A stretch of DNA of 64,000 nucleotides from Psychroflexus sp. ALD_RP9 (GTDB lineage Bacteria > Bacteroidota > Bacteroidia > Flavobacteriales > Flavobacteriaceae), in assembly GCF_017311165.1 (NCBI RefSeq), contig NZ_CP062973.1, positions 1,488,001 to 1,552,000 on the forward strand. Direction: 5' to 3'. Position 1 is the first letter of the stretch, and every line of letters begins with the position of its first letter. A program made the position numbers and the translations under genes. Below the pieces are notes generated by a model. The model had not been told where the DNA came from, did no database searches, and saw nothing but the letters and a program-made list of their open reading frames with translations. Positions 1-64,000 of this stretch are shown piece after piece.

Positions 1-139
1 CTTTATTCGCTTAGTTCAACAACTTGCTAAAGAAGGTGTGAAGTTAATCGATTGCCAAATGTATACTGCTCATTTAGCCTCATTAGGCGCTGAGGAAATT
101 TCACGAGAAACCTTTTTAAGATATTTGAATTTTAATTAA
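1..139 (+). CDS. aat: Leucyl/phenylalanyl-tRNA--protein transferase, C-terminal fragment
   Basis: The frame is open from base 2 to a TAA at 137-139 and gives the last 45 residues of a protein that starts outside the window. The tail contains IDCQMYTAHLASLGA followed by an ISRETF stretch. This matches the conserved C-terminal block of Aat, the N-end-rule enzyme that moves Leu or Phe from charged tRNA onto N-terminal Lys/Arg of proteins, marking them for ClpAP/ClpS-type degradation in the cytoplasm. The next gene starts 25 bp downstream on the same strand. Only the end is visible, so completeness cannot be judged. Confidence 0.8.
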   Translation, partial: FIRLVQQLAKEGVKLIDCQMYTAHLASLGAEEISRETFLRYLNFN

Positions 140-163
140 AGGTAAAGAGTTACAAAAAACTGT

Positions 164-1003
164 ATGGATAAATATTTAAGTTTTTTAAAGCGGCACAAAA
201 AAATGATATTACTCTCATTACTTTGTGCTGCAATTTCAGTTTTATCGGGTGCTTTGGGCTGGACTATACAATTTATAGTTGTTGGTTTAGTTCACTATTC
301 TACTGCTCTCTTATTCTTTAATCCTAAGAAAGCTAAATTCAAGCTATTTTTAATTGCTGTTCCATTTACTTTAATTTACATATCAGCTTTTTTAAGTGCT
401 AAAGAATTTAGGGACACGATGCATATATTTCCAATACTAATAATACCTCTTTTCAGTATAGCATTTGCATTGATTTTAAATAAAAGGTATTATTTCGTGT
501 TAGCCTTAGCTTATTTGATACTAAGTTTTGTTTTTATCGAAAATTGGTTAAAAGCAAGTTTAGACGATAGTTATTTGATGGTTGATCGTATTCCTGTAGA
601 ACAATTAAACTTAAATAGTATAGGTGGTCGCGTATTTGAATTTCATCCAGATACAACTTATGTAGTTGACTTATGGAACAGTGCTTGTAAAGTTTGTATA
701 GAAAAATTTCCTCAATTTGAAGCCTTAGCCCAAGATTATAGCCATAAAAAAGATCTCGTTTTTATGAGCTTAAATATTCCATTAAAACGCGATAAACAAT
801 TTAATGTAAAGTCTTTAGTCAGACAGTATCAATTTCAATCAGTTTTTTCAAAGAATTACAATTTAGGTAAACTGCTCAATATTAAAAGCTTTCCAAAATT
901 AATGATTGTAAAAAATAAAGATTCTATTGTTTTTAAAGGCAGTCAAATCAACGCTAGCCACATATTTGTAAATAATATTAATACTTATCTCAAAAGTATG
1001 TAA
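164..1003 (+). CDS. Membrane protein with C-terminal thioredoxin-like domain
   Basis: 279 residues. The N-terminal part (about 14-130) is a run of four or five hydrophobic segments. The C-terminal part (about 145-279) looks like a TlpA/redoxin fold: a beta strand TTYVVDLWNS, then the redox motif C175-K-V-C178, and a later SFPKLMIV segment containing the cis-proline expected in thioredoxin folds. By family knowledge the redox domain should face the periplasm and exchange disulfides. The substrate is unknown. It follows aat and ends before a hairpin shared with the convergent peptidase gene. The combination of polytopic membrane part and redoxin recalls MauE/DoxX-redoxin fusions, but I cannot assign it to one of these. 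Confidence 0.65.
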   Translation: MDKYLSFLKRHKKMILLSLLCAAISVLSGALGWTIQFIVVGLVHYSTALLFFNPKKAKFKLFLIAVPFTLIYISAFLSAKEFRDTMHIFPILIIPLFSIAFALILNKRYYFVLALAYLILSFVFIENWLKASLDDSYLMVDRIPVEQLNLNSIGGRVFEFHPDTTYVVDLWNSACKVCIEKFPQFEALAQDYSHKKDLVFMSLNIPLKRDKQFNVKSLVRQYQFQSVFSKNYNLGKLLNIKSFPKLMIVKNKDSIVFKGSQINASHIFVNNINTYLKSM

Positions 1004-1007
1004 AACA

Positions 1008-1040
1008 AAAAACCACCTTCATTTTAAAGGTGGTTTCTTA
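1008..1040. terminator. Bidirectional rho-independent terminator
   Basis: A 10-bp perfect stem (AAACCACCTT / AAGGTGGTTT) with a 7-nt loop lies between two convergent genes. There is a T-rich run on the plus side and an A-rich run before it (T-rich on the minus strand), so it can serve both genes. Confidence 0.8.
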
Positions 1041-1057
1041 TTGATTTAAAGATGTAT

Positions 1058-3184
1058 TTATAACTTCTTAATGCCCATATTGTAAAATGTAAAGGCAAAA
1101 ATATCTGCATATTCTTGAATAATCATAGCAGTTGGTTTACCTGCACCATGGCCAGCGTTAGTTTCAACTCTTATTAAAACAGGATTGTCGCCTGCTTGCT
1201 TAGCTTGTAATTCTGCAGCAAACTTAAAACTATGTGCCGGCACTACGCGGTCATCATGATCACCAGTAGTTACTAAAGTGGCTGGATACTCAGTATCAGT
1301 TTTAACATTATGAACAGGTGAGTAATTGTACAAATATTGAAACATTTCTTGACCATCTTCGGCTGTGCCATAATCGTAAGCCCAGCCAGCACCAGACGTA
1401 AAGGTGTGGTATCTCAGCATATCAAGCACACCAACAGCAGGTAATGCAACTTGTACTAAATCTGGACGCTGCGTCATGGTTGCCCCAACTAAAAGTCCAC
1501 CATTAGAGCCGCCACGTATAGCTAATTTATCAGTTGAGGTGTATTTCTCTGCGATTAGATATTCAGCTGCTGCAATAAAGTCATCAAATACATTTTGTTT
1601 ATTTAGCTTGGTGCCAGCATCATGCCATTCTTTGCCATACTCACCACCGCCACGCAAGTTAGCTACGGCATACACGCCACCATTTTCTAACCAAACGGTA
1701 TTGGCGGTACTAAACGATGGTGTTAACGAAATATTGAAACCGCCGTAACCGTATAACATAGTCGGATTAGTGCCATCTAATTGAAGGCCTTTTTTATGCG
1801 TAATAATCATAGGGATTTTAGTTCCATCTTTCGATTTGTAAAAGACTTGTCGACTCACAAAATTGTCTGAATTAAAATCGATATTTGGTTTTTGGTACAG
1901 CTCAGATTCACCGCTTTCAATTTCATACTTATAAATACTGCCAGGTGTGGTGTAATTGGTAAATGAATAATAGAGTTCTTTCTCCTCTTTCTTTGTCCCA
2001 AAACCGCCGATACTACCAACGCCTGGAAGTTTAACATCTCTTACTAATTCACCTTCGTAAGTAAATTGTTTAACAGTGGAAACAGCATCGACCATATATT
2101 CAGCAAATAGGTAACCACCGCCAGTTGAAGCTGACAAAACATGTTCGGTTTCTGGGATGACATCAACCCAGTTCTTTGGACTAGGATCAGCGGCATTTGT
2201 GCTAACAATACGTTTGTTTGGCGCGTCAAGATTAGTAACTATAAACAGTTTGTCATCTTCATTATCAATAACATAAGCATCTTGTTCATAACTTGAAACC
2301 ACATCTATAAATGGTGCATCTGCTTGTGTTAAGTCTTTAATCATTAATCGATTACCTGAAGTTGATTTTGAAGCTGAAACCACTAAATATCGATTATCAT
2401 CGGTAACCGAACCAGAGACATAACGGTGTTTTTCTGCTTTTGTGTTACCATAAATAACTTCATCAGTAGCTTGTGCTGTGTTAAGTTGATGATAGTAGAG
2501 TTTGTGTTGATCGGTTTTAGCTGAAAGCTCACTTCCCTTTGGTTTATCGTAACTAGAGTAGAAAAAGCCGTCGTTAGCCTTCCATGAAATGCCGCTAAAT
2601 TTTACATCAACTAAAGTGTCTTCAGTTTGTTTTTTGGTTAAAGCATCAATTATAATAATCTTACGCCAATCGCTTCCGCCTTCAGAAATAGAATAAGCTA
2701 GGGTTTTACCATCTTCAGAAAAACTAAGGCTTCCTAAAGAAGTTGTTCCATCTTCGCTAAACGTATTTGGGTCAAGAAAAACTTCAACTTGTTCTGGAGA
2801 ATTGCCAGTTTTGTAGCGGTATAAGACCGATTGATCTTGTAAACCGTCATTTTTGTAGAAATAAGTATAATCTCCACGTTTAAAAGGCGCTCCTATTTTT
2901 TCGTAGTTCCATACATCAGTAAGCTGTTGCTTAAGACTGTCGCGATAAGGGATTTGATCTAAATAACCAAAAGTAACTTCGTTTTGAGCTTCAACCCAAG
3001 ACTCGGTTTCTGCGCTTCGATCGTCTTCTAACCAACGGTATGGATCTTTAACATTGGTACCAAAATAATTAGTAATCGTATCAACGGTTTTGGTTTCTGG
3101 ATACTTCAATTTTTGATTTTTTTTGTTATTGTTTTGACAAGCCACTAAACTCAGTGCAATGCCAGCCAGAAGTAATGTTCTCAT
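1058..3184 (-). CDS. Prolyl oligopeptidase family serine peptidase (S9A), lipoprotein
   Basis: 708 residues from the preferred ATG at 3184; an in-frame ATG at 3217 adds 11 residues. The shorter start gives a compact lipoprotein signal ([16 protein letters not shown], lipobox LVAC), which is why I prefer it. An N-terminal [27 protein letters not shown] block is the typical start of prolyl endopeptidases. A beta-propeller region follows, then the alpha/beta hydrolase domain with GGSNGG (nucleophile about Ser560), GDHDDRV (Asp) and NAGHG (His about 679). Length and order match family S9A, which cuts short peptides after proline. The predicted location is a lipid-anchored envelope protein. The gene is monocistronic and convergent with the redoxin gene. 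Confidence 0.9.
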
Positions 3185-3299
3185 TTTAAATTGTTTTTGT
3201 AAATATAAAGATTTCAAATCATATTTAGCGTTTTCACAATAAGCTGATTTATATCATAGTGAAATAACTGTGGAACTCTTAAATTTATTGAAAATTTTT

Positions 3300-3440
3300 A
3301 TGCGAGATTCTAATACTTTTATCTATGTAATTGCTGGTGTGATTATTTTGCATTTTGTAGCTGGTTTTGCTTACTTGATTTATAAAATGACACGTCCTAA
3401 ATCTACCGATAAGCCGGATTCTAAAGACCAATTAAACTAG
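3300..3440 (+). CDS. Small single-span membrane protein (46 aa)
   Basis: A 46-codon reading frame from ATG 3300 to TAG 3438-3440. It encodes a short polar N-terminus (MRDSNTF), a hydrophobic stretch of about 20 residues (IYVIAGVIILHFVAGFAYL), then a basic and polar tail (IYKMTRPKSTDKPDSKDQLN). This is what a one-helix membrane protein looks like, with the tail inside by the positive-inside rule. An in-frame GTG at 3270 would add 10 residues. Its last 9 bases overlap the 3' end of asd on the other strand. No family recognised; support is composition and topology only. Confidence 0.45.
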   Translation: MRDSNTFIYVIAGVIILHFVAGFAYLIYKMTRPKSTDKPDSKDQLN

Positions 3441-4421
3441 TTTGTGTTCAATTAAATATTCAGCAATTTGTACAGCATTTGTGGCTGCGCCTTTTCTTAG
3501 GTTATCTGCAACAATCCATAAATTGAGTCCGTTTTCAAGTGTAAAATCGCGTCTTATTCGGCCTACAAAAACATCATCTTTACCTTCAGCATAAATAGGC
3601 ATCGGATAGGTGTTAACGTCTGGATTGTCTTGTAAAGTTACACCAGGCATTTGCTTTAAGGTCTGCTTTACTGTGGCAACATCAAACGCATTTTCAAATT
3701 CGATATTAACGCTTTCTGAATGGCCGCCAACAACAGGAATTCTGACAGCAGTTGCTACCAAATTAAGGTTTTGATCTCCAAGAATTTTCTTAGTTTCATT
3801 GGTAAGCTTCATTTCTTCTTTGGTATAATCGTTCTCTAAAAACACATCGCAATGTGGTATTGCATTTTTATGGATTTGATATGCATAAGCCATTTCAGCA
3901 GATTGATTATTGGCTTCAGCTTCAAGTTGTTTAACGGCTTTTAAGCCAGTTCCTGTAATTGATTGATAGGTTGAAACAACTACACGTTTAATATTGAATT
4001 TGTCATGTAAAGGTTTAAGCACCATCAATAATTGAATGGTAGAACAATTAGGATTTGCAATAATGAAGTCTTTAGATGTTAGTTCATTAGCATTAATTTC
4101 AGGAATAATTAATTTGTGGTCTTTATGCATTCGCCACGCTGAAGAATTATCAATAACCTTGGTACCAACAGCTGCAAATTTAGGAGCCCATTCTAATGAT
4201 GTATTGCCGCCAGCAGAAAATAATGCGATGTCAGGTTTTGCATCAACAGCATCAGCTAAACTTTTAATAGTGTGTGTTTTGTCTTGAACTTTGATCTGTT
4301 TCCCTACTGAACGCTCTGAAGCGACTAGAATTAATTCATCAATTTTAAAATTTCGCTCGCTTAACACATCGAGCATGACTTGACCAACCATTCCGGTGGC
4401 ACCAACCACAGCTACTTTCAT
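3432..4421 (-). CDS. asd: Aspartate-semialdehyde dehydrogenase
   Basis: 329 residues, normal length for the family. It reduces aspartyl-4-phosphate to aspartate semialdehyde with NADPH, feeding Lys/diaminopimelate, Thr and Met synthesis in the cytoplasm. Visible signatures: the N-terminal nucleotide-binding VAVVGATGMVGQ, the catalytic cysteine in NPNCSTIQ (Cys126), and the acid/base histidine in VVGGHSE (His234). ATG at 4421 fits the start of the Rossmann fold exactly and has a -7 promoter box 16 bp upstream. It appears to be transcribed alone. Confidence 0.95.
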   Translation of the reverse strand: MKVAVVGATGMVGQVMLDVLSERNFKIDELILVASERSVGKQIKVQDKTHTIKSLADAVDAKPDIALFSAGGNTSLEWAPKFAAVGTKVIDNSSAWRMHKDHKLIIPEINANELTSKDFIIANPNCSTIQLLMVLKPLHDKFNIKRVVVSTYQSITGTGLKAVKQLEAEANNQSAEMAYAYQIHKNAIPHCDVFLENDYTKEEMKLTNETKKILGDQNLNLVATAVRIPVVGGHSESVNIEFENAFDVATVKQTLKQMPGVTLQDNPDVNTYPMPIYAEGKDDVFVGRIRRDFTLENGLNLWIVADNLRKGAATNAVQIAEYLIEHKLV

Positions 4422-4436
4422 AAAATTTATTTTTTA

Positions 4437-4444
4437 CAAATTTA
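4437..4444 (-). promoter_or_regulatory. -7 promoter box for asd
   Basis: TAAATTTG on the minus strand, a full match to the Bacteroidota consensus TAnnTTTG, 16 bp before the asd ATG. I see no convincing -33 TTG partner. Confidence 0.5.
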
Positions 4445-4555
4445 GACTTCAAAAATGAGATGAAGTTGTAAAAGTTGCCAAATATTCTATAAGAATTAGA
4501 TAAAAACCAGTTTTTTGGTTTAGCTATTTTAAAAGTTGAAATATCGAAGTGAACT

Positions 4556-4590
4556 AATAAAAAAAGCCTTCAAAAGTTTGAAGGCTTTTG
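4556..4590 (-). terminator. Rho-independent terminator after tRNA-Leu
   Basis: A long palindrome (AAAAGCCTTCAAA arms) on the 3' side of the tRNA, followed on the minus strand by seven T. It directly abuts the tRNA 3' end. Confidence 0.8.
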
Positions 4591-4672
4591 TGCCTTGGGC
4601 GGGAATCGAACCCGCACTTCCGAAGAAACTGGATTTTGAATCCAGCGCGTCTACCAGTTCCGCCACCAAGGC
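4591..4672 (-). tRNA. tRNA-Leu (anticodon CAA)
   Basis: Read on the minus strand: acceptor stem GCCTTGG paired with CCAAGGC plus discriminator A, D arm GGCGGAACTGGTAGACGC, anticodon arm CTGGA-TTCAAAA-TCCAG with anticodon CAA (reads UUG), a class II variable arm, and T arm GCGGGTTCGATTCCCGC. 82 nt; the CCA end is not encoded. It has its own -7 box and terminator, so it is a single-gene unit. Confidence 0.95.
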
Positions 4673-4682
4673 AATTGATTTG

Positions 4683-4690
4683 CAAAATTA
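4683..4690 (-). promoter_or_regulatory. -7 promoter box for tRNA-Leu
   Basis: TAATTTTG on the minus strand matches TAnnTTTG. It ends 10 bp before the tRNA 5' end, as expected for a start of transcription a few bases before the mature tRNA. Confidence 0.55.
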
Positions 4691-4753
4691 GAATTATTTT
4701 CTGAAAACAGAAAAATTAGTGATAAAATAAATAGCCACTTCAGTTAAATTATC

Positions 4754-4761
4754 TATTTTTG
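4754..4761 (+). promoter_or_regulatory. -7 promoter box for prs-rplY
   Basis: TATTTTTG, a full match to TAnnTTTG, 22 bp before the prs ATG. No clear -33 element. Confidence 0.5.
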
Positions 4762-4783
4762 CAAACCATAAATGTAACATGTT

Positions 4784-5725
4784 ATGGCTGAATCGTTTAA
4801 GATGGCTCAAATATTTGCCTGCTCACAATCCGAAACCCTCGCAAAATCTATTGCTGATGCTTATGGTATTCCTTTAGGTAAAGTAATCACGCTTAATTTT
4901 AGTGATGGCGAATTTCAACCTTCATTTGAAGATTCTGTTCGTGGCTCTCGTGTTTTTATTGTTGGCTCAACTCATCCAAGTTCAAAAAACTTGATGGAGA
5001 TGTTATTAATGCTTGATGCAGCTAAACGATCATCGGCAAGACATATTACTGCAGTAATGCCTTATTTTGGTTGGGCTAGACAAGACCGAAAAGACAAGCC
5101 GCGTGTGCCTATTGCAGCAAAACTTGTTGCCAAGATGCTTGAAACGGCAGGAGCAACCCGAATTATAACCATGGATTTGCACGCAGATCAAATTCAGGGT
5201 TTTTTTGAAAAACCAGTTGACCATTTATACGCTTCAACGATATTTTTGCCTTATTTAAGATCACTTAATCTTGAGGATTTAACGGTTGCTTCACCTGATA
5301 TGGGTGGCTCTAAAAGAGCTTATGCTTACTCTAAATTTTTAGAAAGTGATGTTGTAATTTGTTACAAACAACGCGCTAAAGCTAATGTGATTTCGCACAT
5401 GGCTTTAATCGGTGATGTAAAAGGTAAAAATGTAGTATTAGTTGATGATATGGTTGATACAGCTGGAACACTAACTCATGCTGCTAACTTAATGATGGAG
5501 CGCGGAGCTAAATCAGTTAGAGCTGTTTGTACGCATCCCGTTTTATCAGGTAATGCTTATGAAAAGATTGAAAAATCTGCTTTAGAAGAATTAATTGTAA
5601 CCGATAGTATTCCTCTAAAACAAGAAAGTAAAAAAATAAAAGTGGTAAGTTGTGCTAAATTGTTTGCAGAGGTTATGCAAGCAGTTCATAACAACAAATC
5701 AATAAGTTCTAAATTTTTAATGTAA
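4784..5725 (+). CDS. prs: Ribose-phosphate pyrophosphokinase
   Basis: 313 residues. It transfers pyrophosphate from ATP to ribose 5-phosphate to give PRPP for purine, pyrimidine, NAD, His and Trp synthesis. Visible: N-terminal [16 protein letters not shown], the ATP/Mg site [24 protein letters not shown], and the PRPP-binding signature [14 protein letters not shown]. Length is normal. rplY starts 13 bp downstream, a pairing that is frequent in Bacteroidota, and both genes share one promoter and a terminator at 6403-6437. Confidence 0.95.
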
Positions 5726-5738
5726 TTTAATATATATT

Positions 5739-6377
5739 ATGAAGTCAATCAAGATTGAAGGATCTAAAAGAGAAAGCGTAGGCAAAAAATCAACTAAAGC
5801 CTTACGTAATGCTGGAGAGATTCCTTGCGTACTTTACGGAGGAAACCAAGCCGTGCACTTTCATGCACCAGCACCAGCTTTTAAAAACTTAGTTTATACG
5901 GCTGATGTTCACACCGTAAAGTTAGAGTTGAATGACGGTACTAAAGCTAATGCAGTTTTACAAGATATCCAATTTCATCCTGTAACAGATGAAATTTTAC
6001 ACATGGATTTCTATGAGTTTGGTGATGATCAAGAAATCACAATGGAAATTCCAGTTCATGCTGAAGGTATTCCTAAAGGTGTAAAAAATGGTGGTGTATT
6101 GAGGTTTAATATGCGCCGTATGATGGTAAGAGGTCTTGCAAGCAACTTGCCAGATTATATTGTAGCTGATGTAACGCCACTTAAAATTGGTAAAAAACTG
6201 TACGTTACTGCAGTAGCAAGTGATGATTATAAAATTATGCATCCAGATAATACAGTGATTTGTATGGTTAAAACATCTCGTAATATTTCTGCCGTTACTG
6301 ATGAAGATGACGATGAAGATAGCGAAGATGGAGCTGCTGAAGGAGGCGAAGATAAAGAAGGTCAATCAGAATCATAA
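5739..6377 (+). CDS. rplY: 50S ribosomal protein L25/general stress protein Ctc
   Basis: 212 residues, the long CTC-type form with two domains. The N-terminal L25 domain (about 1-95) binds 5S rRNA and shows [21 protein letters not shown]. The C-terminal TL5/CTC beta domain (about 95-185) shows [26 protein letters not shown] strongly acidic tail (about 188-212, [10 protein letters not shown]) ends the protein, as is common in this phylum. It is cotranscribed with prs. Confidence 0.93.
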
Positions 6378-6402
6378 AACTTTAAATCCATATTTAAACT
6401 TT

Positions 6403-6437
6403 AAAAGCATCTCGATGTCGAGATGCTTTTTTATTTT
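6403..6437 (+). terminator. Rho-independent terminator of prs-rplY
   Basis: A 12-bp stem (AAAAGCATCTCG / CGAGATGCTTTT) with a 4-nt loop, followed by a T run, 25 bp after the rplY stop. Confidence 0.88.
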
Positions 6438-6468
6438 TACTAAAAATTAGTTTGAGGCTTACTTTGTT

Positions 6469-7035
6469 ATGAAAAAGTTTTTAATCGCAGGGCTTGGAAA
6501 TGTAGGGACTGAATATGAATTTACCAGGCATAATGTTGGTTTTGAGGTATTAAACCTTTTAGCGCACAAATATGAGTTACAATACGAAACTAAGCGACTT
6601 GGTGATGTTGCTGTTTACAAATTTAAGGGACGACAATTCATTTTACTCAAACCAAACACTTATATGAATTTAAGTGGTAAAGCGGTAAAATACTGGCTAA
6701 CTAAAGAAAATATTCCTCTTGAAAATTTGCTGATTATTACTGATGATTTAAATCTAAAATTTGGCACATTACGCTTAAAAGGAAAAGGTAGCGATGGTGG
6801 TCATAATGGGTTAAAAAATATTCAGTTAAGTTTAAATACTCAAAAATACGCTCGGCTAAGGTTTGGCGTCGGAGATGAATTTTCTAAAGGACAACAAGTC
6901 AATTATGTATTGGGGAAATGGTCTAAAGATGAACAAGACAAATTAAATGAGCGACTGGAAAAATGTGTCGAAATAATTAAATCGTTTGGAACAGCTGGCT
7001 TGTCTTTAACGATGAATCAATTTAACGGAAAATAA
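6469..7035 (+). CDS. pth: Peptidyl-tRNA hydrolase
   Basis: 188 residues. It releases tRNA from prematurely dropped peptidyl-tRNA. The N-terminus MKKFLIAGLGNVG carries the conserved Asn11, and TRHNVGF holds the catalytic His21. KPNTYMNLSGKAV and ITDDLNLKFGTLRLK supply the substrate-binding Asn and Asp, and GSDGGHNGLKNI is the family signature. Length is normal. ribF follows 16 bp after the stop, so the two are probably one transcript, continuing into the HTTM gene. Confidence 0.95.
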   Translation: MKKFLIAGLGNVGTEYEFTRHNVGFEVLNLLAHKYELQYETKRLGDVAVYKFKGRQFILLKPNTYMNLSGKAVKYWLTKENIPLENLLIITDDLNLKFGTLRLKGKGSDGGHNGLKNIQLSLNTQKYARLRFGVGDEFSKGQQVNYVLGKWSKDEQDKLNERLEKCVEIIKSFGTAGLSLTMNQFNGK

Positions 7036-7051
7036 TTTAACGATAAGCAAA

Positions 7052-7990
7052 TTGAATATTTACCACAACATCAAAGATTTCAACTGTAAAGGTAAAACTG
7101 CCATAACAATTGGTACGTTTGATGGTGTTCATGTAGGACATCGTAAAATATTAAAACGCCTGGTTAATTCTGCTAAAAAAGAAGGTTTGCAATCAGTTTT
7201 ATTAACTTTTTTTCCTCACCCAAGAATGGTTCTTCAACATAACTCTGAATTAAAATTGATTAACACCTTAGATGAGAAAGTATCAATTTTAGAAGAAACA
7301 GGTCTCGACCATTTAATAATTCATCCATTTACATTAGAGTTTTCAAGATTATCGGCTCAAACCTATGTTGAAGACATTTTGGTAAAACAATTATACGCTA
7401 AACATATTATTATTGGTTACGATCATCGCTTTGGTCGTAATCGAACAGCAGATATTAACGACCTGAAGGCTTATGGAAACGATTTTAAGTTTAAAGTTGA
7501 AGAAATTTCAAAACAAGATATAGAAAAAGTTGCTGTCAGTTCAACTAAAATAAGAACAGCTTTGACTGAAGGAGATTTAGAACTTGCAAATAAATATCTT
7601 ACTCAAGCGTTTAAGCTCTCTGGTCAGGTGGTCAAAGGTAAAGGAATTGGTAAAGATTTAGGTTTTGCAACTGCTAACTTACACATTCAAGAGAGTTACA
7701 AATTAATTCCTAAATCGGGAGTTTACGTTGTAAAAACTATCATTGGTGGGAAAACGCTTTTTGGGATGATGAATATCGGCACTAATCCTACATTTAACGA
7801 AGCCAAACAAAGTATTGAAGCTCATTTTTTTGATTTTAATCAAGACTTATATGGTAAGCATTTGTCGATCATGTTATTAAAGCGCTTGCGAAGTGAAGAA
7901 AAATTTAATGATATAAACGATTTAATTTTGGCGATGCAAAACGATAAGATTAAGGCCTTAGATTATATATCAAAATTAGCAGATGCTTAG
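7052..7990 (+). CDS. ribF: Bifunctional riboflavin kinase/FAD synthetase (TTG start)
   Basis: 312 residues. It makes FMN from riboflavin and then FAD. The N-terminal adenylyltransferase domain (about 1-185) has TIGTFDGVHVGHRKIL, FFPHPR and an IIGYDHRFGRNR segment. The C-terminal kinase domain (about 190-310) has GKGIGKDLGFATANL and IGTNPTF. The frame has no ATG before the FPHPRM residue, so the TTG at 7052 is the only start that keeps the whole first domain; the resulting MNIYHNIKDF fits the usual beginning of flavobacterial RibF. The stop overlaps the next gene by 8 bp. Confidence 0.93.
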   Translation: MNIYHNIKDFNCKGKTAITIGTFDGVHVGHRKILKRLVNSAKKEGLQSVLLTFFPHPRMVLQHNSELKLINTLDEKVSILEETGLDHLIIHPFTLEFSRLSAQTYVEDILVKQLYAKHIIIGYDHRFGRNRTADINDLKAYGNDFKFKVEEISKQDIEKVAVSSTKIRTALTEGDLELANKYLTQAFKLSGQVVKGKGIGKDLGFATANLHIQESYKLIPKSGVYVVKTIIGGKTLFGMMNIGTNPTFNEAKQSIEAHFFDFNQDLYGKHLSIMLLKRLRSEEKFNDINDLILAMQNDKIKALDYISKLADA

Positions 7991-9287
7991 TAAGTTATTA
8001 TTTAAACCAGTCGACAATTCAGCTTTAATTGTTTTTAGAATTTGTTTCGGGCTATTAATTACACTAGAGTCTTGGGGAGCTATTGCAACAGGTTGGGTAA
8101 AACGTGTATTAGTTGAACCTAAATTCACATTTAATTTCATAGGCTTAGATTTTCTTCAATACTTGCAAGGACCATTCATGTATGTGTGGTTTGTCGTGAT
8201 GGGAATTTTTGGTATTGGCGTTATGCTTGGTTATAAATACCGTTTTAGCATCATAGGTTTTACTTTATTTTGGCTAGTGGCTTACTTGATGCAAAAGTCG
8301 GCTTATAATAATCATTATTACCTGTTAGTCTTGCTCAGCCTCATGATGTGTTTTATGCCAGCACATCAATACAAATCTTTAGACGTTAAACAAAACCAGT
8401 CTTTAAAGTCTCTGGTTATGCCTAATTGGGTTAATGTTTTAATTATAACTCAGTTGGCTATCGTTTACACTTATGCAGCATTGGCCAAAATTTATCCAGA
8501 TTGGATAAATACTGAAGTGATAGCAATATTTATGAAGTCTAAAGCAAATTATTTTTTGATAGGTGAGATGCTTCAGCAAAAGTGGATACACTATGGAATG
8601 GCTTATTTCGGAATTGCTTTTGATTTATTAATTGTTCCATTATTGCTGTGGTCTAAAACACGAAAATTTGCTTTTGGAATAAGCTTGTTTTTTCATTTGT
8701 TTAATAGCATAGTTTTTCAAATAGGTATTTTTCCTTATATGTCATTAGCCTTTACAGTCTTTTTCTTTCCAGTTGAAGTTATTCGTAAAAGATTTCTTCC
8801 GAGAAAACCTAGTTTAAAAGCAGCTAAGCAAGCTAAAGAATTTTCTAAAAAGCCTGTTTTAGTTGTAGGATTAGTATTTTGGATTTTAATTCAGCTTATT
8901 TTACCTGTAAGACATCATTTTATAAATAGTGATGTGTTTTGGAGTGAAGAAGGCCACCGAATGAGTTGGCGAATGATGCTAAGAGCAAAGTCTAGTTTCG
9001 TTCGTTTTAAAATAAAAGACTTAGAAACACAGCAAATTCGCCATGTTAACTTAGATGACTATTTAACAAAAAAGCAGCAGCGTTCACTTGGTAAACCTGA
9101 TGTATTTTGGCAATTTACACAACATTTAAAACAAAATCTTTCAAACCAAAATATGGCGATTTATGCTACGGCTTGGGTAAAATTAAACCAACATGCTCGT
9201 CGATATTTAGTTTCGCCAGATCTTGATCTTACAAGTATCAAGTGGCAGCCTTTTAAGACTAATCGTTGGTTGCTGCTAAAAGATTAA
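7983..9287 (+). CDS. HTTM-domain (vitamin K-dependent gamma-carboxylase-like) membrane protein
   Basis: 434 residues. The N-terminal 290 residues contain seven or so hydrophobic segments, and the sequence around SAYNNHYYLLVLLSLMMCF matches the HTTM domain of the gamma-carboxylase family. A basic linker (about 270-290) and one more helix (about 295-310) lead to a soluble C-terminal region with EEGHRMSWRMMLRAK, typical of this family. Family members in animals carboxylate glutamate using vitamin K; the bacterial role is not established, so only fold membership is claimed. It overlaps ribF by 8 bp and is convergent with hflX. Confidence 0.78.
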   Translation: MLSKLLFKPVDNSALIVFRICFGLLITLESWGAIATGWVKRVLVEPKFTFNFIGLDFLQYLQGPFMYVWFVVMGIFGIGVMLGYKYRFSIIGFTLFWLVAYLMQKSAYNNHYYLLVLLSLMMCFMPAHQYKSLDVKQNQSLKSLVMPNWVNVLIITQLAIVYTYAALAKIYPDWINTEVIAIFMKSKANYFLIGEMLQQKWIHYGMAYFGIAFDLLIVPLLLWSKTRKFAFGISLFFHLFNSIVFQIGIFPYMSLAFTVFFFPVEVIRKRFLPRKPSLKAAKQAKEFSKKPVLVVGLVFWILIQLILPVRHHFINSDVFWSEEGHRMSWRMMLRAKSSFVRFKIKDLETQQIRHVNLDDYLTKKQQRSLGKPDVFWQFTQHLKQNLSNQNMAIYATAWVKLNQHARRYLVSPDLDLTSIKWQPFKTNRWLLLKD

Positions 9288-9333
9288 TAATGTTTAGTTT
9301 ATAAAACCTGTTAACTTCAAATAAGTAGCAAAA

Positions 9334-10554
9334 TTATAATTCTTCAAAATTTTGGTCATATTCAGGGTATAAAAGATTGTTGTATGGAAATCTAGTGATA
9401 TGAATTTTTCTTACAGCTTCATAGACTTTTCTTTTAAAATCTTCCATATTTTCTTTTTCGGTTGCTGAAATGAACAAAACATTATCACCTAATTTATTCA
9501 TCCAGGTATTTTTCCATTCTTCTAAACTAAAATGGGCGCTTGTTTTTTTAGTGCTTAAATCATCTTCATCTAATGTTTCGGCTTCATAAGCGTCAATCTT
9601 GTTAAATACCATTATGGTTGGTTTGTCTTGGGCTTTGATGTCTTCAAGAATACTATTAACAGAGCTGATGTGTTCTTCAAAATTTTTATGAGATATATCA
9701 ACAACGTGTAAAAGTAAATCAGCCTCTCTGACTTCATCAAGTGTCGACTTGAAAGATTCTACCAGTTGTGTGGGAAGTTTTCTTATAAAACCAACGGTGT
9801 CAGTTAGTAAAAACGGTAAGTTTCTAATTACAACTTTTCTTACAGTTGTGTCAAGCGTTGCAAATAATTTGTTTTCAGCAAAGACTTTACTCTTGCTAAT
9901 TACATTCATTAAAGTAGATTTGCCAACATTAGTATAACCGATTAAAGCAACCCGAATTAAGCTGCCACGATTACCACGTTGGACAGCCATTTGTTTGTCA
10001 ATCGTTTTAAGTTTTTTCTTTAGAAGGCTTATTTTATCACGAACAATTCGTCTATCAGTTTCGATTTCAGTTTCACCAGGACCACGCATTCCAATACCAC
10101 CGCGTTGGCGTTCAAGGTGTGTCCAAAGTCCTGTCAATCTCGGAAGTAAATACTCATATTGAGCTAATTCAACTTGTGTTCTAGCATAACTTGTTTTAGC
10201 GCGCTGGGCAAATATGTCTAAGATTAAATAGGTACGATCTACAACCTTACATTTTAAAATTTTTTCAATATTTTTTTGTTGAGCTGGAGAAAGTTCGTCG
10301 TCAAAAATTGCAGAGCCAATTTCATGTTCTTTAATAAATTCTCGAATTTCCTCTATTTTTCCTGTACCGATAAATGTTTTGGGATTTGGAATATCAAGTT
10401 TTTGCTGAAATCGCTTAATAACTTCACCACCAGCCGTATAAGTTAAAAATTCAAGTTCGTCAAGATATTCTTTTGATTTCTCTTCATTTTGTTGCTGATT
10501 AATTATTCCGATTAAAACGGCTTTCTCGTACTCAATAGATTGTGTCTCTAGCAT
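9334..10554 (-). CDS. hflX: GTPase HflX
   Basis: 406 residues. HflX is a ribosome-associated GTPase that splits or rescues stalled 70S ribosomes, chiefly under stress. The N-terminal HflX domain (about 1-175) includes GTGKIEEI and a GGIGMRGPGETEIETDRR segment, which is diagnostic. The G domain follows: G1 GYTNVGKST, the switch region TLDTTVRK, G3 DTVGFIRKLP, G4 NKID, G5 SATE. The ATG at 10554 sits 19 bp after a full -7 box. The C-terminal tail is short. It is transcribed alone. Confidence 0.95.
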   Translation of the reverse strand: MLETQSIEYEKAVLIGIINQQQNEEKSKEYLDELEFLTYTAGGEVIKRFQQKLDIPNPKTFIGTGKIEEIREFIKEHEIGSAIFDDELSPAQQKNIEKILKCKVVDRTYLILDIFAQRAKTSYARTQVELAQYEYLLPRLTGLWTHLERQRGGIGMRGPGETEIETDRRIVRDKISLLKKKLKTIDKQMAVQRGNRGSLIRVALIGYTNVGKSTLMNVISKSKVFAENKLFATLDTTVRKVVIRNLPFLLTDTVGFIRKLPTQLVESFKSTLDEVREADLLLHVVDISHKNFEEHISSVNSILEDIKAQDKPTIMVFNKIDAYEAETLDEDDLSTKKTSAHFSLEEWKNTWMNKLGDNVLFISATEKENMEDFKRKVYEAVRKIHITRFPYNNLLYPEYDQNFEEL

Positions 10555-10573
10555 AAAATTATTTTGAAAAAAA

Positions 10574-10581
10574 CAAAAATA
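10574..10581 (-). promoter_or_regulatory. -7 promoter box for hflX
   Basis: TATTTTTG on the minus strand matches TAnnTTTG, 19 bp upstream of the hflX ATG. Confidence 0.5.
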
Positions 10582-10722
10582 CTAAGAAAATACTAGATAC
10601 TCTTTTGAAGCTTAGAGTCCTTTTTTTGTTAATTTTTTAAGTAGATGTTCATTTACAGATTAAAACCTTAACTTACTCCTAACATTTTTTTTATATTCAC
10701 GCCCTAAATAAATGTTTACCTC

Positions 10723-13700
10723 ATGAAAAAAATTTTACTATTAACATTAGTTTTTTGTATACCTTATTTTGGCTTTAGTCAAATTGGTATTTTCGAAAAC
10801 TTCAATCAAGGACAGCCCGCAGGTTGGGTTGGTAATGCATCAGCTGCGCCATTTCTTTTTAACAATGATTCGGCTTGTGAAGGACTAAGTGCTAATGCTG
10901 CATTTACAGGATTCTTTTCCTTTTCAGCACAGTTAACTTCAGTTAATATCCAAGGTCAATCTAATGGGACCGATTTTACTTTAAATTTTGATTATAAAGT
11001 GGTCGATGCTGCTGATGGTTCTGCATTTCCATCAGGTTGGGGAACAGCTGAAGTTCAATACTCTACTGATAATGGTGCAAACTGGACAACTTTTGGAACA
11101 ATCGATGACATCAATTATACTTCTAGTGAAGATTGTGTTGCGGCACCGACTTTTACAGTAGCAGCAGCAGATTTACCAGCCGGTGATGATTTTAAACTAC
11201 GTTTTGTAGTTAGCAGAAACGTTCAAGGCTTTAGATTTGTGTTAGACAATATTAACGGTACGCAAGTATTAAACGCACCACCTAACTGTGATGTGAATTT
11301 AACAACACCTACAGACGGTGCAACTGATGTTAATATTGCAACACCGTTAGAATGGACTCCTGCTACAGGTTTACCAAGTGGTTATTTAGTTAGTGTTGGA
11401 ACAACACCTGGAGGTACAGATATTTTAGATAACGAAGATGTAGGTTCTTCTACACAAATCAATAATGTGTTGCCTGGCGCTTTAGATCAGTATGATGCTA
11501 CATTTTATGTGACAATAATACCTTATAATAGTGTTGGTCAAGCAACAGGTTGTCAAGAATTTAGCTTTACAACAGAGACTAATCCGCACGAAATAGTTGA
11601 TTGTAGTGTAGGATCAATAAATAATTCATTTTGTTACACGAATGGTGGTATTACTGAATTTTCCTACACTAGTAATGATGGAACACCTTTAAATTTAATT
11701 ATTAATGAAGGTCAAGTTGAAGATTTCTTTGACGAGTTTATCGTATTAGATTCTGATGGAACAACGGTTTTAAACCCTGGCGAAGAATATGGGCCAAATG
11801 GTGATGGTATTTTAGATGGTATGTTTTTTCAATCCTCAGGAAGTGTGATTTACATTCAAGTTGATGCTGATGGTAGTGTCGATTGTCAGTCACAAGGATA
11901 CACACCTATAGATTATACAGTGGCTTGTGCAACTTGTGTTTTTCAAGACGTGTCTTATAATGTAGTAGATGATTGTGCTAACGATCAGTTTTTTGTTGAT
12001 GTTGTGATAGATGATTTAGGTACTGCCACTTCAATCACTATTGAAGATGATCAAGGGAACTCAGTTTCAGGCGTTTCAGCTAATGGTCAAACAGAACAGT
12101 TTGGACCTTATCCTATTGGAACAGGTGTTAGTTTTACAACGATTAATGAAGATGATGCTAATTGTACCATTTCAAGTGGTGTGATTAGAGATAATTGTCC
12201 GCCGCCTAACAACACATGTGATACTGCTTCTGTTGCAGTAATCAATCCAAATAACTTTTGTGAAACCTTAAATTTTGGAACTTTAGAACAATCTAGTGGT
12301 AGTTCAGTTCCTGTATCTTGCGCAGGCCCTGCTGCTCAAGACGTTTGGTTTGAATTTACGGCAACTGCCACAACAATTACTTCTACTATTATTACAGATG
12401 GTTTTGGTGGTCCGTCTCAAGCTATTTATGCAGACGATTGTGGTAACTTAACTGAGTTATATTGTAGTGAAGAATTTGATAATTTTGGTGATAGTGATGC
12501 TATTGTAGCTCAGGACTTAATTATAGGTGAGACTTACAAAATTCGTGTTTTTTCAGACACACAATCTGATGCTGAATTTGAACTATGTTTAACTACACCG
12601 CAATTTGGAGAAGATAATTCTACTTGTGATGTGTCAGCGCCATTTTGTGCCCCTTTTGATGATCAAGGTAACCCACAGCCACTTATTTTTCCTAACGGTT
12701 ACTTTTATTTAACAGAATCTGTTGCTGAAACGGGTCCAGATTACGGATGCTTAGGTTCAGAGCCTAATCCAGCTTGGTTTTTTATGCAAGTTCAAGAAAC
12801 TGGAGACTTAGGGTTTACTATTACTCAGAATACGGCATACAATGAAAATGGTGAGCCTATTGGGCAAGGTTTGGATGTTGATTTTATTGCTTATGGTCCA
12901 TTTACTGAAGCAGAAAGTAATTGTGGAGATTTAACAGCTGCTAATACAGTTGATTGTAGTTATTCAGCTGCCGCAATAGAAGAGTTTACGATCCCAAATG
13001 CTCAGGCTGGTGAATATTATGCGGTTGTGATTACTAATTTTAATCAACAGCCAGGTTATATTAGCTTAGGCCAAACTAACTTTGGTGAACCAGATGCTGG
13101 CTCAACTAACTGTGATTTAGTGTTTGAAAATACCATCAGAGCCTGTGCAGGTGAAGAAGTGACTATGATTTCTGAATTTGATCCTGCTGATATAGCTGCT
13201 TATCAGTGGTATGTATTTGATGAAGCATTAGATGACTATGTAGCCATAAATGAACAAGATGCATTTAATGAAGATTATACAACAGATATTTCAGGACAAT
13301 ATTTTGTTCAAACTTTTGAAACAGGAACATTTTTAGAAGAGCGTGAATTCTTTACTGTTGTTATAGAAGAAGAGCCAGAAATAACTGTACCGCAAGATCT
13401 TGTGGTTTGCGAAGGACAAACAATTACATTAGACGCTAGTCCAGTAAATAACGATAGTTTTGGTTCAGTTGATCATCAATGGTTTTTAGATGGTAATGAA
13501 ATAACCGACGCAACCAATCCTACCTATAGCGTCACTCAAGGTGGTGAATACTCGGTTATTGTAACAACCTCTAATGGCTCAGCTACAGGAGAACCTCAAG
13601 TTTGTGAAACTGAATTTATATTCCCAGTTCAAGGTGGTGCTTTTGAAGTTGACTTAGGTCAGGACCAAGTACTTTGTGATGCAAACCCTCAAACTATTAC

Positions 13701-14718
13701 AGCAAACATAATTGATGGAGATGCCGCAAATGCAACATATGCATGGTCAACTGGTGAAGATACAGCTTCTATTGAAGTTAGTACCACAGGATCCTATGAA
13801 GTCACTGTGACCATAGATGGCTGTTCTGTAACTAATTCTGTAGATTACACATTTAATGTATCTCCTGAAATTGAACTTGGAGATGAGACACTTATTTCGT
13901 GTGATTTAGCTTCAGAAACTCTTGATGCTACTGCTTCAAATTATACTGATGCAGAAGTGACTTATGAGTGGACATTAGATGGTGCAACAATTAATGGTGC
14001 AACTACTTCAACCCTAACACCAACAGATTATGGTACATATGAAGTCACTGTTACACCAAATGGTACAAACTGCTCATCAACTGATAGTGTTACTATTGAA
14101 GAGCGTGATGATATTTTAGTTGAAGTAGTACCTTCTGATTCTATAGATACTGTTCTAAATTATTGTGAAGACGGTACTGGAACTCCAGATATTCCTGTTT
14201 ATGAAATTGTGCTTGAAACAAGTTTAACAAATGCCTCAGCTGATGAGGTTGAGTATACTTGGTATAAAAATGATGTTCAACTTCCTGAGACTACATCAAG
14301 TATAACTGTAGTCTATGACGAGCAAGGTGTTTTTAATGATGAATATTATTGTGTAATTAACATTGACAATTGTACAGCTACAAGCAATTTGTTAGCTACA
14401 GATATTGAAATTGCACCTTATGAAAATGCAGGATGTAAAATCACTCAAGGCTTATCTCCAGATGAAACTCCAGGTGAAAATGATGTTTTGGATTTAGCTT
14501 TCTTAAATGATAGATCAGGAATTGAAAGCGTTGAAATCTTTGATAGAAATGGACGTTCTGTGTTTTTCTTGAAAGATTACGTCAACGAGTTTAACGGGCA
14601 ATCTGACGAAGGCGACAAACTAATTAATGGAACTTACTTCTATGTTATAAAGCTAAGAAATGAAGATCCTGTATTTGGTCGCCAAAAAACAGGTTGGATA
14701 TACATTAAACGAAACTAA
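10723..14718 (+). CDS. Large secreted surface protein with T9SS type B sorting domain
   Basis: 1331 residues. A clear signal peptide (MKKILLLTLVFCIPYFGFSQ) precedes an N-terminal jelly-roll-like region (about 20-180) with a ...VVSRNVQGFRFVLDNI end, a fibronectin/Ig-like segment, Cys-rich stretches, and at about 880-1150 three Ig-like modules with W...G..Y.V...C patterns. The last 90 residues (VEIFDRNGRSVFF ... NGTYFYVIKL ... GWIYIKRN) match the gliding-motility/CHU_C type B sorting domain, which directs secretion by T9SS. The protein should therefore be exported across the outer membrane and held there. PorP/SprF and OmpA-family genes follow; SprF-type proteins are known to be needed for secretion or attachment of type B partners. 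The ligand is unknown. Confidence 0.85.
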   Translation: MKKILLLTLVFCIPYFGFSQIGIFENFNQGQPAGWVGNASAAPFLFNNDSACEGLSANAAFTGFFSFSAQLTSVNIQGQSNGTDFTLNFDYKVVDAADGSAFPSGWGTAEVQYSTDNGANWTTFGTIDDINYTSSEDCVAAPTFTVAAADLPAGDDFKLRFVVSRNVQGFRFVLDNINGTQVLNAPPNCDVNLTTPTDGATDVNIATPLEWTPATGLPSGYLVSVGTTPGGTDILDNEDVGSSTQINNVLPGALDQYDATFYVTIIPYNSVGQATGCQEFSFTTETNPHEIVDCSVGSINNSFCYTNGGITEFSYTSNDGTPLNLIINEGQVEDFFDEFIVLDSDGTTVLNPGEEYGPNGDGILDGMFFQSSGSVIYIQVDADGSVDCQSQGYTPIDYTVACATCVFQDVSYNVVDDCANDQFFVDVVIDDLGTATSITIEDDQGNSVSGVSANGQTEQFGPYPIGTGVSFTTINEDDANCTISSGVIRDNCPPPNNTCDTASVAVINPNNFCETLNFGTLEQSSGSSVPVSCAGPAAQDVWFEFTATATTITSTIITDGFGGPSQAIYADDCGNLTELYCSEEFDNFGDSDAIVAQDLIIGETYKIRVFSDTQSDAEFELCLTTPQFGEDNSTCDVSAPFCAPFDDQGNPQPLIFPNGYFYLTESVAETGPDYGCLGSEPNPAWFFMQVQETGDLGFTITQNTAYNENGEPIGQGLDVDFIAYGPFTEAESNCGDLTAANTVDCSYSAAAIEEFTIPNAQAGEYYAVVITNFNQQPGYISLGQTNFGEPDAGSTNCDLVFENTIRACAGEEVTMISEFDPADIAAYQWYVFDEALDDYVAINEQDAFNEDYTTDISGQYFVQTFETGTFLEEREFFTVVIEEEPEITVPQDLVVCEGQTITLDASPVNNDSFGSVDHQWFLDGNEITDATNPTYSVTQGGEYSVIVTTSNGSATGEPQVCETEFIFPVQGGAFEVDLGQDQVLCDANPQTITANIIDGDAANATYAWSTGEDTASIEVSTTGSYEVTVTIDGCSVTNSVDYTFNVSPEIELGDETLISCDLASETLDATASNYTDAEVTYEWTLDGATINGATTSTLTPTDYGTYEVTVTPNGTNCSSTDSVTIEERDDILVEVVPSDSIDTVLNYCEDGTGTPDIPVYEIVLETSLTNASADEVEYTWYKNDVQLPETTSSITVVYDEQGVFNDEYYCVINIDNCTATSNLLATDIEIAPYENAGCKITQGLSPDETPGENDVLDLAFLNDRSGIESVEIFDRNGRSVFFLKDYVNEFNGQSDEGDKLINGTYFYVIKLRNEDPVFGRQKTGWIYIKRN

Positions 14719-14730
14719 CAAACAACTAAA

Positions 14731-14760
14731 TACCAACCTGCTGAAGCGGGTTGGTTTTAA
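14731..14760 (+). terminator. Hairpin between the adhesin and porP
   Basis: A 9-bp stem (CCAACCTGC / GCGGGTTGG, one G-T pair) with a TGAA loop, followed by only four T. It lies inside what looks like an operon, so it may act as a partial terminator that lowers expression of the downstream genes, or stabilise the 3' end of the upstream mRNA. Confidence 0.55.
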
Positions 14761-14787
14761 GTTCAACATATCATAAATTACACTCAC

Positions 14788-15690
14788 ATGAAAAAGTTTT
14801 ATATACTAACAGCTTGCATCTCATTTTTGCTGATTAGTCATCATTCAAAGGCTCAACAAGATCCACAATACACGCAATACATGTACAACATGAATGTGGT
14901 GAATCCTGCTTATGCAGGCTCTAAAGAAAATTTGTCTTTAGGTTTATTATTTAGAGATCAATGGTCAGGAATAGAAGGTGCTCCCCAAACCTTTACATTT
15001 GCAGCTCACACACCATTAAATAATGGCTTAGGTATTGGTTTGTCAGGAATTCAAGACCAGATTGGGCCGGTTGAAGAAACAAATATTTATACAGATATCT
15101 CTTATACCATCAATTTAGATGCGAAACACAAATTAGCTTTTGGTATAAAAGCAGGTGCAACTTTTCAAGATATCGGTTTTATTGATTTAGCACAAGAAAA
15201 CGACTCTGCCTTTACACCAAACGTTTCTGAGTCCTTTGTAAATTTAGGGGCAGGATTATTTTTGTACTCTGACAACTACTATGTTGGTTTGTCTGTTCCA
15301 AATTTTTTAAGTGAAACTTATCTTGATAAAAACGGTAGAGGTTTTGGAACTCAAGAACAGCATTATTTTTTAACCGCTGGTTATGTATTCCAACTGACAG
15401 ACTACTTGAAGTTTAAGCCTTCAACTTTAATCAAATCTGAGTTTAGTTCATTTGTATCTTTTGATGCAAATGCCAACTTCTTATTTTATGACAGATTTGA
15501 AATAGGTGCTTCATACCGTTATGAAGACGCTGTAAGTGGTTTGATGAGTGTTCGTGCAACTGATTGGCTTCAGCTAGGATTCGCTTATGATAGTTCTACA
15601 AACGACTTAAACGAACCATCATATGAAGCTTTTGTTATTTTTGATATTTTCTTCAAGAAAAAAACATTCATTTCTCCACGTTATTTCTAA
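14788..15690 (+). CDS. PorP/SprF family type IX secretion-associated outer membrane protein
   Basis: 300 residues with a signal peptide ending in SKAQ. Right after it comes QDPQYTQYMYNMNVVNPAYAGS, the hallmark start of the PorP/SprF family, followed by FRDQWSGIEGAPQTF. The remainder is amphipathic beta-strand sequence ending in an aromatic residue (SPRYF), as expected for a barrel. SprF of Flavobacterium johnsoniae is required for secretion of the adhesin SprB. This gene lies between a type B substrate and an OmpA-family gene, so a dedicated partnership is likely. The family is multi-copy, and a second member is at 28871. Confidence 0.9.
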   Translation: MKKFYILTACISFLLISHHSKAQQDPQYTQYMYNMNVVNPAYAGSKENLSLGLLFRDQWSGIEGAPQTFTFAAHTPLNNGLGIGLSGIQDQIGPVEETNIYTDISYTINLDAKHKLAFGIKAGATFQDIGFIDLAQENDSAFTPNVSESFVNLGAGLFLYSDNYYVGLSVPNFLSETYLDKNGRGFGTQEQHYFLTAGYVFQLTDYLKFKPSTLIKSEFSSFVSFDANANFLFYDRFEIGASYRYEDAVSGLMSVRATDWLQLGFAYDSSTNDLNEPSYEAFVIFDIFFKKKTFISPRYF

Positions 15691-15709
15691 TCATCAAGAT
15701 ATTTCAACC

Positions 15710-17599
15710 ATGAAAACATTATATACATTTTTACTTAGTGTCCTACTTAGTACATTGACACTTCAGGCACAAAATTCATCTACTAAAAAAGCCGATAAAC
15801 ATTTTGATCGTTTAGAATTTGTAGATGCAATTGAAGATTACGAAGAGCTTATTAGAGATGGTAAAGCAGACGCTTATGTTTATAAACAATTAGCTATTTC
15901 TAATTACAAAATTTATAAAACCGAAGAAGCTGAAAGACATTACGATACTTATTTAAGTATGGTAGAAACACCAAGCGCAGAAGATTATCTGGGTTACGCC
16001 CAAACACTTATCGCTAATAAACGTCTAGATGAATTTAAAAAGGCTATGCGTAAATTTTCTGAGTTAGCACCACAAGATGCACGAGCAATTGCTTTTAAGG
16101 AAAATCCAAATTATGTTTCAAAACTTTTATTTGCAGAACCTAAATTTGATGTTAAGCGTTTGGAATTAAATTCAGAATATCAAGATTTCGGAGCTTATGA
16201 ATATGATGGGAAGTTATTTTTTGTTTCAGCTAGAAATAAATCGAGACGAACTTATGGCTGGAACGATCAACCAACACTTGATATATTTGTTGCTAGCAAT
16301 GTTGGCGGTACATTTAAAAATGAAGTAGAGTTAGAAGGTGAAGTAAATTCTAAATTTCATGAAGGTACTGTCGCCATAACAAACGATGCACAAACCTTAT
16401 ATTTTACACGAAATGATTACACAGATGGTAATTATGAGCAAGACTCGACTGGTATCGGTCGCCTTAAAATTTATAAAGCTTCATTGCGTGATGGGCAATG
16501 GGCTGATGTACAGGAATTACCAATAAATAGTTCAAATTACTCAACTGGCTCACCAGCATTAAGTCCTGATAATAAAACCCTATATTTTTCAAGCGATAGA
16601 CCTGGAGGTTTTGGTGAATCTGATATTTATAAAGTTAGCATAAACAGCGATGGCAGCTTTGGTGAACCTGAAAATTTAGGAGATGAAATTAATACACCTG
16701 GAAGAGAAAGTTTCCCTTTTGTAGATCAAGATCAACGCTTATATTTTTCTAGCGACGGCCATTTAGGTTTAGGTGGTTATGATGTGTTCTACGCTAATTT
16801 AGATGATAATGGTAATTTTGTAAAACCAAGAAACATTGGTAAACCTGTGAATTCATCTGCCGATGATTTTTCATTTACCTATATGGTTGCTATGAAGTCA
16901 GGATATGTATCGTCTAATCGTGGAAAAAATTCATTAGATGATGATATTTATCAAGCAAATTTAATAGAGCCACTAGATCAAACCATGGTTATTGTTAACC
17001 TTGTAAATTCCGAAACACAAGAGCCAATAGAAGCTGCAGAAGTTATTGTTTACGAGGATAATGGTGATGAAATTACTAAGCTTAAAACAGATAAAGCAGG
17101 TAAGGCTAGTACTATTTTATTAATGGATTTAGAATATGATTTCCAAGCTAATAAAGATCAATTTGAAAGTGCTTCAAAACGCGTTACTGCTGAAGGTGAA
17201 CAAATGGTAGTTACTATTCCGATGGTTCCTGTTAAAGATCTTATTGAGGATCGTTCTGTGACACTCAAGAACATCTTTTTTGAATTTGATAAAGCAACCA
17301 TTAGACCTGAAGCTGCACTGGGCTTAGATCGAATTGTTGAAGTTCTTAAAGAGTACTCTGATGTTGTAATCAGAATTGAAAGTCATACAGATAGACGTGG
17401 TCCAGCTGCTTATAACAAGCGTTTGTCAGAAAAAAGAGCTCAAAGCACAGTTGACTATATCATCTCAAAAGGTATTGATGCCTCACGTGTTTCAGGTGTA
17501 GGAAAAGGTGAAGAAGAACCTATCAACGATTGTACAAATGGTTGTACTGAAGAAGAGCATGAAGAGAATAGACGTTCTGAATTTATTATTGTAGAATAA
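15710..17599 (+). CDS. OmpA-family protein with TPR and PD40-like propeller repeats
   Basis: 629 residues from ATG 15710; a longer frame from 15623 would overlap porP by 68 bp and puts 29 residues ahead of an otherwise perfect signal peptide (MKTLYTFLLSVLLSTLTLQAQ), so I reject it. Order: signal peptide, TPR-like helices (about 25-135), beta-propeller repeats with TLYFSSDRPGG and RLYFSSDGHLGLGGYD motifs (about 150-420), a carboxypeptidase-regulatory-like domain (about 425-510), and the OmpA peptidoglycan-binding domain (about 520-629; FFEFDKATIRPEA, SHTDRRG, YNKRLSEKRAQ). This is the same layout as PorE-type proteins, which link T9SS components to peptidoglycan. It should tether the PorP/adhesin complex to the cell wall. 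Confidence 0.88.
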   Translation: MKTLYTFLLSVLLSTLTLQAQNSSTKKADKHFDRLEFVDAIEDYEELIRDGKADAYVYKQLAISNYKIYKTEEAERHYDTYLSMVETPSAEDYLGYAQTLIANKRLDEFKKAMRKFSELAPQDARAIAFKENPNYVSKLLFAEPKFDVKRLELNSEYQDFGAYEYDGKLFFVSARNKSRRTYGWNDQPTLDIFVASNVGGTFKNEVELEGEVNSKFHEGTVAITNDAQTLYFTRNDYTDGNYEQDSTGIGRLKIYKASLRDGQWADVQELPINSSNYSTGSPALSPDNKTLYFSSDRPGGFGESDIYKVSINSDGSFGEPENLGDEINTPGRESFPFVDQDQRLYFSSDGHLGLGGYDVFYANLDDNGNFVKPRNIGKPVNSSADDFSFTYMVAMKSGYVSSNRGKNSLDDDIYQANLIEPLDQTMVIVNLVNSETQEPIEAAEVIVYEDNGDEITKLKTDKAGKASTILLMDLEYDFQANKDQFESASKRVTAEGEQMVVTIPMVPVKDLIEDRSVTLKNIFFEFDKATIRPEAALGLDRIVEVLKEYSDVVIRIESHTDRRGPAAYNKRLSEKRAQSTVDYIISKGIDASRVSGVGKGEEEPINDCTNGCTEEEHEENRRSEFIIVE

Positions 17600-17618
17600 A
17601 CTTATATTATAAAATAAG

Positions 17619-17652
17619 TAAAGCCGCTAAATTAATTTAGCGGCTTTTTTAA
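17619..17652 (+). terminator. Rho-independent terminator of the adhesin-porP-ompA operon
   Basis: An AAGCCGCTAAATT / AATTTAGCGGCTT palindrome followed by six T, 20 bp after the OmpA-family stop. Confidence 0.88.
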
Positions 17653-17722
17653 TTTATAGAGTTCATCATAAATGTGTATATTAGTCTGGCTAACCAATAG
17701 ATCTATCTAAATTTCTACCATT

Positions 17723-18070
17723 ATGAAACGACTCTGTGAAGAATGCCAAGAGCCAGTTTCGGGAAGAAGCGATAAACGTTTTTGCTCCGATTATTGCCGA
17801 AATGCGTTTAATAATAAACGTAATAGAGACCAAACCAAAGTAGTACGTAACACTAATAATCAGTTACGAAAGAATTACCGTATTTTAAATGAGCTAAATC
17901 CCAATGATAAAACTAAAGTTAATAGGCAAACTTTAATGGCTAAGGGTTTTAATTTTAAATTATTTACCAGTATTTACAAGACAAAAAAAGGTAGCATATA
18001 TTATTTTGTTTATAACCAAGGTTATTTAGACATCGGTAATGATTATTTTGCATTAGTTAAACGTGATTAA
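17723..18070 (+). CDS. Small zinc-ribbon protein of unknown function
   Basis: 115 residues. The N-terminus carries C5-x2-C8 and, after a short basic linker, C21-x3-C25 (FCSDYCRNAFNNK), a four-cysteine zinc-ribbon arrangement seen in small Bacteroidota proteins. The rest is rich in Lys, Arg and Asn and ends in beta-strand-like sequence (GSIYYFVYNQGYLDIGNDYFALV). A nucleic-acid or protein-binding role is possible but inferred only from the zinc ribbon and charge. The M28 peptidase gene starts 3 bp after its stop, so they are cotranscribed. I do not recognise a named family. Confidence 0.65.
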   Translation: MKRLCEECQEPVSGRSDKRFCSDYCRNAFNNKRNRDQTKVVRNTNNQLRKNYRILNELNPNDKTKVNRQTLMAKGFNFKLFTSIYKTKKGSIYYFVYNQGYLDIGNDYFALVKRD

Positions 18071-18073
18071 ACA

Positions 18074-20392
18074 ATGAAGTTTATCAAACAATTTTTTTTT
18101 ACAGCTTTACTAATAGTAGTTGTTGTAGCTGTTTATCAAAGTTTCTCTCCACAAACTGAAGACAGCTTAAACAATCCTAACTTTTCTTTAGGTAATGTAA
18201 AAGCACACGTAACAAATATCGCAAAAGAACCTCACTATGTTGGTTCTACAGCACATGCTAAAGTTAGTAACTATATTAGCCAAGAGCTCACTGATATTGG
18301 TATCGCAGATGTTCATACACAACAAGGGTTTAGCTTAACAGATGATGGTAATCTAACAATACCAGAGAATATTCTTGGTCGAATAAAAGCAACTAATCCC
18401 AAACCTAGCCATAAAGCAATTTTGTTGTTAAGTCATTATGATTCTGCTCCACATTCTTCCTATGGTGCTAGTGATGCTGCTTCTGGTGTTGCCGTTATAA
18501 TTGAAAGTCTTAGAGCTTTTTTGGCAACAAATCCTCAATTTGAGAATGATATTATTATTTGCTTTTCAGATGCCGAAGAACTTGGCCTAAATGGTGCAGA
18601 ATTATTTGTACGTCAACATCCTTGGGCAAAAGATGTAGAAATGGTTTTAAATTTTGAAGCACGAGGTAGTGGCGGACCAAGTAATATGATTGTTGAAACT
18701 AATTACGGCAATGCTCAGATAATAAAACATGTTCAAAACGCTGGTGTCAACTATCCAATGGCAAACTCACTCATGTACAGTGTTTATAAGTTGCTTCCTA
18801 ATGATACAGACTCTACTGTGTTTAGAGAAAAAGCAGATATTCCTAGCTTATTTTTTGCTTTCATTGACGACCACTTTGACTATCACACATCTTTAGACGT
18901 ACCAAACCGATTAGATGATACAAGCCTACTTCATCAAGCCGATTACCTTATGCATCTCATACCTGAGTTTGCTTCAGCAGATCTGGGTTTACTAAACACT
19001 TCAGAAGATCAAGTTTATGTCAATTTTGCTAATTTAAAACTATTAAGCTACAGTTATTCTTGGTCTTGGCCATTACTTATAATTGGTTTAGTCTTATGGT
19101 TAATTGTAATTTACTCGGGCCTACAAAGACAACGATTTCAATTAAAAGACATTGGCAAAAGCTTAATTTTATGGTTTTTACTTTTAATAGGTCTACCACT
19201 TATAGCTACAGGAATATACTATTTAATTCGAGCAATTTATCCTCAATATCAATCTATTTTACAAGGTTTTACTTATAATGGTCATGACTATATTTGGGGT
19301 ATTGTTTTTATAGTTTTAGCCTTATTAATAAGTACTACAAGGTATTATCAAAAAAAGCTTGGTACAGCAGCTATATATACTAGTTTTGGTCTGTTAGCTT
19401 GGTGTGTATGTCTAGTATTTAACTTAGCTTTGCCTGGTGCAAATTACTTTATCTTACCATTATTTTTTGGCTTTTTTGGCATGTTTGTTTTTAATTTAAG
19501 ACTTAAATACAAACGATTTACAGCTCTTGTTTTAGGTTGCCCAGCTTTGGTATTATTTACACCTTTTATTCAATTTTTTCCTGTAGGGCTTGGCTTATCT
19601 ATGCTTGGTTTAAGTGCGCTGTTTATCATGCTTAGTTTTGGCTTTATTCAAGTTGCTATTACTTCAAATTTAGCATCAAGATTAAGTAGTTATGCTCTAG
19701 TTATTTTAGCAATAGTTTTTTTTGTTAAAGCTCACTTTTCTGCGGAATTTACTACTGAAAGACCTCGGCCTAATAGTTTAAATTATCATGTAAACCTTGA
19801 CCAGAATCAGGCATACTGGTTATCGTATGATACTGAATTAGATAGCTATACTTCAACTTATTTCTCTGCTGAAGACACACTTATTAGCGATTCTGATTTT
19901 AGTAGTAAATATAATTCTAAGGCAACATTTATGTCTGGAGCACCTTACATAGATTTTGCAAAAGCTAAGGTTAAATTAGATACCTTAGAAGAAACAAAAG
20001 CATCTATTAGTTATCAACTTGAAATTTTTCCTAGCCCAAAAACTAAAAGACTTACTCTAAATGCAGATCAAAACATTAATTTTTTAGATTTTAGTATTAA
20101 TCAATTAACGGCAGACAGTATTTATCTTGATAATAAGGCTTATCATATCTTTAAAAAGCGTTTCAGTAATCGGTTATTTGATTATTATGTGGTCAATCAA
20201 GAGCCAATTAAAATTAAATTTAGCGTCGATCGATCAGAAGAGTTCAATTTTATGTTGCATCAAATCAATTATGATTTGTTAAATGAAGCACGTTTAAGTG
20301 TAAGACCTAGAAAAGAGAACCAAATTCCAAAACCTTTTATTGTTAATGATGCAATTATTTGTAGTCAAAAAATAATCGTAAATGAACAATAA
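18074..20392 (+). CDS. Membrane-integrated M28 family zinc peptidase
   Basis: 772 residues. An N-terminal anchor (about 5-22) leads to an M28 aminopeptidase domain (about 40-310): LLLSHYDSAPHSSYGASDAASG (His121 and Asp134 as zinc ligands), CFSDAEELGLNGA (Glu168/169) and YHTSLDVPNRLD (the last His ligand). Then come about eight hydrophobic segments (about 325-560), and a soluble C-terminal region of some 200 residues. This layout matches the ER Fxna/Ermp1-like and bacterial membrane-bound M28 peptidases. The active domain is probably periplasmic. It overlaps the following gene by 11 bp. Confidence 0.88.
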   Translation: MKFIKQFFFTALLIVVVVAVYQSFSPQTEDSLNNPNFSLGNVKAHVTNIAKEPHYVGSTAHAKVSNYISQELTDIGIADVHTQQGFSLTDDGNLTIPENILGRIKATNPKPSHKAILLLSHYDSAPHSSYGASDAASGVAVIIESLRAFLATNPQFENDIIICFSDAEELGLNGAELFVRQHPWAKDVEMVLNFEARGSGGPSNMIVETNYGNAQIIKHVQNAGVNYPMANSLMYSVYKLLPNDTDSTVFREKADIPSLFFAFIDDHFDYHTSLDVPNRLDDTSLLHQADYLMHLIPEFASADLGLLNTSEDQVYVNFANLKLLSYSYSWSWPLLIIGLVLWLIVIYSGLQRQRFQLKDIGKSLILWFLLLIGLPLIATGIYYLIRAIYPQYQSILQGFTYNGHDYIWGIVFIVLALLISTTRYYQKKLGTAAIYTSFGLLAWCVCLVFNLALPGANYFILPLFFGFFGMFVFNLRLKYKRFTALVLGCPALVLFTPFIQFFPVGLGLSMLGLSALFIMLSFGFIQVAITSNLASRLSSYALVILAIVFFVKAHFSAEFTTERPRPNSLNYHVNLDQNQAYWLSYDTELDSYTSTYFSAEDTLISDSDFSSKYNSKATFMSGAPYIDFAKAKVKLDTLEETKASISYQLEIFPSPKTKRLTLNADQNINFLDFSINQLTADSIYLDNKAYHIFKKRFSNRLFDYYVVNQEPIKIKFSVDRSEEFNFMLHQINYDLLNEARLSVRPRKENQIPKPFIVNDAIICSQKIIVNEQ

Positions 20393-21197
20393 GCTTGGTA
20401 TATTAGGTTGTGGTTGGTTAGGGAAAGCTTTAGCTAAACATTTTATAGGCAAAGGTGTTCAGGTAAATGCTAGTGCAACAACTTCAACTAAGTTAGAAGA
20501 ATTAAAGAAACTTGGTGCTTCAGCTTATTGTGTAAAAGTTACGCCTCTAGAAATTCTAGGCGATGTTGAGTCTTTTTTCTCCCCAATTGAAGCATTGGTG
20601 ATTTCAATTCCGCCGCAATTGAGAAAGCAATCCTCAGCTGATTTTTTAGATTCAGTTCGTGTTTTAGCTCGAGAAATTTCAAAATATTCAAACATAAAAA
20701 AAGTATTGTATATAAGTTCAACATCTGTCTTTATTGATCATGTGTCGATACCGGTTTATCATGAAGATTATAAATTTTCATCAATCGAAATTGATCAAAA
20801 TCCTGTTTTGAAAAGTGAATTTATTTTACGTGCAGAATTACCAACGGTTAAGATTTTACGTTTTGGCGGTTTAATAGGCAATGACCGACACCCAATTCAT
20901 TTTTTAGCGGGAAAATCTAACATTAAATCGCCAGAAGCTCCTGTTAATTTAATACAACAATCCGATTGCGTAAGTCTTATTGATGCTTTGTTAGATAAGT
21001 TTCACCAACTCACTCAAATTTGCTTTCATGGTGTAAGTACACAACATCCGAAAAGACGTTATTATTACTTAAAAAAGGCAAAAGAGCTCCAATTAGAGCC
21101 TCCGAATTTTGATGAAGATTCGGTATCTTCAGGTAAATTAATTTCAAGTCAATTAACAATAAAAACTCTTAAAAAGCGATGCTTTAAAGCCTTATAA
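20382..21197 (+). CDS. NAD(P)-binding Rossmann protein (YeeZ-like epimerase/dehydratase family)
   Basis: 271 residues. The start LGILGCGWLGKALAKHF is a GxGxxG nucleotide-binding loop. The central ALVISIPPQLRK and VLYISSTSVF stretches place it with short-chain epimerase-like proteins such as YeeZ. The usual YxxxK catalytic pair is not evident, so enzymatic activity and substrate are uncertain. The first 11 bp overlap the M28 peptidase, so translation is probably coupled. Confidence 0.75.
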   Translation: MNNKLGILGCGWLGKALAKHFIGKGVQVNASATTSTKLEELKKLGASAYCVKVTPLEILGDVESFFSPIEALVISIPPQLRKQSSADFLDSVRVLAREISKYSNIKKVLYISSTSVFIDHVSIPVYHEDYKFSSIEIDQNPVLKSEFILRAELPTVKILRFGGLIGNDRHPIHFLAGKSNIKSPEAPVNLIQQSDCVSLIDALLDKFHQLTQICFHGVSTQHPKRRYYYLKKAKELQLEPPNFDEDSVSSGKLISSQLTIKTLKKRCFKAL

Positions 21198-21272
21198 TTC
21201 TTAATAATTTAGTAACAATTTTAAGTTTACCAAATCGTTGGTTTGGTGCATTTTTGCAGGTTCATTTTTTGT

Positions 21273-23540
21273 ATGGAGAATCTGTATATCATATTAGTAG
21301 TTTTACTGTTTTTACTTGCAGTTGCTGACTTGATTGTTGGTGTGAGTAATGATGCAGTAAACTTCTTAAATTCAGCTATAGGTTCGAAAGCAATCCCAAT
21401 GAAAACCATATTAATAGTTGCAGGACTTGGTGTATTGGTAGGAGCTGTGTTTTCTAGCGGATTAATGGAAGTAGCGCGTAATGGAATTTTTAATCCAAAT
21501 GTGTTCTATTTTAATGAAATTATCATCATTTTTTTAGCCGTTTTAATAACCGATATTTTAATCTTAGACTTTTTTAACACCATAGGAATACCTACGTCAA
21601 CAACTGTTTCTATTGTGTTTGAATTGCTAGGCGCTGCTGTTAGTGTTAGCCTTTTAAAAATGTATTATGACCCAGAATTGAGTCGAAATTTAGGTGAGTT
21701 TATAAACTTAACAAAGGCAACTGAAATTAGCTTAGGTATTATTCTATCGATTTTTATAGCCTTTTTTGTTGGAGCAATTGTTCAGTTTATTTCTCGTTTA
21801 ATTTTCTCGTTTAACTATCAAAAAAAGTTAAAATTTATAGGTGCATTATTTGGTGGTGTTTCGCTTTCAGCTATAACCTACTTTATATTAATTAAGGGTG
21901 TAAATACTATAGATTTTATCGATCCAAATTTTGCAGTATTAGTACAAAACAATAAGTTGTTTGTGGTTGGCATAAGTCTCTTGATTTGGATTGTATTATC
22001 ACAACTACTAATTTCTGTTTTTAAAGTTAATATTTTAAAATTAATTGTTATAGTCGGGACATTTGCTCTGGCATTAGCTTTTGCGGGTAATGATTTAGTA
22101 AATTTTATAGGAGTTAGTATTGCTTCTTATCAGTCGTTTATGCTATGGCAAGATGCGTTTTTAGCAAATGGTGTTTTACCATCGCAATTTTTAATGAGTG
22201 GTTTAGATGGAGAAGTCCAAACACCAGAATATATTTTAGTGATAGCTGGGTTTGTGATGGTTTTAACCTTATGGTTTTCTAGCAAAGCACAATATGTTGT
22301 TCAAACAGGTGTAAATCTAGGTCGACAAGGCGAAGGTGATGAGCGCTTTAAAGCTAATAACTTATCACGAACAATTGTACGTTATGCAATGTTTATAGGC
22401 CAAACATTTTCCCAACTACTTGAAGAAAAGCTCCAACATAAAATAAGCAGTCGGTTTGATAAGCCAGAACAAGCATTAAATTATACAACTTCACCAACTA
22501 AACCAGCATTTGATTTACTAAGAGCTTCAATAAACCTAGTCTTGGCTAGTATTTTAATTTCTATTGGTACAAATTTTACATTGCCATTATCAACAACTTA
22601 CGTCACATTCATGGTTGCTATGGGAACTTCATTTGGTGATCGTGCATGGGATCGTGACTCGGCAGTTTATCGTGTTGCGGGTGTTTTTAATGTTATAGCA
22701 AGTTGGTTTGGAACTGCCTTGTTGGCTTTTTCAGCATCTGCAGTTGTTGCTTTGGTAATTTGGTATGGCGGTAATTATGCTATTGTAGTTTTAGTAATTT
22801 TAGCAGGTTTATCGGTTGTGCGTAATGCAATTAAACACTCCAAAAAAACAAAAATAGAACAGCAACAAAAGCGATTTAATAGAACTGATATTATCACTAT
22901 TAATGAAATTACAATAGAATCTTCTAAAAACATGACTAGTGTTATTAAAGGTAACAATAGATTGCTTCGAGATGTAATTAATAATTTAGGTTATCACGAT
23001 TCAAGTAGATTTAAAAAAAGTTTGTCCCAGCTTGAGCAGCAAGAAAATGAAATAGATGAACTTAAAGATAATGTGTTTTATTATATAAAATCACTTGAAG
23101 AAAACACAGTTGAAGCTAGTAAGTTTTATATTTTAACTTTAGACTACTTACAAGAAATTGTACAATCGATGGCTTACATTACCAGAAGTAGTCATAAACA
23201 TGTTAATAATAACCACAAGAACTTAAAATTCAATCAAATCCGTGATTTAAAACGCATTGATGCAGAACTCAATGAAGTTAACAAAAAAATGATTTTTGTT
23301 TTTGAAAATCAGGACTTTACAGAAATTAAGTTATTGGTAGCTAAATATGAGTCTTTAGGCGAAAAAATATCGGGTTTAATTCAAAAGCAAATAGAGCGAC
23401 TAAAAGTTGATGATAATAGTCCAAAAAATACAAAATTATATTTTGGACTATTATTAGAATTAAAAGACTTGGTTAACTCAACTTTACAAATGATGCATTT
23501 ATTTCAAGAATATTATAATGAGGCTAAAAAAGAATTTTAA
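21273..23540 (+). CDS. PiT-family inorganic phosphate transporter with C-terminal PhoU-like region
   Basis: 755 residues from ATG 21273; an upstream ATG at 21243 adds ten residues that lie across a promoter-like CATTTTTG at 21249-21256, so the shorter start is preferred. The membrane part (about 1-520) has some ten to twelve helices and two inverted PHO4 signatures: VGVSNDAVNFLNSAIGSKAI near the N-terminus and FAGNDLVNFIGV at about 280. A cytoplasmic tail of about 200 residues (about 540-755) is helical and rich in charged residues, resembling PhoU/DUF47. That suggests transport and its regulator fused in one chain. Phosphate/cation symport is expected. The 3' end overlaps nfu by 4 bp, convergent. 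Confidence 0.87.
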   Translation: MENLYIILVVLLFLLAVADLIVGVSNDAVNFLNSAIGSKAIPMKTILIVAGLGVLVGAVFSSGLMEVARNGIFNPNVFYFNEIIIIFLAVLITDILILDFFNTIGIPTSTTVSIVFELLGAAVSVSLLKMYYDPELSRNLGEFINLTKATEISLGIILSIFIAFFVGAIVQFISRLIFSFNYQKKLKFIGALFGGVSLSAITYFILIKGVNTIDFIDPNFAVLVQNNKLFVVGISLLIWIVLSQLLISVFKVNILKLIVIVGTFALALAFAGNDLVNFIGVSIASYQSFMLWQDAFLANGVLPSQFLMSGLDGEVQTPEYILVIAGFVMVLTLWFSSKAQYVVQTGVNLGRQGEGDERFKANNLSRTIVRYAMFIGQTFSQLLEEKLQHKISSRFDKPEQALNYTTSPTKPAFDLLRASINLVLASILISIGTNFTLPLSTTYVTFMVAMGTSFGDRAWDRDSAVYRVAGVFNVIASWFGTALLAFSASAVVALVIWYGGNYAIVVLVILAGLSVVRNAIKHSKKTKIEQQQKRFNRTDIITINEITIESSKNMTSVIKGNNRLLRDVINNLGYHDSSRFKKSLSQLEQQENEIDELKDNVFYYIKSLEENTVEASKFYILTLDYLQEIVQSMAYITRSSHKHVNNNHKNLKFNQIRDLKRIDAELNEVNKKMIFVFENQDFTEIKLLVAKYESLGEKISGLIQKQIERLKVDDNSPKNTKLYFGLLLELKDLVNSTLQMMHLFQEYYNEAKKEF

Positions 23541-24460
23541 CCATTAATGGCTACAACATTTTCTACTTTGTTATTAAGCATCTCTTTAAGCATCGTTTCA
23601 ATACCGTTTTTTAATGTCATTGTCGAAGAAGGGCAACCGCTGCAGGCGCCTTGAAGTATTACTTCAACTTGTTTGCTTTCTGGATTGTATGACTTAAAAG
23701 CGATATTTCCACCATCACTCGCAACAGCTGGTTTAATATATTCTTCAAGAATATTAATAATTTCGTTTGATGTATCGTCTAATTGTTCACGGTTAACTTC
23801 ATTTTGTTGAGAAATCCCTTGAGTTGAAGAATCTTTATTTTTATTAACCGTGCCAGTCTTAACAATTGTACCACCATTTTCAATGTAGGTTCTAATAAAT
23901 TCACGAAGCTCAAGTGTAATTTCATCCCATTCAGCCATATCGTACTTATTGATTGAGATATAATTTTCATCAATAAAAACTTCTTTAACGAATGGGAAGT
24001 GAAACAACTTTTCAATCATTGGTGCATGAGTTGTTTCATCAATACTTTTAAATTCAGCTGAAGCTAAAACTAATTTTTTATTGGCAACAAACTTCATTAC
24101 AGATGGGTTTGGTGTACTTTCAGCGTAAACTGTTACGGGAACCTTTTTTTTAGCCTCTTCAGCTTCTTTTTTAATAACTTGAACACCTTCATTTAAGTCA
24201 TCTTCAACTTGTTTGGCAACGTCATCTTGCACATCACTCCACTCAACGATATTATATTTTTCGATTGCTACAAAGTTCTGACTTATAAAAACGGTTTTAA
24301 CAAAAGGCAAATGAAAAAGTTTAGAAGCTAAAGGAGAATTTTGAGCATCTTCAATATTATTGAACTCATAACTTTTTGATTTGGTTAAAAAATCGTTAAC
24401 TTCTAATTTGATAATTGATGGTTTATTTGTAGGTTTGACCTCAACTGTAAAAGATTGCAT
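23537..24460 (-). CDS. Nfu-type Fe-S scaffold with two N-terminal domains
   Basis: 307 residues. Two tandem Nfu N-terminal domains are visible: about 1-80 (KPSIIKLEV ... LPFVKTVFISQNFVAIEKY...W) and about 105-190 (NPSVMKFVANKKLV ... FPFVKEVFIDENYISINKYDMAEW). A Thr/Asn/Ser-rich linker leads to the NifU C-terminal domain (about 225-307) with the cluster-binding C273-S-G-C276. It should assemble Fe-S clusters on the CxxC of a dimer and hand them to target proteins. The duplicated N-domain is the odd feature: usual bacterial Nfu proteins have one or none. A full -7 box lies 21 bp upstream. Confidence 0.92.
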   Translation of the reverse strand: MQSFTVEVKPTNKPSIIKLEVNDFLTKSKSYEFNNIEDAQNSPLASKLFHLPFVKTVFISQNFVAIEKYNIVEWSDVQDDVAKQVEDDLNEGVQVIKKEAEEAKKKVPVTVYAESTPNPSVMKFVANKKLVLASAEFKSIDETTHAPMIEKLFHFPFVKEVFIDENYISINKYDMAEWDEITLELREFIRTYIENGGTIVKTGTVNKNKDSSTQGISQQNEVNREQLDDTSNEIINILEEYIKPAVASDGGNIAFKSYNPESKQVEVILQGACSGCPSSTMTLKNGIETMLKEMLNNKVENVVAING

Positions 24461-24480
24461 ATTAATTGGTGCTTTTAATG

Positions 24481-24488
24481 CAAAATTA
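24481..24488 (-). promoter_or_regulatory. -7 promoter box for nfu
   Basis: TAATTTTG on the minus strand, a full TAnnTTTG match, in the 65-bp divergent gap between nfu and the second adhesin. Confidence 0.5.
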
Positions 24489-24525
24489 CTAAAAAATAAG
24501 GTCTTTACAGTGTAATTTTAACATA

Positions 24526-27500
24526 ATGAAACGTTTTTACACTTTACTATTATTTTCGATAATATCTGTAAATTTCTCGTTCAGTCAAAACTTTAACATG
24601 ACAGATGGGCAAACAGTAAATACAGATACCGGAAATTTTTATGATCCAGATGGCCCAAATAACCCTACAAGCTCTGGGGAATTTGTATACACGATTTGTC
24701 CTCAGACTACTGATCTTTTACTCGTAGTTGAATTTGTAGAATTTTTGACAGGTCCTGGTGAATTAGAAATTTATGATGGAGCAGATACGTCTGCTAATTT
24801 ATTGTTTACTTTTTCTGGAGCAATAGACGGTAATGATGGGCCAGAGACAGGTCAATTAATCACAGCTTCAGATAGCAATAATTCAGGATGTCTGACCTTT
24901 AGGTTTTCAGGTGGTGTTCCTAATAATGCTTTTACAGGTTGGAATGCGGCTATTAGTGTTCGCGAACCATGCCAAACTTATTCCACTACAGGTACAGGTA
25001 TAGAAACCGATATACCGATTAATGAAGTTGGTTATGGTCAAGTTGTTACTTTTTCAGCTGATGTAATACCATCTTCAGGTGTTTATTCAGATTTAGAATA
25101 TTTTTGGAGTTTTGGTGATGGTAACTCAGATACAGGGCAATCTGTACAACATGCGTTTCAAAACAGTACAGCTAATCAAGTTACTTTAACAGTCACAGAC
25201 CAATATGGTTGTAGCGCTTCTTTCGCCATAGAAATTACACCAATTGTTAGATTTATTGAGGTTGAAGCTAATACACCTTACAATATTAACCGCGAAGATG
25301 AAGACGGAAATCCTGAAACCATAACTATTAACAACGTTGATGATTTAGTAATTGACGTACTAGTCGATAACGATTGTGCTAATGTGTCTAACATAAATTT
25401 TACAGGAAATCCAAATGCGCCTAGTATTGGTTATTTTGATAACAATAATTCAGAATTCCCGATAGAAAGTGGAATTGTGTTTAATAATGGTAATATTAAT
25501 AATGTTGAAGGTCCCAATCAGGGCATACAAAGTGACGGTGGTTGGAATAATACAGTTAATTCAGAGCCAGAGTTAAGTGCCTTTATACCTTCTATTTCTG
25601 GTTCGTCAAATGACGAATCTGTACTTACTTTCGATTTTGAAGCGGTATCTGAAACTTTGAGTTTTGACTTTATTTTTGCCTCTGAAGAATATGAAAACTA
25701 TCAGTGTAATGATACTTTTGCTGATGCTTTTGTGTTTATATTAACCGACCAAAATGGAAACCAAGAAAATTTAGCCTTGGTACCAGGTACCACAGACCCA
25801 ATTTCTGTAACTACGGTGTCACCAGGTACACAAACAGGTTGCAGTCCTGTTAATGCTGATTTTTTTGGAGAAGAATATTATGGTGCTGTTGCTCCAGTTG
25901 CGCCCATCGAATATCAAGGGCGTACCGCTGTTTTAACAGCCTCTACCAACATTAATCCAGGTGAGGTTTATAATATTAAAATGATAATTGCCGATCGTGG
26001 TGATAGTGCCTTTGATTCTGCTATTTTTCTATCAGCTGGTTCTTTTGATTTTGGGACCGTCGATTTAGGTAATGATATTTTAGTAGAAAATGAAAATACA
26101 CTCTGTGTAGGTCAAGAAATCACATTAAATACAGGTTTAGAACTTTTTCAAGGCGCGACTGTAGAATGGTTTAAAGATGGCGTTTTAATACCTGGAGAAA
26201 CAGACATCACTCTTGACGTAGATGATGAAGGAATTTATACAGTGGTTTACACTTATTCTACAGGTTGCACGACTGAAGATACTATTATTGTAGAGTTTCT
26301 GCCAACGCCTATCACTGAAAGTCTTCTGCCAGACCCTTTATTTGCTTGTGAAGGAAGTACATTTAATCTTCGTTTAAATGATGATAATTTAATTGATGAT
26401 ACTCAAGATTTAAACGATTTTCAAATCTCCTATTTTAGAAATTCTGAAGATGCCGAAAATGATGTTAATAGAATAGTTAACCCAACAACTTATTCGTTTC
26501 AAGGAACTACAGAAACAATTTTTGTAAGAATTGAAGGTTTTGCGAATAATCAATTAACCGGCTGTTTTGAAGTTACTGAATTTCAAATCACCTATCAAGA
26601 TGTTGAAATTTCTCAAGATTTATCTACATTAAGACAGTGTAGTGATTATTCGTCTAATGAAGTAAATTTTGATTTAACTCAAGTTGAATCTGAGGCTTTA
26701 AATGGTCAAGATCCTAATAATTTTGATTTTACTTATTATTTAACCGAAGATCATGCTAATAATTCAGTTAATGAAATCCCTCTGTCAGAAGTTGAGAATT
26801 ATCTAGCTTCATCAGGTACAGAAATTTTTGTTCGTGCCGATAACCCAAGTACTACGGGTTGTTTTGCTATAGGAAGTTTTATTTTAATAATTGATAATGT
26901 CAGAATCGGTGATTTAACATTAACAGAAAGTATTTCAGAGTGCCAGAATGTTGATACACAACAAACTGTTTTTGATCTTACACCTAAGACAGATGTGGCA
27001 TTAGACGGTCAAGATTCTTTAGATTTTACAGTAAATTATTTTGAAAATGAACAAGATGCACTTCAAAATAATCTTGATAATATCATTGAAAACCCATCTG
27101 AGTATATCTTAAATTCTTTAGGACAGCAAGTGATTTACGTAACAGTAACTAATAATGAAAATCCTAACTGTTTTGAAGTCTCAAATTTTATTATTGAAGC
27201 CTTTGAAACACCTCTTATAGAACAATTGCAAAACTTCGAAGCTTGTGGCGATTTTACTTTAACTCAAACTTTTGATTTAACTCAAAATACGACTTTAGCA
27301 ATCGGCAATCAAACAGGGAATTATAATGTGAGTTATTACTTGACAGAGGCTGAAGCTAATTCAGGTACAAACTCTTTAACTAGTCAAGGTGAAGATATTA
27401 GCAATTATGCTCCCATTAACGAGTCACAAACCATTTACATAAGAATTGAAAATTCTGATTTTACTGAATGTTATAGTGCTGGAAGTTTTGAAATCGACTT

Positions 27501-28869
27501 AAACAATGTCGAAGTTTCATCAGTTCAAGATTTAGAAAGTTGTATAGACCCAGTTACTGGCGTAGCTGAATTTGATTTAATCCAAAATACAGGATTAGCA
27601 TTCGGTGAAGATCAAGATGAAACGACACATGCAGTACGTTATTTAGATGCTTCTAATAATGAGATAAGCAACCCTGAAGCTTATGAAGTTTCTAGTTCAG
27701 CAACGATAACAGTAGAAGTAACCAACCAAAACGACCAAAGCTGTACAGCTACTGAAACATTTAATTTAAGCATTACACCACAGCCAGAAGTAACACCAGC
27801 AAGTGTTTTAGAGGTTTGTATAAATTATGAAGATGGCGGAGATAACACGATAGATTTAACAATAAAAGACTCAGAAATTAATAGCTTAGCTACAGGTGAT
27901 ATTGTTGAATATTATGTATCTCAAACAGCTTATGAAAACGATAATGCAATAGCAACTCCAGAAAGCTTCAACTTAGCAGAAAACCAAACAGAGATTTATG
28001 CAGCTGTACTTAATTCGGTATCAGGATGTCGTTCAGAAGTAACATCATTTAATATAGAAAATGTAATACCACTGGTTGATATTTCAGGCTATGAAGGTCA
28101 AAGTGTTTGTATAGATGAGAATGGTGACTTGGTAAACACAGCCACTTCACCACCAATTATAGAGACTGGATTGTCAGCAACAAATTACGATTTTGTATGG
28201 TTGTTAGATGGTGTAGAAATTGTAGGGGAGACATCGCCAAGTATTACGGCAACAGAAGCAGGCGTATATACAGTAGAGGTAACGAATGCTTTAGCGCAAC
28301 AAATTACCAGCTGTGTAAATACGTCATCAGCAGAAATTATAGAAAGTGGTCAAATAGATTTTGAATTAGCGATTTTAACTGATAGTTTTCAAAACAATGA
28401 ACACGGAATAGGTGTAACAATTACGGAAGTTGGATTAGGAGATTACGAATTTAGGTTAGATTATGGAGAATGGGTTGACTTAGAAGAAGGACAAACAGAG
28501 CTTATATTTAGTGATGTTCCAGGCGGCATGCATGTAATTACGGCCCGAGATAAAAATGGTTGTGGAGAAGTCTCCAAAGAAATCACACTAATAGATTATC
28601 CAGAGTTTTTCACACCCAATGCAGACGGATATAATGATAATTGGCAGTTGAACAACACAACAATGACAAATTTAGATGTTAGCGAGGTTAATATATTTGA
28701 TCGTTATGGCAAGCACTTGTATAAATTAACACCAGATCAAGCCGGTTGGGATGGTACTTATCAAGGCGAAGTTTTACCATCAGACGATTATTGGTTCACG
28801 ATAGATTATATAGAACCGCGCACAGGAGAAAAAACAATATTTAAATCACACTTTACTTTAAAACGATAA
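24526..28869 (+). CDS. Large secreted protein: CUB-like, PKD, choice-of-anchor L, tandem modules, T9SS type B domain
   Basis: 1447 residues with a signal peptide (MKRFYTLLLFSIISVNFSFSQ). In order: a CUB-like domain (about 45-145), a PKD domain (about 165-240; FWSFGDGNSDTGQ), a choice-of-anchor L domain (about 265-510; FDFIFASEEYENYQCNDTFADAFVFIL), an Ig-like module (about 525-595), then six or seven repeats of about 95-100 residues between about 600 and 1190, each with the pattern FDLT...Y(F/Y)....A......I..P..Y.......I(Y/F)VR..N....CF...F. A final C-terminal region (NADGYNDNWQL ... VNIFDRYGKHLYKL ... GWDGTYQGE ... DDYWFTIDY) is the type B sorting domain. It is cotranscribed with the PorP gene 1 bp downstream. 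It is probably a surface adhesin; the ligand is unknown. Confidence 0.87.
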   Translation: MKRFYTLLLFSIISVNFSFSQNFNMTDGQTVNTDTGNFYDPDGPNNPTSSGEFVYTICPQTTDLLLVVEFVEFLTGPGELEIYDGADTSANLLFTFSGAIDGNDGPETGQLITASDSNNSGCLTFRFSGGVPNNAFTGWNAAISVREPCQTYSTTGTGIETDIPINEVGYGQVVTFSADVIPSSGVYSDLEYFWSFGDGNSDTGQSVQHAFQNSTANQVTLTVTDQYGCSASFAIEITPIVRFIEVEANTPYNINREDEDGNPETITINNVDDLVIDVLVDNDCANVSNINFTGNPNAPSIGYFDNNNSEFPIESGIVFNNGNINNVEGPNQGIQSDGGWNNTVNSEPELSAFIPSISGSSNDESVLTFDFEAVSETLSFDFIFASEEYENYQCNDTFADAFVFILTDQNGNQENLALVPGTTDPISVTTVSPGTQTGCSPVNADFFGEEYYGAVAPVAPIEYQGRTAVLTASTNINPGEVYNIKMIIADRGDSAFDSAIFLSAGSFDFGTVDLGNDILVENENTLCVGQEITLNTGLELFQGATVEWFKDGVLIPGETDITLDVDDEGIYTVVYTYSTGCTTEDTIIVEFLPTPITESLLPDPLFACEGSTFNLRLNDDNLIDDTQDLNDFQISYFRNSEDAENDVNRIVNPTTYSFQGTTETIFVRIEGFANNQLTGCFEVTEFQITYQDVEISQDLSTLRQCSDYSSNEVNFDLTQVESEALNGQDPNNFDFTYYLTEDHANNSVNEIPLSEVENYLASSGTEIFVRADNPSTTGCFAIGSFILIIDNVRIGDLTLTESISECQNVDTQQTVFDLTPKTDVALDGQDSLDFTVNYFENEQDALQNNLDNIIENPSEYILNSLGQQVIYVTVTNNENPNCFEVSNFIIEAFETPLIEQLQNFEACGDFTLTQTFDLTQNTTLAIGNQTGNYNVSYYLTEAEANSGTNSLTSQGEDISNYAPINESQTIYIRIENSDFTECYSAGSFEIDLNNVEVSSVQDLESCIDPVTGVAEFDLIQNTGLAFGEDQDETTHAVRYLDASNNEISNPEAYEVSSSATITVEVTNQNDQSCTATETFNLSITPQPEVTPASVLEVCINYEDGGDNTIDLTIKDSEINSLATGDIVEYYVSQTAYENDNAIATPESFNLAENQTEIYAAVLNSVSGCRSEVTSFNIENVIPLVDISGYEGQSVCIDENGDLVNTATSPPIIETGLSATNYDFVWLLDGVEIVGETSPSITATEAGVYTVEVTNALAQQITSCVNTSSAEIIESGQIDFELAILTDSFQNNEHGIGVTITEVGLGDYEFRLDYGEWVDLEEGQTELIFSDVPGGMHVITARDKNGCGEVSKEITLIDYPEFFTPNADGYNDNWQLNNTTMTNLDVSEVNIFDRYGKHLYKLTPDQAGWDGTYQGEVLPSDDYWFTIDYIEPRTGEKTIFKSHFTLKR

Positions 28870-28870
28870 A

Positions 28871-29887
28871 ATGACAATAACTAGATTAACATTTGTTTTA
28901 TTTGCAGTTTTTTCTGCTTTTGCTGTTACAGCACAAGAAAGAGGAATACCAGTTTATAAAGATTATTTAATGGATAATTATTACTTGATTCATCCATCTA
29001 TGGCTGGTACATCAGCATACAATAAAGCAAGAATTACTGCTCGCCAACAATGGTTTGATGTAGAAGATGCCCCAAGTTTACAAACAGCTAGTATAAATGC
29101 ACGTTTCGGCGAAAATGTTGGCTTAGGAGCGATTTTATATAATGATTCTAATGGGCGCTTTTCTCAACAAGGTGGTTACTTGACATTTGCCTACCATTTG
29201 CTTTTTTCAAGAAGTACGGCAGATATTAATCAACTTTCATTCGGAATGAATGTTGGCATAAGTCAAGAAAAGCTAGATGAAACCGATATTAATATTATTG
29301 ATAATCCTGATCCTATTATTTCTGGAGTAGAGCAGACCGATAATTATTTTAATATGGATTTTGGTTTGTCTTACTTTTATTTGAATTATTTTGTTCATGC
29401 AACAGTTAAAAATATAATTCCTCAAAAACGACAAATTTTCACAGAACTATTTGAAACTGATAATCAACGCCAGTACTTAGTTTCTCTAGGTTATACTTAT
29501 GAGCCAGAATTATCTAATTGGGTGTTTGAACCATCTGTGATGTACCAAAATAAAGAAGCTACAGGAGAATCTAATTTAGATATTAATGCAAAAGCTTATT
29601 ACTTAACATCATTTGGTAATCTTTGGGGCGGTTTGTCTTACAGAAGAAGTTTAGATGCTGCTGAATTTTCTTCTGCTACTGGGGAAATAGAAACAGCTGA
29701 GAATCTTCAAAACTTATCACCATTCCTTGGGGTTAATTATGGTAAGTTTGTTTTTGCTTATATGTACACCTATCAAACTAACTCTATTGTTTTGTCTAAT
29801 TCAGGATTTCATCAAATTACTTTAGGGTATAACTTTGGAGAAAACAGAAGACGTTATAAGTGTAAGTGTCCTGCCGTTAATTACTAA
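28871..29887 (+). CDS. PorP/SprF family protein, second copy
   Basis: 338 residues, signal peptide ending in VTAQ. It has the family start (YKDYLMDNYYLIHPSMAGTS) and ARQQWFDVEDAPSLQT, more divergent than the copy at 14788. The remainder is barrel-like sequence, and the C-terminus is unusual in being Cys/Arg-rich (RRRYKCKCPAVNY). The start codon lies 1 bp after the stop of the type B adhesin, so the two are surely one transcript and a secretion pair. No OmpA-family gene follows here, unlike the first module. Its stop overlaps murI by 4 bp on the other strand. Confidence 0.87.
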   Translation: MTITRLTFVLFAVFSAFAVTAQERGIPVYKDYLMDNYYLIHPSMAGTSAYNKARITARQQWFDVEDAPSLQTASINARFGENVGLGAILYNDSNGRFSQQGGYLTFAYHLLFSRSTADINQLSFGMNVGISQEKLDETDINIIDNPDPIISGVEQTDNYFNMDFGLSYFYLNYFVHATVKNIIPQKRQIFTELFETDNQRQYLVSLGYTYEPELSNWVFEPSVMYQNKEATGESNLDINAKAYYLTSFGNLWGGLSYRRSLDAAEFSSATGEIETAENLQNLSPFLGVNYGKFVFAYMYTYQTNSIVLSNSGFHQITLGYNFGENRRRYKCKCPAVNY

Positions 29888-30708
29888 AATTCAAAAAAAT
29901 TAATATTTACTCGCACCTCTTCATTTTTGAAGAGGTTTTTTATGACGTTTTGGTTAGGTTTATTCGTATAAATGTCTATGTTTTGTTGAATTGAATTAAA
30001 ACTAACTAAGCCTGAACTCTCTAGTATCTTTTTGGTTTGTTTCGCAACTGCAAACCCAGAATCAATAATTTTAACTTTAGGGAGTAGATTTTCTAAAATT
30101 GGTTTGATGTATGGATAATGAGTGCAGCCAAGTACAAGATAATCTATTTGCGAATTTTTAAATAGTTTAACTTGTCTTTTTAGTCTGGTTTTGAAACTTT
30201 CAGATGAAGTTTCTCCATTTTCAACAGCTTCTACAATATGTTTGCCTTCTACTTCAATTAAATTGATTTCATTTTTTAAGGTTTTAGACGTTTTTTCAAA
30301 CAATTCACTCGATAATGTTCCTTTAGTTGCTAAAACTCCAATATACTTAGTTCTAGATTGAAGTGCTGCAGGTTTAATGGCTGGTTCAATTCCTATAAAT
30401 GGCACCGCATAAGACTTTCTTAAATCTTCAATAGCATTCGTTGTAGCTGTATTGCAAGCTACAACAACTAGCTTAGCATTAAACTTTTCGATAAGCAGTT
30501 GAGTGTTTTTATGGCTAAGCTTTATAATTTCAGCTTTAGTTTTTTCTCCGTATGGCGCGTTAATGCTGTCTGATAAATAAATAAAGTCTTCTTGCGGTAG
30601 CATTTTAACTAATTCTTTTAAAATGGATGTGCCGCCTACACCTGAATCAAATACACCAATAGGTTGTTTAGAAAACTTGTTCACTTTTAAATATTGAAAT
30701 GTAAACAT
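29884..30708 (-). CDS. murI: Glutamate racemase
   Basis: 274 residues. It makes D-glutamate for peptidoglycan. PIGVFDSGVGGTSILKEL, the catalytic cysteines in VVVACNTATTNA and YLVLGCTHYPYI, and SDSINAPYGEK are all present. The ATG at 30708 lies only 2 bp after a strong terminator of the upstream gene; an in-frame GTG at 30684 would give MNKFSKQPIGVFDSG, closer to the family's usual start, and would leave room for a leader. I keep the ATG, but the start is uncertain. Confidence 0.93.
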   Translation of the reverse strand: MFTFQYLKVNKFSKQPIGVFDSGVGGTSILKELVKMLPQEDFIYLSDSINAPYGEKTKAEIIKLSHKNTQLLIEKFNAKLVVVACNTATTNAIEDLRKSYAVPFIGIEPAIKPAALQSRTKYIGVLATKGTLSSELFEKTSKTLKNEINLIEVEGKHIVEAVENGETSSESFKTRLKRQVKLFKNSQIDYLVLGCTHYPYIKPILENLLPKVKIIDSGFAVAKQTKKILESSGLVSFNSIQQNIDIYTNKPNQNVIKNLFKNEEVRVNINFFEF

Positions 30709-30710
30709 AA

Positions 30711-30740
30711 AAAAAAGGCTGTAGATAACAGCCTTTTTTA
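30711..30740 (-). terminator. Rho-independent terminator between skp and murI
   Basis: A stem of about 12 bp (AAAAAAGGCTGT / ACAGCCTTTTTT) with a short loop, followed on the minus strand by a run of eight T that ends just before the murI ATG. Confidence 0.82.
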
Positions 30741-30762
30741 AAGTATTAGGATGTGATATATG

Positions 30763-31281
30763 TTATTTTGTTGCTTTAATTTCAGCAATTACATCATCTA
30801 ATAAATCATAGCCATCAGCCATTAAAACACCAGATCCAGTTGAAGAATTTAAAACGTAATCAAAGCCTTTTGCGCGGGCTACTTTTTGAATGGTGTTTCT
30901 TGCTTTTTCTAAAATAGGTCTAAATAATTCTTCTTGCTTTTTCTGAATTTCTTGGCTAGCTGTTTGTTGATACTCGCGAATAGATTGTTCCATTTCTTGA
31001 AGTTCCATAGCTCTTTTTTCGTTTTCTTCACGAGTTACAGTTTCAGCTTCTGCTTGATATTGTTGGTTTTTTTTCTGTGCTTCTTTTAAAGAAGCATCAA
31101 TATCACTTCGGTAGCCCTGCTCAAGCTTTTGAATTTGCATTTGAGCTTCTTTATAACTAGGCATGTTATCTAGCAATTCTTGAACGTTAATATGAGCTGT
31201 TTTAGACTGCGCATTTGCGTTTGTTGCTATTAATCCTAAGATTAAGGTTAAGCCGATGAATAATGTTTTAATTGTGTTCAT
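30763..31281 (-). CDS. OmpH/Skp family periplasmic chaperone
   Basis: 172 residues. A signal peptide ending NANAQ is followed by KTAHINVQELLDNMPSYKEAQ and a long coiled coil rich in Glu, Gln and Lys (about 45-135), then KVARAKGFDYVLNSS, the conserved end of OmpH/Skp. Skp trimers hold unfolded outer membrane proteins in the periplasm for BamA. It lies 20 bp after a second, larger family member and downstream of bamA, so it belongs to that operon. Confidence 0.9.
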   Translation of the reverse strand: MNTIKTLFIGLTLILGLIATNANAQSKTAHINVQELLDNMPSYKEAQMQIQKLEQGYRSDIDASLKEAQKKNQQYQAEAETVTREENEKRAMELQEMEQSIREYQQTASQEIQKKQEELFRPILEKARNTIQKVARAKGFDYVLNSSTGSGVLMADGYDLLDDVIAEIKATK

Positions 31282-31301
31282 TTGTTTAAAATTTAGTTTA
31301 T

Positions 31302-32117
31302 TTAGTTATTGTTTTCTCTTGCTTTGTTTATAGAATCTCTTTTTCGTTTTTGTTCAGCACGTCTTTTTAGTATCTTTTGTCGTCTTTCTTCAAACTTTTT
31401 CTCTCGTGCTTCTTTTATTGAGTCAAATTTTCGTTGTCTTTCTTCCATCAAACGCTCACGTTCAGACTTTCGCTCTTCAATCTTTGCTTTTCGATCAGCA
31501 GCCTCTTTTTGATCATTTTCAGCTTTCTTGACTGATTTATAAGGTTTCATGTCTTTTAATACTTCTTCAGTATTTTGGTTTCCTCGCGCCTCAATTTGAA
31601 TCATTCTTAAAACAATATCACTTAGATCATGACGTTTCGCTGAAAATAACATTAATGCGTCAGCTGAATTTTCAAAGATAAAATCATAACTCCTATTTAA
31701 ACCAATGTCTTGAATTGCATTAAATACTTGATCTTGTATGGGTTGTATTAATTGGCGCTTTTGTGTAATATAATCGCCTTCAACTCCAAATTTGCTATTT
31801 TTATAAGCTAATAGTTCTTCTTCAAGGAATTTAATTTCATCTTCTTTTTCTTCTATTAATTCATCAGTTAAAAGTGGTTTCTCGGCTTTTAATTGATCCT
31901 TTAAGTCTTCAATTTGCTGGCGTTTCTGTTCAATTTCAGTTTTCCATTGTTGCACTCTTTGATTTAAACGGTTTTGTGATTGTCTATATTCAGGAACTTG
32001 TTCTAGAATATAATCCATATCTACGTAACCAATTTTATTTGCGCGCTGGGCTTTTAAATTTAGACCCATCAGCACAAGTACAATAGTCAAATATAAATAT
32101 CTATTAGTAAAAATCAT
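31302..32117 (-). CDS. OmpH/Skp family protein with extended charged C-terminus
   Basis: 271 residues. Signal peptide ending LKAQ, then KIGYVDMDYILEQVPEYRQSQ, the OmpH start motif, a coiled coil (about 45-135) and the SYDFIFENSADALMLF segment. Unlike its neighbour, it has an additional tail of about 85 residues (about 185-271) made almost wholly of Arg, Lys and Glu, predicted as one long charged helix. It lies 6 bp after bamA. The tail may mediate contacts, but no function can be read from it. Confidence 0.88.
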   Translation of the reverse strand: MIFTNRYLYLTIVLVLMGLNLKAQRANKIGYVDMDYILEQVPEYRQSQNRLNQRVQQWKTEIEQKRQQIEDLKDQLKAEKPLLTDELIEEKEDEIKFLEEELLAYKNSKFGVEGDYITQKRQLIQPIQDQVFNAIQDIGLNRSYDFIFENSADALMLFSAKRHDLSDIVLRMIQIEARGNQNTEEVLKDMKPYKSVKKAENDQKEAADRKAKIEERKSERERLMEERQRKFDSIKEAREKKFEERRQKILKRRAEQKRKRDSINKARENNN

Positions 32118-32123
32118 GCCAAA

Positions 32124-34721
32124 TTAAAATTGCTGTCCTATAATAAAGTGAGTTTCCCATCCATTGGCACCACTATTAGTGCCAGGAATAGGGTCAAACC
32201 CATAACCAAAGTCAATACCTAGCAGTCCAAATGCTGGCATAAAGATTCTCAATCCTGCACCAGCCGAGCGTGTAAGTTCGAATGGTGAAAAATTCTCAAA
32301 TTTATCGTAAGTTGCACCACCTTCTAAAAATGTTAGTGCATAAATTGATGCCGAAGGTTTAAGTGTTATTGGGTACCTTAATTCAAGCGTATACTTGTTA
32401 TATATTGTTGCACCGTCATTAAATGATTCTTCACTAGTGTTTGTTCGAGATTGAGGTATGATAGACTGGTTTGGGTAACCTCTTAAGGCTACGATTTCAC
32501 GACCATCAAGTGCAAATCCTGCAAGACCATCACCACCTAAAAAGAAGCGCTCAAATGGTGGGATTCCACGATCATTGTTATAAGCGCCCAAGAAACCAAA
32601 TTCAAATTTAGTCCTTAAAACAAGCTTATCTACAAGTCTGTTATACCAATCTGCAGAAAAGTTAACTTTGTAAAATTCAAGCCAGTTGAAGCGTTGCTGA
32701 TCAATTTCAGCAAGTGCGTCTGAATCATTTTCAGCTAATGCGATTTCTCGATCTTCTTTTAATTGTTCATAATCTACATTATTAAACGCAGAGTATGGAG
32801 GTGTAAACTTAAATGTTAGATTAAATTTAGAGCCACCAAGTGGAAAAATTGGATTTACAAATGTATTATCTCGACTTAGGCCAAGAGTAAATGTCAAGTT
32901 TTCTGAAGTTCCATTAGGGAAATTAAATAGGCCAATATTATAATTGTTCAAATTAAAGTGCTGGAATCCCGCAGCAGCTGACACCGTAAAATATTGATCA
33001 GGTTCACGTAAACGTTTTGCAAAGCCTACGTTAATACCAGTAATTGAGAAGCTTTGATCATTATCAGCCCTTCTTGTAATAGGGTTAAATAGAAATTGAA
33101 TGGTGTGTGATAGAGAAACTGAAAGTTGAACAGGACGTTTACCACCTAACCAAGGTTCTACAAATGAAAGGCTGTAATTTTGAAATGAAATACTTGCTTG
33201 AGCTCTTAATGATAGCGATTGGCCATCTCCCATTGGTATTGGGTCGTAAGCTTCTTTATTGAAAATATTTCTTAAAGAAAAGTTATTAAATCGTAATCCT
33301 AATGTACCAATAAAGCCGCCGCCGCCGTATCCACCTTGTAACTCAATCTGGCTACTGCCTTGTTCTTCTACAACATATTCAAGGTCTAGTGTTCCCGATT
33401 GTGGGTTCACGTTTTTAAATTCAGGTTGAAGGTTTTCAGGATTAAAAAAACCAAGCTGACCTAGTTCACGAACCGTATTAACCACATCTTGTTTGCTGTA
33501 AACTTGACCAGGACGTGTACGTAGATTTCTATAAATAACATTGTCATTAGTTTTGTCGTTACCTTTAACATAGATGTTATTAAAATAGGCCAGTTTGCCT
33601 TCATTTATTCTAATTTCAAAATCGATGGTATCATTATAAATTCTTGTTTCTACTGGTGTTATAGTAGAAAACAAATAACCATTGTTTTGGTATAAGTTAG
33701 TAATGTCTTCAGCGTCTGGTTTTTCAGTATTAGCAATTTTTTGTTGTAAAATCGTACCATTGTAAGGATCACCCTTTTTAATAGCTAACAGTTGTTTAAG
33801 TTGTTTACTTGTATAAACACTATTGCCAAGAAAATTGATGTCACCAAAATAGTATCGATCACCTTCTTTTAATTTTATATCAACAGCAATGGTATTATTG
33901 CTTGTTTTGTAGACAGAGTCTGAAATTATGCGTGCATCTCGAAACCCTTTTTCTTTATAATGCTTAATAATTTCTTCCTTACTGGTTTTGTATTCTTCTT
34001 CTAAAAACTTTGAGCGTTTCCAAATACGTAAGAAATTTTTTTGTTTAACCTTAGATATTTTTCTAAGCTTTCGGTCTGAAACTTTTTCATTCCCGATAAA
34101 GTTGATGCTACTTACTTTTACTTTTTCACCTTTATTAATATTAATTAGCATGTTTAATTTGCTTTCTTGGCTTAAGGTGTCTTCAATAGCAGAAGTAGTA
34201 ATTGTAGCTTTAGCGTTTAAATAGCCTTTTTCACGATATTTTTTTTCAATATTGTTTTTTGTATTTACAATAAAATTGTCTGTAAGTTTTGTGCCAGGAT
34301 TTATGCTATTATCTTTAATGATGTCTTTACGCTTACGTTCCTTAATGCCCCTAATTTTAACCGTTTCAAGTTTAGGGACTTCAACAATTTCGAGTTCTAA
34401 GAAAGCTTTACCATCTTCGACTTTTGTGAGATAGAAATTAATATCGCTAAATAAACCTAAATCCCAAAGTTTTTTTAAGACTTTACTTATTCTTTCGCCA
34501 GGAATATACAGCTCTTCGCCAACGCTTAAGCCAGTAAATGCAATAACTGTACTCTCATTGTAGCTTGTACTTCCTGTTACCTCAATACCGCCTAAAATAT
34601 ATTTTTCGGCATCTGTTATGGGTAAGTCTTGTGCAGTAGAATTTAGAGTAAACAGGAAACTAAAGCTTAGTATGAGACCTGAAACAATCTTCTTTGCGCT
34701 TAAGGTGTTAAAGTTGTTCAC
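32124..34721 (-). CDS. bamA: Outer membrane protein assembly factor BamA
   Basis: 865 residues if translation starts at the GTG at 34721. The ATG at 34790 would put 23 extra residues before the signal peptide and overlap uppS by 83 bp; the GTG gives MNNFNTLSAKKIVSG followed by a hydrophobic core and cleavage at NSTAQ, overlapping uppS by 14 bp. Five POTRA domains (about 35-420; e.g. IEVTGSTSYNESTV, INFLGNSVYTSKQL, IYVKGNDKTNDNV) lead to a 16-strand barrel with GGYGGGGFIGTLGLRFNNFSL and LRGYPNQS in loop 6, ending in a phenylalanine (FIIGQQF), as BamA must. It folds proteins into the outer membrane. Confidence 0.93.
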   Translation of the reverse strand: MNNFNTLSAKKIVSGLILSFSFLFTLNSTAQDLPITDAEKYILGGIEVTGSTSYNESTVIAFTGLSVGEELYIPGERISKVLKKLWDLGLFSDINFYLTKVEDGKAFLELEIVEVPKLETVKIRGIKERKRKDIIKDNSINPGTKLTDNFIVNTKNNIEKKYREKGYLNAKATITTSAIEDTLSQESKLNMLININKGEKVKVSSINFIGNEKVSDRKLRKISKVKQKNFLRIWKRSKFLEEEYKTSKEEIIKHYKEKGFRDARIISDSVYKTSNNTIAVDIKLKEGDRYYFGDINFLGNSVYTSKQLKQLLAIKKGDPYNGTILQQKIANTEKPDAEDITNLYQNNGYLFSTITPVETRIYNDTIDFEIRINEGKLAYFNNIYVKGNDKTNDNVIYRNLRTRPGQVYSKQDVVNTVRELGQLGFFNPENLQPEFKNVNPQSGTLDLEYVVEEQGSSQIELQGGYGGGGFIGTLGLRFNNFSLRNIFNKEAYDPIPMGDGQSLSLRAQASISFQNYSLSFVEPWLGGKRPVQLSVSLSHTIQFLFNPITRRADNDQSFSITGINVGFAKRLREPDQYFTVSAAAGFQHFNLNNYNIGLFNFPNGTSENLTFTLGLSRDNTFVNPIFPLGGSKFNLTFKFTPPYSAFNNVDYEQLKEDREIALAENDSDALAEIDQQRFNWLEFYKVNFSADWYNRLVDKLVLRTKFEFGFLGAYNNDRGIPPFERFFLGGDGLAGFALDGREIVALRGYPNQSIIPQSRTNTSEESFNDGATIYNKYTLELRYPITLKPSASIYALTFLEGGATYDKFENFSPFELTRSAGAGLRIFMPAFGLLGIDFGYGFDPIPGTNSGANGWETHFIIGQQF

Positions 34722-35445
34722 TTGTTTTTCCAAATCGTCTTTCTCTTTTTTGATAGGTGTATATAGCTTCAAATAAATCATTTTTATCAAAATCTGGCCA
34801 AAGAATTGGCGTAAAATAAAATTCTGCGTAAGCCATTTGCCAAAGTAAAAAATTACTAATACGCTGTTCGCCGCTTGTTCTAATCATTAAATCTACGTCA
34901 GGTAAACTTTCTGTGTATAAATGTTGGTTGACTGTTTCTTCGGTGATTTGATTTATTTCTAGTTGTTCGTGTTTTGCTTTTGTAGCAATTGTTTTTACAG
35001 CTTGAATCAATTCTTCTCTAGCACCATAGCTTAAGGCTAAGGTAAGTGTCATGTGGGTATTATTTGCTGTTTTAACAATAACTTCTTTTAGTTCAGTTTG
35101 TGCTTTTTCTGGTAGGTTGTTTATACAGCCTATCGCTTTAAGGCAGATGTTATTGTCTTGTAAAGTTTTAATTTCTTTTCTTAATGAACTCACCAAGAGC
35201 TTCATTAAAGTTTGAACTTCTAATTTAGGTCTGTTCCAGTTTTCAGTAGAAAAGGCATAAACGGTTAAATGTTTGATACCTATTTCAGCACATGCTTCAA
35301 CAATTTTTCTCACGGCTTTACTACCTTTTTTATGACCTGCAACTCTAAGTAAGCCTTGTTTTTTTGCCCAACGACCATTACCGTCCATAATAATGGCGAT
35401 ATGTTTTGGGAGTTGATCAGGGTTTATGTGAGTTTTATAATCCAT
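34708..35445 (-). CDS. uppS: Isoprenyl transferase (undecaprenyl diphosphate synthase)
   Basis: 245 residues. It condenses isopentenyl diphosphate onto farnesyl diphosphate to make the C55 carrier for peptidoglycan and surface glycans. Visible: HIAIIMDGNGRWAKKQG with the catalytic Asp, YAFSTENWNRPK, and RTSGEQRISNFLLWQ near the C-terminus. It overlaps the DUF6089-like gene by 1 bp and bamA by 14 bp, so translation is probably coupled through the three. Confidence 0.95.
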   Translation of the reverse strand: MDYKTHINPDQLPKHIAIIMDGNGRWAKKQGLLRVAGHKKGSKAVRKIVEACAEIGIKHLTVYAFSTENWNRPKLEVQTLMKLLVSSLRKEIKTLQDNNICLKAIGCINNLPEKAQTELKEVIVKTANNTHMTLTLALSYGAREELIQAVKTIATKAKHEQLEINQITEETVNQHLYTESLPDVDLMIRTSGEQRISNFLLWQMAYAEFYFTPILWPDFDKNDLFEAIYTYQKRERRFGKTSEQL

Positions 35446-36155
35446 TAAAAATTACAATAGCATGGTTTACGACCAAATGCATAGGTTAATGTTAAACCTC
35501 CAAATATATACCAATCATTCATATTTTGGTTGCCAAAATTGACAGATTCATCTATATTTTTAAATTCATCGGGATTACTACCATCAAGGTTGTCACTAAA
35601 TGCGTAACGTGCACCAAATTCAGCTGCTATAACAACTTTGTTTGTTACAGCAACTTTAACACCAACAATCATTGGTAAGGAGAAGTTATAGTTTTTATCT
35701 TGTTTAATTAAAGTATTGTCTGGCGTGTTTTGTATGAAATGATCTGTAATAAAAAAGTTTAATCCACTTGATATGTAAGGAACTATTTGAGGTCTTTTCA
35801 AGCTATGTAAATCCCATTCCCAAAAATTAAACTCTAGACCTAATGCAAATTCATCAATTTCAGTATCGAATGATAATCCTCTTCTACGCCGGCCAATATT
35901 GTCAGATAATTTATCTCTACCGAAGGTTTGGTGCTTAATATAAGTGAATCTAAAAGCATGACGTGTGCTTCGATTCCACTTAAAAATTACACCAGCTGAA
36001 ACTTTATCAAAAGAAGCATAATCCTTAGGTTTGATAAATGAACTTGAACCTACATCACCTACAAAGTTAGTACCACCTAACACTAAACCAGCTTCATAGG
36101 TTTGAGCACTAAGGCTGATGTAAAAAAACATAAATGCTATGACTATAAGTCTCAA
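35445..36155 (-). CDS. DUF6089-like outer membrane beta-barrel protein (TTG start)
   Basis: 236 residues from TTG 36155; the ATG at 36203 adds 16 residues and would lie upstream of a promoter-like box at 36178-36185. The TTG gives a short, clean signal peptide (MRLIVIAFMFFYISLSAQ). The mature start TYEAGLVLGGTNFVGDVG and the alternating-strand sequence after it are typical of the barrel family that precedes uppS in Flavobacteriaceae. It ends in a Cys-rich tail (GRKPCYCNF). Function is unknown; the neighbourhood (uppS, bamA, skp) points to envelope assembly. Confidence 0.8.
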   Translation of the reverse strand: MRLIVIAFMFFYISLSAQTYEAGLVLGGTNFVGDVGSSSFIKPKDYASFDKVSAGVIFKWNRSTRHAFRFTYIKHQTFGRDKLSDNIGRRRRGLSFDTEIDEFALGLEFNFWEWDLHSLKRPQIVPYISSGLNFFITDHFIQNTPDNTLIKQDKNYNFSLPMIVGVKVAVTNKVVIAAEFGARYAFSDNLDGSNPDEFKNIDESVNFGNQNMNDWYIFGGLTLTYAFGRKPCYCNF

Positions 36156-36177
36156 TCGTATGAATTTTAAAAGTTTG

Positions 36178-36185
36178 CAAATATA
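36178..36185 (-). promoter_or_regulatory. -7 promoter box inside the nadK to DUF6089 gap
   Basis: TATATTTG on the minus strand, a full TAnnTTTG match, 22 bp before the TTG start. It would give the uppS-bamA-skp genes a promoter of their own, apart from nadK. Confidence 0.45.
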
Positions 36186-36258
36186 AAAATATTGTACAGC
36201 CATGTACAGCTTTTTATAAATTTGTAATTTAAAACAAGTTTTAGTCGATTTTATTGCT

Positions 36259-37140
36259 TCAATTTCGATTATCTTCTCCCCAAAGTAATTTTTTTCTTAA
36301 GGTTGCAATAAAACTATCGGAGTTTTGGGTAACCAAACCAATTTTAAAATTAGCTTTTTTGAGTTTGATGCTAACATCTTTGCTAAAGGTTTCTATACGT
36401 GAATCTAAAGAAATTAAGTAATTATCTTCTCGACCAGATACTTTTAGTGTAATTTCTGTATCATCAGGAATTAATAAAGGTCTTGCGTTTAAATTATGTG
36501 GAGCTATTGGCGTGATAACAAAACTCTGGGTTTGTGGAGAAATAATTGGGCCACCACAACTTAAGGAATAACCCGTTGAGCCGGTTGGCGTTGAAATGAT
36601 AATTCCGTCTGACCAATAAGCATTTAAATATTCATCATTTAGCCAAACTTCAATAGTGATCATAGAAGTTGTATCTTTTCGGCTAATGGCAACTTCATTT
36701 AAGGCGAAATTGAAAGGTTTTAAACTTTGATCTCCATTTGAAGTTTCTATGTTTAATAAACTTCGTTTAGATAATTTGAAGTTTCCGTCCAAAATCTCCT
36801 GAATGCTCGATTTAATTTCATCATCATGAATGGTCGCTAAAAAGCCTAATCTTCCTGTGTTAATTCCAATAATAGGAATCTCTAAATTTTTTACAAAACT
36901 AGCGGCACTTAAAATAGTGCCGTCTCCGCCAATACTAAAAAAATAGTTGTAAGTAGTATCAAGGCTAGTAAATGTGTTGTAAGCCTCAGTTTTGTTTATA
37001 AAGCCTTTATTTGTAATCAGTTTAAGATAATTCTCTTCAAAATAAAACTCGGTTTGGTTAGCCTTTAATACACTAAGTAATTGATTCAAGTATTTCTCAG
37101 TTTCTGGATAATACGATTGACCAAAAATTCCAACCTTCAT
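36259..37140 (-). CDS. nadK: NAD kinase
   Basis: 293 residues. It phosphorylates NAD to NADP. Visible: FSIGGDGTILSAASFV (GGDG, the diphosphate/catalytic loop), GINTGRLGFLA, NEVAI, and STPTGSTGYSLSCGGPI, which together are unmistakable. It lies 14 bp after the CBS gene, as in many Bacteroidota. Confidence 0.95.
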   Translation of the reverse strand: MKVGIFGQSYYPETEKYLNQLLSVLKANQTEFYFEENYLKLITNKGFINKTEAYNTFTSLDTTYNYFFSIGGDGTILSAASFVKNLEIPIIGINTGRLGFLATIHDDEIKSSIQEILDGNFKLSKRSLLNIETSNGDQSLKPFNFALNEVAISRKDTTSMITIEVWLNDEYLNAYWSDGIIISTPTGSTGYSLSCGGPIISPQTQSFVITPIAPHNLNARPLLIPDDTEITLKVSGREDNYLISLDSRIETFSKDVSIKLKKANFKIGLVTQNSDSFIATLRKKLLWGEDNRN

Positions 37141-37154
37141 GGGCTTAAATTAAT

Positions 37155-37796
37155 TTATATGTTTAAAAATTTGGTTAAGTAGTTAGACCTATCTTTCAAG
37201 CTATCTGAATAAGCATCATCTTCATGCTTACTTAAAATTTCATAATCATAACGCCTCAAGGTTTGTAAAATTTCGTTGAGGCCTTGGTGCTTCAGTTTAA
37301 TTAAAAACTCAATTGTGTTATTATTAATTTCGCAAGTAAACATGCCCAATATTTGTGCGTTTAAACTTTCTAAAATTTGACTTATTTCTGCATATGAAAA
37401 ATCAGCAGTCGATTTTTTTAATAATAAAGAATCAGTTTCATGGCTTACAAACTCTGTTTCATTAAACAAATCAAGTATGGCTTCAAATTCAAGACTACCA
37501 ATCAGTAAATTTTTATCATCAACAACTGGTAAAATGTTAGATTCATGCTTTAAAAATAAACTAAAAACATCTAGTAATGTGTGGTATTCAGAAGCAAAAA
37601 AATATTCAGCATAAAGCGGTAAGTCTTTTGCTAAACGCTTTGGTGTAGAAAGTTTTAAATCTTCAGCCTGCATAAGGCCTTTAAAATAATTTCCTTCTGT
37701 AATAATAGCATGAGAAAACTTTACCTCAAAATTTTTAGGTAGGTTTGAAAGGTCAATGATTCCGGGATTTTGATTAACAACTGAAAACCAATTCAT
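37155..37796 (-). CDS. CBS-domain protein
   Basis: 213 residues. The visible CBS-like features are YHTLLDVFSLFLKHESNILPVVDDKNLLIGSLEFEAIL and a preceding segment containing TPKRLAKDLPLYAEYFFA. The C-terminal half resembles an ACT-like or ligand-binding fold, but this is not clear. CBS pairs bind adenine nucleotides, so a regulatory role beside nadK is plausible. The partner is not shown by the sequence. It is the first gene of the envelope operon and diverges from pdxJ. Confidence 0.75.
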   Translation of the reverse strand: MNWFSVVNQNPGIIDLSNLPKNFEVKFSHAIITEGNYFKGLMQAEDLKLSTPKRLAKDLPLYAEYFFASEYHTLLDVFSLFLKHESNILPVVDDKNLLIGSLEFEAILDLFNETEFVSHETDSLLLKKSTADFSYAEISQILESLNAQILGMFTCEINNNTIEFLIKLKHQGLNEILQTLRRYDYEILSKHEDDAYSDSLKDRSNYLTKFLNI

Positions 37797-37857
37797 AATC
37801 TTTTACATTTATTTGCAAAATACATAATTTAGTCTGTCTATATCCTATAATTGATTG

Positions 37858-37865
37858 TATTTTTG
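37858..37865 (+). promoter_or_regulatory. -7 promoter box for pdxJ
   Basis: TATTTTTG, a full TAnnTTTG match, 23 bp before the pdxJ ATG. Confidence 0.5.
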
Positions 37866-37888
37866 CTTTTGTTACAAATTACCATAAA

Positions 37889-38602
37889 ATGACAAAACTA
37901 AGCGTTAATATTAACAAAATAGCAACTTTAAGGAATGCTCGCGGCGGCAATATGCCCAACGTCTTAGAGGCTGCAAGGCGAATTGAAGGCTTCGGTGCTA
38001 ATGGAATTACAGTACATCCAAGACCTGATGAACGACATATTACTTACCAAGATGTGCGCGATTTGGCTCCGAGTGTATCTACAGAATTTAATATTGAAGG
38101 TAATCCTAACCCAAAATTTATCGATTTGGTGTTACATAATAAACCAACCCAAGTAACTTTGGTGCCAGATGCAGTAGATGCCATCACTTCAAACGCAGGT
38201 TGGGATACCATTAAAAATCAAGATTACCTTCGTAAAATAATCGATATATTTAAAGCAGAAGGCATTAGAACTTCTATTTTTGTTGATCCTAATACTGAAA
38301 TGGTAAAAGCTGCCAAGCAAACCGGTGTTGATAGAATAGAATTGTATACTGAAGCTTTCGCACAAAATTATCCAGTTAACCAAACGGAAGCCATACAGCC
38401 TTATGTTGATTGTGCTAATCTTGCTCAATCACAAAATTTAGGAATAAATGCAGGTCACGATTTGTCATTAGAAAATATTAGTTACTTTAAAAATTGTATC
38501 CCATTTTTAGATGAAGTTTCAATAGGTCATGCCTTAATTTCAGAGGCTTTATATTTAGGTTTAGAAACGGTTGTTAAGCGTTATTTAAAAGCATTAAAAT
38601 AG
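37889..38602 (+). CDS. pdxJ: Pyridoxine 5'-phosphate synthase
   Basis: 237 residues. It joins 1-deoxy-xylulose 5-phosphate and 3-amino-2-oxopropyl phosphate into pyridoxine 5'-phosphate, the last step of the DXP-dependent vitamin B6 route. TKLSVNINKIATLRNARGG, GITVHPRPDERHI (active-site His and Arg), FNIEGNPNP, LVPD and the C-terminal GINAGHDLSLEN are all there. It starts the plus-strand pair with the alpha/beta hydrolase 8 bp downstream. Confidence 0.95.
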   Translation: MTKLSVNINKIATLRNARGGNMPNVLEAARRIEGFGANGITVHPRPDERHITYQDVRDLAPSVSTEFNIEGNPNPKFIDLVLHNKPTQVTLVPDAVDAITSNAGWDTIKNQDYLRKIIDIFKAEGIRTSIFVDPNTEMVKAAKQTGVDRIELYTEAFAQNYPVNQTEAIQPYVDCANLAQSQNLGINAGHDLSLENISYFKNCIPFLDEVSIGHALISEALYLGLETVVKRYLKALK

Positions 38603-38610
38603 TTAATAAT

Positions 38611-39378
38611 ATGAAGTTATACGCAAATGTGTTTGGTCAAGGCAAACCTTTATTGATATTACACGGTTTTTTAGGCATGGGCGATAACTGGAAAACCTTA
38701 GGTAAGCAATATGAAGATTTAGGTTTTCAAGTTCATTTAATCGATCAGCGTAATCATGGCCGAAGTCCACATTCAGATGAGTTTTCATATGAATTAATGG
38801 TTAATGATTTGCACGAATATATTGTTGAAAATCATTTTGAAAGCGTTAATTTAATTGGTCATTCAATGGGTGGTAAGACCGTCATGGCTTTTGCTTGCGA
38901 ATATCCAGATTTGGTTAATAAGCTTATTGTTGTTGATATTGCGCCTAAATATTATGCGCCACACCACCAAGAAATTTTAGAAGGTCTTACAGCAATAAAA
39001 AACGCAAATTTTAAAAGTCGTAGTGATGCGGATAATTTACTTTCAAACTATATAAATCATAAAGGAATTCGTCAGTTTTTATTAAAAAATCTATATCGTA
39101 AAGATAAAAACACTTATGGTTTACGTATTAACCTTAAATCTCTCAAAAATAATATCAACGAAATAGGTAAAGCATTAGAGCCTGAACAAATATTTGAAGG
39201 AGAAACCTTGTTCATTAACGGAAAAACTTCAGATTATATTACAGATGAAGACACTAATTTAATTCACAATCATTTTCCGCAAGCTAGGATTAAAGGAATT
39301 GAAAACGCTGGGCACTGGGTGCATGCTGAACAAAGAGAAGCTTTTTTTGAGGTGACCAAAGCTTTTTTAAATAATTAA
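38611..39378 (+). CDS. Alpha/beta hydrolase (YbfF-like esterase)
   Basis: 255 residues. ILHGFLGMGDNWKTLG forms the oxyanion loop, LIDQRNHGRSPHS follows, LIGHSMGGKTVMAFA carries the nucleophile Ser (about 97), and IENAGHWVHAEQ the catalytic His (about 234). The layout is that of YbfF/abhydrolase-11 esterases, active on short acyl esters including acyl-CoA thioesters. It is cotranscribed with pdxJ. The natural substrate is not evident. Confidence 0.88.
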   Translation: MKLYANVFGQGKPLLILHGFLGMGDNWKTLGKQYEDLGFQVHLIDQRNHGRSPHSDEFSYELMVNDLHEYIVENHFESVNLIGHSMGGKTVMAFACEYPDLVNKLIVVDIAPKYYAPHHQEILEGLTAIKNANFKSRSDADNLLSNYINHKGIRQFLLKNLYRKDKNTYGLRINLKSLKNNINEIGKALEPEQIFEGETLFINGKTSDYITDEDTNLIHNHFPQARIKGIENAGHWVHAEQREAFFEVTKAFLNN

Positions 39379-39739
39379 TATAGATCAAAATTTTTGAAGT
39401 TAACATCCTTTATAAAATGAAAATAAGACTTCTTCTGGTTTCTACAATCATTTTCAACAACACCAAACTGACAAAGCGAAATTTGTTTTAAACGATATTT
39501 ACGACATCTTAAGAAAATAAAACCTTAATTACTAAACTTACTTAATTATATTCAATTAATTCGGTTGTACGCTAAATATCAACGATGCAAAGGAATTAAC
39601 AATTTATTGATAATTAGTTGTTTAATACAACAATGCTTATTATGCTAACATAATAAATTTAATTTTTTGTTGTGAAATTGTGAATTAATGGTAAATTTGG
39701 ATAACAAATTAATATAAACAAACTGTAAATTTTTTGAAT
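39379..39739 (+). other. Intergenic stretch of 361 bp, mostly non-coding
   Basis: AT-rich, with no gene track. It contains one start-less open stretch (39416-39520, 34 codons ending KFVLNDIYDILRK before TAA) that reads like the C-terminus of a protein and may be a gene remnant. From about 39540 to 39739 it is very AT-rich leader or promoter sequence for the FadL-type gene. I see no terminator or RNA structure that I can defend. Confidence 0.4.
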
Positions 39740-40990
39740 ATGAAAAAAATCTTACTCTTAACTGGCTTACTATTATGTTCGGCTAGTATTTACGCTGGCG
39801 GTTATCGGGTCGCTGCTCAAGGACAACGTGCTCTAGCCATGGGTCATGCAGGTGTGGCAGTTGTTAATAGTGCTGAAACAGCCTTTTTTAACCCTTCTGG
39901 AATTGTTTTATTAGAAGATAAAATAAATGTCTCTGCGGGTATTACAGGCGTTTTTTCAAATGTACAATGGCAAAACCAATCGACTGGTCAATTTGCTGAA
40001 ACAGACAACCCAATGGGAACGCCGTTTTATTTTTATGCGACTTACAAGATTAACGAATGGCTTGCTGCAGGTGTAAGTGTTTACACACCTTACGGTAGTA
40101 CAGTTGAATGGGAAAAAGATTGGGCAGGTTCTCACTTAGTTAATAATATTGATTTGGCTGCTATTTATGTACAACCTTTATTATCTATTAAACTTTCTGA
40201 TGTTTTCACAGTTGGCGGTGGACCAATTTTTGTAACAGGAAATGTAGAATTTAACCGAAATATCAATAGAACTTTAACTGATGAAATGGGTGATCGCTCA
40301 AATGTTACAGTTGAAGATTCTGGTGTAACAAATTGGGGATGGAGTGCAAGTTTTACACTTACGCCGGTTGAAGATTTAAGAATAGGTTTTAACTACCGTT
40401 CTGAAATTATTTTAGATGCAGAAGATGGTGATGCAACATTTGCAAATGTGCCAAACTCAGCATTAGTACCAGCCCAAAATGGGGCAACGACATTTAATGC
40501 TTCTTTGCCAATGCCTGCAGAAATGACATTAGGTGCTGCTTGGCAAATGAATGAAAAGTGGCTATTTGCATTTGACTATAATCGAACTTATTGGGAAGTT
40601 TACAATGCATTAGACTTACAATTCGGAAACGGTTCAGAGTCACTCAATCCTAGAAATTATAAAAATGCTTCAATTTATCGTTTTGGTGCTGAATATGTGG
40701 CTTCTTCAGATTTTACATTAAGAGCTGGTTATTACTACGATGAAACACCAGTGAGACCAACTTACTTTGCACCAGAAACGCCAAGAAACGATTCGCAAGG
40801 TTATACAGCTGGACTGTCTTATCAAGTTAATGATAAATTAGCAATTGATGCTTCTTTTCTTTACTTAAGGTTTAAGGAAGTTGATGCCTCTTACGATTAT
40901 TATCAAGAAAACGGTCAAAATGTGCCATTCGAAGGAACTTATAAATCGAATGCATTTTTGCCAGGTATTGGTGTAACATATAAACTATAA
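39740..40990 (+). CDS. OmpP1/FadL family outer membrane transporter
   Basis: 416 residues from ATG 39740; a TTG six bases upstream is not needed. Signal peptide ends SIYA, then GGYRVAAQGQRALAMGHAGVAVVNSAETAFFNPSGI, the FadL N-terminal hatch with its NPSG motif. Barrel strands follow, ending GIGVTYKL. FadL proteins admit hydrophobic molecules such as long-chain fatty acids. The next gene is an SGNH esterase lipoprotein 13 bp downstream, suggesting coupled release and uptake of acyl chains. Confidence 0.9.
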   Translation: MKKILLLTGLLLCSASIYAGGYRVAAQGQRALAMGHAGVAVVNSAETAFFNPSGIVLLEDKINVSAGITGVFSNVQWQNQSTGQFAETDNPMGTPFYFYATYKINEWLAAGVSVYTPYGSTVEWEKDWAGSHLVNNIDLAAIYVQPLLSIKLSDVFTVGGGPIFVTGNVEFNRNINRTLTDEMGDRSNVTVEDSGVTNWGWSASFTLTPVEDLRIGFNYRSEIILDAEDGDATFANVPNSALVPAQNGATTFNASLPMPAEMTLGAAWQMNEKWLFAFDYNRTYWEVYNALDLQFGNGSESLNPRNYKNASIYRFGAEYVASSDFTLRAGYYYDETPVRPTYFAPETPRNDSQGYTAGLSYQVNDKLAIDASFLYLRFKEVDASYDYYQENGQNVPFEGTYKSNAFLPGIGVTYKL

Positions 40991-41003
40991 AAAAGAGACA
41001 ACT

Positions 41004-42536
41004 ATGAAAAATTACATAAAATATATCGGTATTTCAGCATGTGCAGCTTTGATGTCTTGCGAACCTGAATTTGATAACTCTATTGCAGATAATGAAGTAT
41101 ATAGAAACGGTGAAGCCGATTTTACAAATTTTGTGAGCGTTGGTAATTCACTGACAGCTGGTTATGCTGATAATGCTCTTTATGTTCAAGGGCAAGAGAA
41201 TTCTTTTCCTAATATTTTGGCTCAGCAATTTGAGCTTGTAGGTGGCGGTGAGTTTATACAACCTTTAATGGCTGATAATTTAGGTGGTCTAAAATTTAAC
41301 GGACAAATTATTTCGGGTAATCGTTTGGTGTTAACTGCACTTTCAGGCAGTCCCGCTCCAGCGCCAATTGCTGGTGAACCAAGTACTGAAGTAACTAATA
41401 AACTTTCTGGCCCAATTAATAATATGGGTGTGCCTGGTGCTAAGTCTTATCATTTAGTTGCTGAAGGTTATGGAAGTACTGCTGGTGTTCCTTTAGGAGA
41501 ATCTAACCCTTATTTTGCACGCTTTTCTTCATCTGATAATGCCACAGTTTTGGGTGATGCAGTTGCTCAAAACCCAAGTTTCTTTTCATTATGGATTGGA
41601 AATAATGACATTCTTGGTTTTGCGACTTCAGGTGGTGTTGGTGTTAATCAGTTAGGCAATTTAGATCCTTCAACTTATGGTTCTAATGATATTACAGATC
41701 CAAATGTATTTGCTTCAGTTTATAGTCAATTAATAGATGGGCTATCTGCAAATGCTTCTGGCGGTGTTGTTTTTAATATACCAGATGTAACCAACATTCC
41801 ATTTTTTACAACTGTTCCTGTTAACGCTATACCTTTAGATCAGGCAACAGCAGACCTTTTAAACTCGCAATTTGTAGCTTATAATAACCAAATTTTACCT
41901 GGTTTAGCTCAAATGGGTGTAATATCAGTTCAGGAAGCACAGCAGCGTCAAGTCAATTTTGTTGCTGGACAAAATTTTGTGACGATTCAAGATGAAAATT
42001 TAACTGATATTTCTTCAATACTCCAAGGACCACCATTTAATCTTGATGCACAAACTGCTGCTACTTTAGGTCAAGTGAGACAAGCTACTGAAGATGATTT
42101 AATTCCGTTAACAGCTTCTTCAATTTTAGGAACAACAGTCAATAATAATCCAACCTTAATTAATGGTGTTTCAGTTCCATTAGGAGATCAATATGTATTA
42201 ACAGTTGCTGAGCAAGAAATGGTTTCTGAAGCTCAACAAGCATATAACTCAACAATTGAGGCACTTGCAGAAGCTAATAACTTAGCTTTTGTAGATGTAG
42301 ATCAAGTTCTTGTTGAAGTATCTAACGGAATTGGATTTGATGGTGGTGTATTAACTTCAGATTTTGTGACTGGTGGTGCTTTTTCGCTAGATGGTGTTCA
42401 TCTTACATCGCGTGGTTATGCTTATGTTGCCAATCAGGCTATTATGGCTATCAATGCACAATATGGCTCTACTTTACCAATGGTAAATATTGGCGATTAC
42501 GGCACGGTTAATCTTAGTGACAATATAGCTCAGTAA
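41004..42536 (+). CDS. SGNH/GDSL hydrolase lipoprotein
   Basis: 510 residues. The signal GISACAALMSC carries a lipobox. SGNH blocks: I, FVSVGNSLTAGY (Ser about 49); II, around NNMGVPGAKSYHLV (Gly); III, SLWIGNNDILGF (Asn); V, DGVHLTSRGYAYVAN (Asp and His). The region between is longer than in classic GDSL enzymes, about 230 residues of alternating strand and helix. It should be an esterase or lipase anchored in the envelope. It follows a FadL gene and ends before a terminator. Confidence 0.88.
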   Translation: MKNYIKYIGISACAALMSCEPEFDNSIADNEVYRNGEADFTNFVSVGNSLTAGYADNALYVQGQENSFPNILAQQFELVGGGEFIQPLMADNLGGLKFNGQIISGNRLVLTALSGSPAPAPIAGEPSTEVTNKLSGPINNMGVPGAKSYHLVAEGYGSTAGVPLGESNPYFARFSSSDNATVLGDAVAQNPSFFSLWIGNNDILGFATSGGVGVNQLGNLDPSTYGSNDITDPNVFASVYSQLIDGLSANASGGVVFNIPDVTNIPFFTTVPVNAIPLDQATADLLNSQFVAYNNQILPGLAQMGVISVQEAQQRQVNFVAGQNFVTIQDENLTDISSILQGPPFNLDAQTAATLGQVRQATEDDLIPLTASSILGTTVNNNPTLINGVSVPLGDQYVLTVAEQEMVSEAQQAYNSTIEALAEANNLAFVDVDQVLVEVSNGIGFDGGVLTSDFVTGGAFSLDGVHLTSRGYAYVANQAIMAINAQYGSTLPMVNIGDYGTVNLSDNIAQ

Positions 42537-42554
42537 AACACGAATTATATTTTT

Positions 42555-42595
42555 TAAATCGTCTCAAATTTTATTTTGGGACGGTTTTTTGTTTT
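42555..42595 (+). terminator. Rho-independent terminator after the SGNH gene
   Basis: A stem CGTCTCAAA / TTTGGGACG with one G-T pair and a 6-nt loop (42560-42583), followed by six T. Confidence 0.8.
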
Positions 42596-42702
42596 AAATA
42601 GATATTAACGCCTGCAGATAATTTAACCTAGTTAATATCTTTTCAAGTAAATATTTTGCGCCTCTATTTTAAATTGTATATTTAAACAAATCTAAAATTG
42701 AT

Positions 42703-43050
42703 ATGAAACTTATTTTAAGGTTACTTGTCTCTGCCATTATGGTGGTTGTTTTAGCAAATATACTGCCAGGAGTTTACGTTGGCGGTTTTTTAGAAGCTAT
42801 TGTATTAGCAGTAGTCTTGGCTTTATTAAATATGTTTGTTAAGCCAATACTAATTGTTTTTACCCTGCCAGTCACAATTATAAGTTTCGGACTTTTTCTG
42901 TTGGTGATTAATGCCTTAATTATTTTATTAGCAGATAGTCTTGTTTCTGGTTTTCGAGTAGATGGTTTTTGGTATGCTCTAATTTTTAGTTTACTTTTAT
43001 CTATACTCCAAGCGATCACTTTTAAATTAGCTGAAAAAGATCAGGCTTAA
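42703..43050 (+). CDS. Phage holin family (YvlD-like) four-helix membrane protein
   Basis: 115 residues, almost all hydrophobic in four segments, with FVKPILIVFTLPVTIISFGLFLLVINALI matching the Phage_holin_4_2/YvlD family. The name is historical: most members are chromosomal envelope proteins and there is no phage gene nearby. It overlaps the CPBP gene by 1 bp. Confidence 0.82.
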   Translation: MKLILRLLVSAIMVVVLANILPGVYVGGFLEAIVLAVVLALLNMFVKPILIVFTLPVTIISFGLFLLVINALIILLADSLVSGFRVDGFWYALIFSLLLSILQAITFKLAEKDQA

Positions 43051-43604
43051 TGCAAAAAAGTAAGTTGTTTATAGCGGCAACAATCACGTTGTTTGCATTT
43101 CCGCTAGTTGCTTTTTTAGTGAGTAACTTCAGTAGAAGCTTCAACTATTATGAGATTTTTCCTGAAAGGGTTTCAATTTTTAACTTAGCAATAGGTCTGG
43201 GCTTTGGTATTATAGTTTCAGCGGTTGCTGTTGCGATACTTCGGCTTAAAAAGTTTAAAGACTTAACACACAATTATCAAGTCTTGTTTAAGGGTATTGA
43301 CGTAACTTGGGTTGATATTATTTTTTATTCAATTTGTGCAGGTGTTGGCGAAGAAATTTTCTTTCGTGGCATGCTATTAGAATTTATAGGTATTTGGCCA
43401 GCAGCTATTCTTTTTGTGGCACTTCATGGGTATATTTCATTCAAATCTACGCCAAAGCTAATTTATGCGGCTTATCTAATTATTGTTTCAGCAGGTTTTG
43501 GCTATTTATATGTTTATACCGATATCTATGCTGCAATGTTAGCACATGCTTTTTATGATGTAATTATGTTTTGGTTGCTGCTTAAGCCAAAGTCAAGAAT
43601 TTAA
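43050..43604 (+). CDS. CPBP family intramembrane metalloprotease
   Basis: 184 residues with about six hydrophobic segments. The motif CAGVGEEIFFRGMLLE supplies the EExxxR active site, FVALHGYISF the next His, and AHAFYDVIMFW the last. CPBP enzymes (Rce1/Abi) cut within membranes. The usual targets are unknown in this phylum. It is translationally coupled to the holin-like gene. Confidence 0.85.
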   Translation: MQKSKLFIAATITLFAFPLVAFLVSNFSRSFNYYEIFPERVSIFNLAIGLGFGIIVSAVAVAILRLKKFKDLTHNYQVLFKGIDVTWVDIIFYSICAGVGEEIFFRGMLLEFIGIWPAAILFVALHGYISFKSTPKLIYAAYLIIVSAGFGYLYVYTDIYAAMLAHAFYDVIMFWLLLKPKSRI

Positions 43605-43660
43605 ATTTTCTCTTTTTTACAACTGATTTTCAAAAACTTGCCAAGACGTGAAATTAATTG

Positions 43661-43668
43661 TATTTTTG
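43661..43668 (+). promoter_or_regulatory. Promoter for tig (-33 TTG, -7 box)
   Basis: TATTTTTG at 43661-43668 with TTG at 43638-43640, a spacing of 20 bp, fits the flavobacterial TTG-N17-23-TAnnTTTG consensus. This is the best-formed promoter in the window. The tig ATG lies 25 bp downstream. Confidence 0.65.
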
Positions 43669-43693
43669 CAAATTCAAAAAATGACTTGATATA

Positions 43694-45016
43694 ATGAATA
43701 TTACTTTAGAAAATAAAGATGCTTTAAATGCAGTTGTAAAAGTAGATATCGCAAAAGAAGATTATAGCGATATAGTAGAAAAAGTATTAAATAATTACCG
43801 TAAAACAGCAAACATTCCTGGTTTTAGAAAAGGAAAAGTGCCAAAAGGACTTGTTAAAAAACAATATGGACAGTCTGTTTTAGTTGATGAGGTTAATAAA
43901 CTTCTTCAAGAGTCATTAAATAATTACCTCACAGAAGAGAAACTTGATATTTTAGGTAATCCTTTGCCAAAACCACAAGATAACTTTAACTGGGAAGATG
44001 ATGATTATAGCTTTGAGTTTGAGCTAGGCTTAGCGCCAGAGTTTGAGGTAAATCTTGACAATAAAAAACCAATTACGCATTACGTAATTACTGCTGATGA
44101 TGAAATGGTAGATAACCAAATTAAGATGATTCAAAAGCAATATGGTAAAATCGTTGCTCAAGATGAAGTCAAAGAAGGCTACACGATTGAAGGAACTTTC
44201 CATAATCCAGAAGAAGAGATAGAGCAAAATGCAAGCTTTACTGTTGATGAGATTGAAGGAAAAAACAATAAAAAGAAATTAATCGGTGCTAAAACTGGCG
44301 AACAGGTTACTTTAAAGTCATCTAAGTTGTTTAAAGATGCAGCAACTTTAGCAAGTAAGCTTGGCATAGAAGAAGACAAAGCTAAAGATTTAAAAGTAGA
44401 TTTAACTTTAGCCATAAACGAAGTTAATGAGCATGTTCCAGCTGAACTGAATCAGGAATTATTCGATAAATATTTCGGTGAAGGAGAAGTTAATTCTGAA
44501 GAAGAGTTGAAAGAACGCATTAAAGCAGATTCAGAAAAAACCTTTGCTCAACAAGGTGACCAGCAATTACTTAATGATGTTACTGAATATTTAGTTGAAA
44601 ATACTTCATTCGATTTACCAGCTGAATTTCTTCAAAAATGGTTAAAGGTTCAAGGAGAAAAAGAATTGACTGATGAAGAAGCAAAAGAAGAATACGAAAA
44701 AAGCGAAAAAGGCTTAAAGTATCAATTAATTGAAGGTAAAATTATTAATCAAAACGACCTTCAAGTTCAAGCTGAAGATTTAAAGGCAATGACAAAAGAG
44801 CGTATCAAAATGCAAATGGCACAATTCGGTCAAACCGATTTACCAGAAGAGCAACTTGATGATATAGCTAATCGTGTGCTTTCTAATCAGGATGAAGCTA
44901 AAAAAATAGCAGAGCAGGCAATGAGTCAAAAATTACTTGACTTTTACAAAGAAAAATTGAACCTCAAAGAAGAAAAGCTATCTTACAAAGCTTTTATAGA
45001 TAAGGTTTACAAATAA
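43694..45016 (+). CDS. tig: Trigger factor
   Basis: 440 residues. It is the ribosome-bound chaperone at the tunnel exit. The N-terminal ribosome-binding domain has the GFRKGKVPKG loop (about 42-51). The central FKBP-type domain (about 150-245) is degenerate, as usual in this phylum, so isomerase activity is doubtful. The C-terminal helical domain follows. It precedes clpP-clpX, a common arrangement, but a terminator separates them. Confidence 0.93.
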   Translation: MNITLENKDALNAVVKVDIAKEDYSDIVEKVLNNYRKTANIPGFRKGKVPKGLVKKQYGQSVLVDEVNKLLQESLNNYLTEEKLDILGNPLPKPQDNFNWEDDDYSFEFELGLAPEFEVNLDNKKPITHYVITADDEMVDNQIKMIQKQYGKIVAQDEVKEGYTIEGTFHNPEEEIEQNASFTVDEIEGKNNKKKLIGAKTGEQVTLKSSKLFKDAATLASKLGIEEDKAKDLKVDLTLAINEVNEHVPAELNQELFDKYFGEGEVNSEEELKERIKADSEKTFAQQGDQQLLNDVTEYLVENTSFDLPAEFLQKWLKVQGEKELTDEEAKEEYEKSEKGLKYQLIEGKIINQNDLQVQAEDLKAMTKERIKMQMAQFGQTDLPEEQLDDIANRVLSNQDEAKKIAEQAMSQKLLDFYKEKLNLKEEKLSYKAFIDKVYK

Positions 45017-45028
45017 AAAACTAAATTT

Positions 45029-45067
45029 TTAAACTATGCTAAAAGGAAACTTTTAGCATAGTTTTTT
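45029..45067 (+). terminator. Rho-independent terminator after tig
   Basis: A 15-bp stem (AAACTATGCTAAAAG / CTTTTAGCATAGTTT) with a GAAA-like loop and six T. Confidence 0.9.
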
Positions 45068-45117
45068 CATATTCCATCGTAAATCAACTTATCTTAGCAT
45101 TCCATTAAATTACAACT

Positions 45118-45792
45118 ATGAATATTAATAAAGAGTTCGAAAAGTTTGCAACTAAAGATCAAGGAATTAACAGTAATTATTATAACCAAATAATTACCAG
45201 TATGTATCCTGTAGGTATGACGCCAAACATTATTGAAGAGCGTCAAATGAATGCCGTTGCGATGGATGTGTTTTCTCGACTAATGATGGATCGTATTATA
45301 TTTCTAGGAACACCAATTAATGATCAAGTAGCTAATATTATACAAGCCCAATTGTTGTTTTTGGAAAGTACAGATGCAACAAAAGATATTCAAATTTACA
45401 TTAATTCACCTGGTGGAAGTGTTTATGCTGGTCTTGGAATTTACGATACAATGCAATTTATCAAGCCAGACGTTGCAACAATTAATACAGGTATTGCAGC
45501 CTCAATGGGCGCGGTGTTATTATGTGCTGGGGCTGAAGGTAAACGAAGTGGATTGCCACATTCACGCGTTATGATACATCAACCAATGGGTGGCGCTCAA
45601 GGACAAGCTGATGATATTGAAATTACGGCTAAACAAATATTGATTTTAAAAGAAGAGTTATATAAAATTATTTCAAAACATTCAAAAAAAGACTACGACA
45701 AAGTCTACAAAGACGGCGATCGTGACTTTTGGATGGCGGCTAATGAAGCTAAAGATTACGGAATGATTGACGAAATTTTAGTACGAGAATAA
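45118..45792 (+). CDS. clpP: ATP-dependent Clp protease proteolytic subunit
   Basis: 224 residues. Catalytic triad: Ser129 in [10 protein letters not shown], His154 in [11 protein letters not shown], and Asp203 in [13 protein letters not shown]. The N-terminal 25-30 residues are probably removed on maturation. It forms the tetradecameric chamber that degrades proteins unfolded by ClpX. clpX starts 2 bp after its stop. Confidence 0.96.
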
Positions 45793-45794
45793 TT

Positions 45795-47027
45795 ATGGCT
45801 AAAGAAATACTTGAATGTTCATTCTGCGGTAGAAAAAAATCTGAAACTAACTTATTGATTGCTGGTTTAGATGCACATATTTGTGATCGATGCATCGAAC
45901 AAGCCCACGGAATCGTAATTGAAGAATCTAAGCACAGTGACGATGCAGACTTGTCATCTGAGTTAAAGCTGAGAAAGCCTAAAGCGATTAAAGCTTTTTT
46001 AGATGAATATGTAATTGGTCAAGATATGACTAAAAAAGTGATGTCTGTTGCCGTATATAATCACTACAAACGCTTACTTCAGCCTAAAAGTGATAATGAT
46101 ATAGAAATTCAAAAATCAAACATCATTATGGTAGGTCAAACAGGTACTGGAAAGACCTTAGTGGCCAAAACCATTGCAAAGATGCTCAACGTTCCTTTAG
46201 CAATTGTAGACGCAACCATTCTTACAGAAGCGGGTTATGTTGGCGAAGATGTTGAAACGATTTTAACAAAATTATTAGCGGCAGCAGATTATAACGTTGA
46301 AAAAGCCCAAAAAGGTATTGTATTTATTGATGAAATTGATAAAATCGCCCGAAAAAGTGATAACCCTTCAATTACACGTGATGTTAGTGGTGAAGGTGTT
46401 CAGCAAGCCTTGTTAAAATTATTAGAAGGTTCTACAGTTAATGTACCGCCAAAAGGAGGTCGTAAACATCCTGACCAAAAATTTATAGAGGTTGATACTG
46501 AAAATATTTTATTTATAGCAGGTGGTGCTTTTGATGGCATTGAACGTAATATTTCAAAGCGATTAAATATGCAAGCTGTCGGTTATGGTGCATCACTTAA
46601 AGGTGAAGATATTGATAAAGAAAACTATCTTAAATATATTACACCAAAAGATTTAAAAGACTTTGGTCTAATTCCAGAAATCATTGGGCGTTTACCAGTT
46701 TTAACTCATATGAATCCTCTTGATAAATCAACTTTAAAGCAAATTTTAACACAGCCTAAAAATGCCATTATCAAACAATATGAAAAACTGTTTGAAATGG
46801 ATAATATAGAATTTTCTATCACTGATGGTGCTTTAGATTTTATTGTCGAAAAGGCTTTAGAGTATAAACTAGGTGCACGTGGCTTAAGAAGTTTATGCGA
46901 AACGATTTTAACCGATGCCATGTTCGATTTGCCAGAAAGTGGTGAATCTAAGTTTAAAGTGACCAAGACCTATGCAGAAAAAACCATAAGTCAATCTAAT
47001 TTACAACAACTTAAAGCAGCGAGTTAA
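45795..47027 (+). CDS. clpX: ATP-dependent Clp protease ATP-binding subunit
   Basis: 410 residues. The N-terminal C4 zinc finger (CSFCG ... CDRC) binds substrates and adaptors. The AAA+ domain has Walker A GQTGTGKT, pore loop GYVGED, Walker [10 protein letters not shown], and the arginine-containing LGARGLRSL sensor 2. It unfolds tagged proteins and feeds them to ClpP. Operon with clpP, ended by a hairpin 26 bp downstream. Confidence 0.96.
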
Positions 47028-47052
47028 ATTTTCCCTCAAATATTAAATTGAT

Positions 47053-47083
47053 CAAATGCGAGTTATTAACTCGCATTTTTTTA
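47053..47083 (+). terminator. Rho-independent terminator of clpPX
   Basis: An ATGCGAGTTA / TAACTCGCAT palindrome followed by T7. Confidence 0.88.
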
Positions 47084-47109
47084 ATTAAAAGACAATCTTA
47101 AGCGAAAAC

Positions 47110-47140
47110 AGCCATTTATTAATAAATGGTTATTTTTTTT
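47110..47140 (+). terminator. Second hairpin downstream of clpX
   Basis: CCATTTAT / ATAAATGG with a 2-nt loop, followed by TTATTTTTTTT. It may be a backup terminator separating clpX from the surface-protein gene. Confidence 0.45.
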
Positions 47141-47197
47141 AAAGCATATTTACATAGATTTAAATCTTAATCTAGTAGGTGTAAGAACATGTTTTTA

Positions 47198-47205
47198 TAT
47201 TTTTG
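47198..47205 (+). promoter_or_regulatory. -7 promoter box for the type A surface protein
   Basis: TATTTTTG, a full TAnnTTTG match, 18 bp before the ATG at 47224. Confidence 0.5.
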
Positions 47206-47223
47206 TACATAAACATATAAATT

Positions 47224-50145
47224 ATGAAGAAAACTATTTTTTATTTATTTATTTTATTTGGATTATCTGTATTTCAAATGAACGCACAGACTAGTCCTAT
47301 AAATGAAACTTTTTCAAATCTAGGGCCTTACGGTGGTTACCAGACCGAAACCTGGACTGGTGATGATGGAGGAACCTGGACAGCAACAGATGCGAGAACG
47401 GATAGGTCCATTTCTGGTGCTGCTATAATGGTTCGTAATGGTGAACTAACAAGCCCTTCTGTAGCTGGTGGAATAGGCAGCTTAACAGTTACAACTCAAA
47501 GGCAATTTGGTGGTGGTTCAGGTAACATGGATTTAATAGTTAACGGAACATCTGTAGGATCTATCCCTTATGATGGAACGGTTCAAACAACTACCATTAA
47601 TGGTATAAATGTTTCTGGTAACGTGACCGTTGTTATTGACGCAACGAATTCATCAAGCGATAGGGTTGTAATTGACGACTTACAATGGACAGCTTATGCA
47701 GCTGGTTCTCCTCTTTTAGTATCAGATGAAATTACTATTTCAAATTTAGATTATGAAATAGGTAGCGGCCCATCAAGTTCTCAATCATTCAATTTATCGG
47801 GTTCTGACCTTGATAATTCAGATGTCACTGTTTCTGTGCCTGTTTCCTCAGATTTTGAGATTGCTGAAACTACTACTGGCACTTATTCTAATTCAATAAC
47901 ACTCGCTTCTTTTGATGGTACAGCTACTGATATTTTTGTAAGACTAAAGTCAGGCTTGTCAATTAATTCATATTCTGATAATATAACAGTTACAGGTGGA
48001 GGAGCTTCTGACATTACTGTTGGTCTGGAGGGTGAAGTTAGTCCTGAACCTTACGACAACGAAGAGACTTTTGCGAATTATCCTGAAACTTCAGGCTCTT
48101 ATGAAGATGGAGGCTTTTTAGGCTTGGCTGGAAATACTTGGAATTATTTAGCTGCAAGAGGAGATATTAATATAGATTCTGAGACGGTTACTTTAAGGAA
48201 TAACTCATCATCTTCTTTAAATTCCAATATTAATGGTGGTATTTCTATATTTGAATTTGATTATCTACAAGCTTTTAGCACAGATGTGAATCTAGAAGTT
48301 TATGTAAATGGTTCTTTAGTAACAACTGTTACCTCATCTTCTGAACAAGGAGTAACTAAAAATTCTGGACAAATTACAGTTAACGAGCCAGGATCATTCA
48401 CTATAGAATTTAAGCAGGCTTCAGGCGGTGGTCAGGTTGCAATAGATAATTTGAAATGGAATTCTTTTGCTATAACTCCTGATTACACATACGAAAGCGG
48501 CACCTGGAGTCCATCAAACCCTGTTGGATTTTCAACAGCTACCGATAATATTTTAATTGTTGATGGTAGCATTGATGTAACAGGAACATTAGTAGCTAAT
48601 AATTTAGAAGTAGCTTCTGGTGCCACTTTAAATGTAACTTCTTCAGGAATTTTAGATTTAGCGGGCGATATAACAAACAATGGAAGCTTAACTTTCCAAA
48701 GCGATGCATCTGGTTCTGGTCAATTAGCTAATTTTTCTGGAAGCATCACTGGAGATATCACCACTGAGCGTTATATCCCTGCTAAGCGTGCTTTTCGTTT
48801 GATCAGTTCAGCGGTTGATGGTTCAACCATCGCCAACGCTTGGCAACAAGACACGCATATTACAGGTGCAGGTGGCGCTACCAATGGTTTTGACGCTACA
48901 AATACTGATAATCCGTCTATGTTTACATTCGATAATACAATCACTGACCAATCTAGTGGTGCTGGATGGCAAGCTGTCACTTCAACAACTGATGTGATTT
49001 CAGCGGGAACGCCATACCGTTTAATGGTGCGTGGTGATCGAACCATCGATTTAGCTGATAATGAAGCACCAGCCACAGCAACCACTTTAAGTGCTTCAGG
49101 TACAATGCATACAGGAAGCTATTCACCAACTTTAGCTACAGCAGCTAACAATTATAGTTTTGTGGGTAACCCTTATCAAGCGGTAGTTGATTTTGGTGCA
49201 GTAACTAAATCTAATCTCACAGATTTTATCTATGTTTGGGATGCTTCAATTGCTGGGTCTAATGGTAATGGTGGTTATATCACCGTTCAAATCTCAACTG
49301 GAAATATCACAGCACCTAGCCCAAGTAGTTCTGATGCCTCGCAATACATTGCACCAGGTCAAGCCTTTTTTGTGCAAAACAACGCCTCTGGTAATGGCTC
49401 AATTACCTTTGAAGAAGCTGATAAAGCCACAGGTCAAGCTCAGGTGAGTATTTTTAGTACCTACACTAACTTTTACATCAACTCGCGTTTATACAAAGCT
49501 TCAGCTTTACAAAACGGTGAGATGGAAAGTGATGCCATAGGATTACGTTTTAATGAAAACTATACCACGATTGGTAGTGATGAAGATGCGAGTAAATTGG
49601 CCAATCCAGGTGAAAACTATGCGATTGTAAACAATGGTTTTAAATCGATTGATAAGCAAAACATCCCAACTGATGGCCATCAAGTTGATTTATTGATGAT
49701 GAACTATGAAGATACGGCTTACAGCCTAAGCTTCAATTTAGGGAATCAGCCTGAAACGCTTAAGGTTTACTTAAATGACAGCTATTTAAATACACAAACC
49801 GAATTAACAGAGAGCACAACTTATGACTTTACAGTTGATGCTAATGTGCCAGAGAGTATCGATCAAAACCGTTTTCATTTAAGTTTTGAAGAAGTGCCTT
49901 TAAATAACCAAAGTTTTGATGCCGGACAAGTTCGCTTGTATCCTAATCCAGTGGTTCATCAGTTACAAATTGAATTACCAGCTTCAGTTGAGATCAATTC
50001 AGTTCAAGTTTTCAATACCTTGGGTCAACAGGTGCTAACAACCACCCAATCTCAAGTTGATGTGAGTCAATTAGCCTCAGGTGTTTATGTGGTAGAGCTA
50101 GAAACTACAAAAGGGAAAGTGAGCAAGAAAATCATTAAGCAGTAA
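47224..50145 (+). CDS. T9SS type A surface protein (cassette A)
   Basis: 973 residues with a signal peptide (MKKTIFYLFILFGLSVFQMNAQ). Unique N-terminal half (about 23-514): two jelly-roll-like regions ending VVIDDLQW and VAIDNLKW, separated by an Ig-like module rich in Ser, Asp and Val (SDEITISNLDYEIGSGPSS onward), then a short beta-helix-like stretch (NNLEVASGATLNV). The C-terminal half (515-973) begins ERYIPAKRAFRL and is shared, with 8 differences in 459 residues, with the protein at 60741. It ends in a type A sorting domain (RLYPNPVVHQLQIEL ... GVYVVELETTKGKVSKKIIK), the signal for T9SS export and surface anchoring. A 64-residue membrane protein gene follows 24 bp downstream. The ligand is unknown. 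Confidence 0.87.
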   Translation: MKKTIFYLFILFGLSVFQMNAQTSPINETFSNLGPYGGYQTETWTGDDGGTWTATDARTDRSISGAAIMVRNGELTSPSVAGGIGSLTVTTQRQFGGGSGNMDLIVNGTSVGSIPYDGTVQTTTINGINVSGNVTVVIDATNSSSDRVVIDDLQWTAYAAGSPLLVSDEITISNLDYEIGSGPSSSQSFNLSGSDLDNSDVTVSVPVSSDFEIAETTTGTYSNSITLASFDGTATDIFVRLKSGLSINSYSDNITVTGGGASDITVGLEGEVSPEPYDNEETFANYPETSGSYEDGGFLGLAGNTWNYLAARGDINIDSETVTLRNNSSSSLNSNINGGISIFEFDYLQAFSTDVNLEVYVNGSLVTTVTSSSEQGVTKNSGQITVNEPGSFTIEFKQASGGGQVAIDNLKWNSFAITPDYTYESGTWSPSNPVGFSTATDNILIVDGSIDVTGTLVANNLEVASGATLNVTSSGILDLAGDITNNGSLTFQSDASGSGQLANFSGSITGDITTERYIPAKRAFRLISSAVDGSTIANAWQQDTHITGAGGATNGFDATNTDNPSMFTFDNTITDQSSGAGWQAVTSTTDVISAGTPYRLMVRGDRTIDLADNEAPATATTLSASGTMHTGSYSPTLATAANNYSFVGNPYQAVVDFGAVTKSNLTDFIYVWDASIAGSNGNGGYITVQISTGNITAPSPSSSDASQYIAPGQAFFVQNNASGNGSITFEEADKATGQAQVSIFSTYTNFYINSRLYKASALQNGEMESDAIGLRFNENYTTIGSDEDASKLANPGENYAIVNNGFKSIDKQNIPTDGHQVDLLMMNYEDTAYSLSFNLGNQPETLKVYLNDSYLNTQTELTESTTYDFTVDANVPESIDQNRFHLSFEEVPLNNQSFDAGQVRLYPNPVVHQLQIELPASVEINSVQVFNTLGQQVLTTTQSQVDVSQLASGVYVVELETTKGKVSKKIIKQ

Positions 50146-50169
50146 TTCAAAACATTAAAACAGAAAAAC

Positions 50170-50364
50170 ATGAGACATACTTATAAATATGCATTATTAA
50201 TGATGATGGTTTTAGTGGCCGTACAGTTAAATGCACAAGCATTAGAAGATGCCATTGGATTTGAAGACACGGTAAGTGACACGCCTGCGGCACCGATTCA
50301 TTTTTTAATACCACTAGCCATTGCAGTGGGCGCTTTTTTAGGGATTAAAAAACTGAAAAAGTAA
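50170..50364 (+). CDS. Small membrane protein with sorting-signal-like tail (copy A)
   Basis: 64 residues. Signal peptide (MRHTYKYALLMMMVLVAVQLNAQ), then about 20 mostly acidic or polar residues (ALEDAIGFEDTVSDTPAAP), a hydrophobic helix of about 16 (IHFLIPLAIAVGAFLG) and a basic end (IKKLKK). This is the tripartite plan of protein-sorting tails and recalls the short PID-CTERM-like proteins of Flavobacteria, though the exact PID motif is PIH here. A twin at 60522 differs in one residue. Both lie directly after a type A surface gene. The role is unknown; a membrane partner of the surface protein is an inference. Confidence 0.8.
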   Translation: MRHTYKYALLMMMVLVAVQLNAQALEDAIGFEDTVSDTPAAPIHFLIPLAIAVGAFLGIKKLKK

Positions 50365-50385
50365 AAATAGTATCCTAACCAAAGT

Positions 50386-50424
50386 TAAAAGCGATGTTCA
50401 GTATTGAGCGTCGCTTTTTTTATT
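50386..50424 (+). terminator. Rho-independent terminator in repeat arm A
   Basis: Stem GCGATGTTCA / TGAGCGTCGC (two G-T pairs) with loop GTAT, flanked by A and T runs, 22 bp after the small gene. Confidence 0.85.
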
Positions 50425-50455
50425 ACACAGAAGTTCGTTTAACTTTTACAAAGTG

Positions 50456-50463
50456 TATTTTTG
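50456..50463 (+). promoter_or_regulatory. -7 promoter box for the sugar transferase
   Basis: TATTTTTG, only 4 bp before the preferred ATG at 50468. Transcription would start at or near the ATG, giving a leaderless or nearly leaderless mRNA. Confidence 0.5.
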
Positions 50464-50467
50464 TAGT

Positions 50468-51055
50468 ATGTATATAAAGTTTGGTAAAGTACTATTTGAT
50501 ACGCTTCTTGCTACAATACTTTTTTTGGCATTATTGCCTATTTTACTCCTAATATCTATAATTCTTTTATTCTTGCATAAAGATTCACCTTTCTTTACTC
50601 AAATTAGAATTGGTCAATACACTAAAGAATTTAAAATATATAAATTTAAAACGATCACTTCAACTGGTGAAAAATCATCTTTTATGAAATTTCTTAGAAA
50701 AACAAAACTAGATGAAACACTTCAACTACTTAATATTATAAAACAAGAGATGAGTTTTGTAGGGCCAAGACCTGACATTCCTGGATATTACGATCAATTA
50801 TCCCCTAAATACAGCGCTATATCAAGTCTAAAACCAGGTTTAACAGGCTATGCTTCATTAAAATTTTCAAATGAAGAAAGTCTTTTGTCAAAACATAAAA
50901 ACCCGCTTAAATATAATGACGAAGTTATTTTCCCTGAAAAATTACGTTTAAATTTGAAATATCAAAAAGAAATTTCGTTTAAAACAGACCTTAAGCTGCT
51001 TTTTATTACATTTTTAGTGGTTTTAAATTTAACTAACTATGACACAAAAATCTAA
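50468..51055 (+). CDS. Undecaprenyl-phosphate sugar phosphotransferase family protein
   Basis: 195 residues from ATG 50468; a GTG at 50453 adds five residues inside the promoter box. One N-terminal membrane segment (about 10-35) precedes the cytoplasmic domain of the bacterial sugar transferase family (PF02397 type): FFTQIRIGQ, FKIYKFKT, FLRKTKLDETLQLLNIIKQEMSFVGPRPDIPGY and SSLKPGLTGYASL. These enzymes put the first sugar phosphate on undecaprenyl phosphate. The DegT aminotransferase overlaps its 3' end by 17 bp, pointing to a diamino-sugar initiating unit (as in bacillosamine), though an acetyltransferase is absent here. Confidence 0.88.
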   Translation: MYIKFGKVLFDTLLATILFLALLPILLLISIILLFLHKDSPFFTQIRIGQYTKEFKIYKFKTITSTGEKSSFMKFLRKTKLDETLQLLNIIKQEMSFVGPRPDIPGYYDQLSPKYSAISSLKPGLTGYASLKFSNEESLLSKHKNPLKYNDEVIFPEKLRLNLKYQKEISFKTDLKLLFITFLVVLNLTNYDTKI

Positions 51056-52178
51056 AATATGGTTATCTTCTCCGCACATGGGAGGCAACGAGCAAAATTA
51101 CATTAATGAAGCTTTTGCAGAAAATTGGATTGCTCCGCTGGGGCCTAATGTAAATGCCTTTGAAGCTCAACTTGAAGATTATCTTAGTCCAAAATCTTAC
51201 ATTGCTACATTAAGTTCAGGAACAGCAGCTCTACACCTTGCGCTTGTCCAGTTAGGCGTAACATATGGAGACGAAGTTTTATGTCAAAGTTTTACATTTT
51301 CAGCTTCAGCTAATCCTATTATTTACCAAGGAGCCAAACCTATTTTTATTGATAGTGAAGAGCAAACTTGGAACATGTGTCCTCATCATTTAGAACAAGC
51401 TATTAAACACCGCTTAGAACACTACAAAAAGCCCAAAGCAATTATAGCTGTTCATTTATACGGAATGCCTTATCAAATTGAAAAAATTCATGCTATTGCT
51501 AAAGCTTATGATATTCCTGTTATAGAAGATGCTGCTGAAGCTTTAGGCTCAAGCTACAAAGCACAAAGTTGCGGTACTTTTGGTGAGTTTGCAGCTTTAA
51601 GTTTTAACGGTAATAAAATAATTACCACTTCTGGTGGAGGTGCCTTAGTTTGCAAAACGCTTGAAAGTAAACTAGAAACCGTGAAATATGCCACACAGTC
51701 GCGTGATGATGCACCACATTACCAGCACTCTCAATTAGGCTTTAATTACCGAATGAGCAATATTTGTGCAGGAATTGGGCGTGGACAAATGGAAGTGCTA
51801 GACCATCATATAGCTTTGAGAAGACAAATGCATGAGTTTTATAAAGCACTGTTTAAAAACGTTGATGGTATTGAAATATTTGAAGAACCCAACAGCAATT
51901 ATGTTTCTAATCACTGGTTATCGGCTATAACCGTAGATCCCCAAATAACAGGTTTTACAAGAGAAGAACTTCGTTTGAAGTTATTAGAAGATCATATAGA
52001 AAGCAGACCTTTATGGAAGCCGATGCATTTGCAACCCTATTTTAAGGAAGCTTTGTTTTTTGGCAATAGCGTAGCAGAAACATTATTTGATCAAGGCCTA
52101 TGCTTACCATCAGGATCTAACCTTTCTGATAATGATCGAGAACGCATCTCAAACCAAATCGAATCATTTTTAAAGTAA
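51039..52178 (+). CDS. DegT/DnrJ/EryC1-family PLP-dependent sugar aminotransferase
   Basis: 379 residues. It should aminate a 4-keto nucleotide sugar. Visible: LSSGTAALHLAL (phosphate-binding loop), VIEDAAEALGSSY (Asp of the PLP ring), the Schiff-base lysine Lys193 in SFNGNKIITTSGGG, and GFNYRMSNICAGIG. The sequence is closest in character to PglE/bacillosamine-type aminotransferases. Start ATG is inside the sugar transferase gene, so they are coupled. Confidence 0.9.
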   Translation: MTQKSKIWLSSPHMGGNEQNYINEAFAENWIAPLGPNVNAFEAQLEDYLSPKSYIATLSSGTAALHLALVQLGVTYGDEVLCQSFTFSASANPIIYQGAKPIFIDSEEQTWNMCPHHLEQAIKHRLEHYKKPKAIIAVHLYGMPYQIEKIHAIAKAYDIPVIEDAAEALGSSYKAQSCGTFGEFAALSFNGNKIITTSGGGALVCKTLESKLETVKYATQSRDDAPHYQHSQLGFNYRMSNICAGIGRGQMEVLDHHIALRRQMHEFYKALFKNVDGIEIFEEPNSNYVSNHWLSAITVDPQITGFTREELRLKLLEDHIESRPLWKPMHLQPYFKEALFFGNSVAETLFDQGLCLPSGSNLSDNDRERISNQIESFLK

Positions 52179-52184
52179 AGTTAT

Positions 52185-52760
52185 ATGAACCAAAATTCAA
52201 ACACTATACAAGATATTATTCGTTTACGTCGATCAATATTTCCAGCCCAATTTAATGATGAGCCAATCACTGAAACAGAATTGCAACAAATTCTAGAAGC
52301 TGCTAATTGGGCACCAACACATCGCAAAACAGAGCCATGGCGATTTAAAGTTATGCAGGGTAAATCAAAAACTAAACTGAGTGCTTTTTTAGGAAGTTTA
52401 TATTTAAAACACACTGAAAACCCTTCAAAATTTAAACATCGAAAAATCATCGATAAATTTCAGCAGTCCTCTTGTGTTATCGCGATTTGTATGCAACGTG
52501 ACCCCAAAGAAAGTGTTCCTGAATGGGAAGAAGTTGCTGCAGTTGCAATGGCTGTTCAAAATATGTGGCTTGCAGCAACTGACTTAAAAATTGGTTCATA
52601 TTGGAGTTCGCCAAAACTAATTAAACATTTTAATCAATTCTTTGATTTTGCTGAAGGCGAACGCTGTTTAGGTCTATTTTATATGGGAAAAACTGATCAA
52701 GATTGGCCTGAAGGTGAACGAAAGTCTAACATTGAAGATAAAATTGAATACTTTAATTAA
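52185..52760 (+). CDS. Nitroreductase family flavoprotein
   Basis: 191 residues. IIRLRRSIFPAQFNDEPIT at the start, ANWAPTHRKTEPWRF (FMN-binding) and CLGLFYMGKTDQDWPEGER at the end are typical of the YdjA-type nitroreductase group. FMN-dependent NAD(P)H oxidation of nitro compounds or quinones is expected; the natural substrate is unknown. It follows the aminotransferase by 6 bp and is convergent with the DUF456 gene. Confidence 0.88.
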   Translation: MNQNSNTIQDIIRLRRSIFPAQFNDEPITETELQQILEAANWAPTHRKTEPWRFKVMQGKSKTKLSAFLGSLYLKHTENPSKFKHRKIIDKFQQSSCVIAICMQRDPKESVPEWEEVAAVAMAVQNMWLAATDLKIGSYWSSPKLIKHFNQFFDFAEGERCLGLFYMGKTDQDWPEGERKSNIEDKIEYFN

Positions 52761-52763
52761 GCT

Positions 52764-53267
52764 TTAAAACAAAAGCTCACGAGCGTCTATAACTTTATAA
52801 ATAAAAAATACAGTAAAGCTTAAACAACAAACAAATTTGATAAAAGTTGAAGCTAAAAATCCCATAAAAGCGCCAGTTGCTGCCTTAAATGCATCTTGGT
52901 GTTGACGTTTATTAAATACCAATTCTCCAATAAAAGCACCAATAAACGAACCGATTAAAAACCCTAAAGGTATAGGCGAAAGTAAACCTAATATTAAGCC
53001 TACACTAGTGCCAATCATTCCGTATTTGCTGCCGCCATATCGTTTTGTACCATAAGCTGGTATTATATAGTCTAATATAAATATTATTAGAGCTAAAGTA
53101 AAAGTGATAGATAAAACTGTATAATTCATTGGGATGTCTGGAGCTAAATAGAAAAATAATAGTCCCAACCAACTAATCGGTGGTCCTGGTAATACAGGTA
53201 AAAAGCTACCAAAAATCCCTGTAATACATAATACAAATCCTATACTTATTAATAAAATACTCATCAC
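52764..53267 (-). CDS. DUF456 family membrane protein
   Basis: 167 residues in about five hydrophobic segments. FGSFLPVLPGPPISWLGLLFFY and YGGSKYGMIGTSVGLILGLLSPIPLG with GAFIGELV are hallmarks of DUF456. Glycine-zipper-like repeats (GLILG, GSFIGAFIGE) suggest tight helix packing. Function is unknown in the family. It diverges from blaI across 107 bp. Confidence 0.85.
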   Translation of the reverse strand: MMSILLISIGFVLCITGIFGSFLPVLPGPPISWLGLLFFYLAPDIPMNYTVLSITFTLALIIFILDYIIPAYGTKRYGGSKYGMIGTSVGLILGLLSPIPLGFLIGSFIGAFIGELVFNKRQHQDAFKAATGAFMGFLASTFIKFVCCLSFTVFFIYKVIDARELLF

Positions 53268-53318
53268 TTCAATTTTAACGAGTTTAAATGTATCATTAAA
53301 ATTTTAACACAGAAAATC

Positions 53319-53334
53319 AACTAAATATTTAGTT
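53319..53334. promoter_or_regulatory. 16-bp perfect palindrome, probable BlaI-type operator
   Basis: AACTAAATATTTAGTT is a perfect inverted repeat that runs into the -7 box at 53334 of the blaI operon. Its position, the adjacent BlaI/MecI-type repressor gene, and the dimeric nature of these repressors make it the likely autoregulatory site. It is also 52 bp from the divergent DUF456 gene, which it might control as well. Confidence 0.55.
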
Positions 53335-53341
53335 ATATTTG
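53334..53341 (+). promoter_or_regulatory. -7 promoter box for the blaI operon
   Basis: TATATTTG, a full TAnnTTTG match, 33 bp before the blaI ATG and touching the palindrome. Confidence 0.55.
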
Positions 53342-53374
53342 GATTCATATTAAAGATTTAAAGCTGAAACCAAA

Positions 53375-53740
53375 ATGAAAGAATTAACACGAGCAGAAGA
53401 AGAAATTATGCAAATTTTATGGCAACTTGACCATGCTAAAGTGAGTGAAATTATTGATCAAATGCAGCATAAAAAACCATCATATAATACAGTTTCTACC
53501 ATTGTTCGTATTTTACAAGATAAGGGTTTTGTAAGTTTTAGAAAAGAAGGTCGCGGTTATCGCTATTTCCCTATTGTTAATAAAGAAGCTTATCAAGCTT
53601 CGCGAATGAACACGTATGTAAATAATTATTTTGACGGTTCATTTAAAAATATGCTGTCTTTTTTTGTGAAGAAAAAAGAAGTGAATGTTGATGACCTTGA
53701 AGCGATCTTAAATCAAATAAATCCCAAAGACGATGCTTAA
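53375..53740 (+). CDS. BlaI/MecI/CopY family transcriptional repressor
   Basis: 121 residues. ELTRAEEEIMQILWQLDHAKVSEII and KPSYNTVSTIVRILQDKGFVSFRKEGRGYRYFPI form the winged helix of this family. The C-terminal residues make the dimerisation helices. BlaI proteins repress until a BlaR1-type membrane protease relays a signal. That partner overlaps its 3' end by 8 bp. Confidence 0.92.
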   Translation: MKELTRAEEEIMQILWQLDHAKVSEIIDQMQHKKPSYNTVSTIVRILQDKGFVSFRKEGRGYRYFPIVNKEAYQASRMNTYVNNYFDGSFKNMLSFFVKKKEVNVDDLEAILNQINPKDDA

Positions 53741-55367
53741 ATATTTACTTGATGTATTGGTTTTACAAGCTTTATTTTTAATAGCATTTCAGGCCATTAA
53801 ACAAAGCCGACTTTTTCAACTTAATCGTTTGTTTTTATTGCTTTCTATTGGGTTATCTATACTTCTGCCACTGTTAAGTTTTAAATGGTTAACTGCTATT
53901 TTTGAAACTCCAGCTTTAAATTTTGAGCTTCAAATAGGTGAACTTTCAACCATGTTTATCGACAACACATCAACTGTAACCCAAATAGATACTTCAGCCG
54001 TAGCACAAAAATCTAAAATGCAATGGTCTTGGCTTCAAATTATAGTAACTATAGTTGGGTCAATTAGCTTACTTAAGTTGATTTTATTACGCTATAAATT
54101 TCGAAAAATCCAGAAAGTATTATCAACAGCGCGTTTTATGTGTTATGATCATGACTGCGAAATCTATTCTTTGCCTCATTCTACTGAAGCGTTTTCATTT
54201 TTGAAAAAAGTCTACATCGGAAGTGATTTTTCAGAAGCTCAATTCAAACACATTTTAGCACATGAAAAAATACACGCACAATCTCTGCATAGCTTAGATG
54301 TTCTTTTAATCGAGTTTTGCTCAGCAATTTTTTGGTTTAATCCTTTTTGGTACTGGTACAAAAGTGAATTTGCCCTTTTGCATGAATATGAAGCAGATGC
54401 TAAAGCTTCTAAACTAAGCTCCGTAAACGCTTACTTTCAGAGTTTGTTAAATGTAAGTTTTGGTACTCAAAACCTCAAATTTGTCAATCATTTTTTTAAT
54501 CAATCAATCCTTAAAAAACGAATAATTATGTTACAACAATCTAACAAAAATCAGTTTAAAGCCATTAAATATTTATGGCTATTACCAGCTTTATTATTAA
54601 GCTTAACCTATTTATCATGCACTGAAGATAGTGTGAAAGATGATGTTTTGCAGCAGCAGATTCATCAAGAAGAAGCCGAAGTTTATCGGGCGAAATTTCA
54701 AAAAATTATTGATGCGAGATTAGCTGAAGGCCAAACTATTTTTGAAATTATGCAAAGTGATGAGTTTGATATTGAGCATAATGATACTAAAACAAAAGAA
54801 GAATTTTATAAATCTCAGGTCATAATGAAGAATCTTATGACTGTTGTTTATGAAGAAAAACCTGATGGAGAAGCGCGTTTAGCTGAAATGCAGGAAATGT
54901 TTACCCAAACTTATGAAGATTATCTGAAGTCTAAAAAAGACAAGCAAACATATACCGTCGAAACAGAATATGTTGAAGATACCGAACACACCAAAGGTTT
55001 AGATGTTGGGTTTATGCATGTAAATCAAGCGCCGTATTTCGAGACATGTGAAGGTTTAGTGAGTAATAAAGAAACCAAACAATGTGTTAGCCAATTCATT
55101 TCTGACTTTGTGAGTAAAAAAGCGATTGAAGTTGGATTAATACAAACAGCTAAAAATTTAGGATTTCAAGATATACAACGTGTTTACGTACAATTTAAAA
55201 TTAATACTTTAGGAGAAATTGTTAACGTAAAAGCACGTGCGCCGCATCCTGACTTGCAACAAAAAGCAGAAACAATTATTAAACAATTGCCTGACATGAT
55301 ACCTGGCGAACATCATGGTGAAGTAGTTAATGTAGTTTATAGCTTGCCGATCACTTTTAAAATATAA
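53733..55367 (+). CDS. BlaR1/M56-type membrane metallopeptidase with TonB-like C-terminus
   Basis: 544 residues. Membrane helices at about 5-25, 33-52 and 102-120, then the M56 peptidase site H177-E-K-I-H181 and HEYEADA (about 217), flanked by IFWFNPFWYWYKSEF. A fourth helix (about 285-305, YLWLLPALLLSLTYLSC) leads to a soluble region of about 240 residues. The last 90 or so (IQRVYVQFKINTLGEIVNVKARAPHPDLQQ) are a TonB C-terminal-like domain, not a penicillin-binding sensor. In this phylum that layout is common, and the signal sensed is unknown; beta-lactams cannot be presumed. Overlaps blaI by 8 bp. Confidence 0.9.
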   Translation: MLKYLLDVLVLQALFLIAFQAIKQSRLFQLNRLFLLLSIGLSILLPLLSFKWLTAIFETPALNFELQIGELSTMFIDNTSTVTQIDTSAVAQKSKMQWSWLQIIVTIVGSISLLKLILLRYKFRKIQKVLSTARFMCYDHDCEIYSLPHSTEAFSFLKKVYIGSDFSEAQFKHILAHEKIHAQSLHSLDVLLIEFCSAIFWFNPFWYWYKSEFALLHEYEADAKASKLSSVNAYFQSLLNVSFGTQNLKFVNHFFNQSILKKRIIMLQQSNKNQFKAIKYLWLLPALLLSLTYLSCTEDSVKDDVLQQQIHQEEAEVYRAKFQKIIDARLAEGQTIFEIMQSDEFDIEHNDTKTKEEFYKSQVIMKNLMTVVYEEKPDGEARLAEMQEMFTQTYEDYLKSKKDKQTYTVETEYVEDTEHTKGLDVGFMHVNQAPYFETCEGLVSNKETKQCVSQFISDFVSKKAIEVGLIQTAKNLGFQDIQRVYVQFKINTLGEIVNVKARAPHPDLQQKAETIIKQLPDMIPGEHHGEVVNVVYSLPITFKI

Positions 55368-55376
55368 ATTTTGAGA

Positions 55377-56531
55377 ATGTATAAGTTTTGGAAGACTACA
55401 ATTCAAGTTGTGCTGGCTTGCCTATTGATTTCTTTTAAGGCACAATCGCAAGCTTCACAACTTGATAGTTTATATGCTATTGGTGAGTATAGCAAAGCTA
55501 TTGGCTTGTATCAAAATCAAATTCCTTCAACTTTTAATGAGCGTATAAGTTTAGCTAAGATATATTTAGCGAAACAACAAAATAGTAAGGCTATAAATCT
55601 ATACAAGCTTGCGTTAAATCAAAAACAGGTATTAAAGCATCGGTTTACTTATGCACAATTATTATTAGGACAAAAACAATATAAAGTCGCGGACTCTGTA
55701 TTGACACAATTACATATTGATTACCCTAAAAATGCTGAGTTTGTTTATCAATTAGGGCTTTCAAAAAAACAGAGTAATACTACAAATTTAGATCAATATT
55801 TTGCTAAAGCAATTGCGTTAGATTCGACTCATTTACGTGCTTATTATGAGCTAGCATACTTTTACACTAACATAAAATCTTATAAAAAGGCGCAAGAAAC
55901 CTGCTTAAATGCTTTAAAAATAGACTCAAAGCATAAAAAAATTCTTGGGTTGTTAGCTCAGGTTCTATATAATGATCATGCCTATAAATTAGCCTTAACA
56001 TATTTTAAAGCATTTGATAAGCATTACGGTGTTCCAGAATTTATGCTAAAAAAGATGGCTTTTTCAGCTTGGTATTTACAAGATTTAGAATTAGCTATTA
56101 ACTATTATAATCGGTTACTTCAATTAGAGCCAAAATCTTATCGTTACCATCAAAATATAGCAAAAGTGTACAATGCTTCAGGTAACTTTAAATCTGGTAT
56201 GAGACATGCATTTTCAGCATTGCGAAATAAAGATGTTAGTCAAGCAAAGATTTACTATGAGCTTGGCGTGGCATTTTTAGGCACAAAACAATACAAACTG
56301 GCTGTAAGTACGTTTGAAAAAGTAATTGATGAAACACCAAGTTATGAATTAGCTTATGTGAAATTAGCACGAGCAGCAGATTTATTGTATCAAGATAAGT
56401 CTAAAGTGTTACCTTATTTTGAACGTTATGAAACCTATTTTGATGAAGTTGAAGATGCAGATTATAAAGACTTTATGTTGAGGCGTTTAAGTGATATTCG
56501 CCGAAAACTCCATTTCGATTCAGCAAAGTAA
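55377..56531 (+). CDS. TPR-repeat protein, exported
   Basis: 384 residues from ATG 55377 (a TTG six bases upstream is not needed). A signal peptide (MYKFWKTTIQVVLACLLISFKAQSQ) is followed by about nine tetratricopeptide repeats up to about residue 350, e.g. AYYELAYFYTNIKSYKKAQ and IYYELGVAFLGTKQYKLAV. TPRs bind other proteins. It lies 9 bp after the BlaR1-type gene, so it is part of that operon and may be a periplasmic partner of the signalling system. Confidence 0.85.
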   Translation: MYKFWKTTIQVVLACLLISFKAQSQASQLDSLYAIGEYSKAIGLYQNQIPSTFNERISLAKIYLAKQQNSKAINLYKLALNQKQVLKHRFTYAQLLLGQKQYKVADSVLTQLHIDYPKNAEFVYQLGLSKKQSNTTNLDQYFAKAIALDSTHLRAYYELAYFYTNIKSYKKAQETCLNALKIDSKHKKILGLLAQVLYNDHAYKLALTYFKAFDKHYGVPEFMLKKMAFSAWYLQDLELAINYYNRLLQLEPKSYRYHQNIAKVYNASGNFKSGMRHAFSALRNKDVSQAKIYYELGVAFLGTKQYKLAVSTFEKVIDETPSYELAYVKLARAADLLYQDKSKVLPYFERYETYFDEVEDADYKDFMLRRLSDIRRKLHFDSAK

Positions 56532-56549
56532 TGTCAACTGAAGATTTAT

Positions 56550-56557
56550 TACTTTTG
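56550..56557 (+). promoter_or_regulatory. -7 promoter box for the small lipoprotein gene
   Basis: TACTTTTG, a full TAnnTTTG match, 4 bp before the ATG at 56562, again allowing a nearly leaderless mRNA. Confidence 0.4.
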
Positions 56558-56561
56558 TAGC

Positions 56562-57011
56562 ATGAAGTTAATGATTAAGTTTTGTTTGTTGCTACTTTGC
56601 TTTTCTTGTCAACAATTTAAAAGCGAACCTGTTGAAGCAATTGTTGCTAAAGAAACTCGACAAATTAATTGGCAGTCTATAGACCAACTTCCTAAATTTT
56701 CAGCATGCGACCAAAGCGTTGATGAGTCACAAATTGAATGTTTTCAAAAAGCGATGTATCAGTCTATTAAATTAGATTCGTTGATTTCAACACACTCGAA
56801 TTTAAAAACCGATTCATTACAGCTTCAAATAATTATCACAAAATCAGGTCATTTTCAGTTAGAATCAATTAAAACTAAAAATACAGGTCAAATACAAATA
56901 TTAAACGAGAAATTAAAGATGTATTTTGCAGCACTAGAGCCTATTCAACCTGCCTATAAACGTGGTATTCCTGTAGACTTAAGGCTTTCGATACCAGTAA
57001 TTATAAAGTAA
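56562..57011 (+). CDS. Small lipoprotein with TonB-C-like fold
   Basis: 149 residues. Lipobox LLCFSC near the N-terminus (Cys about 16). The C-terminal part (LQLQIIITKSGHFQLESIKT ... LKMYFAALEPIQPAYKRGIPVDLRLSIPVII) resembles the TonB C-terminal fold and the tail of the BlaR1-type protein two genes upstream. It may therefore be a paralogue of that sensor's output domain held by a lipid anchor. It ends 11 bp inside the convergent barrel gene. Function inferred only. Confidence 0.7.
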   Translation: MKLMIKFCLLLLCFSCQQFKSEPVEAIVAKETRQINWQSIDQLPKFSACDQSVDESQIECFQKAMYQSIKLDSLISTHSNLKTDSLQLQIIITKSGHFQLESIKTKNTGQIQILNEKLKMYFAALEPIQPAYKRGIPVDLRLSIPVIIK

Positions 57012-57855
57012 ATTTGAGTGATAAGGTAAAATCGACAGGTGTTTCGCCGTTATCTTCAACAGCTAAGGCGTAAAAATCGTTATAATTTACTGCCACTTGA
57101 ACTGTTGGTGCTATTTGATAAGCCATGCCAATCCCAAAGCTAAAAGGTGTTTCAAGAGCTACAGACGATTCGTCATTTGTAATAATGCTGCCATCATTTT
57201 CCTCATAAACATCATCAAATTTTACAAAATCAAGACTAATAAACTCAGTTTCTAAAAACATGTTGAATTTTTTAGAATTGATAAATTTAAAGCGATGATT
57301 AATGGTAAATTGAGTTAGGCTAAAATTAACATCAGGCTGGTCTAAGGTTTGTCTTAGTTGTAAAAATAAACTGTGGCGCTTGTAGTTATTTAAACTAAAA
57401 AATTCAAGTTCAGCTCCTAAAACAGTAAAACGTTCATCGTTAAAATCATTAGTTAAGCCATTGGGTTTATTGAATAAAAAGGTGTTACTAACACCACCGA
57501 AAACTCCTAAACGAACTAAATAGCCATTATTTTCTTTTTTGAAATTTAAGTTGTATTGTTTTGTAAATGTGATCAGCGCTCTTAATCGAAAATTAAGTTG
57601 ATTGATTTTAGACTCAAACTCATGACCAATCAGTTGCTTATATTTTACTTTGTAGTTGTTTTTGGTAATTTTTTCAAACTGATCTTTAAAAGAAATAAAA
57701 AACGTGTTTTTATCTCCATTTACATTAGCATAAAGTGATAATTCGCCATCAACAAGTGTTTTCAAATTATAATTTTCACCTTCAATGGTTTGATTTTCTT
57801 GAGAAAAACTTAAAAGAAAACAGTTTAATGCTAAAAATATCAATAGCTTTTTCAT
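57001..57855 (-). CDS. Outer membrane beta-barrel-like protein, unknown
   Basis: 284 residues with a signal peptide (MKKLLIFLALNCFLLSFSQ). Alternating hydrophobic/polar strands throughout, ending in a hydrophobic-terminated strand (DFTLSLKFTL), suggest a barrel of eight to ten strands. The N-terminal part (about 20-95) may form a small periplasmic domain. I do not recognise the family. It lies 18 bp after the glycosyltransferase gene and probably shares its transcript. Confidence 0.7.
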   Translation of the reverse strand: MKKLLIFLALNCFLLSFSQENQTIEGENYNLKTLVDGELSLYANVNGDKNTFFISFKDQFEKITKNNYKVKYKQLIGHEFESKINQLNFRLRALITFTKQYNLNFKKENNGYLVRLGVFGGVSNTFLFNKPNGLTNDFNDERFTVLGAELEFFSLNNYKRHSLFLQLRQTLDQPDVNFSLTQFTINHRFKFINSKKFNMFLETEFISLDFVKFDDVYEENDGSIITNDESSVALETPFSFGIGMAYQIAPTVQVAVNYNDFYALAVEDNGETPVDFTLSLKFTL

Positions 57856-57873
57856 AATTATTGGAGTTAATTC

Positions 57874-58968
57874 TTATTTCCAAATATATTTATTATTAAA
57901 CAAACTTAAGCTAAATGCTAACAATAAAAATGGATAGATAAGGCTAATTTTTAAAAGTTGACGTACACACAAACTTAAATGATAAGGCTTAGAAAATGAC
58001 ATAATTAGGTTGACATCAACTAAGATTTTACTAATTACGAAACAACTAAAAGCTATCGGAGACATGTATTGAAGCATGACCAAAACTAAAGCTATAATAA
58101 GATTAATATGCCCCAAAAATAAGACTAGATTGAGCCAATTGGCCATGTTATCTTTAAAGTGTGTACTTTTACTAAACCAGCGTTTGCGTTGGTTTAAAAG
58201 CGACTTAAGATTTTCACAGGGTAAAGTGATAACAACGTCTGAAGTATTTAGGTACTTAATAGTTAGGTTGTGTTTTAAAAATGTTTCTAATAAAAAATGG
58301 TCATCACCACTTACTATGTCAATATTAGTTTGATAAGGTTTTACTTTTTTAAAACTTTCTTTTTTATAAGCCATATTTGCAGCATTACAACTTATAGGTT
58401 TACCAAGTAAGTAACTCGCTTTAGTTATAGCTTGTATAGCTAAGAAATCATAGTACTGAAAATTCTTCCAAAAAGAGCTTTGTTTATCACAGCTTACAGG
58501 ACCAAAAACCAATTGAGCTTTACTAGATAAAAACTGATGAGAGTAGTCTTGTAAAAGATACACAGGTAAATAGCAATCTGCATCAGTTGTAAATATATAA
58601 TCGTACTTAGCTTGATTTACGCCTAAAATTAGAGCTGATTTTTTCCCTGATTTAGGCTTTATTAGATCGATAATTTTAAAATTTAGAGGAGACTTTTTTA
58701 ACTTATTTCGTATCACTTCAACCGAAAGATCAGTTGAGTGGTCGTTAATAAAAATCACTTCAAAATCGTCTCTAGAATATTTAAGGTCGTTCAAGGACAT
58801 CAATAATGGTTCTATTCGCTTCTCTTCATTTTTAAAAGGAACCAAAATGCTGAATTTTATTTTACTAGTAGAATGTACTTCCTTAAAACTCGATCGTTTC
58901 AACTTAAAAATACATAGTGCAATAACAACTAGATAACATAAATGAAGTGAATAGCTAAGTAATAACAT
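57874..58968 (-). CDS. Family 2 glycosyltransferase (processive type), membrane-bound
   Basis: 364 residues. One N-terminal helix, then the GT-A domain: SILVPFKNEEKRIEPLL, DDFEVIFINDHSTD, the DxD motif at D129-A-D131 (FTTDADCYLP), GDDHF at 221-224, and Q260-R-K-R-W264, the QxxRW motif of processive beta-glycosyltransferases. Three more helices close the protein. It overlaps the flippase-like gene by 14 bp. It probably extends a surface glycan or a lipid-linked sugar; donor and acceptor cannot be read from sequence. Confidence 0.87.
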   Translation of the reverse strand: MLLLSYSLHLCYLVVIALCIFKLKRSSFKEVHSTSKIKFSILVPFKNEEKRIEPLLMSLNDLKYSRDDFEVIFINDHSTDLSVEVIRNKLKKSPLNFKIIDLIKPKSGKKSALILGVNQAKYDYIFTTDADCYLPVYLLQDYSHQFLSSKAQLVFGPVSCDKQSSFWKNFQYYDFLAIQAITKASYLLGKPISCNAANMAYKKESFKKVKPYQTNIDIVSGDDHFLLETFLKHNLTIKYLNTSDVVITLPCENLKSLLNQRKRWFSKSTHFKDNMANWLNLVLFLGHINLIIALVLVMLQYMSPIAFSCFVISKILVDVNLIMSFSKPYHLSLCVRQLLKISLIYPFLLLAFSLSLFNNKYIWK

Positions 58969-59890
58969 TTGCTTTTAGTTTAGTCCTGTATAGACCTTGT
59001 AATAAGCTTCCAATCATCGCAGGAAGTGCAAAATTAAACAACCACATCAAACTAAACCCGGTTAAGATTAAACTTGGAGTTTGGTTTAGATAACCAAAAA
59101 TTAGAAGTCCTAAGCTGCTCTTAATGGCAACATCTACCACAAAAAAACTTGGAATAACTGAGCTCAAAATATACATTACATTAACGGCCATTAAAGTATC
59201 TAAATAACTAAGCTTAATACCAAAAGCCCATAAAATAAGCACTAACTGGTGACTAAATACCAAATGTTTTAATAATGATAAACCAATTTGCTTGGGAAAT
59301 TTAGATAAATAAGGTTTAAGTAGAATTAATTTTTTTCTAAGTTTTGGGTGGTATTGTATAAAAGCAAATACCACTAAAATAACTACTAACCCAATAACTA
59401 AAAACTGAAAATTTTGAAACTCTTTAAAAGTAAAGTTAATGAAATACACCAGACCAAAACCACCAAAAACAATAGTGCTTAAAAGTTGAGAAAACTGACT
59501 TACACCATTTGAAATCGCTACATATTGCCGTTGAAAAGAATCGTAAAACAAAGCCTTTGCGATATAATCACCAAGCCGGTTGGGTGTGAAAATTGCTAAA
59601 CTATGACTTTTAAGATTTTGAAATAAGGCTATTTTAAACGAGATATTAATTTTCGGCTTTAATACCAATTTCCATTTTAGGCTGTCTAACAACCAGTTGA
59701 AGCTAGATAGAATTAGATTAATGATTACAAAGCAAAAAACTAAGCGGACATCATATTTATTTAGGGTCAAAAAAACTTGATCAAACCCTGCTGCAGATGT
59801 ATTTATTTTGTACCAAATAAAAAGTACACTTAATAATGGCAGCCCAAATTTTAATACAAGCTGTATTATTTGATTAGCTTTGTAATTCAT
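58955..59890 (-). CDS. Lysylphosphatidylglycerol synthase-type membrane protein (flippase-like)
   Basis: 311 residues from ATG 59890 (the ATG at 59905 adds five residues). About eight to nine hydrophobic segments; FNWLLDSLKWKLVLKP, FTPNRLGDYIAKAL and SSVIPSFFVVDVAIKSSLG match the LPG_synthase_TM/YbhN family. Members move or modify polar lipids. Coupled to the GT2 gene, it may export a glycolipid. It diverges from ruvC by 24 bp. Confidence 0.82.
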   Translation of the reverse strand: MNYKANQIIQLVLKFGLPLLSVLFIWYKINTSAAGFDQVFLTLNKYDVRLVFCFVIINLILSSFNWLLDSLKWKLVLKPKINISFKIALFQNLKSHSLAIFTPNRLGDYIAKALFYDSFQRQYVAISNGVSQFSQLLSTIVFGGFGLVYFINFTFKEFQNFQFLVIGLVVILVVFAFIQYHPKLRKKLILLKPYLSKFPKQIGLSLLKHLVFSHQLVLILWAFGIKLSYLDTLMAVNVMYILSSVIPSFFVVDVAIKSSLGLLIFGYLNQTPSLILTGFSLMWLFNFALPAMIGSLLQGLYRTKLKANVIT

Positions 59891-59914
59891 ATTACAAAGA
59901 AACAATTTTTATAC

Positions 59915-60466
59915 GTGTCGACTGAAAAAATTATTTTAGGAATAGATCCTGGTACAACCATTATGGGATTTGGAGTGATTAAGGTTGTCCATAAAAAAAT
60001 GGAGTTTATACAACTTAATGAACTCAACTTAAAAAAATACAGTGACCATTACACTAAACTTAAATTGATTTTTGAACGTACAATAGAATTAATTGACACG
60101 CATCACCCTGATGAAATTGCTATTGAAGCCCCTTTTTTTGGGAAAAATGTACAATCTATGCTTAAGCTTGGTCGTGCTCAAGGTGTTGCTATGGCTGCAG
60201 GATTAACGCGCCAAATCCCAATTACCGAATACTTGCCTAAGAAAATAAAGATGGCCATTACAGGTAATGGAAATGCCAGTAAAGAGCAAGTCGCTAAAAT
60301 GCTACAAAGCCTATTAAAAATTAAAGAATTACCAAAAAATCTAGATTCTACAGATGGATTAGCAGCTGCAGTTTGTCATTATTACAATAGCTCAAACCAA
60401 ATCTCTTCAAAATCCTATTCAGGCTGGAAAGCTTTTGTTACCCAAAACGAAAAAAGGCTTAAATAA
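59915..60466 (+). CDS. ruvC: Crossover junction endodeoxyribonuclease RuvC (GTG start)
   Basis: 183 residues from GTG 59915, which gives MSTEKIILGIDPGTTIMGFG, the usual flavobacterial start; the ATG at 59870 would add 15 residues and overlap the divergent gene. Catalytic acids: Asp11 in LGIDPGTT, Glu in AIEAPFFGKNVQSM, and the pair near DSTDGLAAAVCHYY. It cuts Holliday junctions with RuvAB. Its stop (60464-60466) lies within the first bases of repeat arm B, so it uses the arm's hairpin as terminator. Confidence 0.94.
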   Translation: MSTEKIILGIDPGTTIMGFGVIKVVHKKMEFIQLNELNLKKYSDHYTKLKLIFERTIELIDTHHPDEIAIEAPFFGKNVQSMLKLGRAQGVAMAAGLTRQIPITEYLPKKIKMAITGNGNASKEQVAKMLQSLLKIKELPKNLDSTDGLAAAVCHYYNSSNQISSKSYSGWKAFVTQNEKRLK

Positions 60467-60500
60467 AAAAAGCGACGCTCAATACTGAACATCGCTTTTA
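60462..60500. terminator. Rho-independent terminator in repeat arm B
   Basis: The same hairpin as in arm A. Here it lies between convergent genes (ruvC on plus, the small gene on minus) and has A/T runs on both sides, so it can act both ways. Confidence 0.85.
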
Positions 60501-60521
60501 ACTTTGGTTAGGATACTATTT

Positions 60522-60716
60522 TTACTTTTTCAGTTTTTTAATCCCTAAAAAAGCGCCCACTGCAATGGCTAGTGGTATTAAAAAATGAATCGGTGCCGCA
60601 GGCGTGTCACTCACCGTGTCTTCAAATCCAATGGCATCTTCTAATCCTTGTGCATTTAACTGTACGGCCACTAAAACCATCATCATTAATAATGCATATT
60701 TATAAGTATGTCTCAT
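60522..60716 (-). CDS. Small membrane protein with sorting-signal-like tail (copy B)
   Basis: 64 residues, identical to the protein at 50170 except Ala24 to Gly right after the predicted signal cleavage site. Same plan: signal peptide, acidic stretch, hydrophobic helix, KKLKK end. It lies 24 bp after the second type A surface gene, inside arm B. See copy A for what may be inferred. Confidence 0.8.
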   Translation of the reverse strand: MRHTYKYALLMMMVLVAVQLNAQGLEDAIGFEDTVSDTPAAPIHFLIPLAIAVGAFLGIKKLKK

Positions 60717-60740
60717 GTTTTTCTGTTTTAATGTTTTGAA

Positions 60741-63700
60741 TTACTGCTTGATGATTTTCTTGCTCACTTTCCCTTTTGTAGTTTCTAGCTCTACCACATA
60801 AACACCTGAAGCTAATTGACTCATATCAACTTGAGATTGAGTGGTTGTTAGCACCTGTTGACCCAAGGTGTTGAAAACTTGAACTGAATTGATCTCAACT
60901 GAAGCTGGTAATTCAATTTGTAACTGATGAACCACTGGATTAGGATACAAGCGAACTTGTCCGGCATCAAAACTTTGGTTATTTAAAGGCACTTCTTCAA
61001 AACTTAAATGAAAACGGTTTTGATCGATACTCTCTGGCACATTAGCATCAACTGTAAAGTCATAAGTTGTGCTCTCTGTTAATTCGGTTTGTGTATTTAA
61101 ATAGCTGTCATTTAAGTAAACCTTAAGCGTTTCAGGCTGATTCCCTAAATTGAAGCTTAGGCTGTAAGCGGTATCTTCATAGTTCATCATCAATAAATCA
61201 ACTTGATGGCCATCAGTTGGGATGTTTTGCTTATCAATCGATTTAAAACCATTGTTTACAATCGCATAGTTTTCACCTGGATTGGCTAATTTACTCGCAT
61301 CTTCATCACTACCAATAGTGGTATAGTTTTCATTAAAACGTAATCCTATGGCATCACTTTCCATCTCACCATTTTGTAAAGCTGAGGCTTTGTATAAACG
61401 CGAGTTGATATAAAAGTTAGTATAAGTACTAAAAATACTCACCTGAGATTGACCTGTGGCTTTATCAGCTTCTTTAAAGGTAATTGAGCCATTACCAGAG
61501 GCATTGTTTTGCACAAAAAAGGCTTGACCTGGTGCAATGTATTGCGAGGCATCAGAACTACTTGGGCTTGGAGCTGTGATATTTCCAGTTGAGATTTGAA
61601 CGGTGATATAACCACCATTACCATTAGACCCAGCAATTGAAGCATCCCAAACATAGATAAAATCTGTGAGATTAGATTTAGTTACTGCACCAAAATCAAC
61701 TACCGCTTGATAAGGGTTACCCACAAAACTATAATTGTTAGCTGCTGTAGCTAAAGTTGGTGTATAGCTTCCAGTTTGTAAACTACCTGAAGCACTTAAA
61801 GTGGTTGCTGTGGCTGGTGCTTCATTATCAGCTAAATCGATGGTTCGATCACCACGCACCATTAAACGGTAAGGTGTTCCCGCTGAAATCACATCAGTTG
61901 TTGAAGTGATAGCTTGCCATCCAGCGCCACTAGATTGGTCAGTGATTGTATTATCGAATGTAAACATAGACGGATTATCAGTATTTGTAGCGTCAAAACC
62001 ATTGGTAGCGCCACCTGCACCTGTAATATGCGTGTCTTGTTGCCAAGCGTTGGCGATGGTTGAACCATCAACCGCTGAACTGATCAAACGAAAAGCACGC
62101 TTAGCAGGGATATAACGCTCGACTTCAACTGTTCCTGTGCCTGAAATAGTACCTGTAAACTCGTCTAATTGAGCTGTTGATGTTGCATTACTCTTAAAAG
62201 TGATTGTTCCATAATTTACCATGTCATTAGATAAATTTAAACTAGCAGTAGGGTTGATATCGAGTGTTGCTCCATTATCTACAAAAATATTGTTAGTATT
62301 AACATCACTTGAAATATCTGGTGTGCCACCAGCATTTACATATAAATTATCATTTGCAGAAATAAACCCATCAGGTTCGTTGGTCCATGCAGTACCGTCC
62401 CAGAGATACACAGTAGATTCGCAAGAAACTGAAGCTGTAAAACCTTCTCTAGTAACTGATCCATCAGATTCTAGTACTAATGTAATACAGCCCGATGCTG
62501 AAGTTGCTGCAATAGAAACACCAAGTAAATCACCTGAACCGGAAGCTGTTGTATCATCTCTATCCCAACACCACTGGGTTCCTCCAGCTGGTGGGTCTAT
62601 TGTTGCTGCGCTTGTATTATTACCATCGTAAACAGTTAAGCCATCATAGCATCCTGTTCCATTGTTTTCAAAGCTAAATTCAGAAAAGTTAATGACTACT
62701 TTGTCACCAGGATTATCTGGACAAATAGTTATTGTTTCATTAGCGCTACTTGAATAGTCAGAACCAACTCCTCCTGAATCTGTAGCTAAATCTCCAGCAC
62801 AAAAATCTTTTAATGTTGTAAAACTAACTGCGCTTGACCAGTCACTTTTATCTCCACCGCCGCAATCACTTCTAACGTAGGCATCATAATCTGTATTCCC
62901 AGATAATCCTGAAGCAGAAACACTTGTGCCAGTAACACCGTTTGCAGAATCTGCAAAAGGGCCAACATCTGGGTCATCACCAGAAGCCACAATTACCCAA
63001 TCGTAACCGCTGCTAGCAGTGGCTTCTAAATCCCAATCTAGGTCTACACCTGAAGAGGTAATGTTAGATACGGATAAGTTTTCTGGTGTGATACAGCTTG
63101 GAGCTTCTTCAAAAGTCACGTCATCTATAGCGATGTCATCTCTAAAACCACCTTCATCTGTTATCGTAAATCTGACCTGAGCGTCACCAGTAAATGTAAG
63201 TGAACTCAATGCTATTTCTTTTCTTTCCCAACCATTAGTATCTGCACTAAAGCTACCTACATTATTCCATGAACTTCCGTCATAAACTTCAACATCTAAA
63301 GTAGCGTTAGGATCTGAACCACTATCACTAATCATATAAAAAGCAACTTGCGGTGTAGTGAGTGAACTTAAATCTATAAAAGGACTTGTTAGTGTGCTTG
63401 GTCCTTGAGAGCCAGAATTATCAATCCATGCAAAATAGTTACCGCTATCGGTTGAGCCAGTAATAGTTCCGCCATCACCAATATTTTCACCAGCACCAGT
63501 AGTGTCGTAATTCCAAGCTTCGCCCCCAGATTCTGTCCAGCAATCAGGAGTTGCTCCTGCATTTTCAAAGTCTTCTGTCCATGGTAGAGATTCTGTATTA
63601 CAAGCTGTTGTAAAACTAACTGCGCTTGACCAGTCACTTTTATCTCCACCGCCGCAATCGCTTCTAACATAGGCATCATAATCTGTATTTGGAGATAATC

Positions 63701-64000
63701 CTGAAGCAGAAACACTTGTGCCAGTAACACCGTTTGCAGAATCTACAAAAGGGCCAACGTCTGGGTCATCACCAGAAGCTACGATTACCCAATCGTAACC
63801 GCTGCTAGCAGTGGCTTCTGTATCCCAATCTAGGTCTGCACCTGAAGAGGTGATATTAGATACGGCTAAGTTTGCAGGTGTGATACATGACGGGATTTCT
63901 TCAACTGTAAAGTCTGTAATATATAAATCATGGTCACTAAAACCACTACTTGCTACAGCATAAATACCAAATTTTACAGTTCCTGTATAACTTGATAAAT
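60741..64000 (-). CDS. T9SS type A surface protein (cassette B), 5' end outside the window
   Basis: The frame stays open from the stop at 60741 to the window edge, so the true start lies beyond 64000; the Met at 63335 is internal. From the edge inwards: the end of a first MAM-like domain, a fibronectin type III module (about 63880-63600), a full MAM-like domain (about 63600-63110; WTEDFENAG ... FAWIDNSGSQGPS ... DDIAIDDVTF), a second fibronectin module nearly identical to the first (about 63100-62815), a CUB-like domain (about 62800-62410; CAGDLATDSGG ... CYDGLTVYDG), a short linker, and the shared C-terminal half with the type A sorting domain. Exported by T9SS. The modular make-up fits an adhesin or a secreted-enzyme scaffold. 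Confidence 0.85.
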   Translation of the reverse strand, partial: LSSYTGTVKFGIYAVASSGFSDHDLYITDFTVEEIPSCITPANLAVSNITSSGADLDWDTEATASSGYDWVIVASGDDPDVGPFVDSANGVTGTSVSASGLSPNTDYDAYVRSDCGGGDKSDWSSAVSFTTACNTESLPWTEDFENAGATPDCWTESGGEAWNYDTTGAGENIGDGGTITGSTDSGNYFAWIDNSGSQGPSTLTSPFIDLSSLTTPQVAFYMISDSGSDPNATLDVEVYDGSSWNNVGSFSADTNGWERKEIALSSLTFTGDAQVRFTITDEGGFRDDIAIDDVTFEEAPSCITPENLSVSNITSSGVDLDWDLEATASSGYDWVIVASGDDPDVGPFADSANGVTGTSVSASGLSGNTDYDAYVRSDCGGGDKSDWSSAVSFTTLKDFCAGDLATDSGGVGSDYSSSANETITICPDNPGDKVVINFSEFSFENNGTGCYDGLTVYDGNNTSAATIDPPAGGTQWCWDRDDTTASGSGDLLGVSIAATSASGCITLVLESDGSVTREGFTASVSCESTVYLWDGTAWTNEPDGFISANDNLYVNAGGTPDISSDVNTNNIFVDNGATLDINPTASLNLSNDMVNYGTITFKSNATSTAQLDEFTGTISGTGTVEVERYIPAKRAFRLISSAVDGSTIANAWQQDTHITGAGGATNGFDATNTDNPSMFTFDNTITDQSSGAGWQAITSTTDVISAGTPYRLMVRGDRTIDLADNEAPATATTLSASGSLQTGSYTPTLATAANNYSFVGNPYQAVVDFGAVTKSNLTDFIYVWDASIAGSNGNGGYITVQISTGNITAPSPSSSDASQYIAPGQAFFVQNNASGNGSITFKEADKATGQSQVSIFSTYTNFYINSRLYKASALQNGEMESDAIGLRFNENYTTIGSDEDASKLANPGENYAIVNNGFKSIDKQNIPTDGHQVDLLMMNYEDTAYSLSFNLGNQPETLKVYLNDSYLNTQTELTESTTYDFTVDANVPESIDQNRFHLSFEEVPLNNQSFDAGQVRLYPNPVVHQLQIELPASVEINSVQVFNTLGQQVLTTTQSQVDMSQLASGVYVVELETTKGKVSKKIIKQ
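62814..63096 (-). repeat. Direct repeat encoding a fibronectin type III module (copy 1)
   Basis: Matches 63606-63888 at an offset of 792 bp (264 codons), with only scattered differences over about 283 bp. The unit MAM + FnIII appears to be tandemly duplicated. Confidence 0.85.
63606..63888 (-). repeat. Direct repeat encoding a fibronectin type III module (copy 2)
   Basis: The partner of 62814-63096. The MAM-like segments that precede each copy are related but much more diverged than the FnIII segments. Confidence 0.85.

Follow-up and report, generated by a model that had tools for sequence, protein, structure and literature searches.

Shared 3' ends of T9SS surface-protein genes in Psychroflexus, their probable exchange, and an inversion between species

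Two large surface-protein genes in the chromosome of Psychroflexus sp. ALD_RP9 face each other across 10 kb and end in almost the same sequence, which raises the question of what keeps such ends alike and whether they act as a switch that inverts the genes between them. The window referred to below is the whole stretch of DNA that was analysed, 64,000 bases at positions 1488001-1552000 of a host genome held in one contig of 2,555,922 bases. The answer that we consider probable is that gene conversion takes place among four copies of a shared 3' module, with RecA-type inversion between two of them (A and B), and that no switch is involved.

The arms and the module they carry

A repeat search of positions 44000-64000 returned one inverted pair, 48766-50424 against 60462-62120, with arms of 1,659 bp each, 10,037 bp apart and 98% complementary, exactly the positions, equal lengths and spacing reported by the first-pass annotation. 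Compared base by base, arm A and arm B show 0 gaps and 31 mismatches (98.1% identity); the near-identity judged by eye was thus real, and the figure of about 99% slightly high. At 1.66 kb and 98%, the repeat far exceeds what chance would produce. The first-pass annotation was also right about the contents of each arm, namely the 3' half of a large gene of T9SS type A, a 64-codon gene and a terminator, and the features are laid out as follows.

45795-47027, plus strand: clpX, the left outer neighbour and a marker
47224-50145, plus strand: gene A, 973 amino acids, with a T9SS type A sorting domain at its C-terminal end
47224-48765, plus strand: 5' half of gene A, outside the repeat
48766-50424, plus strand: arm A, the 3' module (last 459 codons of gene A, 64-codon gene, terminator)
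50170-50364, plus strand: 64-codon gene of arm A
50387-50418, plus strand: terminator hairpin of arm A, 14 pairs
50425-60461: segment between the arms, 12 genes from a sugar transferase to ruvC
59870-60466, plus strand: ruvC, inner neighbour of arm B, its stop overlapping the arm end
60462-62120, minus strand: arm B, the 3' module at gene B (459 codons, 64-codon gene, terminator)
60468-60499, minus strand: terminator hairpin of arm B, 14 pairs, the same sequence as the hairpin of arm A
60522-60716, minus strand: 64-codon gene of arm B
60741-64000, minus strand: gene B, 1,507 amino acids, extending past the window to its start at genome position 1553264

The arms start on codon boundaries within the large genes, at codon 515 of 973 in gene A and codon 1049 of 1507 in gene B, and over the shared part 27 of 459 codons differ, 19 synonymously and 8 with a change of amino acid. 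With A and B facing each other 10 kb apart, a crossover would invert the genes between, and the placement of the arms supports the earlier proposal that it would do so without breaking a gene. A terminator scan found 9 sites against 8.7 in shuffles and a promoter scan 56 against 63.5; despite a yield close to that of shuffled sequence, both arm terminators are believed because they are identical, lie at the arm ends and have 14 pairs each. Structured RNA at the arm ends was considered and rejected, an Rfam search of 44000-64000 having given no match at the gathering score.

The 5' halves and promoters of both genes lie outside the segment and both arms end in terminators, for which reasons a flip would probably have little phenotypic effect. 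The terminators at the two inner ends shield the twelve genes of the segment, and little is expected to change beyond the strand on which those genes lie. Because the 5' halves and promoters stay outside, a flip cannot make surface variants, and the suggestion in the first-pass annotation that the layout varies the exposed part is not supported: what is swapped is a pair of 3' halves that are 98% identical. A phase switch of surface proteins was rejected on the same ground, and neither gene A nor gene B has the promoter or 5' coding end inside the segment that an invertible element would place there. In the sapA system of Campylobacter fetus, repeated parts of surface-layer genes recombine, a segment inverts and expression switches; in that system the genes share their 5' part and the inverting segment contains the promoter, whereas here the shared part is 3' and the promoters are outside. 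Inverted surface-gene ends are therefore not necessarily phase switches, since with a 3' shared part the exposed halves and promoters are unchanged by a flip. The arms, as 1.66-kb gene ends, also differ from the short sites, served by a recombinase, of a site-specific invertible element; a recombinase-driven element was rejected when Pfam gave no recombinase family among the segment proteins scanned, 10 of the 12.

The proposal to search the genome for more copies of the shared half proved fruitful, yielding two further ones, so that the 2.556-Mb chromosome holds four (A, B, C and D). Copy C lies at genome positions 2247986-2249659 with 95% identity to the arm, 710 kb from copy A, and copy D at 1121651-1123258 with 92% identity over query positions 1-1593. 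The module consists of the final 459-464 codons of a gene for a T9SS type A protein, followed by a gene of 63 or 64 codons; its terminator is common to A, B and C, and copy D has a terminator of its own. All four share the joint codons ERYIPAKRA, the first 28 bases of the module are identical, and B and C are alike over a further 90 bases upstream of the joint. The genes otherwise differ: gene C (2,298 codons) carries C-type lectin, HYR and laminin-G domains by Pfam, the 5' half of gene B fn3 and MAM domains, and gene D (901 codons) no Pfam domain beyond the sorting signal. TIGR04183 matches all four genes at 50.8-59.7 bits against a cut-off of 23, which places them in T9SS type A. An AlphaFold2 model of the module, built from a 14-sequence alignment, is weak (mean pLDDT 67, pTM 0.42) and consists mostly of strands, and a PDB sequence search gave only two borderline matches, both to the sorting domain (E 0.013 and 0.037). 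The module also occurs in P. salarius DSM 25661, beside clpX (A') and at the C and D loci. Within the 5' half of gene B, positions 62814-63113 and 63606-63905 form a 300-bp direct repeat, 92% identical and 792 bp from start to start, which probably represents repeated fn3/MAM units.

Gene order in relatives and the probable cause of the inversion

The order in the window runs from clpX through cassette A, sugar transferase, aminotransferase, nitroreductase, DUF456 gene, BlaI-like gene, M56 gene, TPR gene, two unknowns, glycosyltransferase, LPG-synthase-like gene, ruvC and cassette B to metallophosphatase and hemW, with clpX as the outer marker on the left and the last two on the right. Among 27 genomes of the genus, the full set of markers stands together in four only: that of the window, P. 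salarius (where a contig break intervenes), G005 and G022; in the others at least one of clpX, ruvC, the transferase and the metallophosphatase is missing, on another contig or distant.

In P. salarius, one contig (C9) passes clpX and breaks off within the module, and another (C7) reads hemW, metallophosphatase, a remnant, ruvC and so on to the transferase, ending in the module. That ruvC adjoins the metallophosphatase is seen directly; that the first contig continues into the second follows by elimination. Four P. salarius contig ends lie inside modules, as expected for true repeats. Of cassette B only the terminator and the 3' half of the small gene survive, as the remnant between ruvC and metallophosphatase (L041:12990-13290). 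The window has homologous sequence at both inner junctions, and the shared orientation fits a stable arrangement without proving one.

The comparison with relatives that the first-pass annotation recommended revealed the opposite order in G005 and G022. G005 reads clpX, a cassette with a small gene, ruvC reversed and then, also turned round relative to the window, the LPG-synthase-like gene, glycosyltransferase, the two unknowns, DUF456, nitroreductase and transferase, followed by 125 bases, metallophosphatase and hemW; eight of the 12 segment genes of the window are present and four absent. G022 shows the same reversed order with five of the 12 genes and no cassette. The segment genes are thus turned round between the same outer neighbours, and the breakpoints coincide with the positions of the arms. 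An inversion has happened between species, with the window and P. salarius on one side and G005 and G022 on the other. An unrooted tree of ten genomes, built on tig, clpP, clpX and ruvC (the last missing in G013), groups the four at 100% and pairs the window genome with P. salarius and G005 with G022, each also at 100%. Two genes inside the segment at 53375-55367 encode a BlaI-like repressor (Penicillinase_R) and an M56 protein with a TonB-type C-terminus; neither was found in the segment block of G005 or G022. Elsewhere in the genus, a related cassette lies directly upstream of the sugar transferase-aminotransferase pair in G004 (L049), G007 (L052) and G026 (L055), with no small-gene match behind any of the three, and that of G007 is split into two reading frames.

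The polarity of the change was addressed in a survey of the family, in which 115 of 120 genomes had ruvC and the best 30 loci, one of them the window's own, were taken with about 1.5 kb of flank. hemW lies 3' of ruvC in 27 of the 29 non-self best loci (23 directly, four with one open frame between), and clpX lies on that side in none of the 29. Because of this recurrent placement of hemW, the window order, with ruvC facing hemW, is probably ancestral and the inversion probably occurred on the G005/G022 line. The converse, that the window order is the derived one, had drawn on the clpX-ruvC adjacency in G005, G022 and G021 and was rejected after the survey. It is worth noting that clpX stands beside ruvC even in G021, a divergent genome, which weakens the polarity, as does a tree without an outgroup.

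What made the inversion is a separate matter. A RecA-type crossover between the cassettes probably produced the difference between G005/G022 and the window. Rare flips should also be expected in any large population, to judge from the rates at which inverted cassettes recombine in Salmonella: the available text of PMC8262849 gives 2.6e-6 per cell and generation on average, with inversion in 5 of 59 selected recombinants, and describes the events as dependent on RecA and RecB. These rates, together with arms of 1.66 kb at 98% that make good substrates and the occurrence of both orientations in the genus, would also suit an active, reversible inversion, in which frequent recombination between the arms keeps both orientations side by side in a living population. 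We regard this as unlikely, since the window and P. salarius share one orientation with homologous junctions, most of cassette B has been lost in P. salarius, and no phenotype would switch. Measured against known systems, the locus has the long near-identical inverted copies of the flip/flop or tuf type and both orientations with ends at the copies, these orientations being distributed between species only.

Somewhat less likely again is that another process, such as a mobile element since lost, inverted the segment, and that the cassettes came to its ends independently. The junctions lend this some weight. The G005 cassette between clpX and ruvC has an N-terminus that resembles gene A (34%, 7e-17), but there is no second cassette between transferase and metallophosphatase in G005 (125 bp between open frames) or G022 (165 bp), and none at the clpX-ruvC junction of G022, so that under RecA-type crossover the repeats must have been lost there. 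Against an independent origin, both breakpoints fall at module copies, of which 2.5 Mb holds only four, these two copies are correctly oriented to each other, and the ten segment proteins scanned include no transposase or recombinase.

Probable exchange among the copies and the history of the 5' halves

Synonymous divergence (dS) was compared in the last part of the module, taken as the codons after 49400. The copies differ by 0.028-0.086 within the window genome and by 0.18-0.22 within P. salarius; orthologous loci of the two species differ there by 0.19-0.27, and nine single-copy genes by 0.41-0.78. Because dS in this part is lower within the window genome than between orthologues or in the background genes, its copies have been made alike since the species separated; by this measure within-genome homogenisation is clear in the window genome and weak in P. 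salarius. The first part is more varied, ranging from 0.05 (A-B) to 0.46 (A-D) in the window genome and from 0.27 to 0.88 between orthologous loci. The closest copies are A and B in the first part and A and C in the last (A-C 0.03, A-B 0.08), so A and B have no special tie to each other. Rather than forming a dedicated pair, the arms are two of four copies, and in the last part A stands nearer to C than to B. Between species the module also has a dS below background, which may reflect exchange between species or constraint.

A mosaic test of seven copies (287 polymorphic of 1,355 columns, 21 pairs, 5,000 permutations, without correction for multiple testing) points the same way. The longest concordant runs were reached by 0-19 of the 5,000 permutations for the six pairs within the window genome, by 0-2 for the three pairs within P. 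salarius, and by 27-605 for the twelve pairs between species. In trees of the first and of the last module part the two species separate, with support of 96% and 100% respectively, and along the arm stretches of AB|CD sites give way to stretches of ABC|D sites and back again. Homologous recombination in the form of gene conversion probably keeps the module, and above all its last part, near-identical within the genome.

That the copies do not recombine at all, and that a duplicated 3' half is held alike by protein-level selection, seems very improbable. A functional C-terminal signal and the synonymous character of 19 of the 27 codon differences between A and B are what such selection would leave; yet synonymous divergence itself is low (0.03-0.09 against a background of 0.41-0.78), the copies show a mosaic pattern, and the stretch of identity takes in the terminator. 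Assemblies can go wrong at repeats this long, and P. salarius contigs break in them, but an artefact in which a contig end had been duplicated or misplaced to give one of the arms, the case that the first-pass annotation named against itself, is scarcely credible given 31 differences between the arms, separate flanks for each, a genome in one contig, matching modules in P. salarius, which was assembled separately, and a P. salarius contig with the same ruvC-metallophosphatase junction and cassette B remnant.

Joined to the module at a single point, ERYIPAKRA, the 5' halves are unrelated or alike only in part, and some of them turn over between species. Residues 1-380 of gene A, compared with six genomes, have matches in three (40% elsewhere in their own genome, 33% in P. 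maritimus, 30% in G005) and none in P. salarius. The 40% relative lies upstream of the window at genome positions 1468544-1469059, in an open frame of 570 codons. The P. salarius counterpart A', over residues 1-853, is 71% like a clpX-linked gene of G011 over 11-252 and has only weak matches (27-30%) in the window genome. For the first 753 residues of gene B the best P. salarius match is 37%; no match links the 5' parts of D and D', while C and C' reach 89% over 1,832 residues. On these comparisons the 5' half has turned over at two of the three comparable loci.

Database relatives, drawn from the best 120 of 301 and the best 120 of 436 matches, add to this. The nearest relative of the gene A 5' half among the best 120 of 301 is a P. 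salis protein (P0013), with 285 of 350 residues identical to gene A over 165-514 and 204 of 459 over 515-973. The module beside clpX in P. maritimus is 79% identical to that of the window and the module at another P. salis locus 64%, which suggests that the drop in the P. salis protein is not merely that of a fast-evolving end. The halves were further compared in the 25 relatives best by module score among those listed, two of them the window's own. Gene A relatives P0016, P0021, P0022 and P0023 show 55-63% before the joint and 38-45% after it, and gene B relatives P0245, P0158, P0133 and P0210, aligned to the joint, 59, 49, 47 and 40% before and 33-36% after. No drop is seen in P0051 (41%/39%), P0054 (33%/37%) or P0148 (36%/34%), and in P0043 a module at 74% is preceded by just 111 residues that match gene A. 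On this evidence the 5' and 3' halves have had different histories, which meet at the edge of the arm, and either half may have moved.

A bolder extension, possible but tentative, is that the module, made up of a secretion end, a small exported partner and in most copies a terminator, is a spreading gene end, which would replace the native 3' halves of unrelated surface genes by recombination at the ERYIPAKRA joint and keep them identical, its inverted members occasionally re-creating local inversions. If so, new exposed halves would be set onto one common exit end, and the unrelated surface proteins of the phylum with virtually identical ends would be accounted for.

Parallels and the gene behind the module

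The nearest parallels for shared ends within the phylum are the KLIKK proteases of Tannerella forsythia and the adhesin modules of Porphyromonas gingivalis. The former are likewise T9SS proteins whose functional parts differ while their C-terminal domains are virtually identical, a feature termed unusual in PMC4404884, where the origin of the domain 'requires further research'; the available text of that paper does not mention recombination. Their shared end measures 86 residues, whereas here it comprises some 460 codons and a second gene, and divergence shows conversion between loci. Gingipain and HagA genes resemble the cassettes in being dispersed T9SS surface genes with identical adhesin repeats and modular exchange (PMC5266723), but the modules there are internal and form strain mosaics, and the main text, as available, is without the word 'inversion'. 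For the inversion, the flip/flop of yeast chromosome XIV offers a model: according to the accessible text of PMC9731477, a stretch of 24 kb has flipped repeatedly there by way of inverted gene copies that are homogenised. As in Saccharomyces, near-identical inverted copies flank a multi-gene segment, are homogenised within a species and are accompanied by both orientations among relatives; unlike there, the copies are gene ends rather than repeated gene pairs, and the two orientations, known within species in yeast, are here seen between species. The tuf genes and test cassettes of Salmonella (PMC8262849, as far as its text is available) share with the module the rule that dispersed near-identical sequences give gene conversion and, in a fraction of cases, inversions; tuf genes are whole genes far apart around the origin, in contrast to gene ends with unrelated 5' halves 10 kb apart. 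Searches of an open-licence library gave no description of this arrangement in Psychroflexus. For near-identical C-terminal ends on unrelated T9SS proteins, this is a clear case in which gene conversion between loci can be recognised as the source, whereas the available text of PMC4404884 leaves the origin of the KLIKK ends open; the conversion is probably also tied to the inversion seen between species.

The small gene that follows the cassettes has 61-71 codons (50170-50364 and 60522-60716 in the window; L045:10757-10948, L056:7456-8045 and L040:14371-14556 elsewhere), a signal-peptide-like start, a conserved LEDA(I/L)GF-like segment, a C-terminal hydrophobic stretch and a basic end. Scored with the PID-CTERM model NF046080, which has a cut-off of 26 bits, the window copy reaches 13.3 and the best, that of G005, 22.9; nothing in the window's own genome exceeds the cut-off, and weak matches occur in eight of 14 control genomes. 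A link in sorting between the small protein and an exosortase is only a guess. An exosortase-family gene above the Pfam cut-off does lie at genome positions 971470-971841, and 13 of the 27 genus genomes have one above that threshold.
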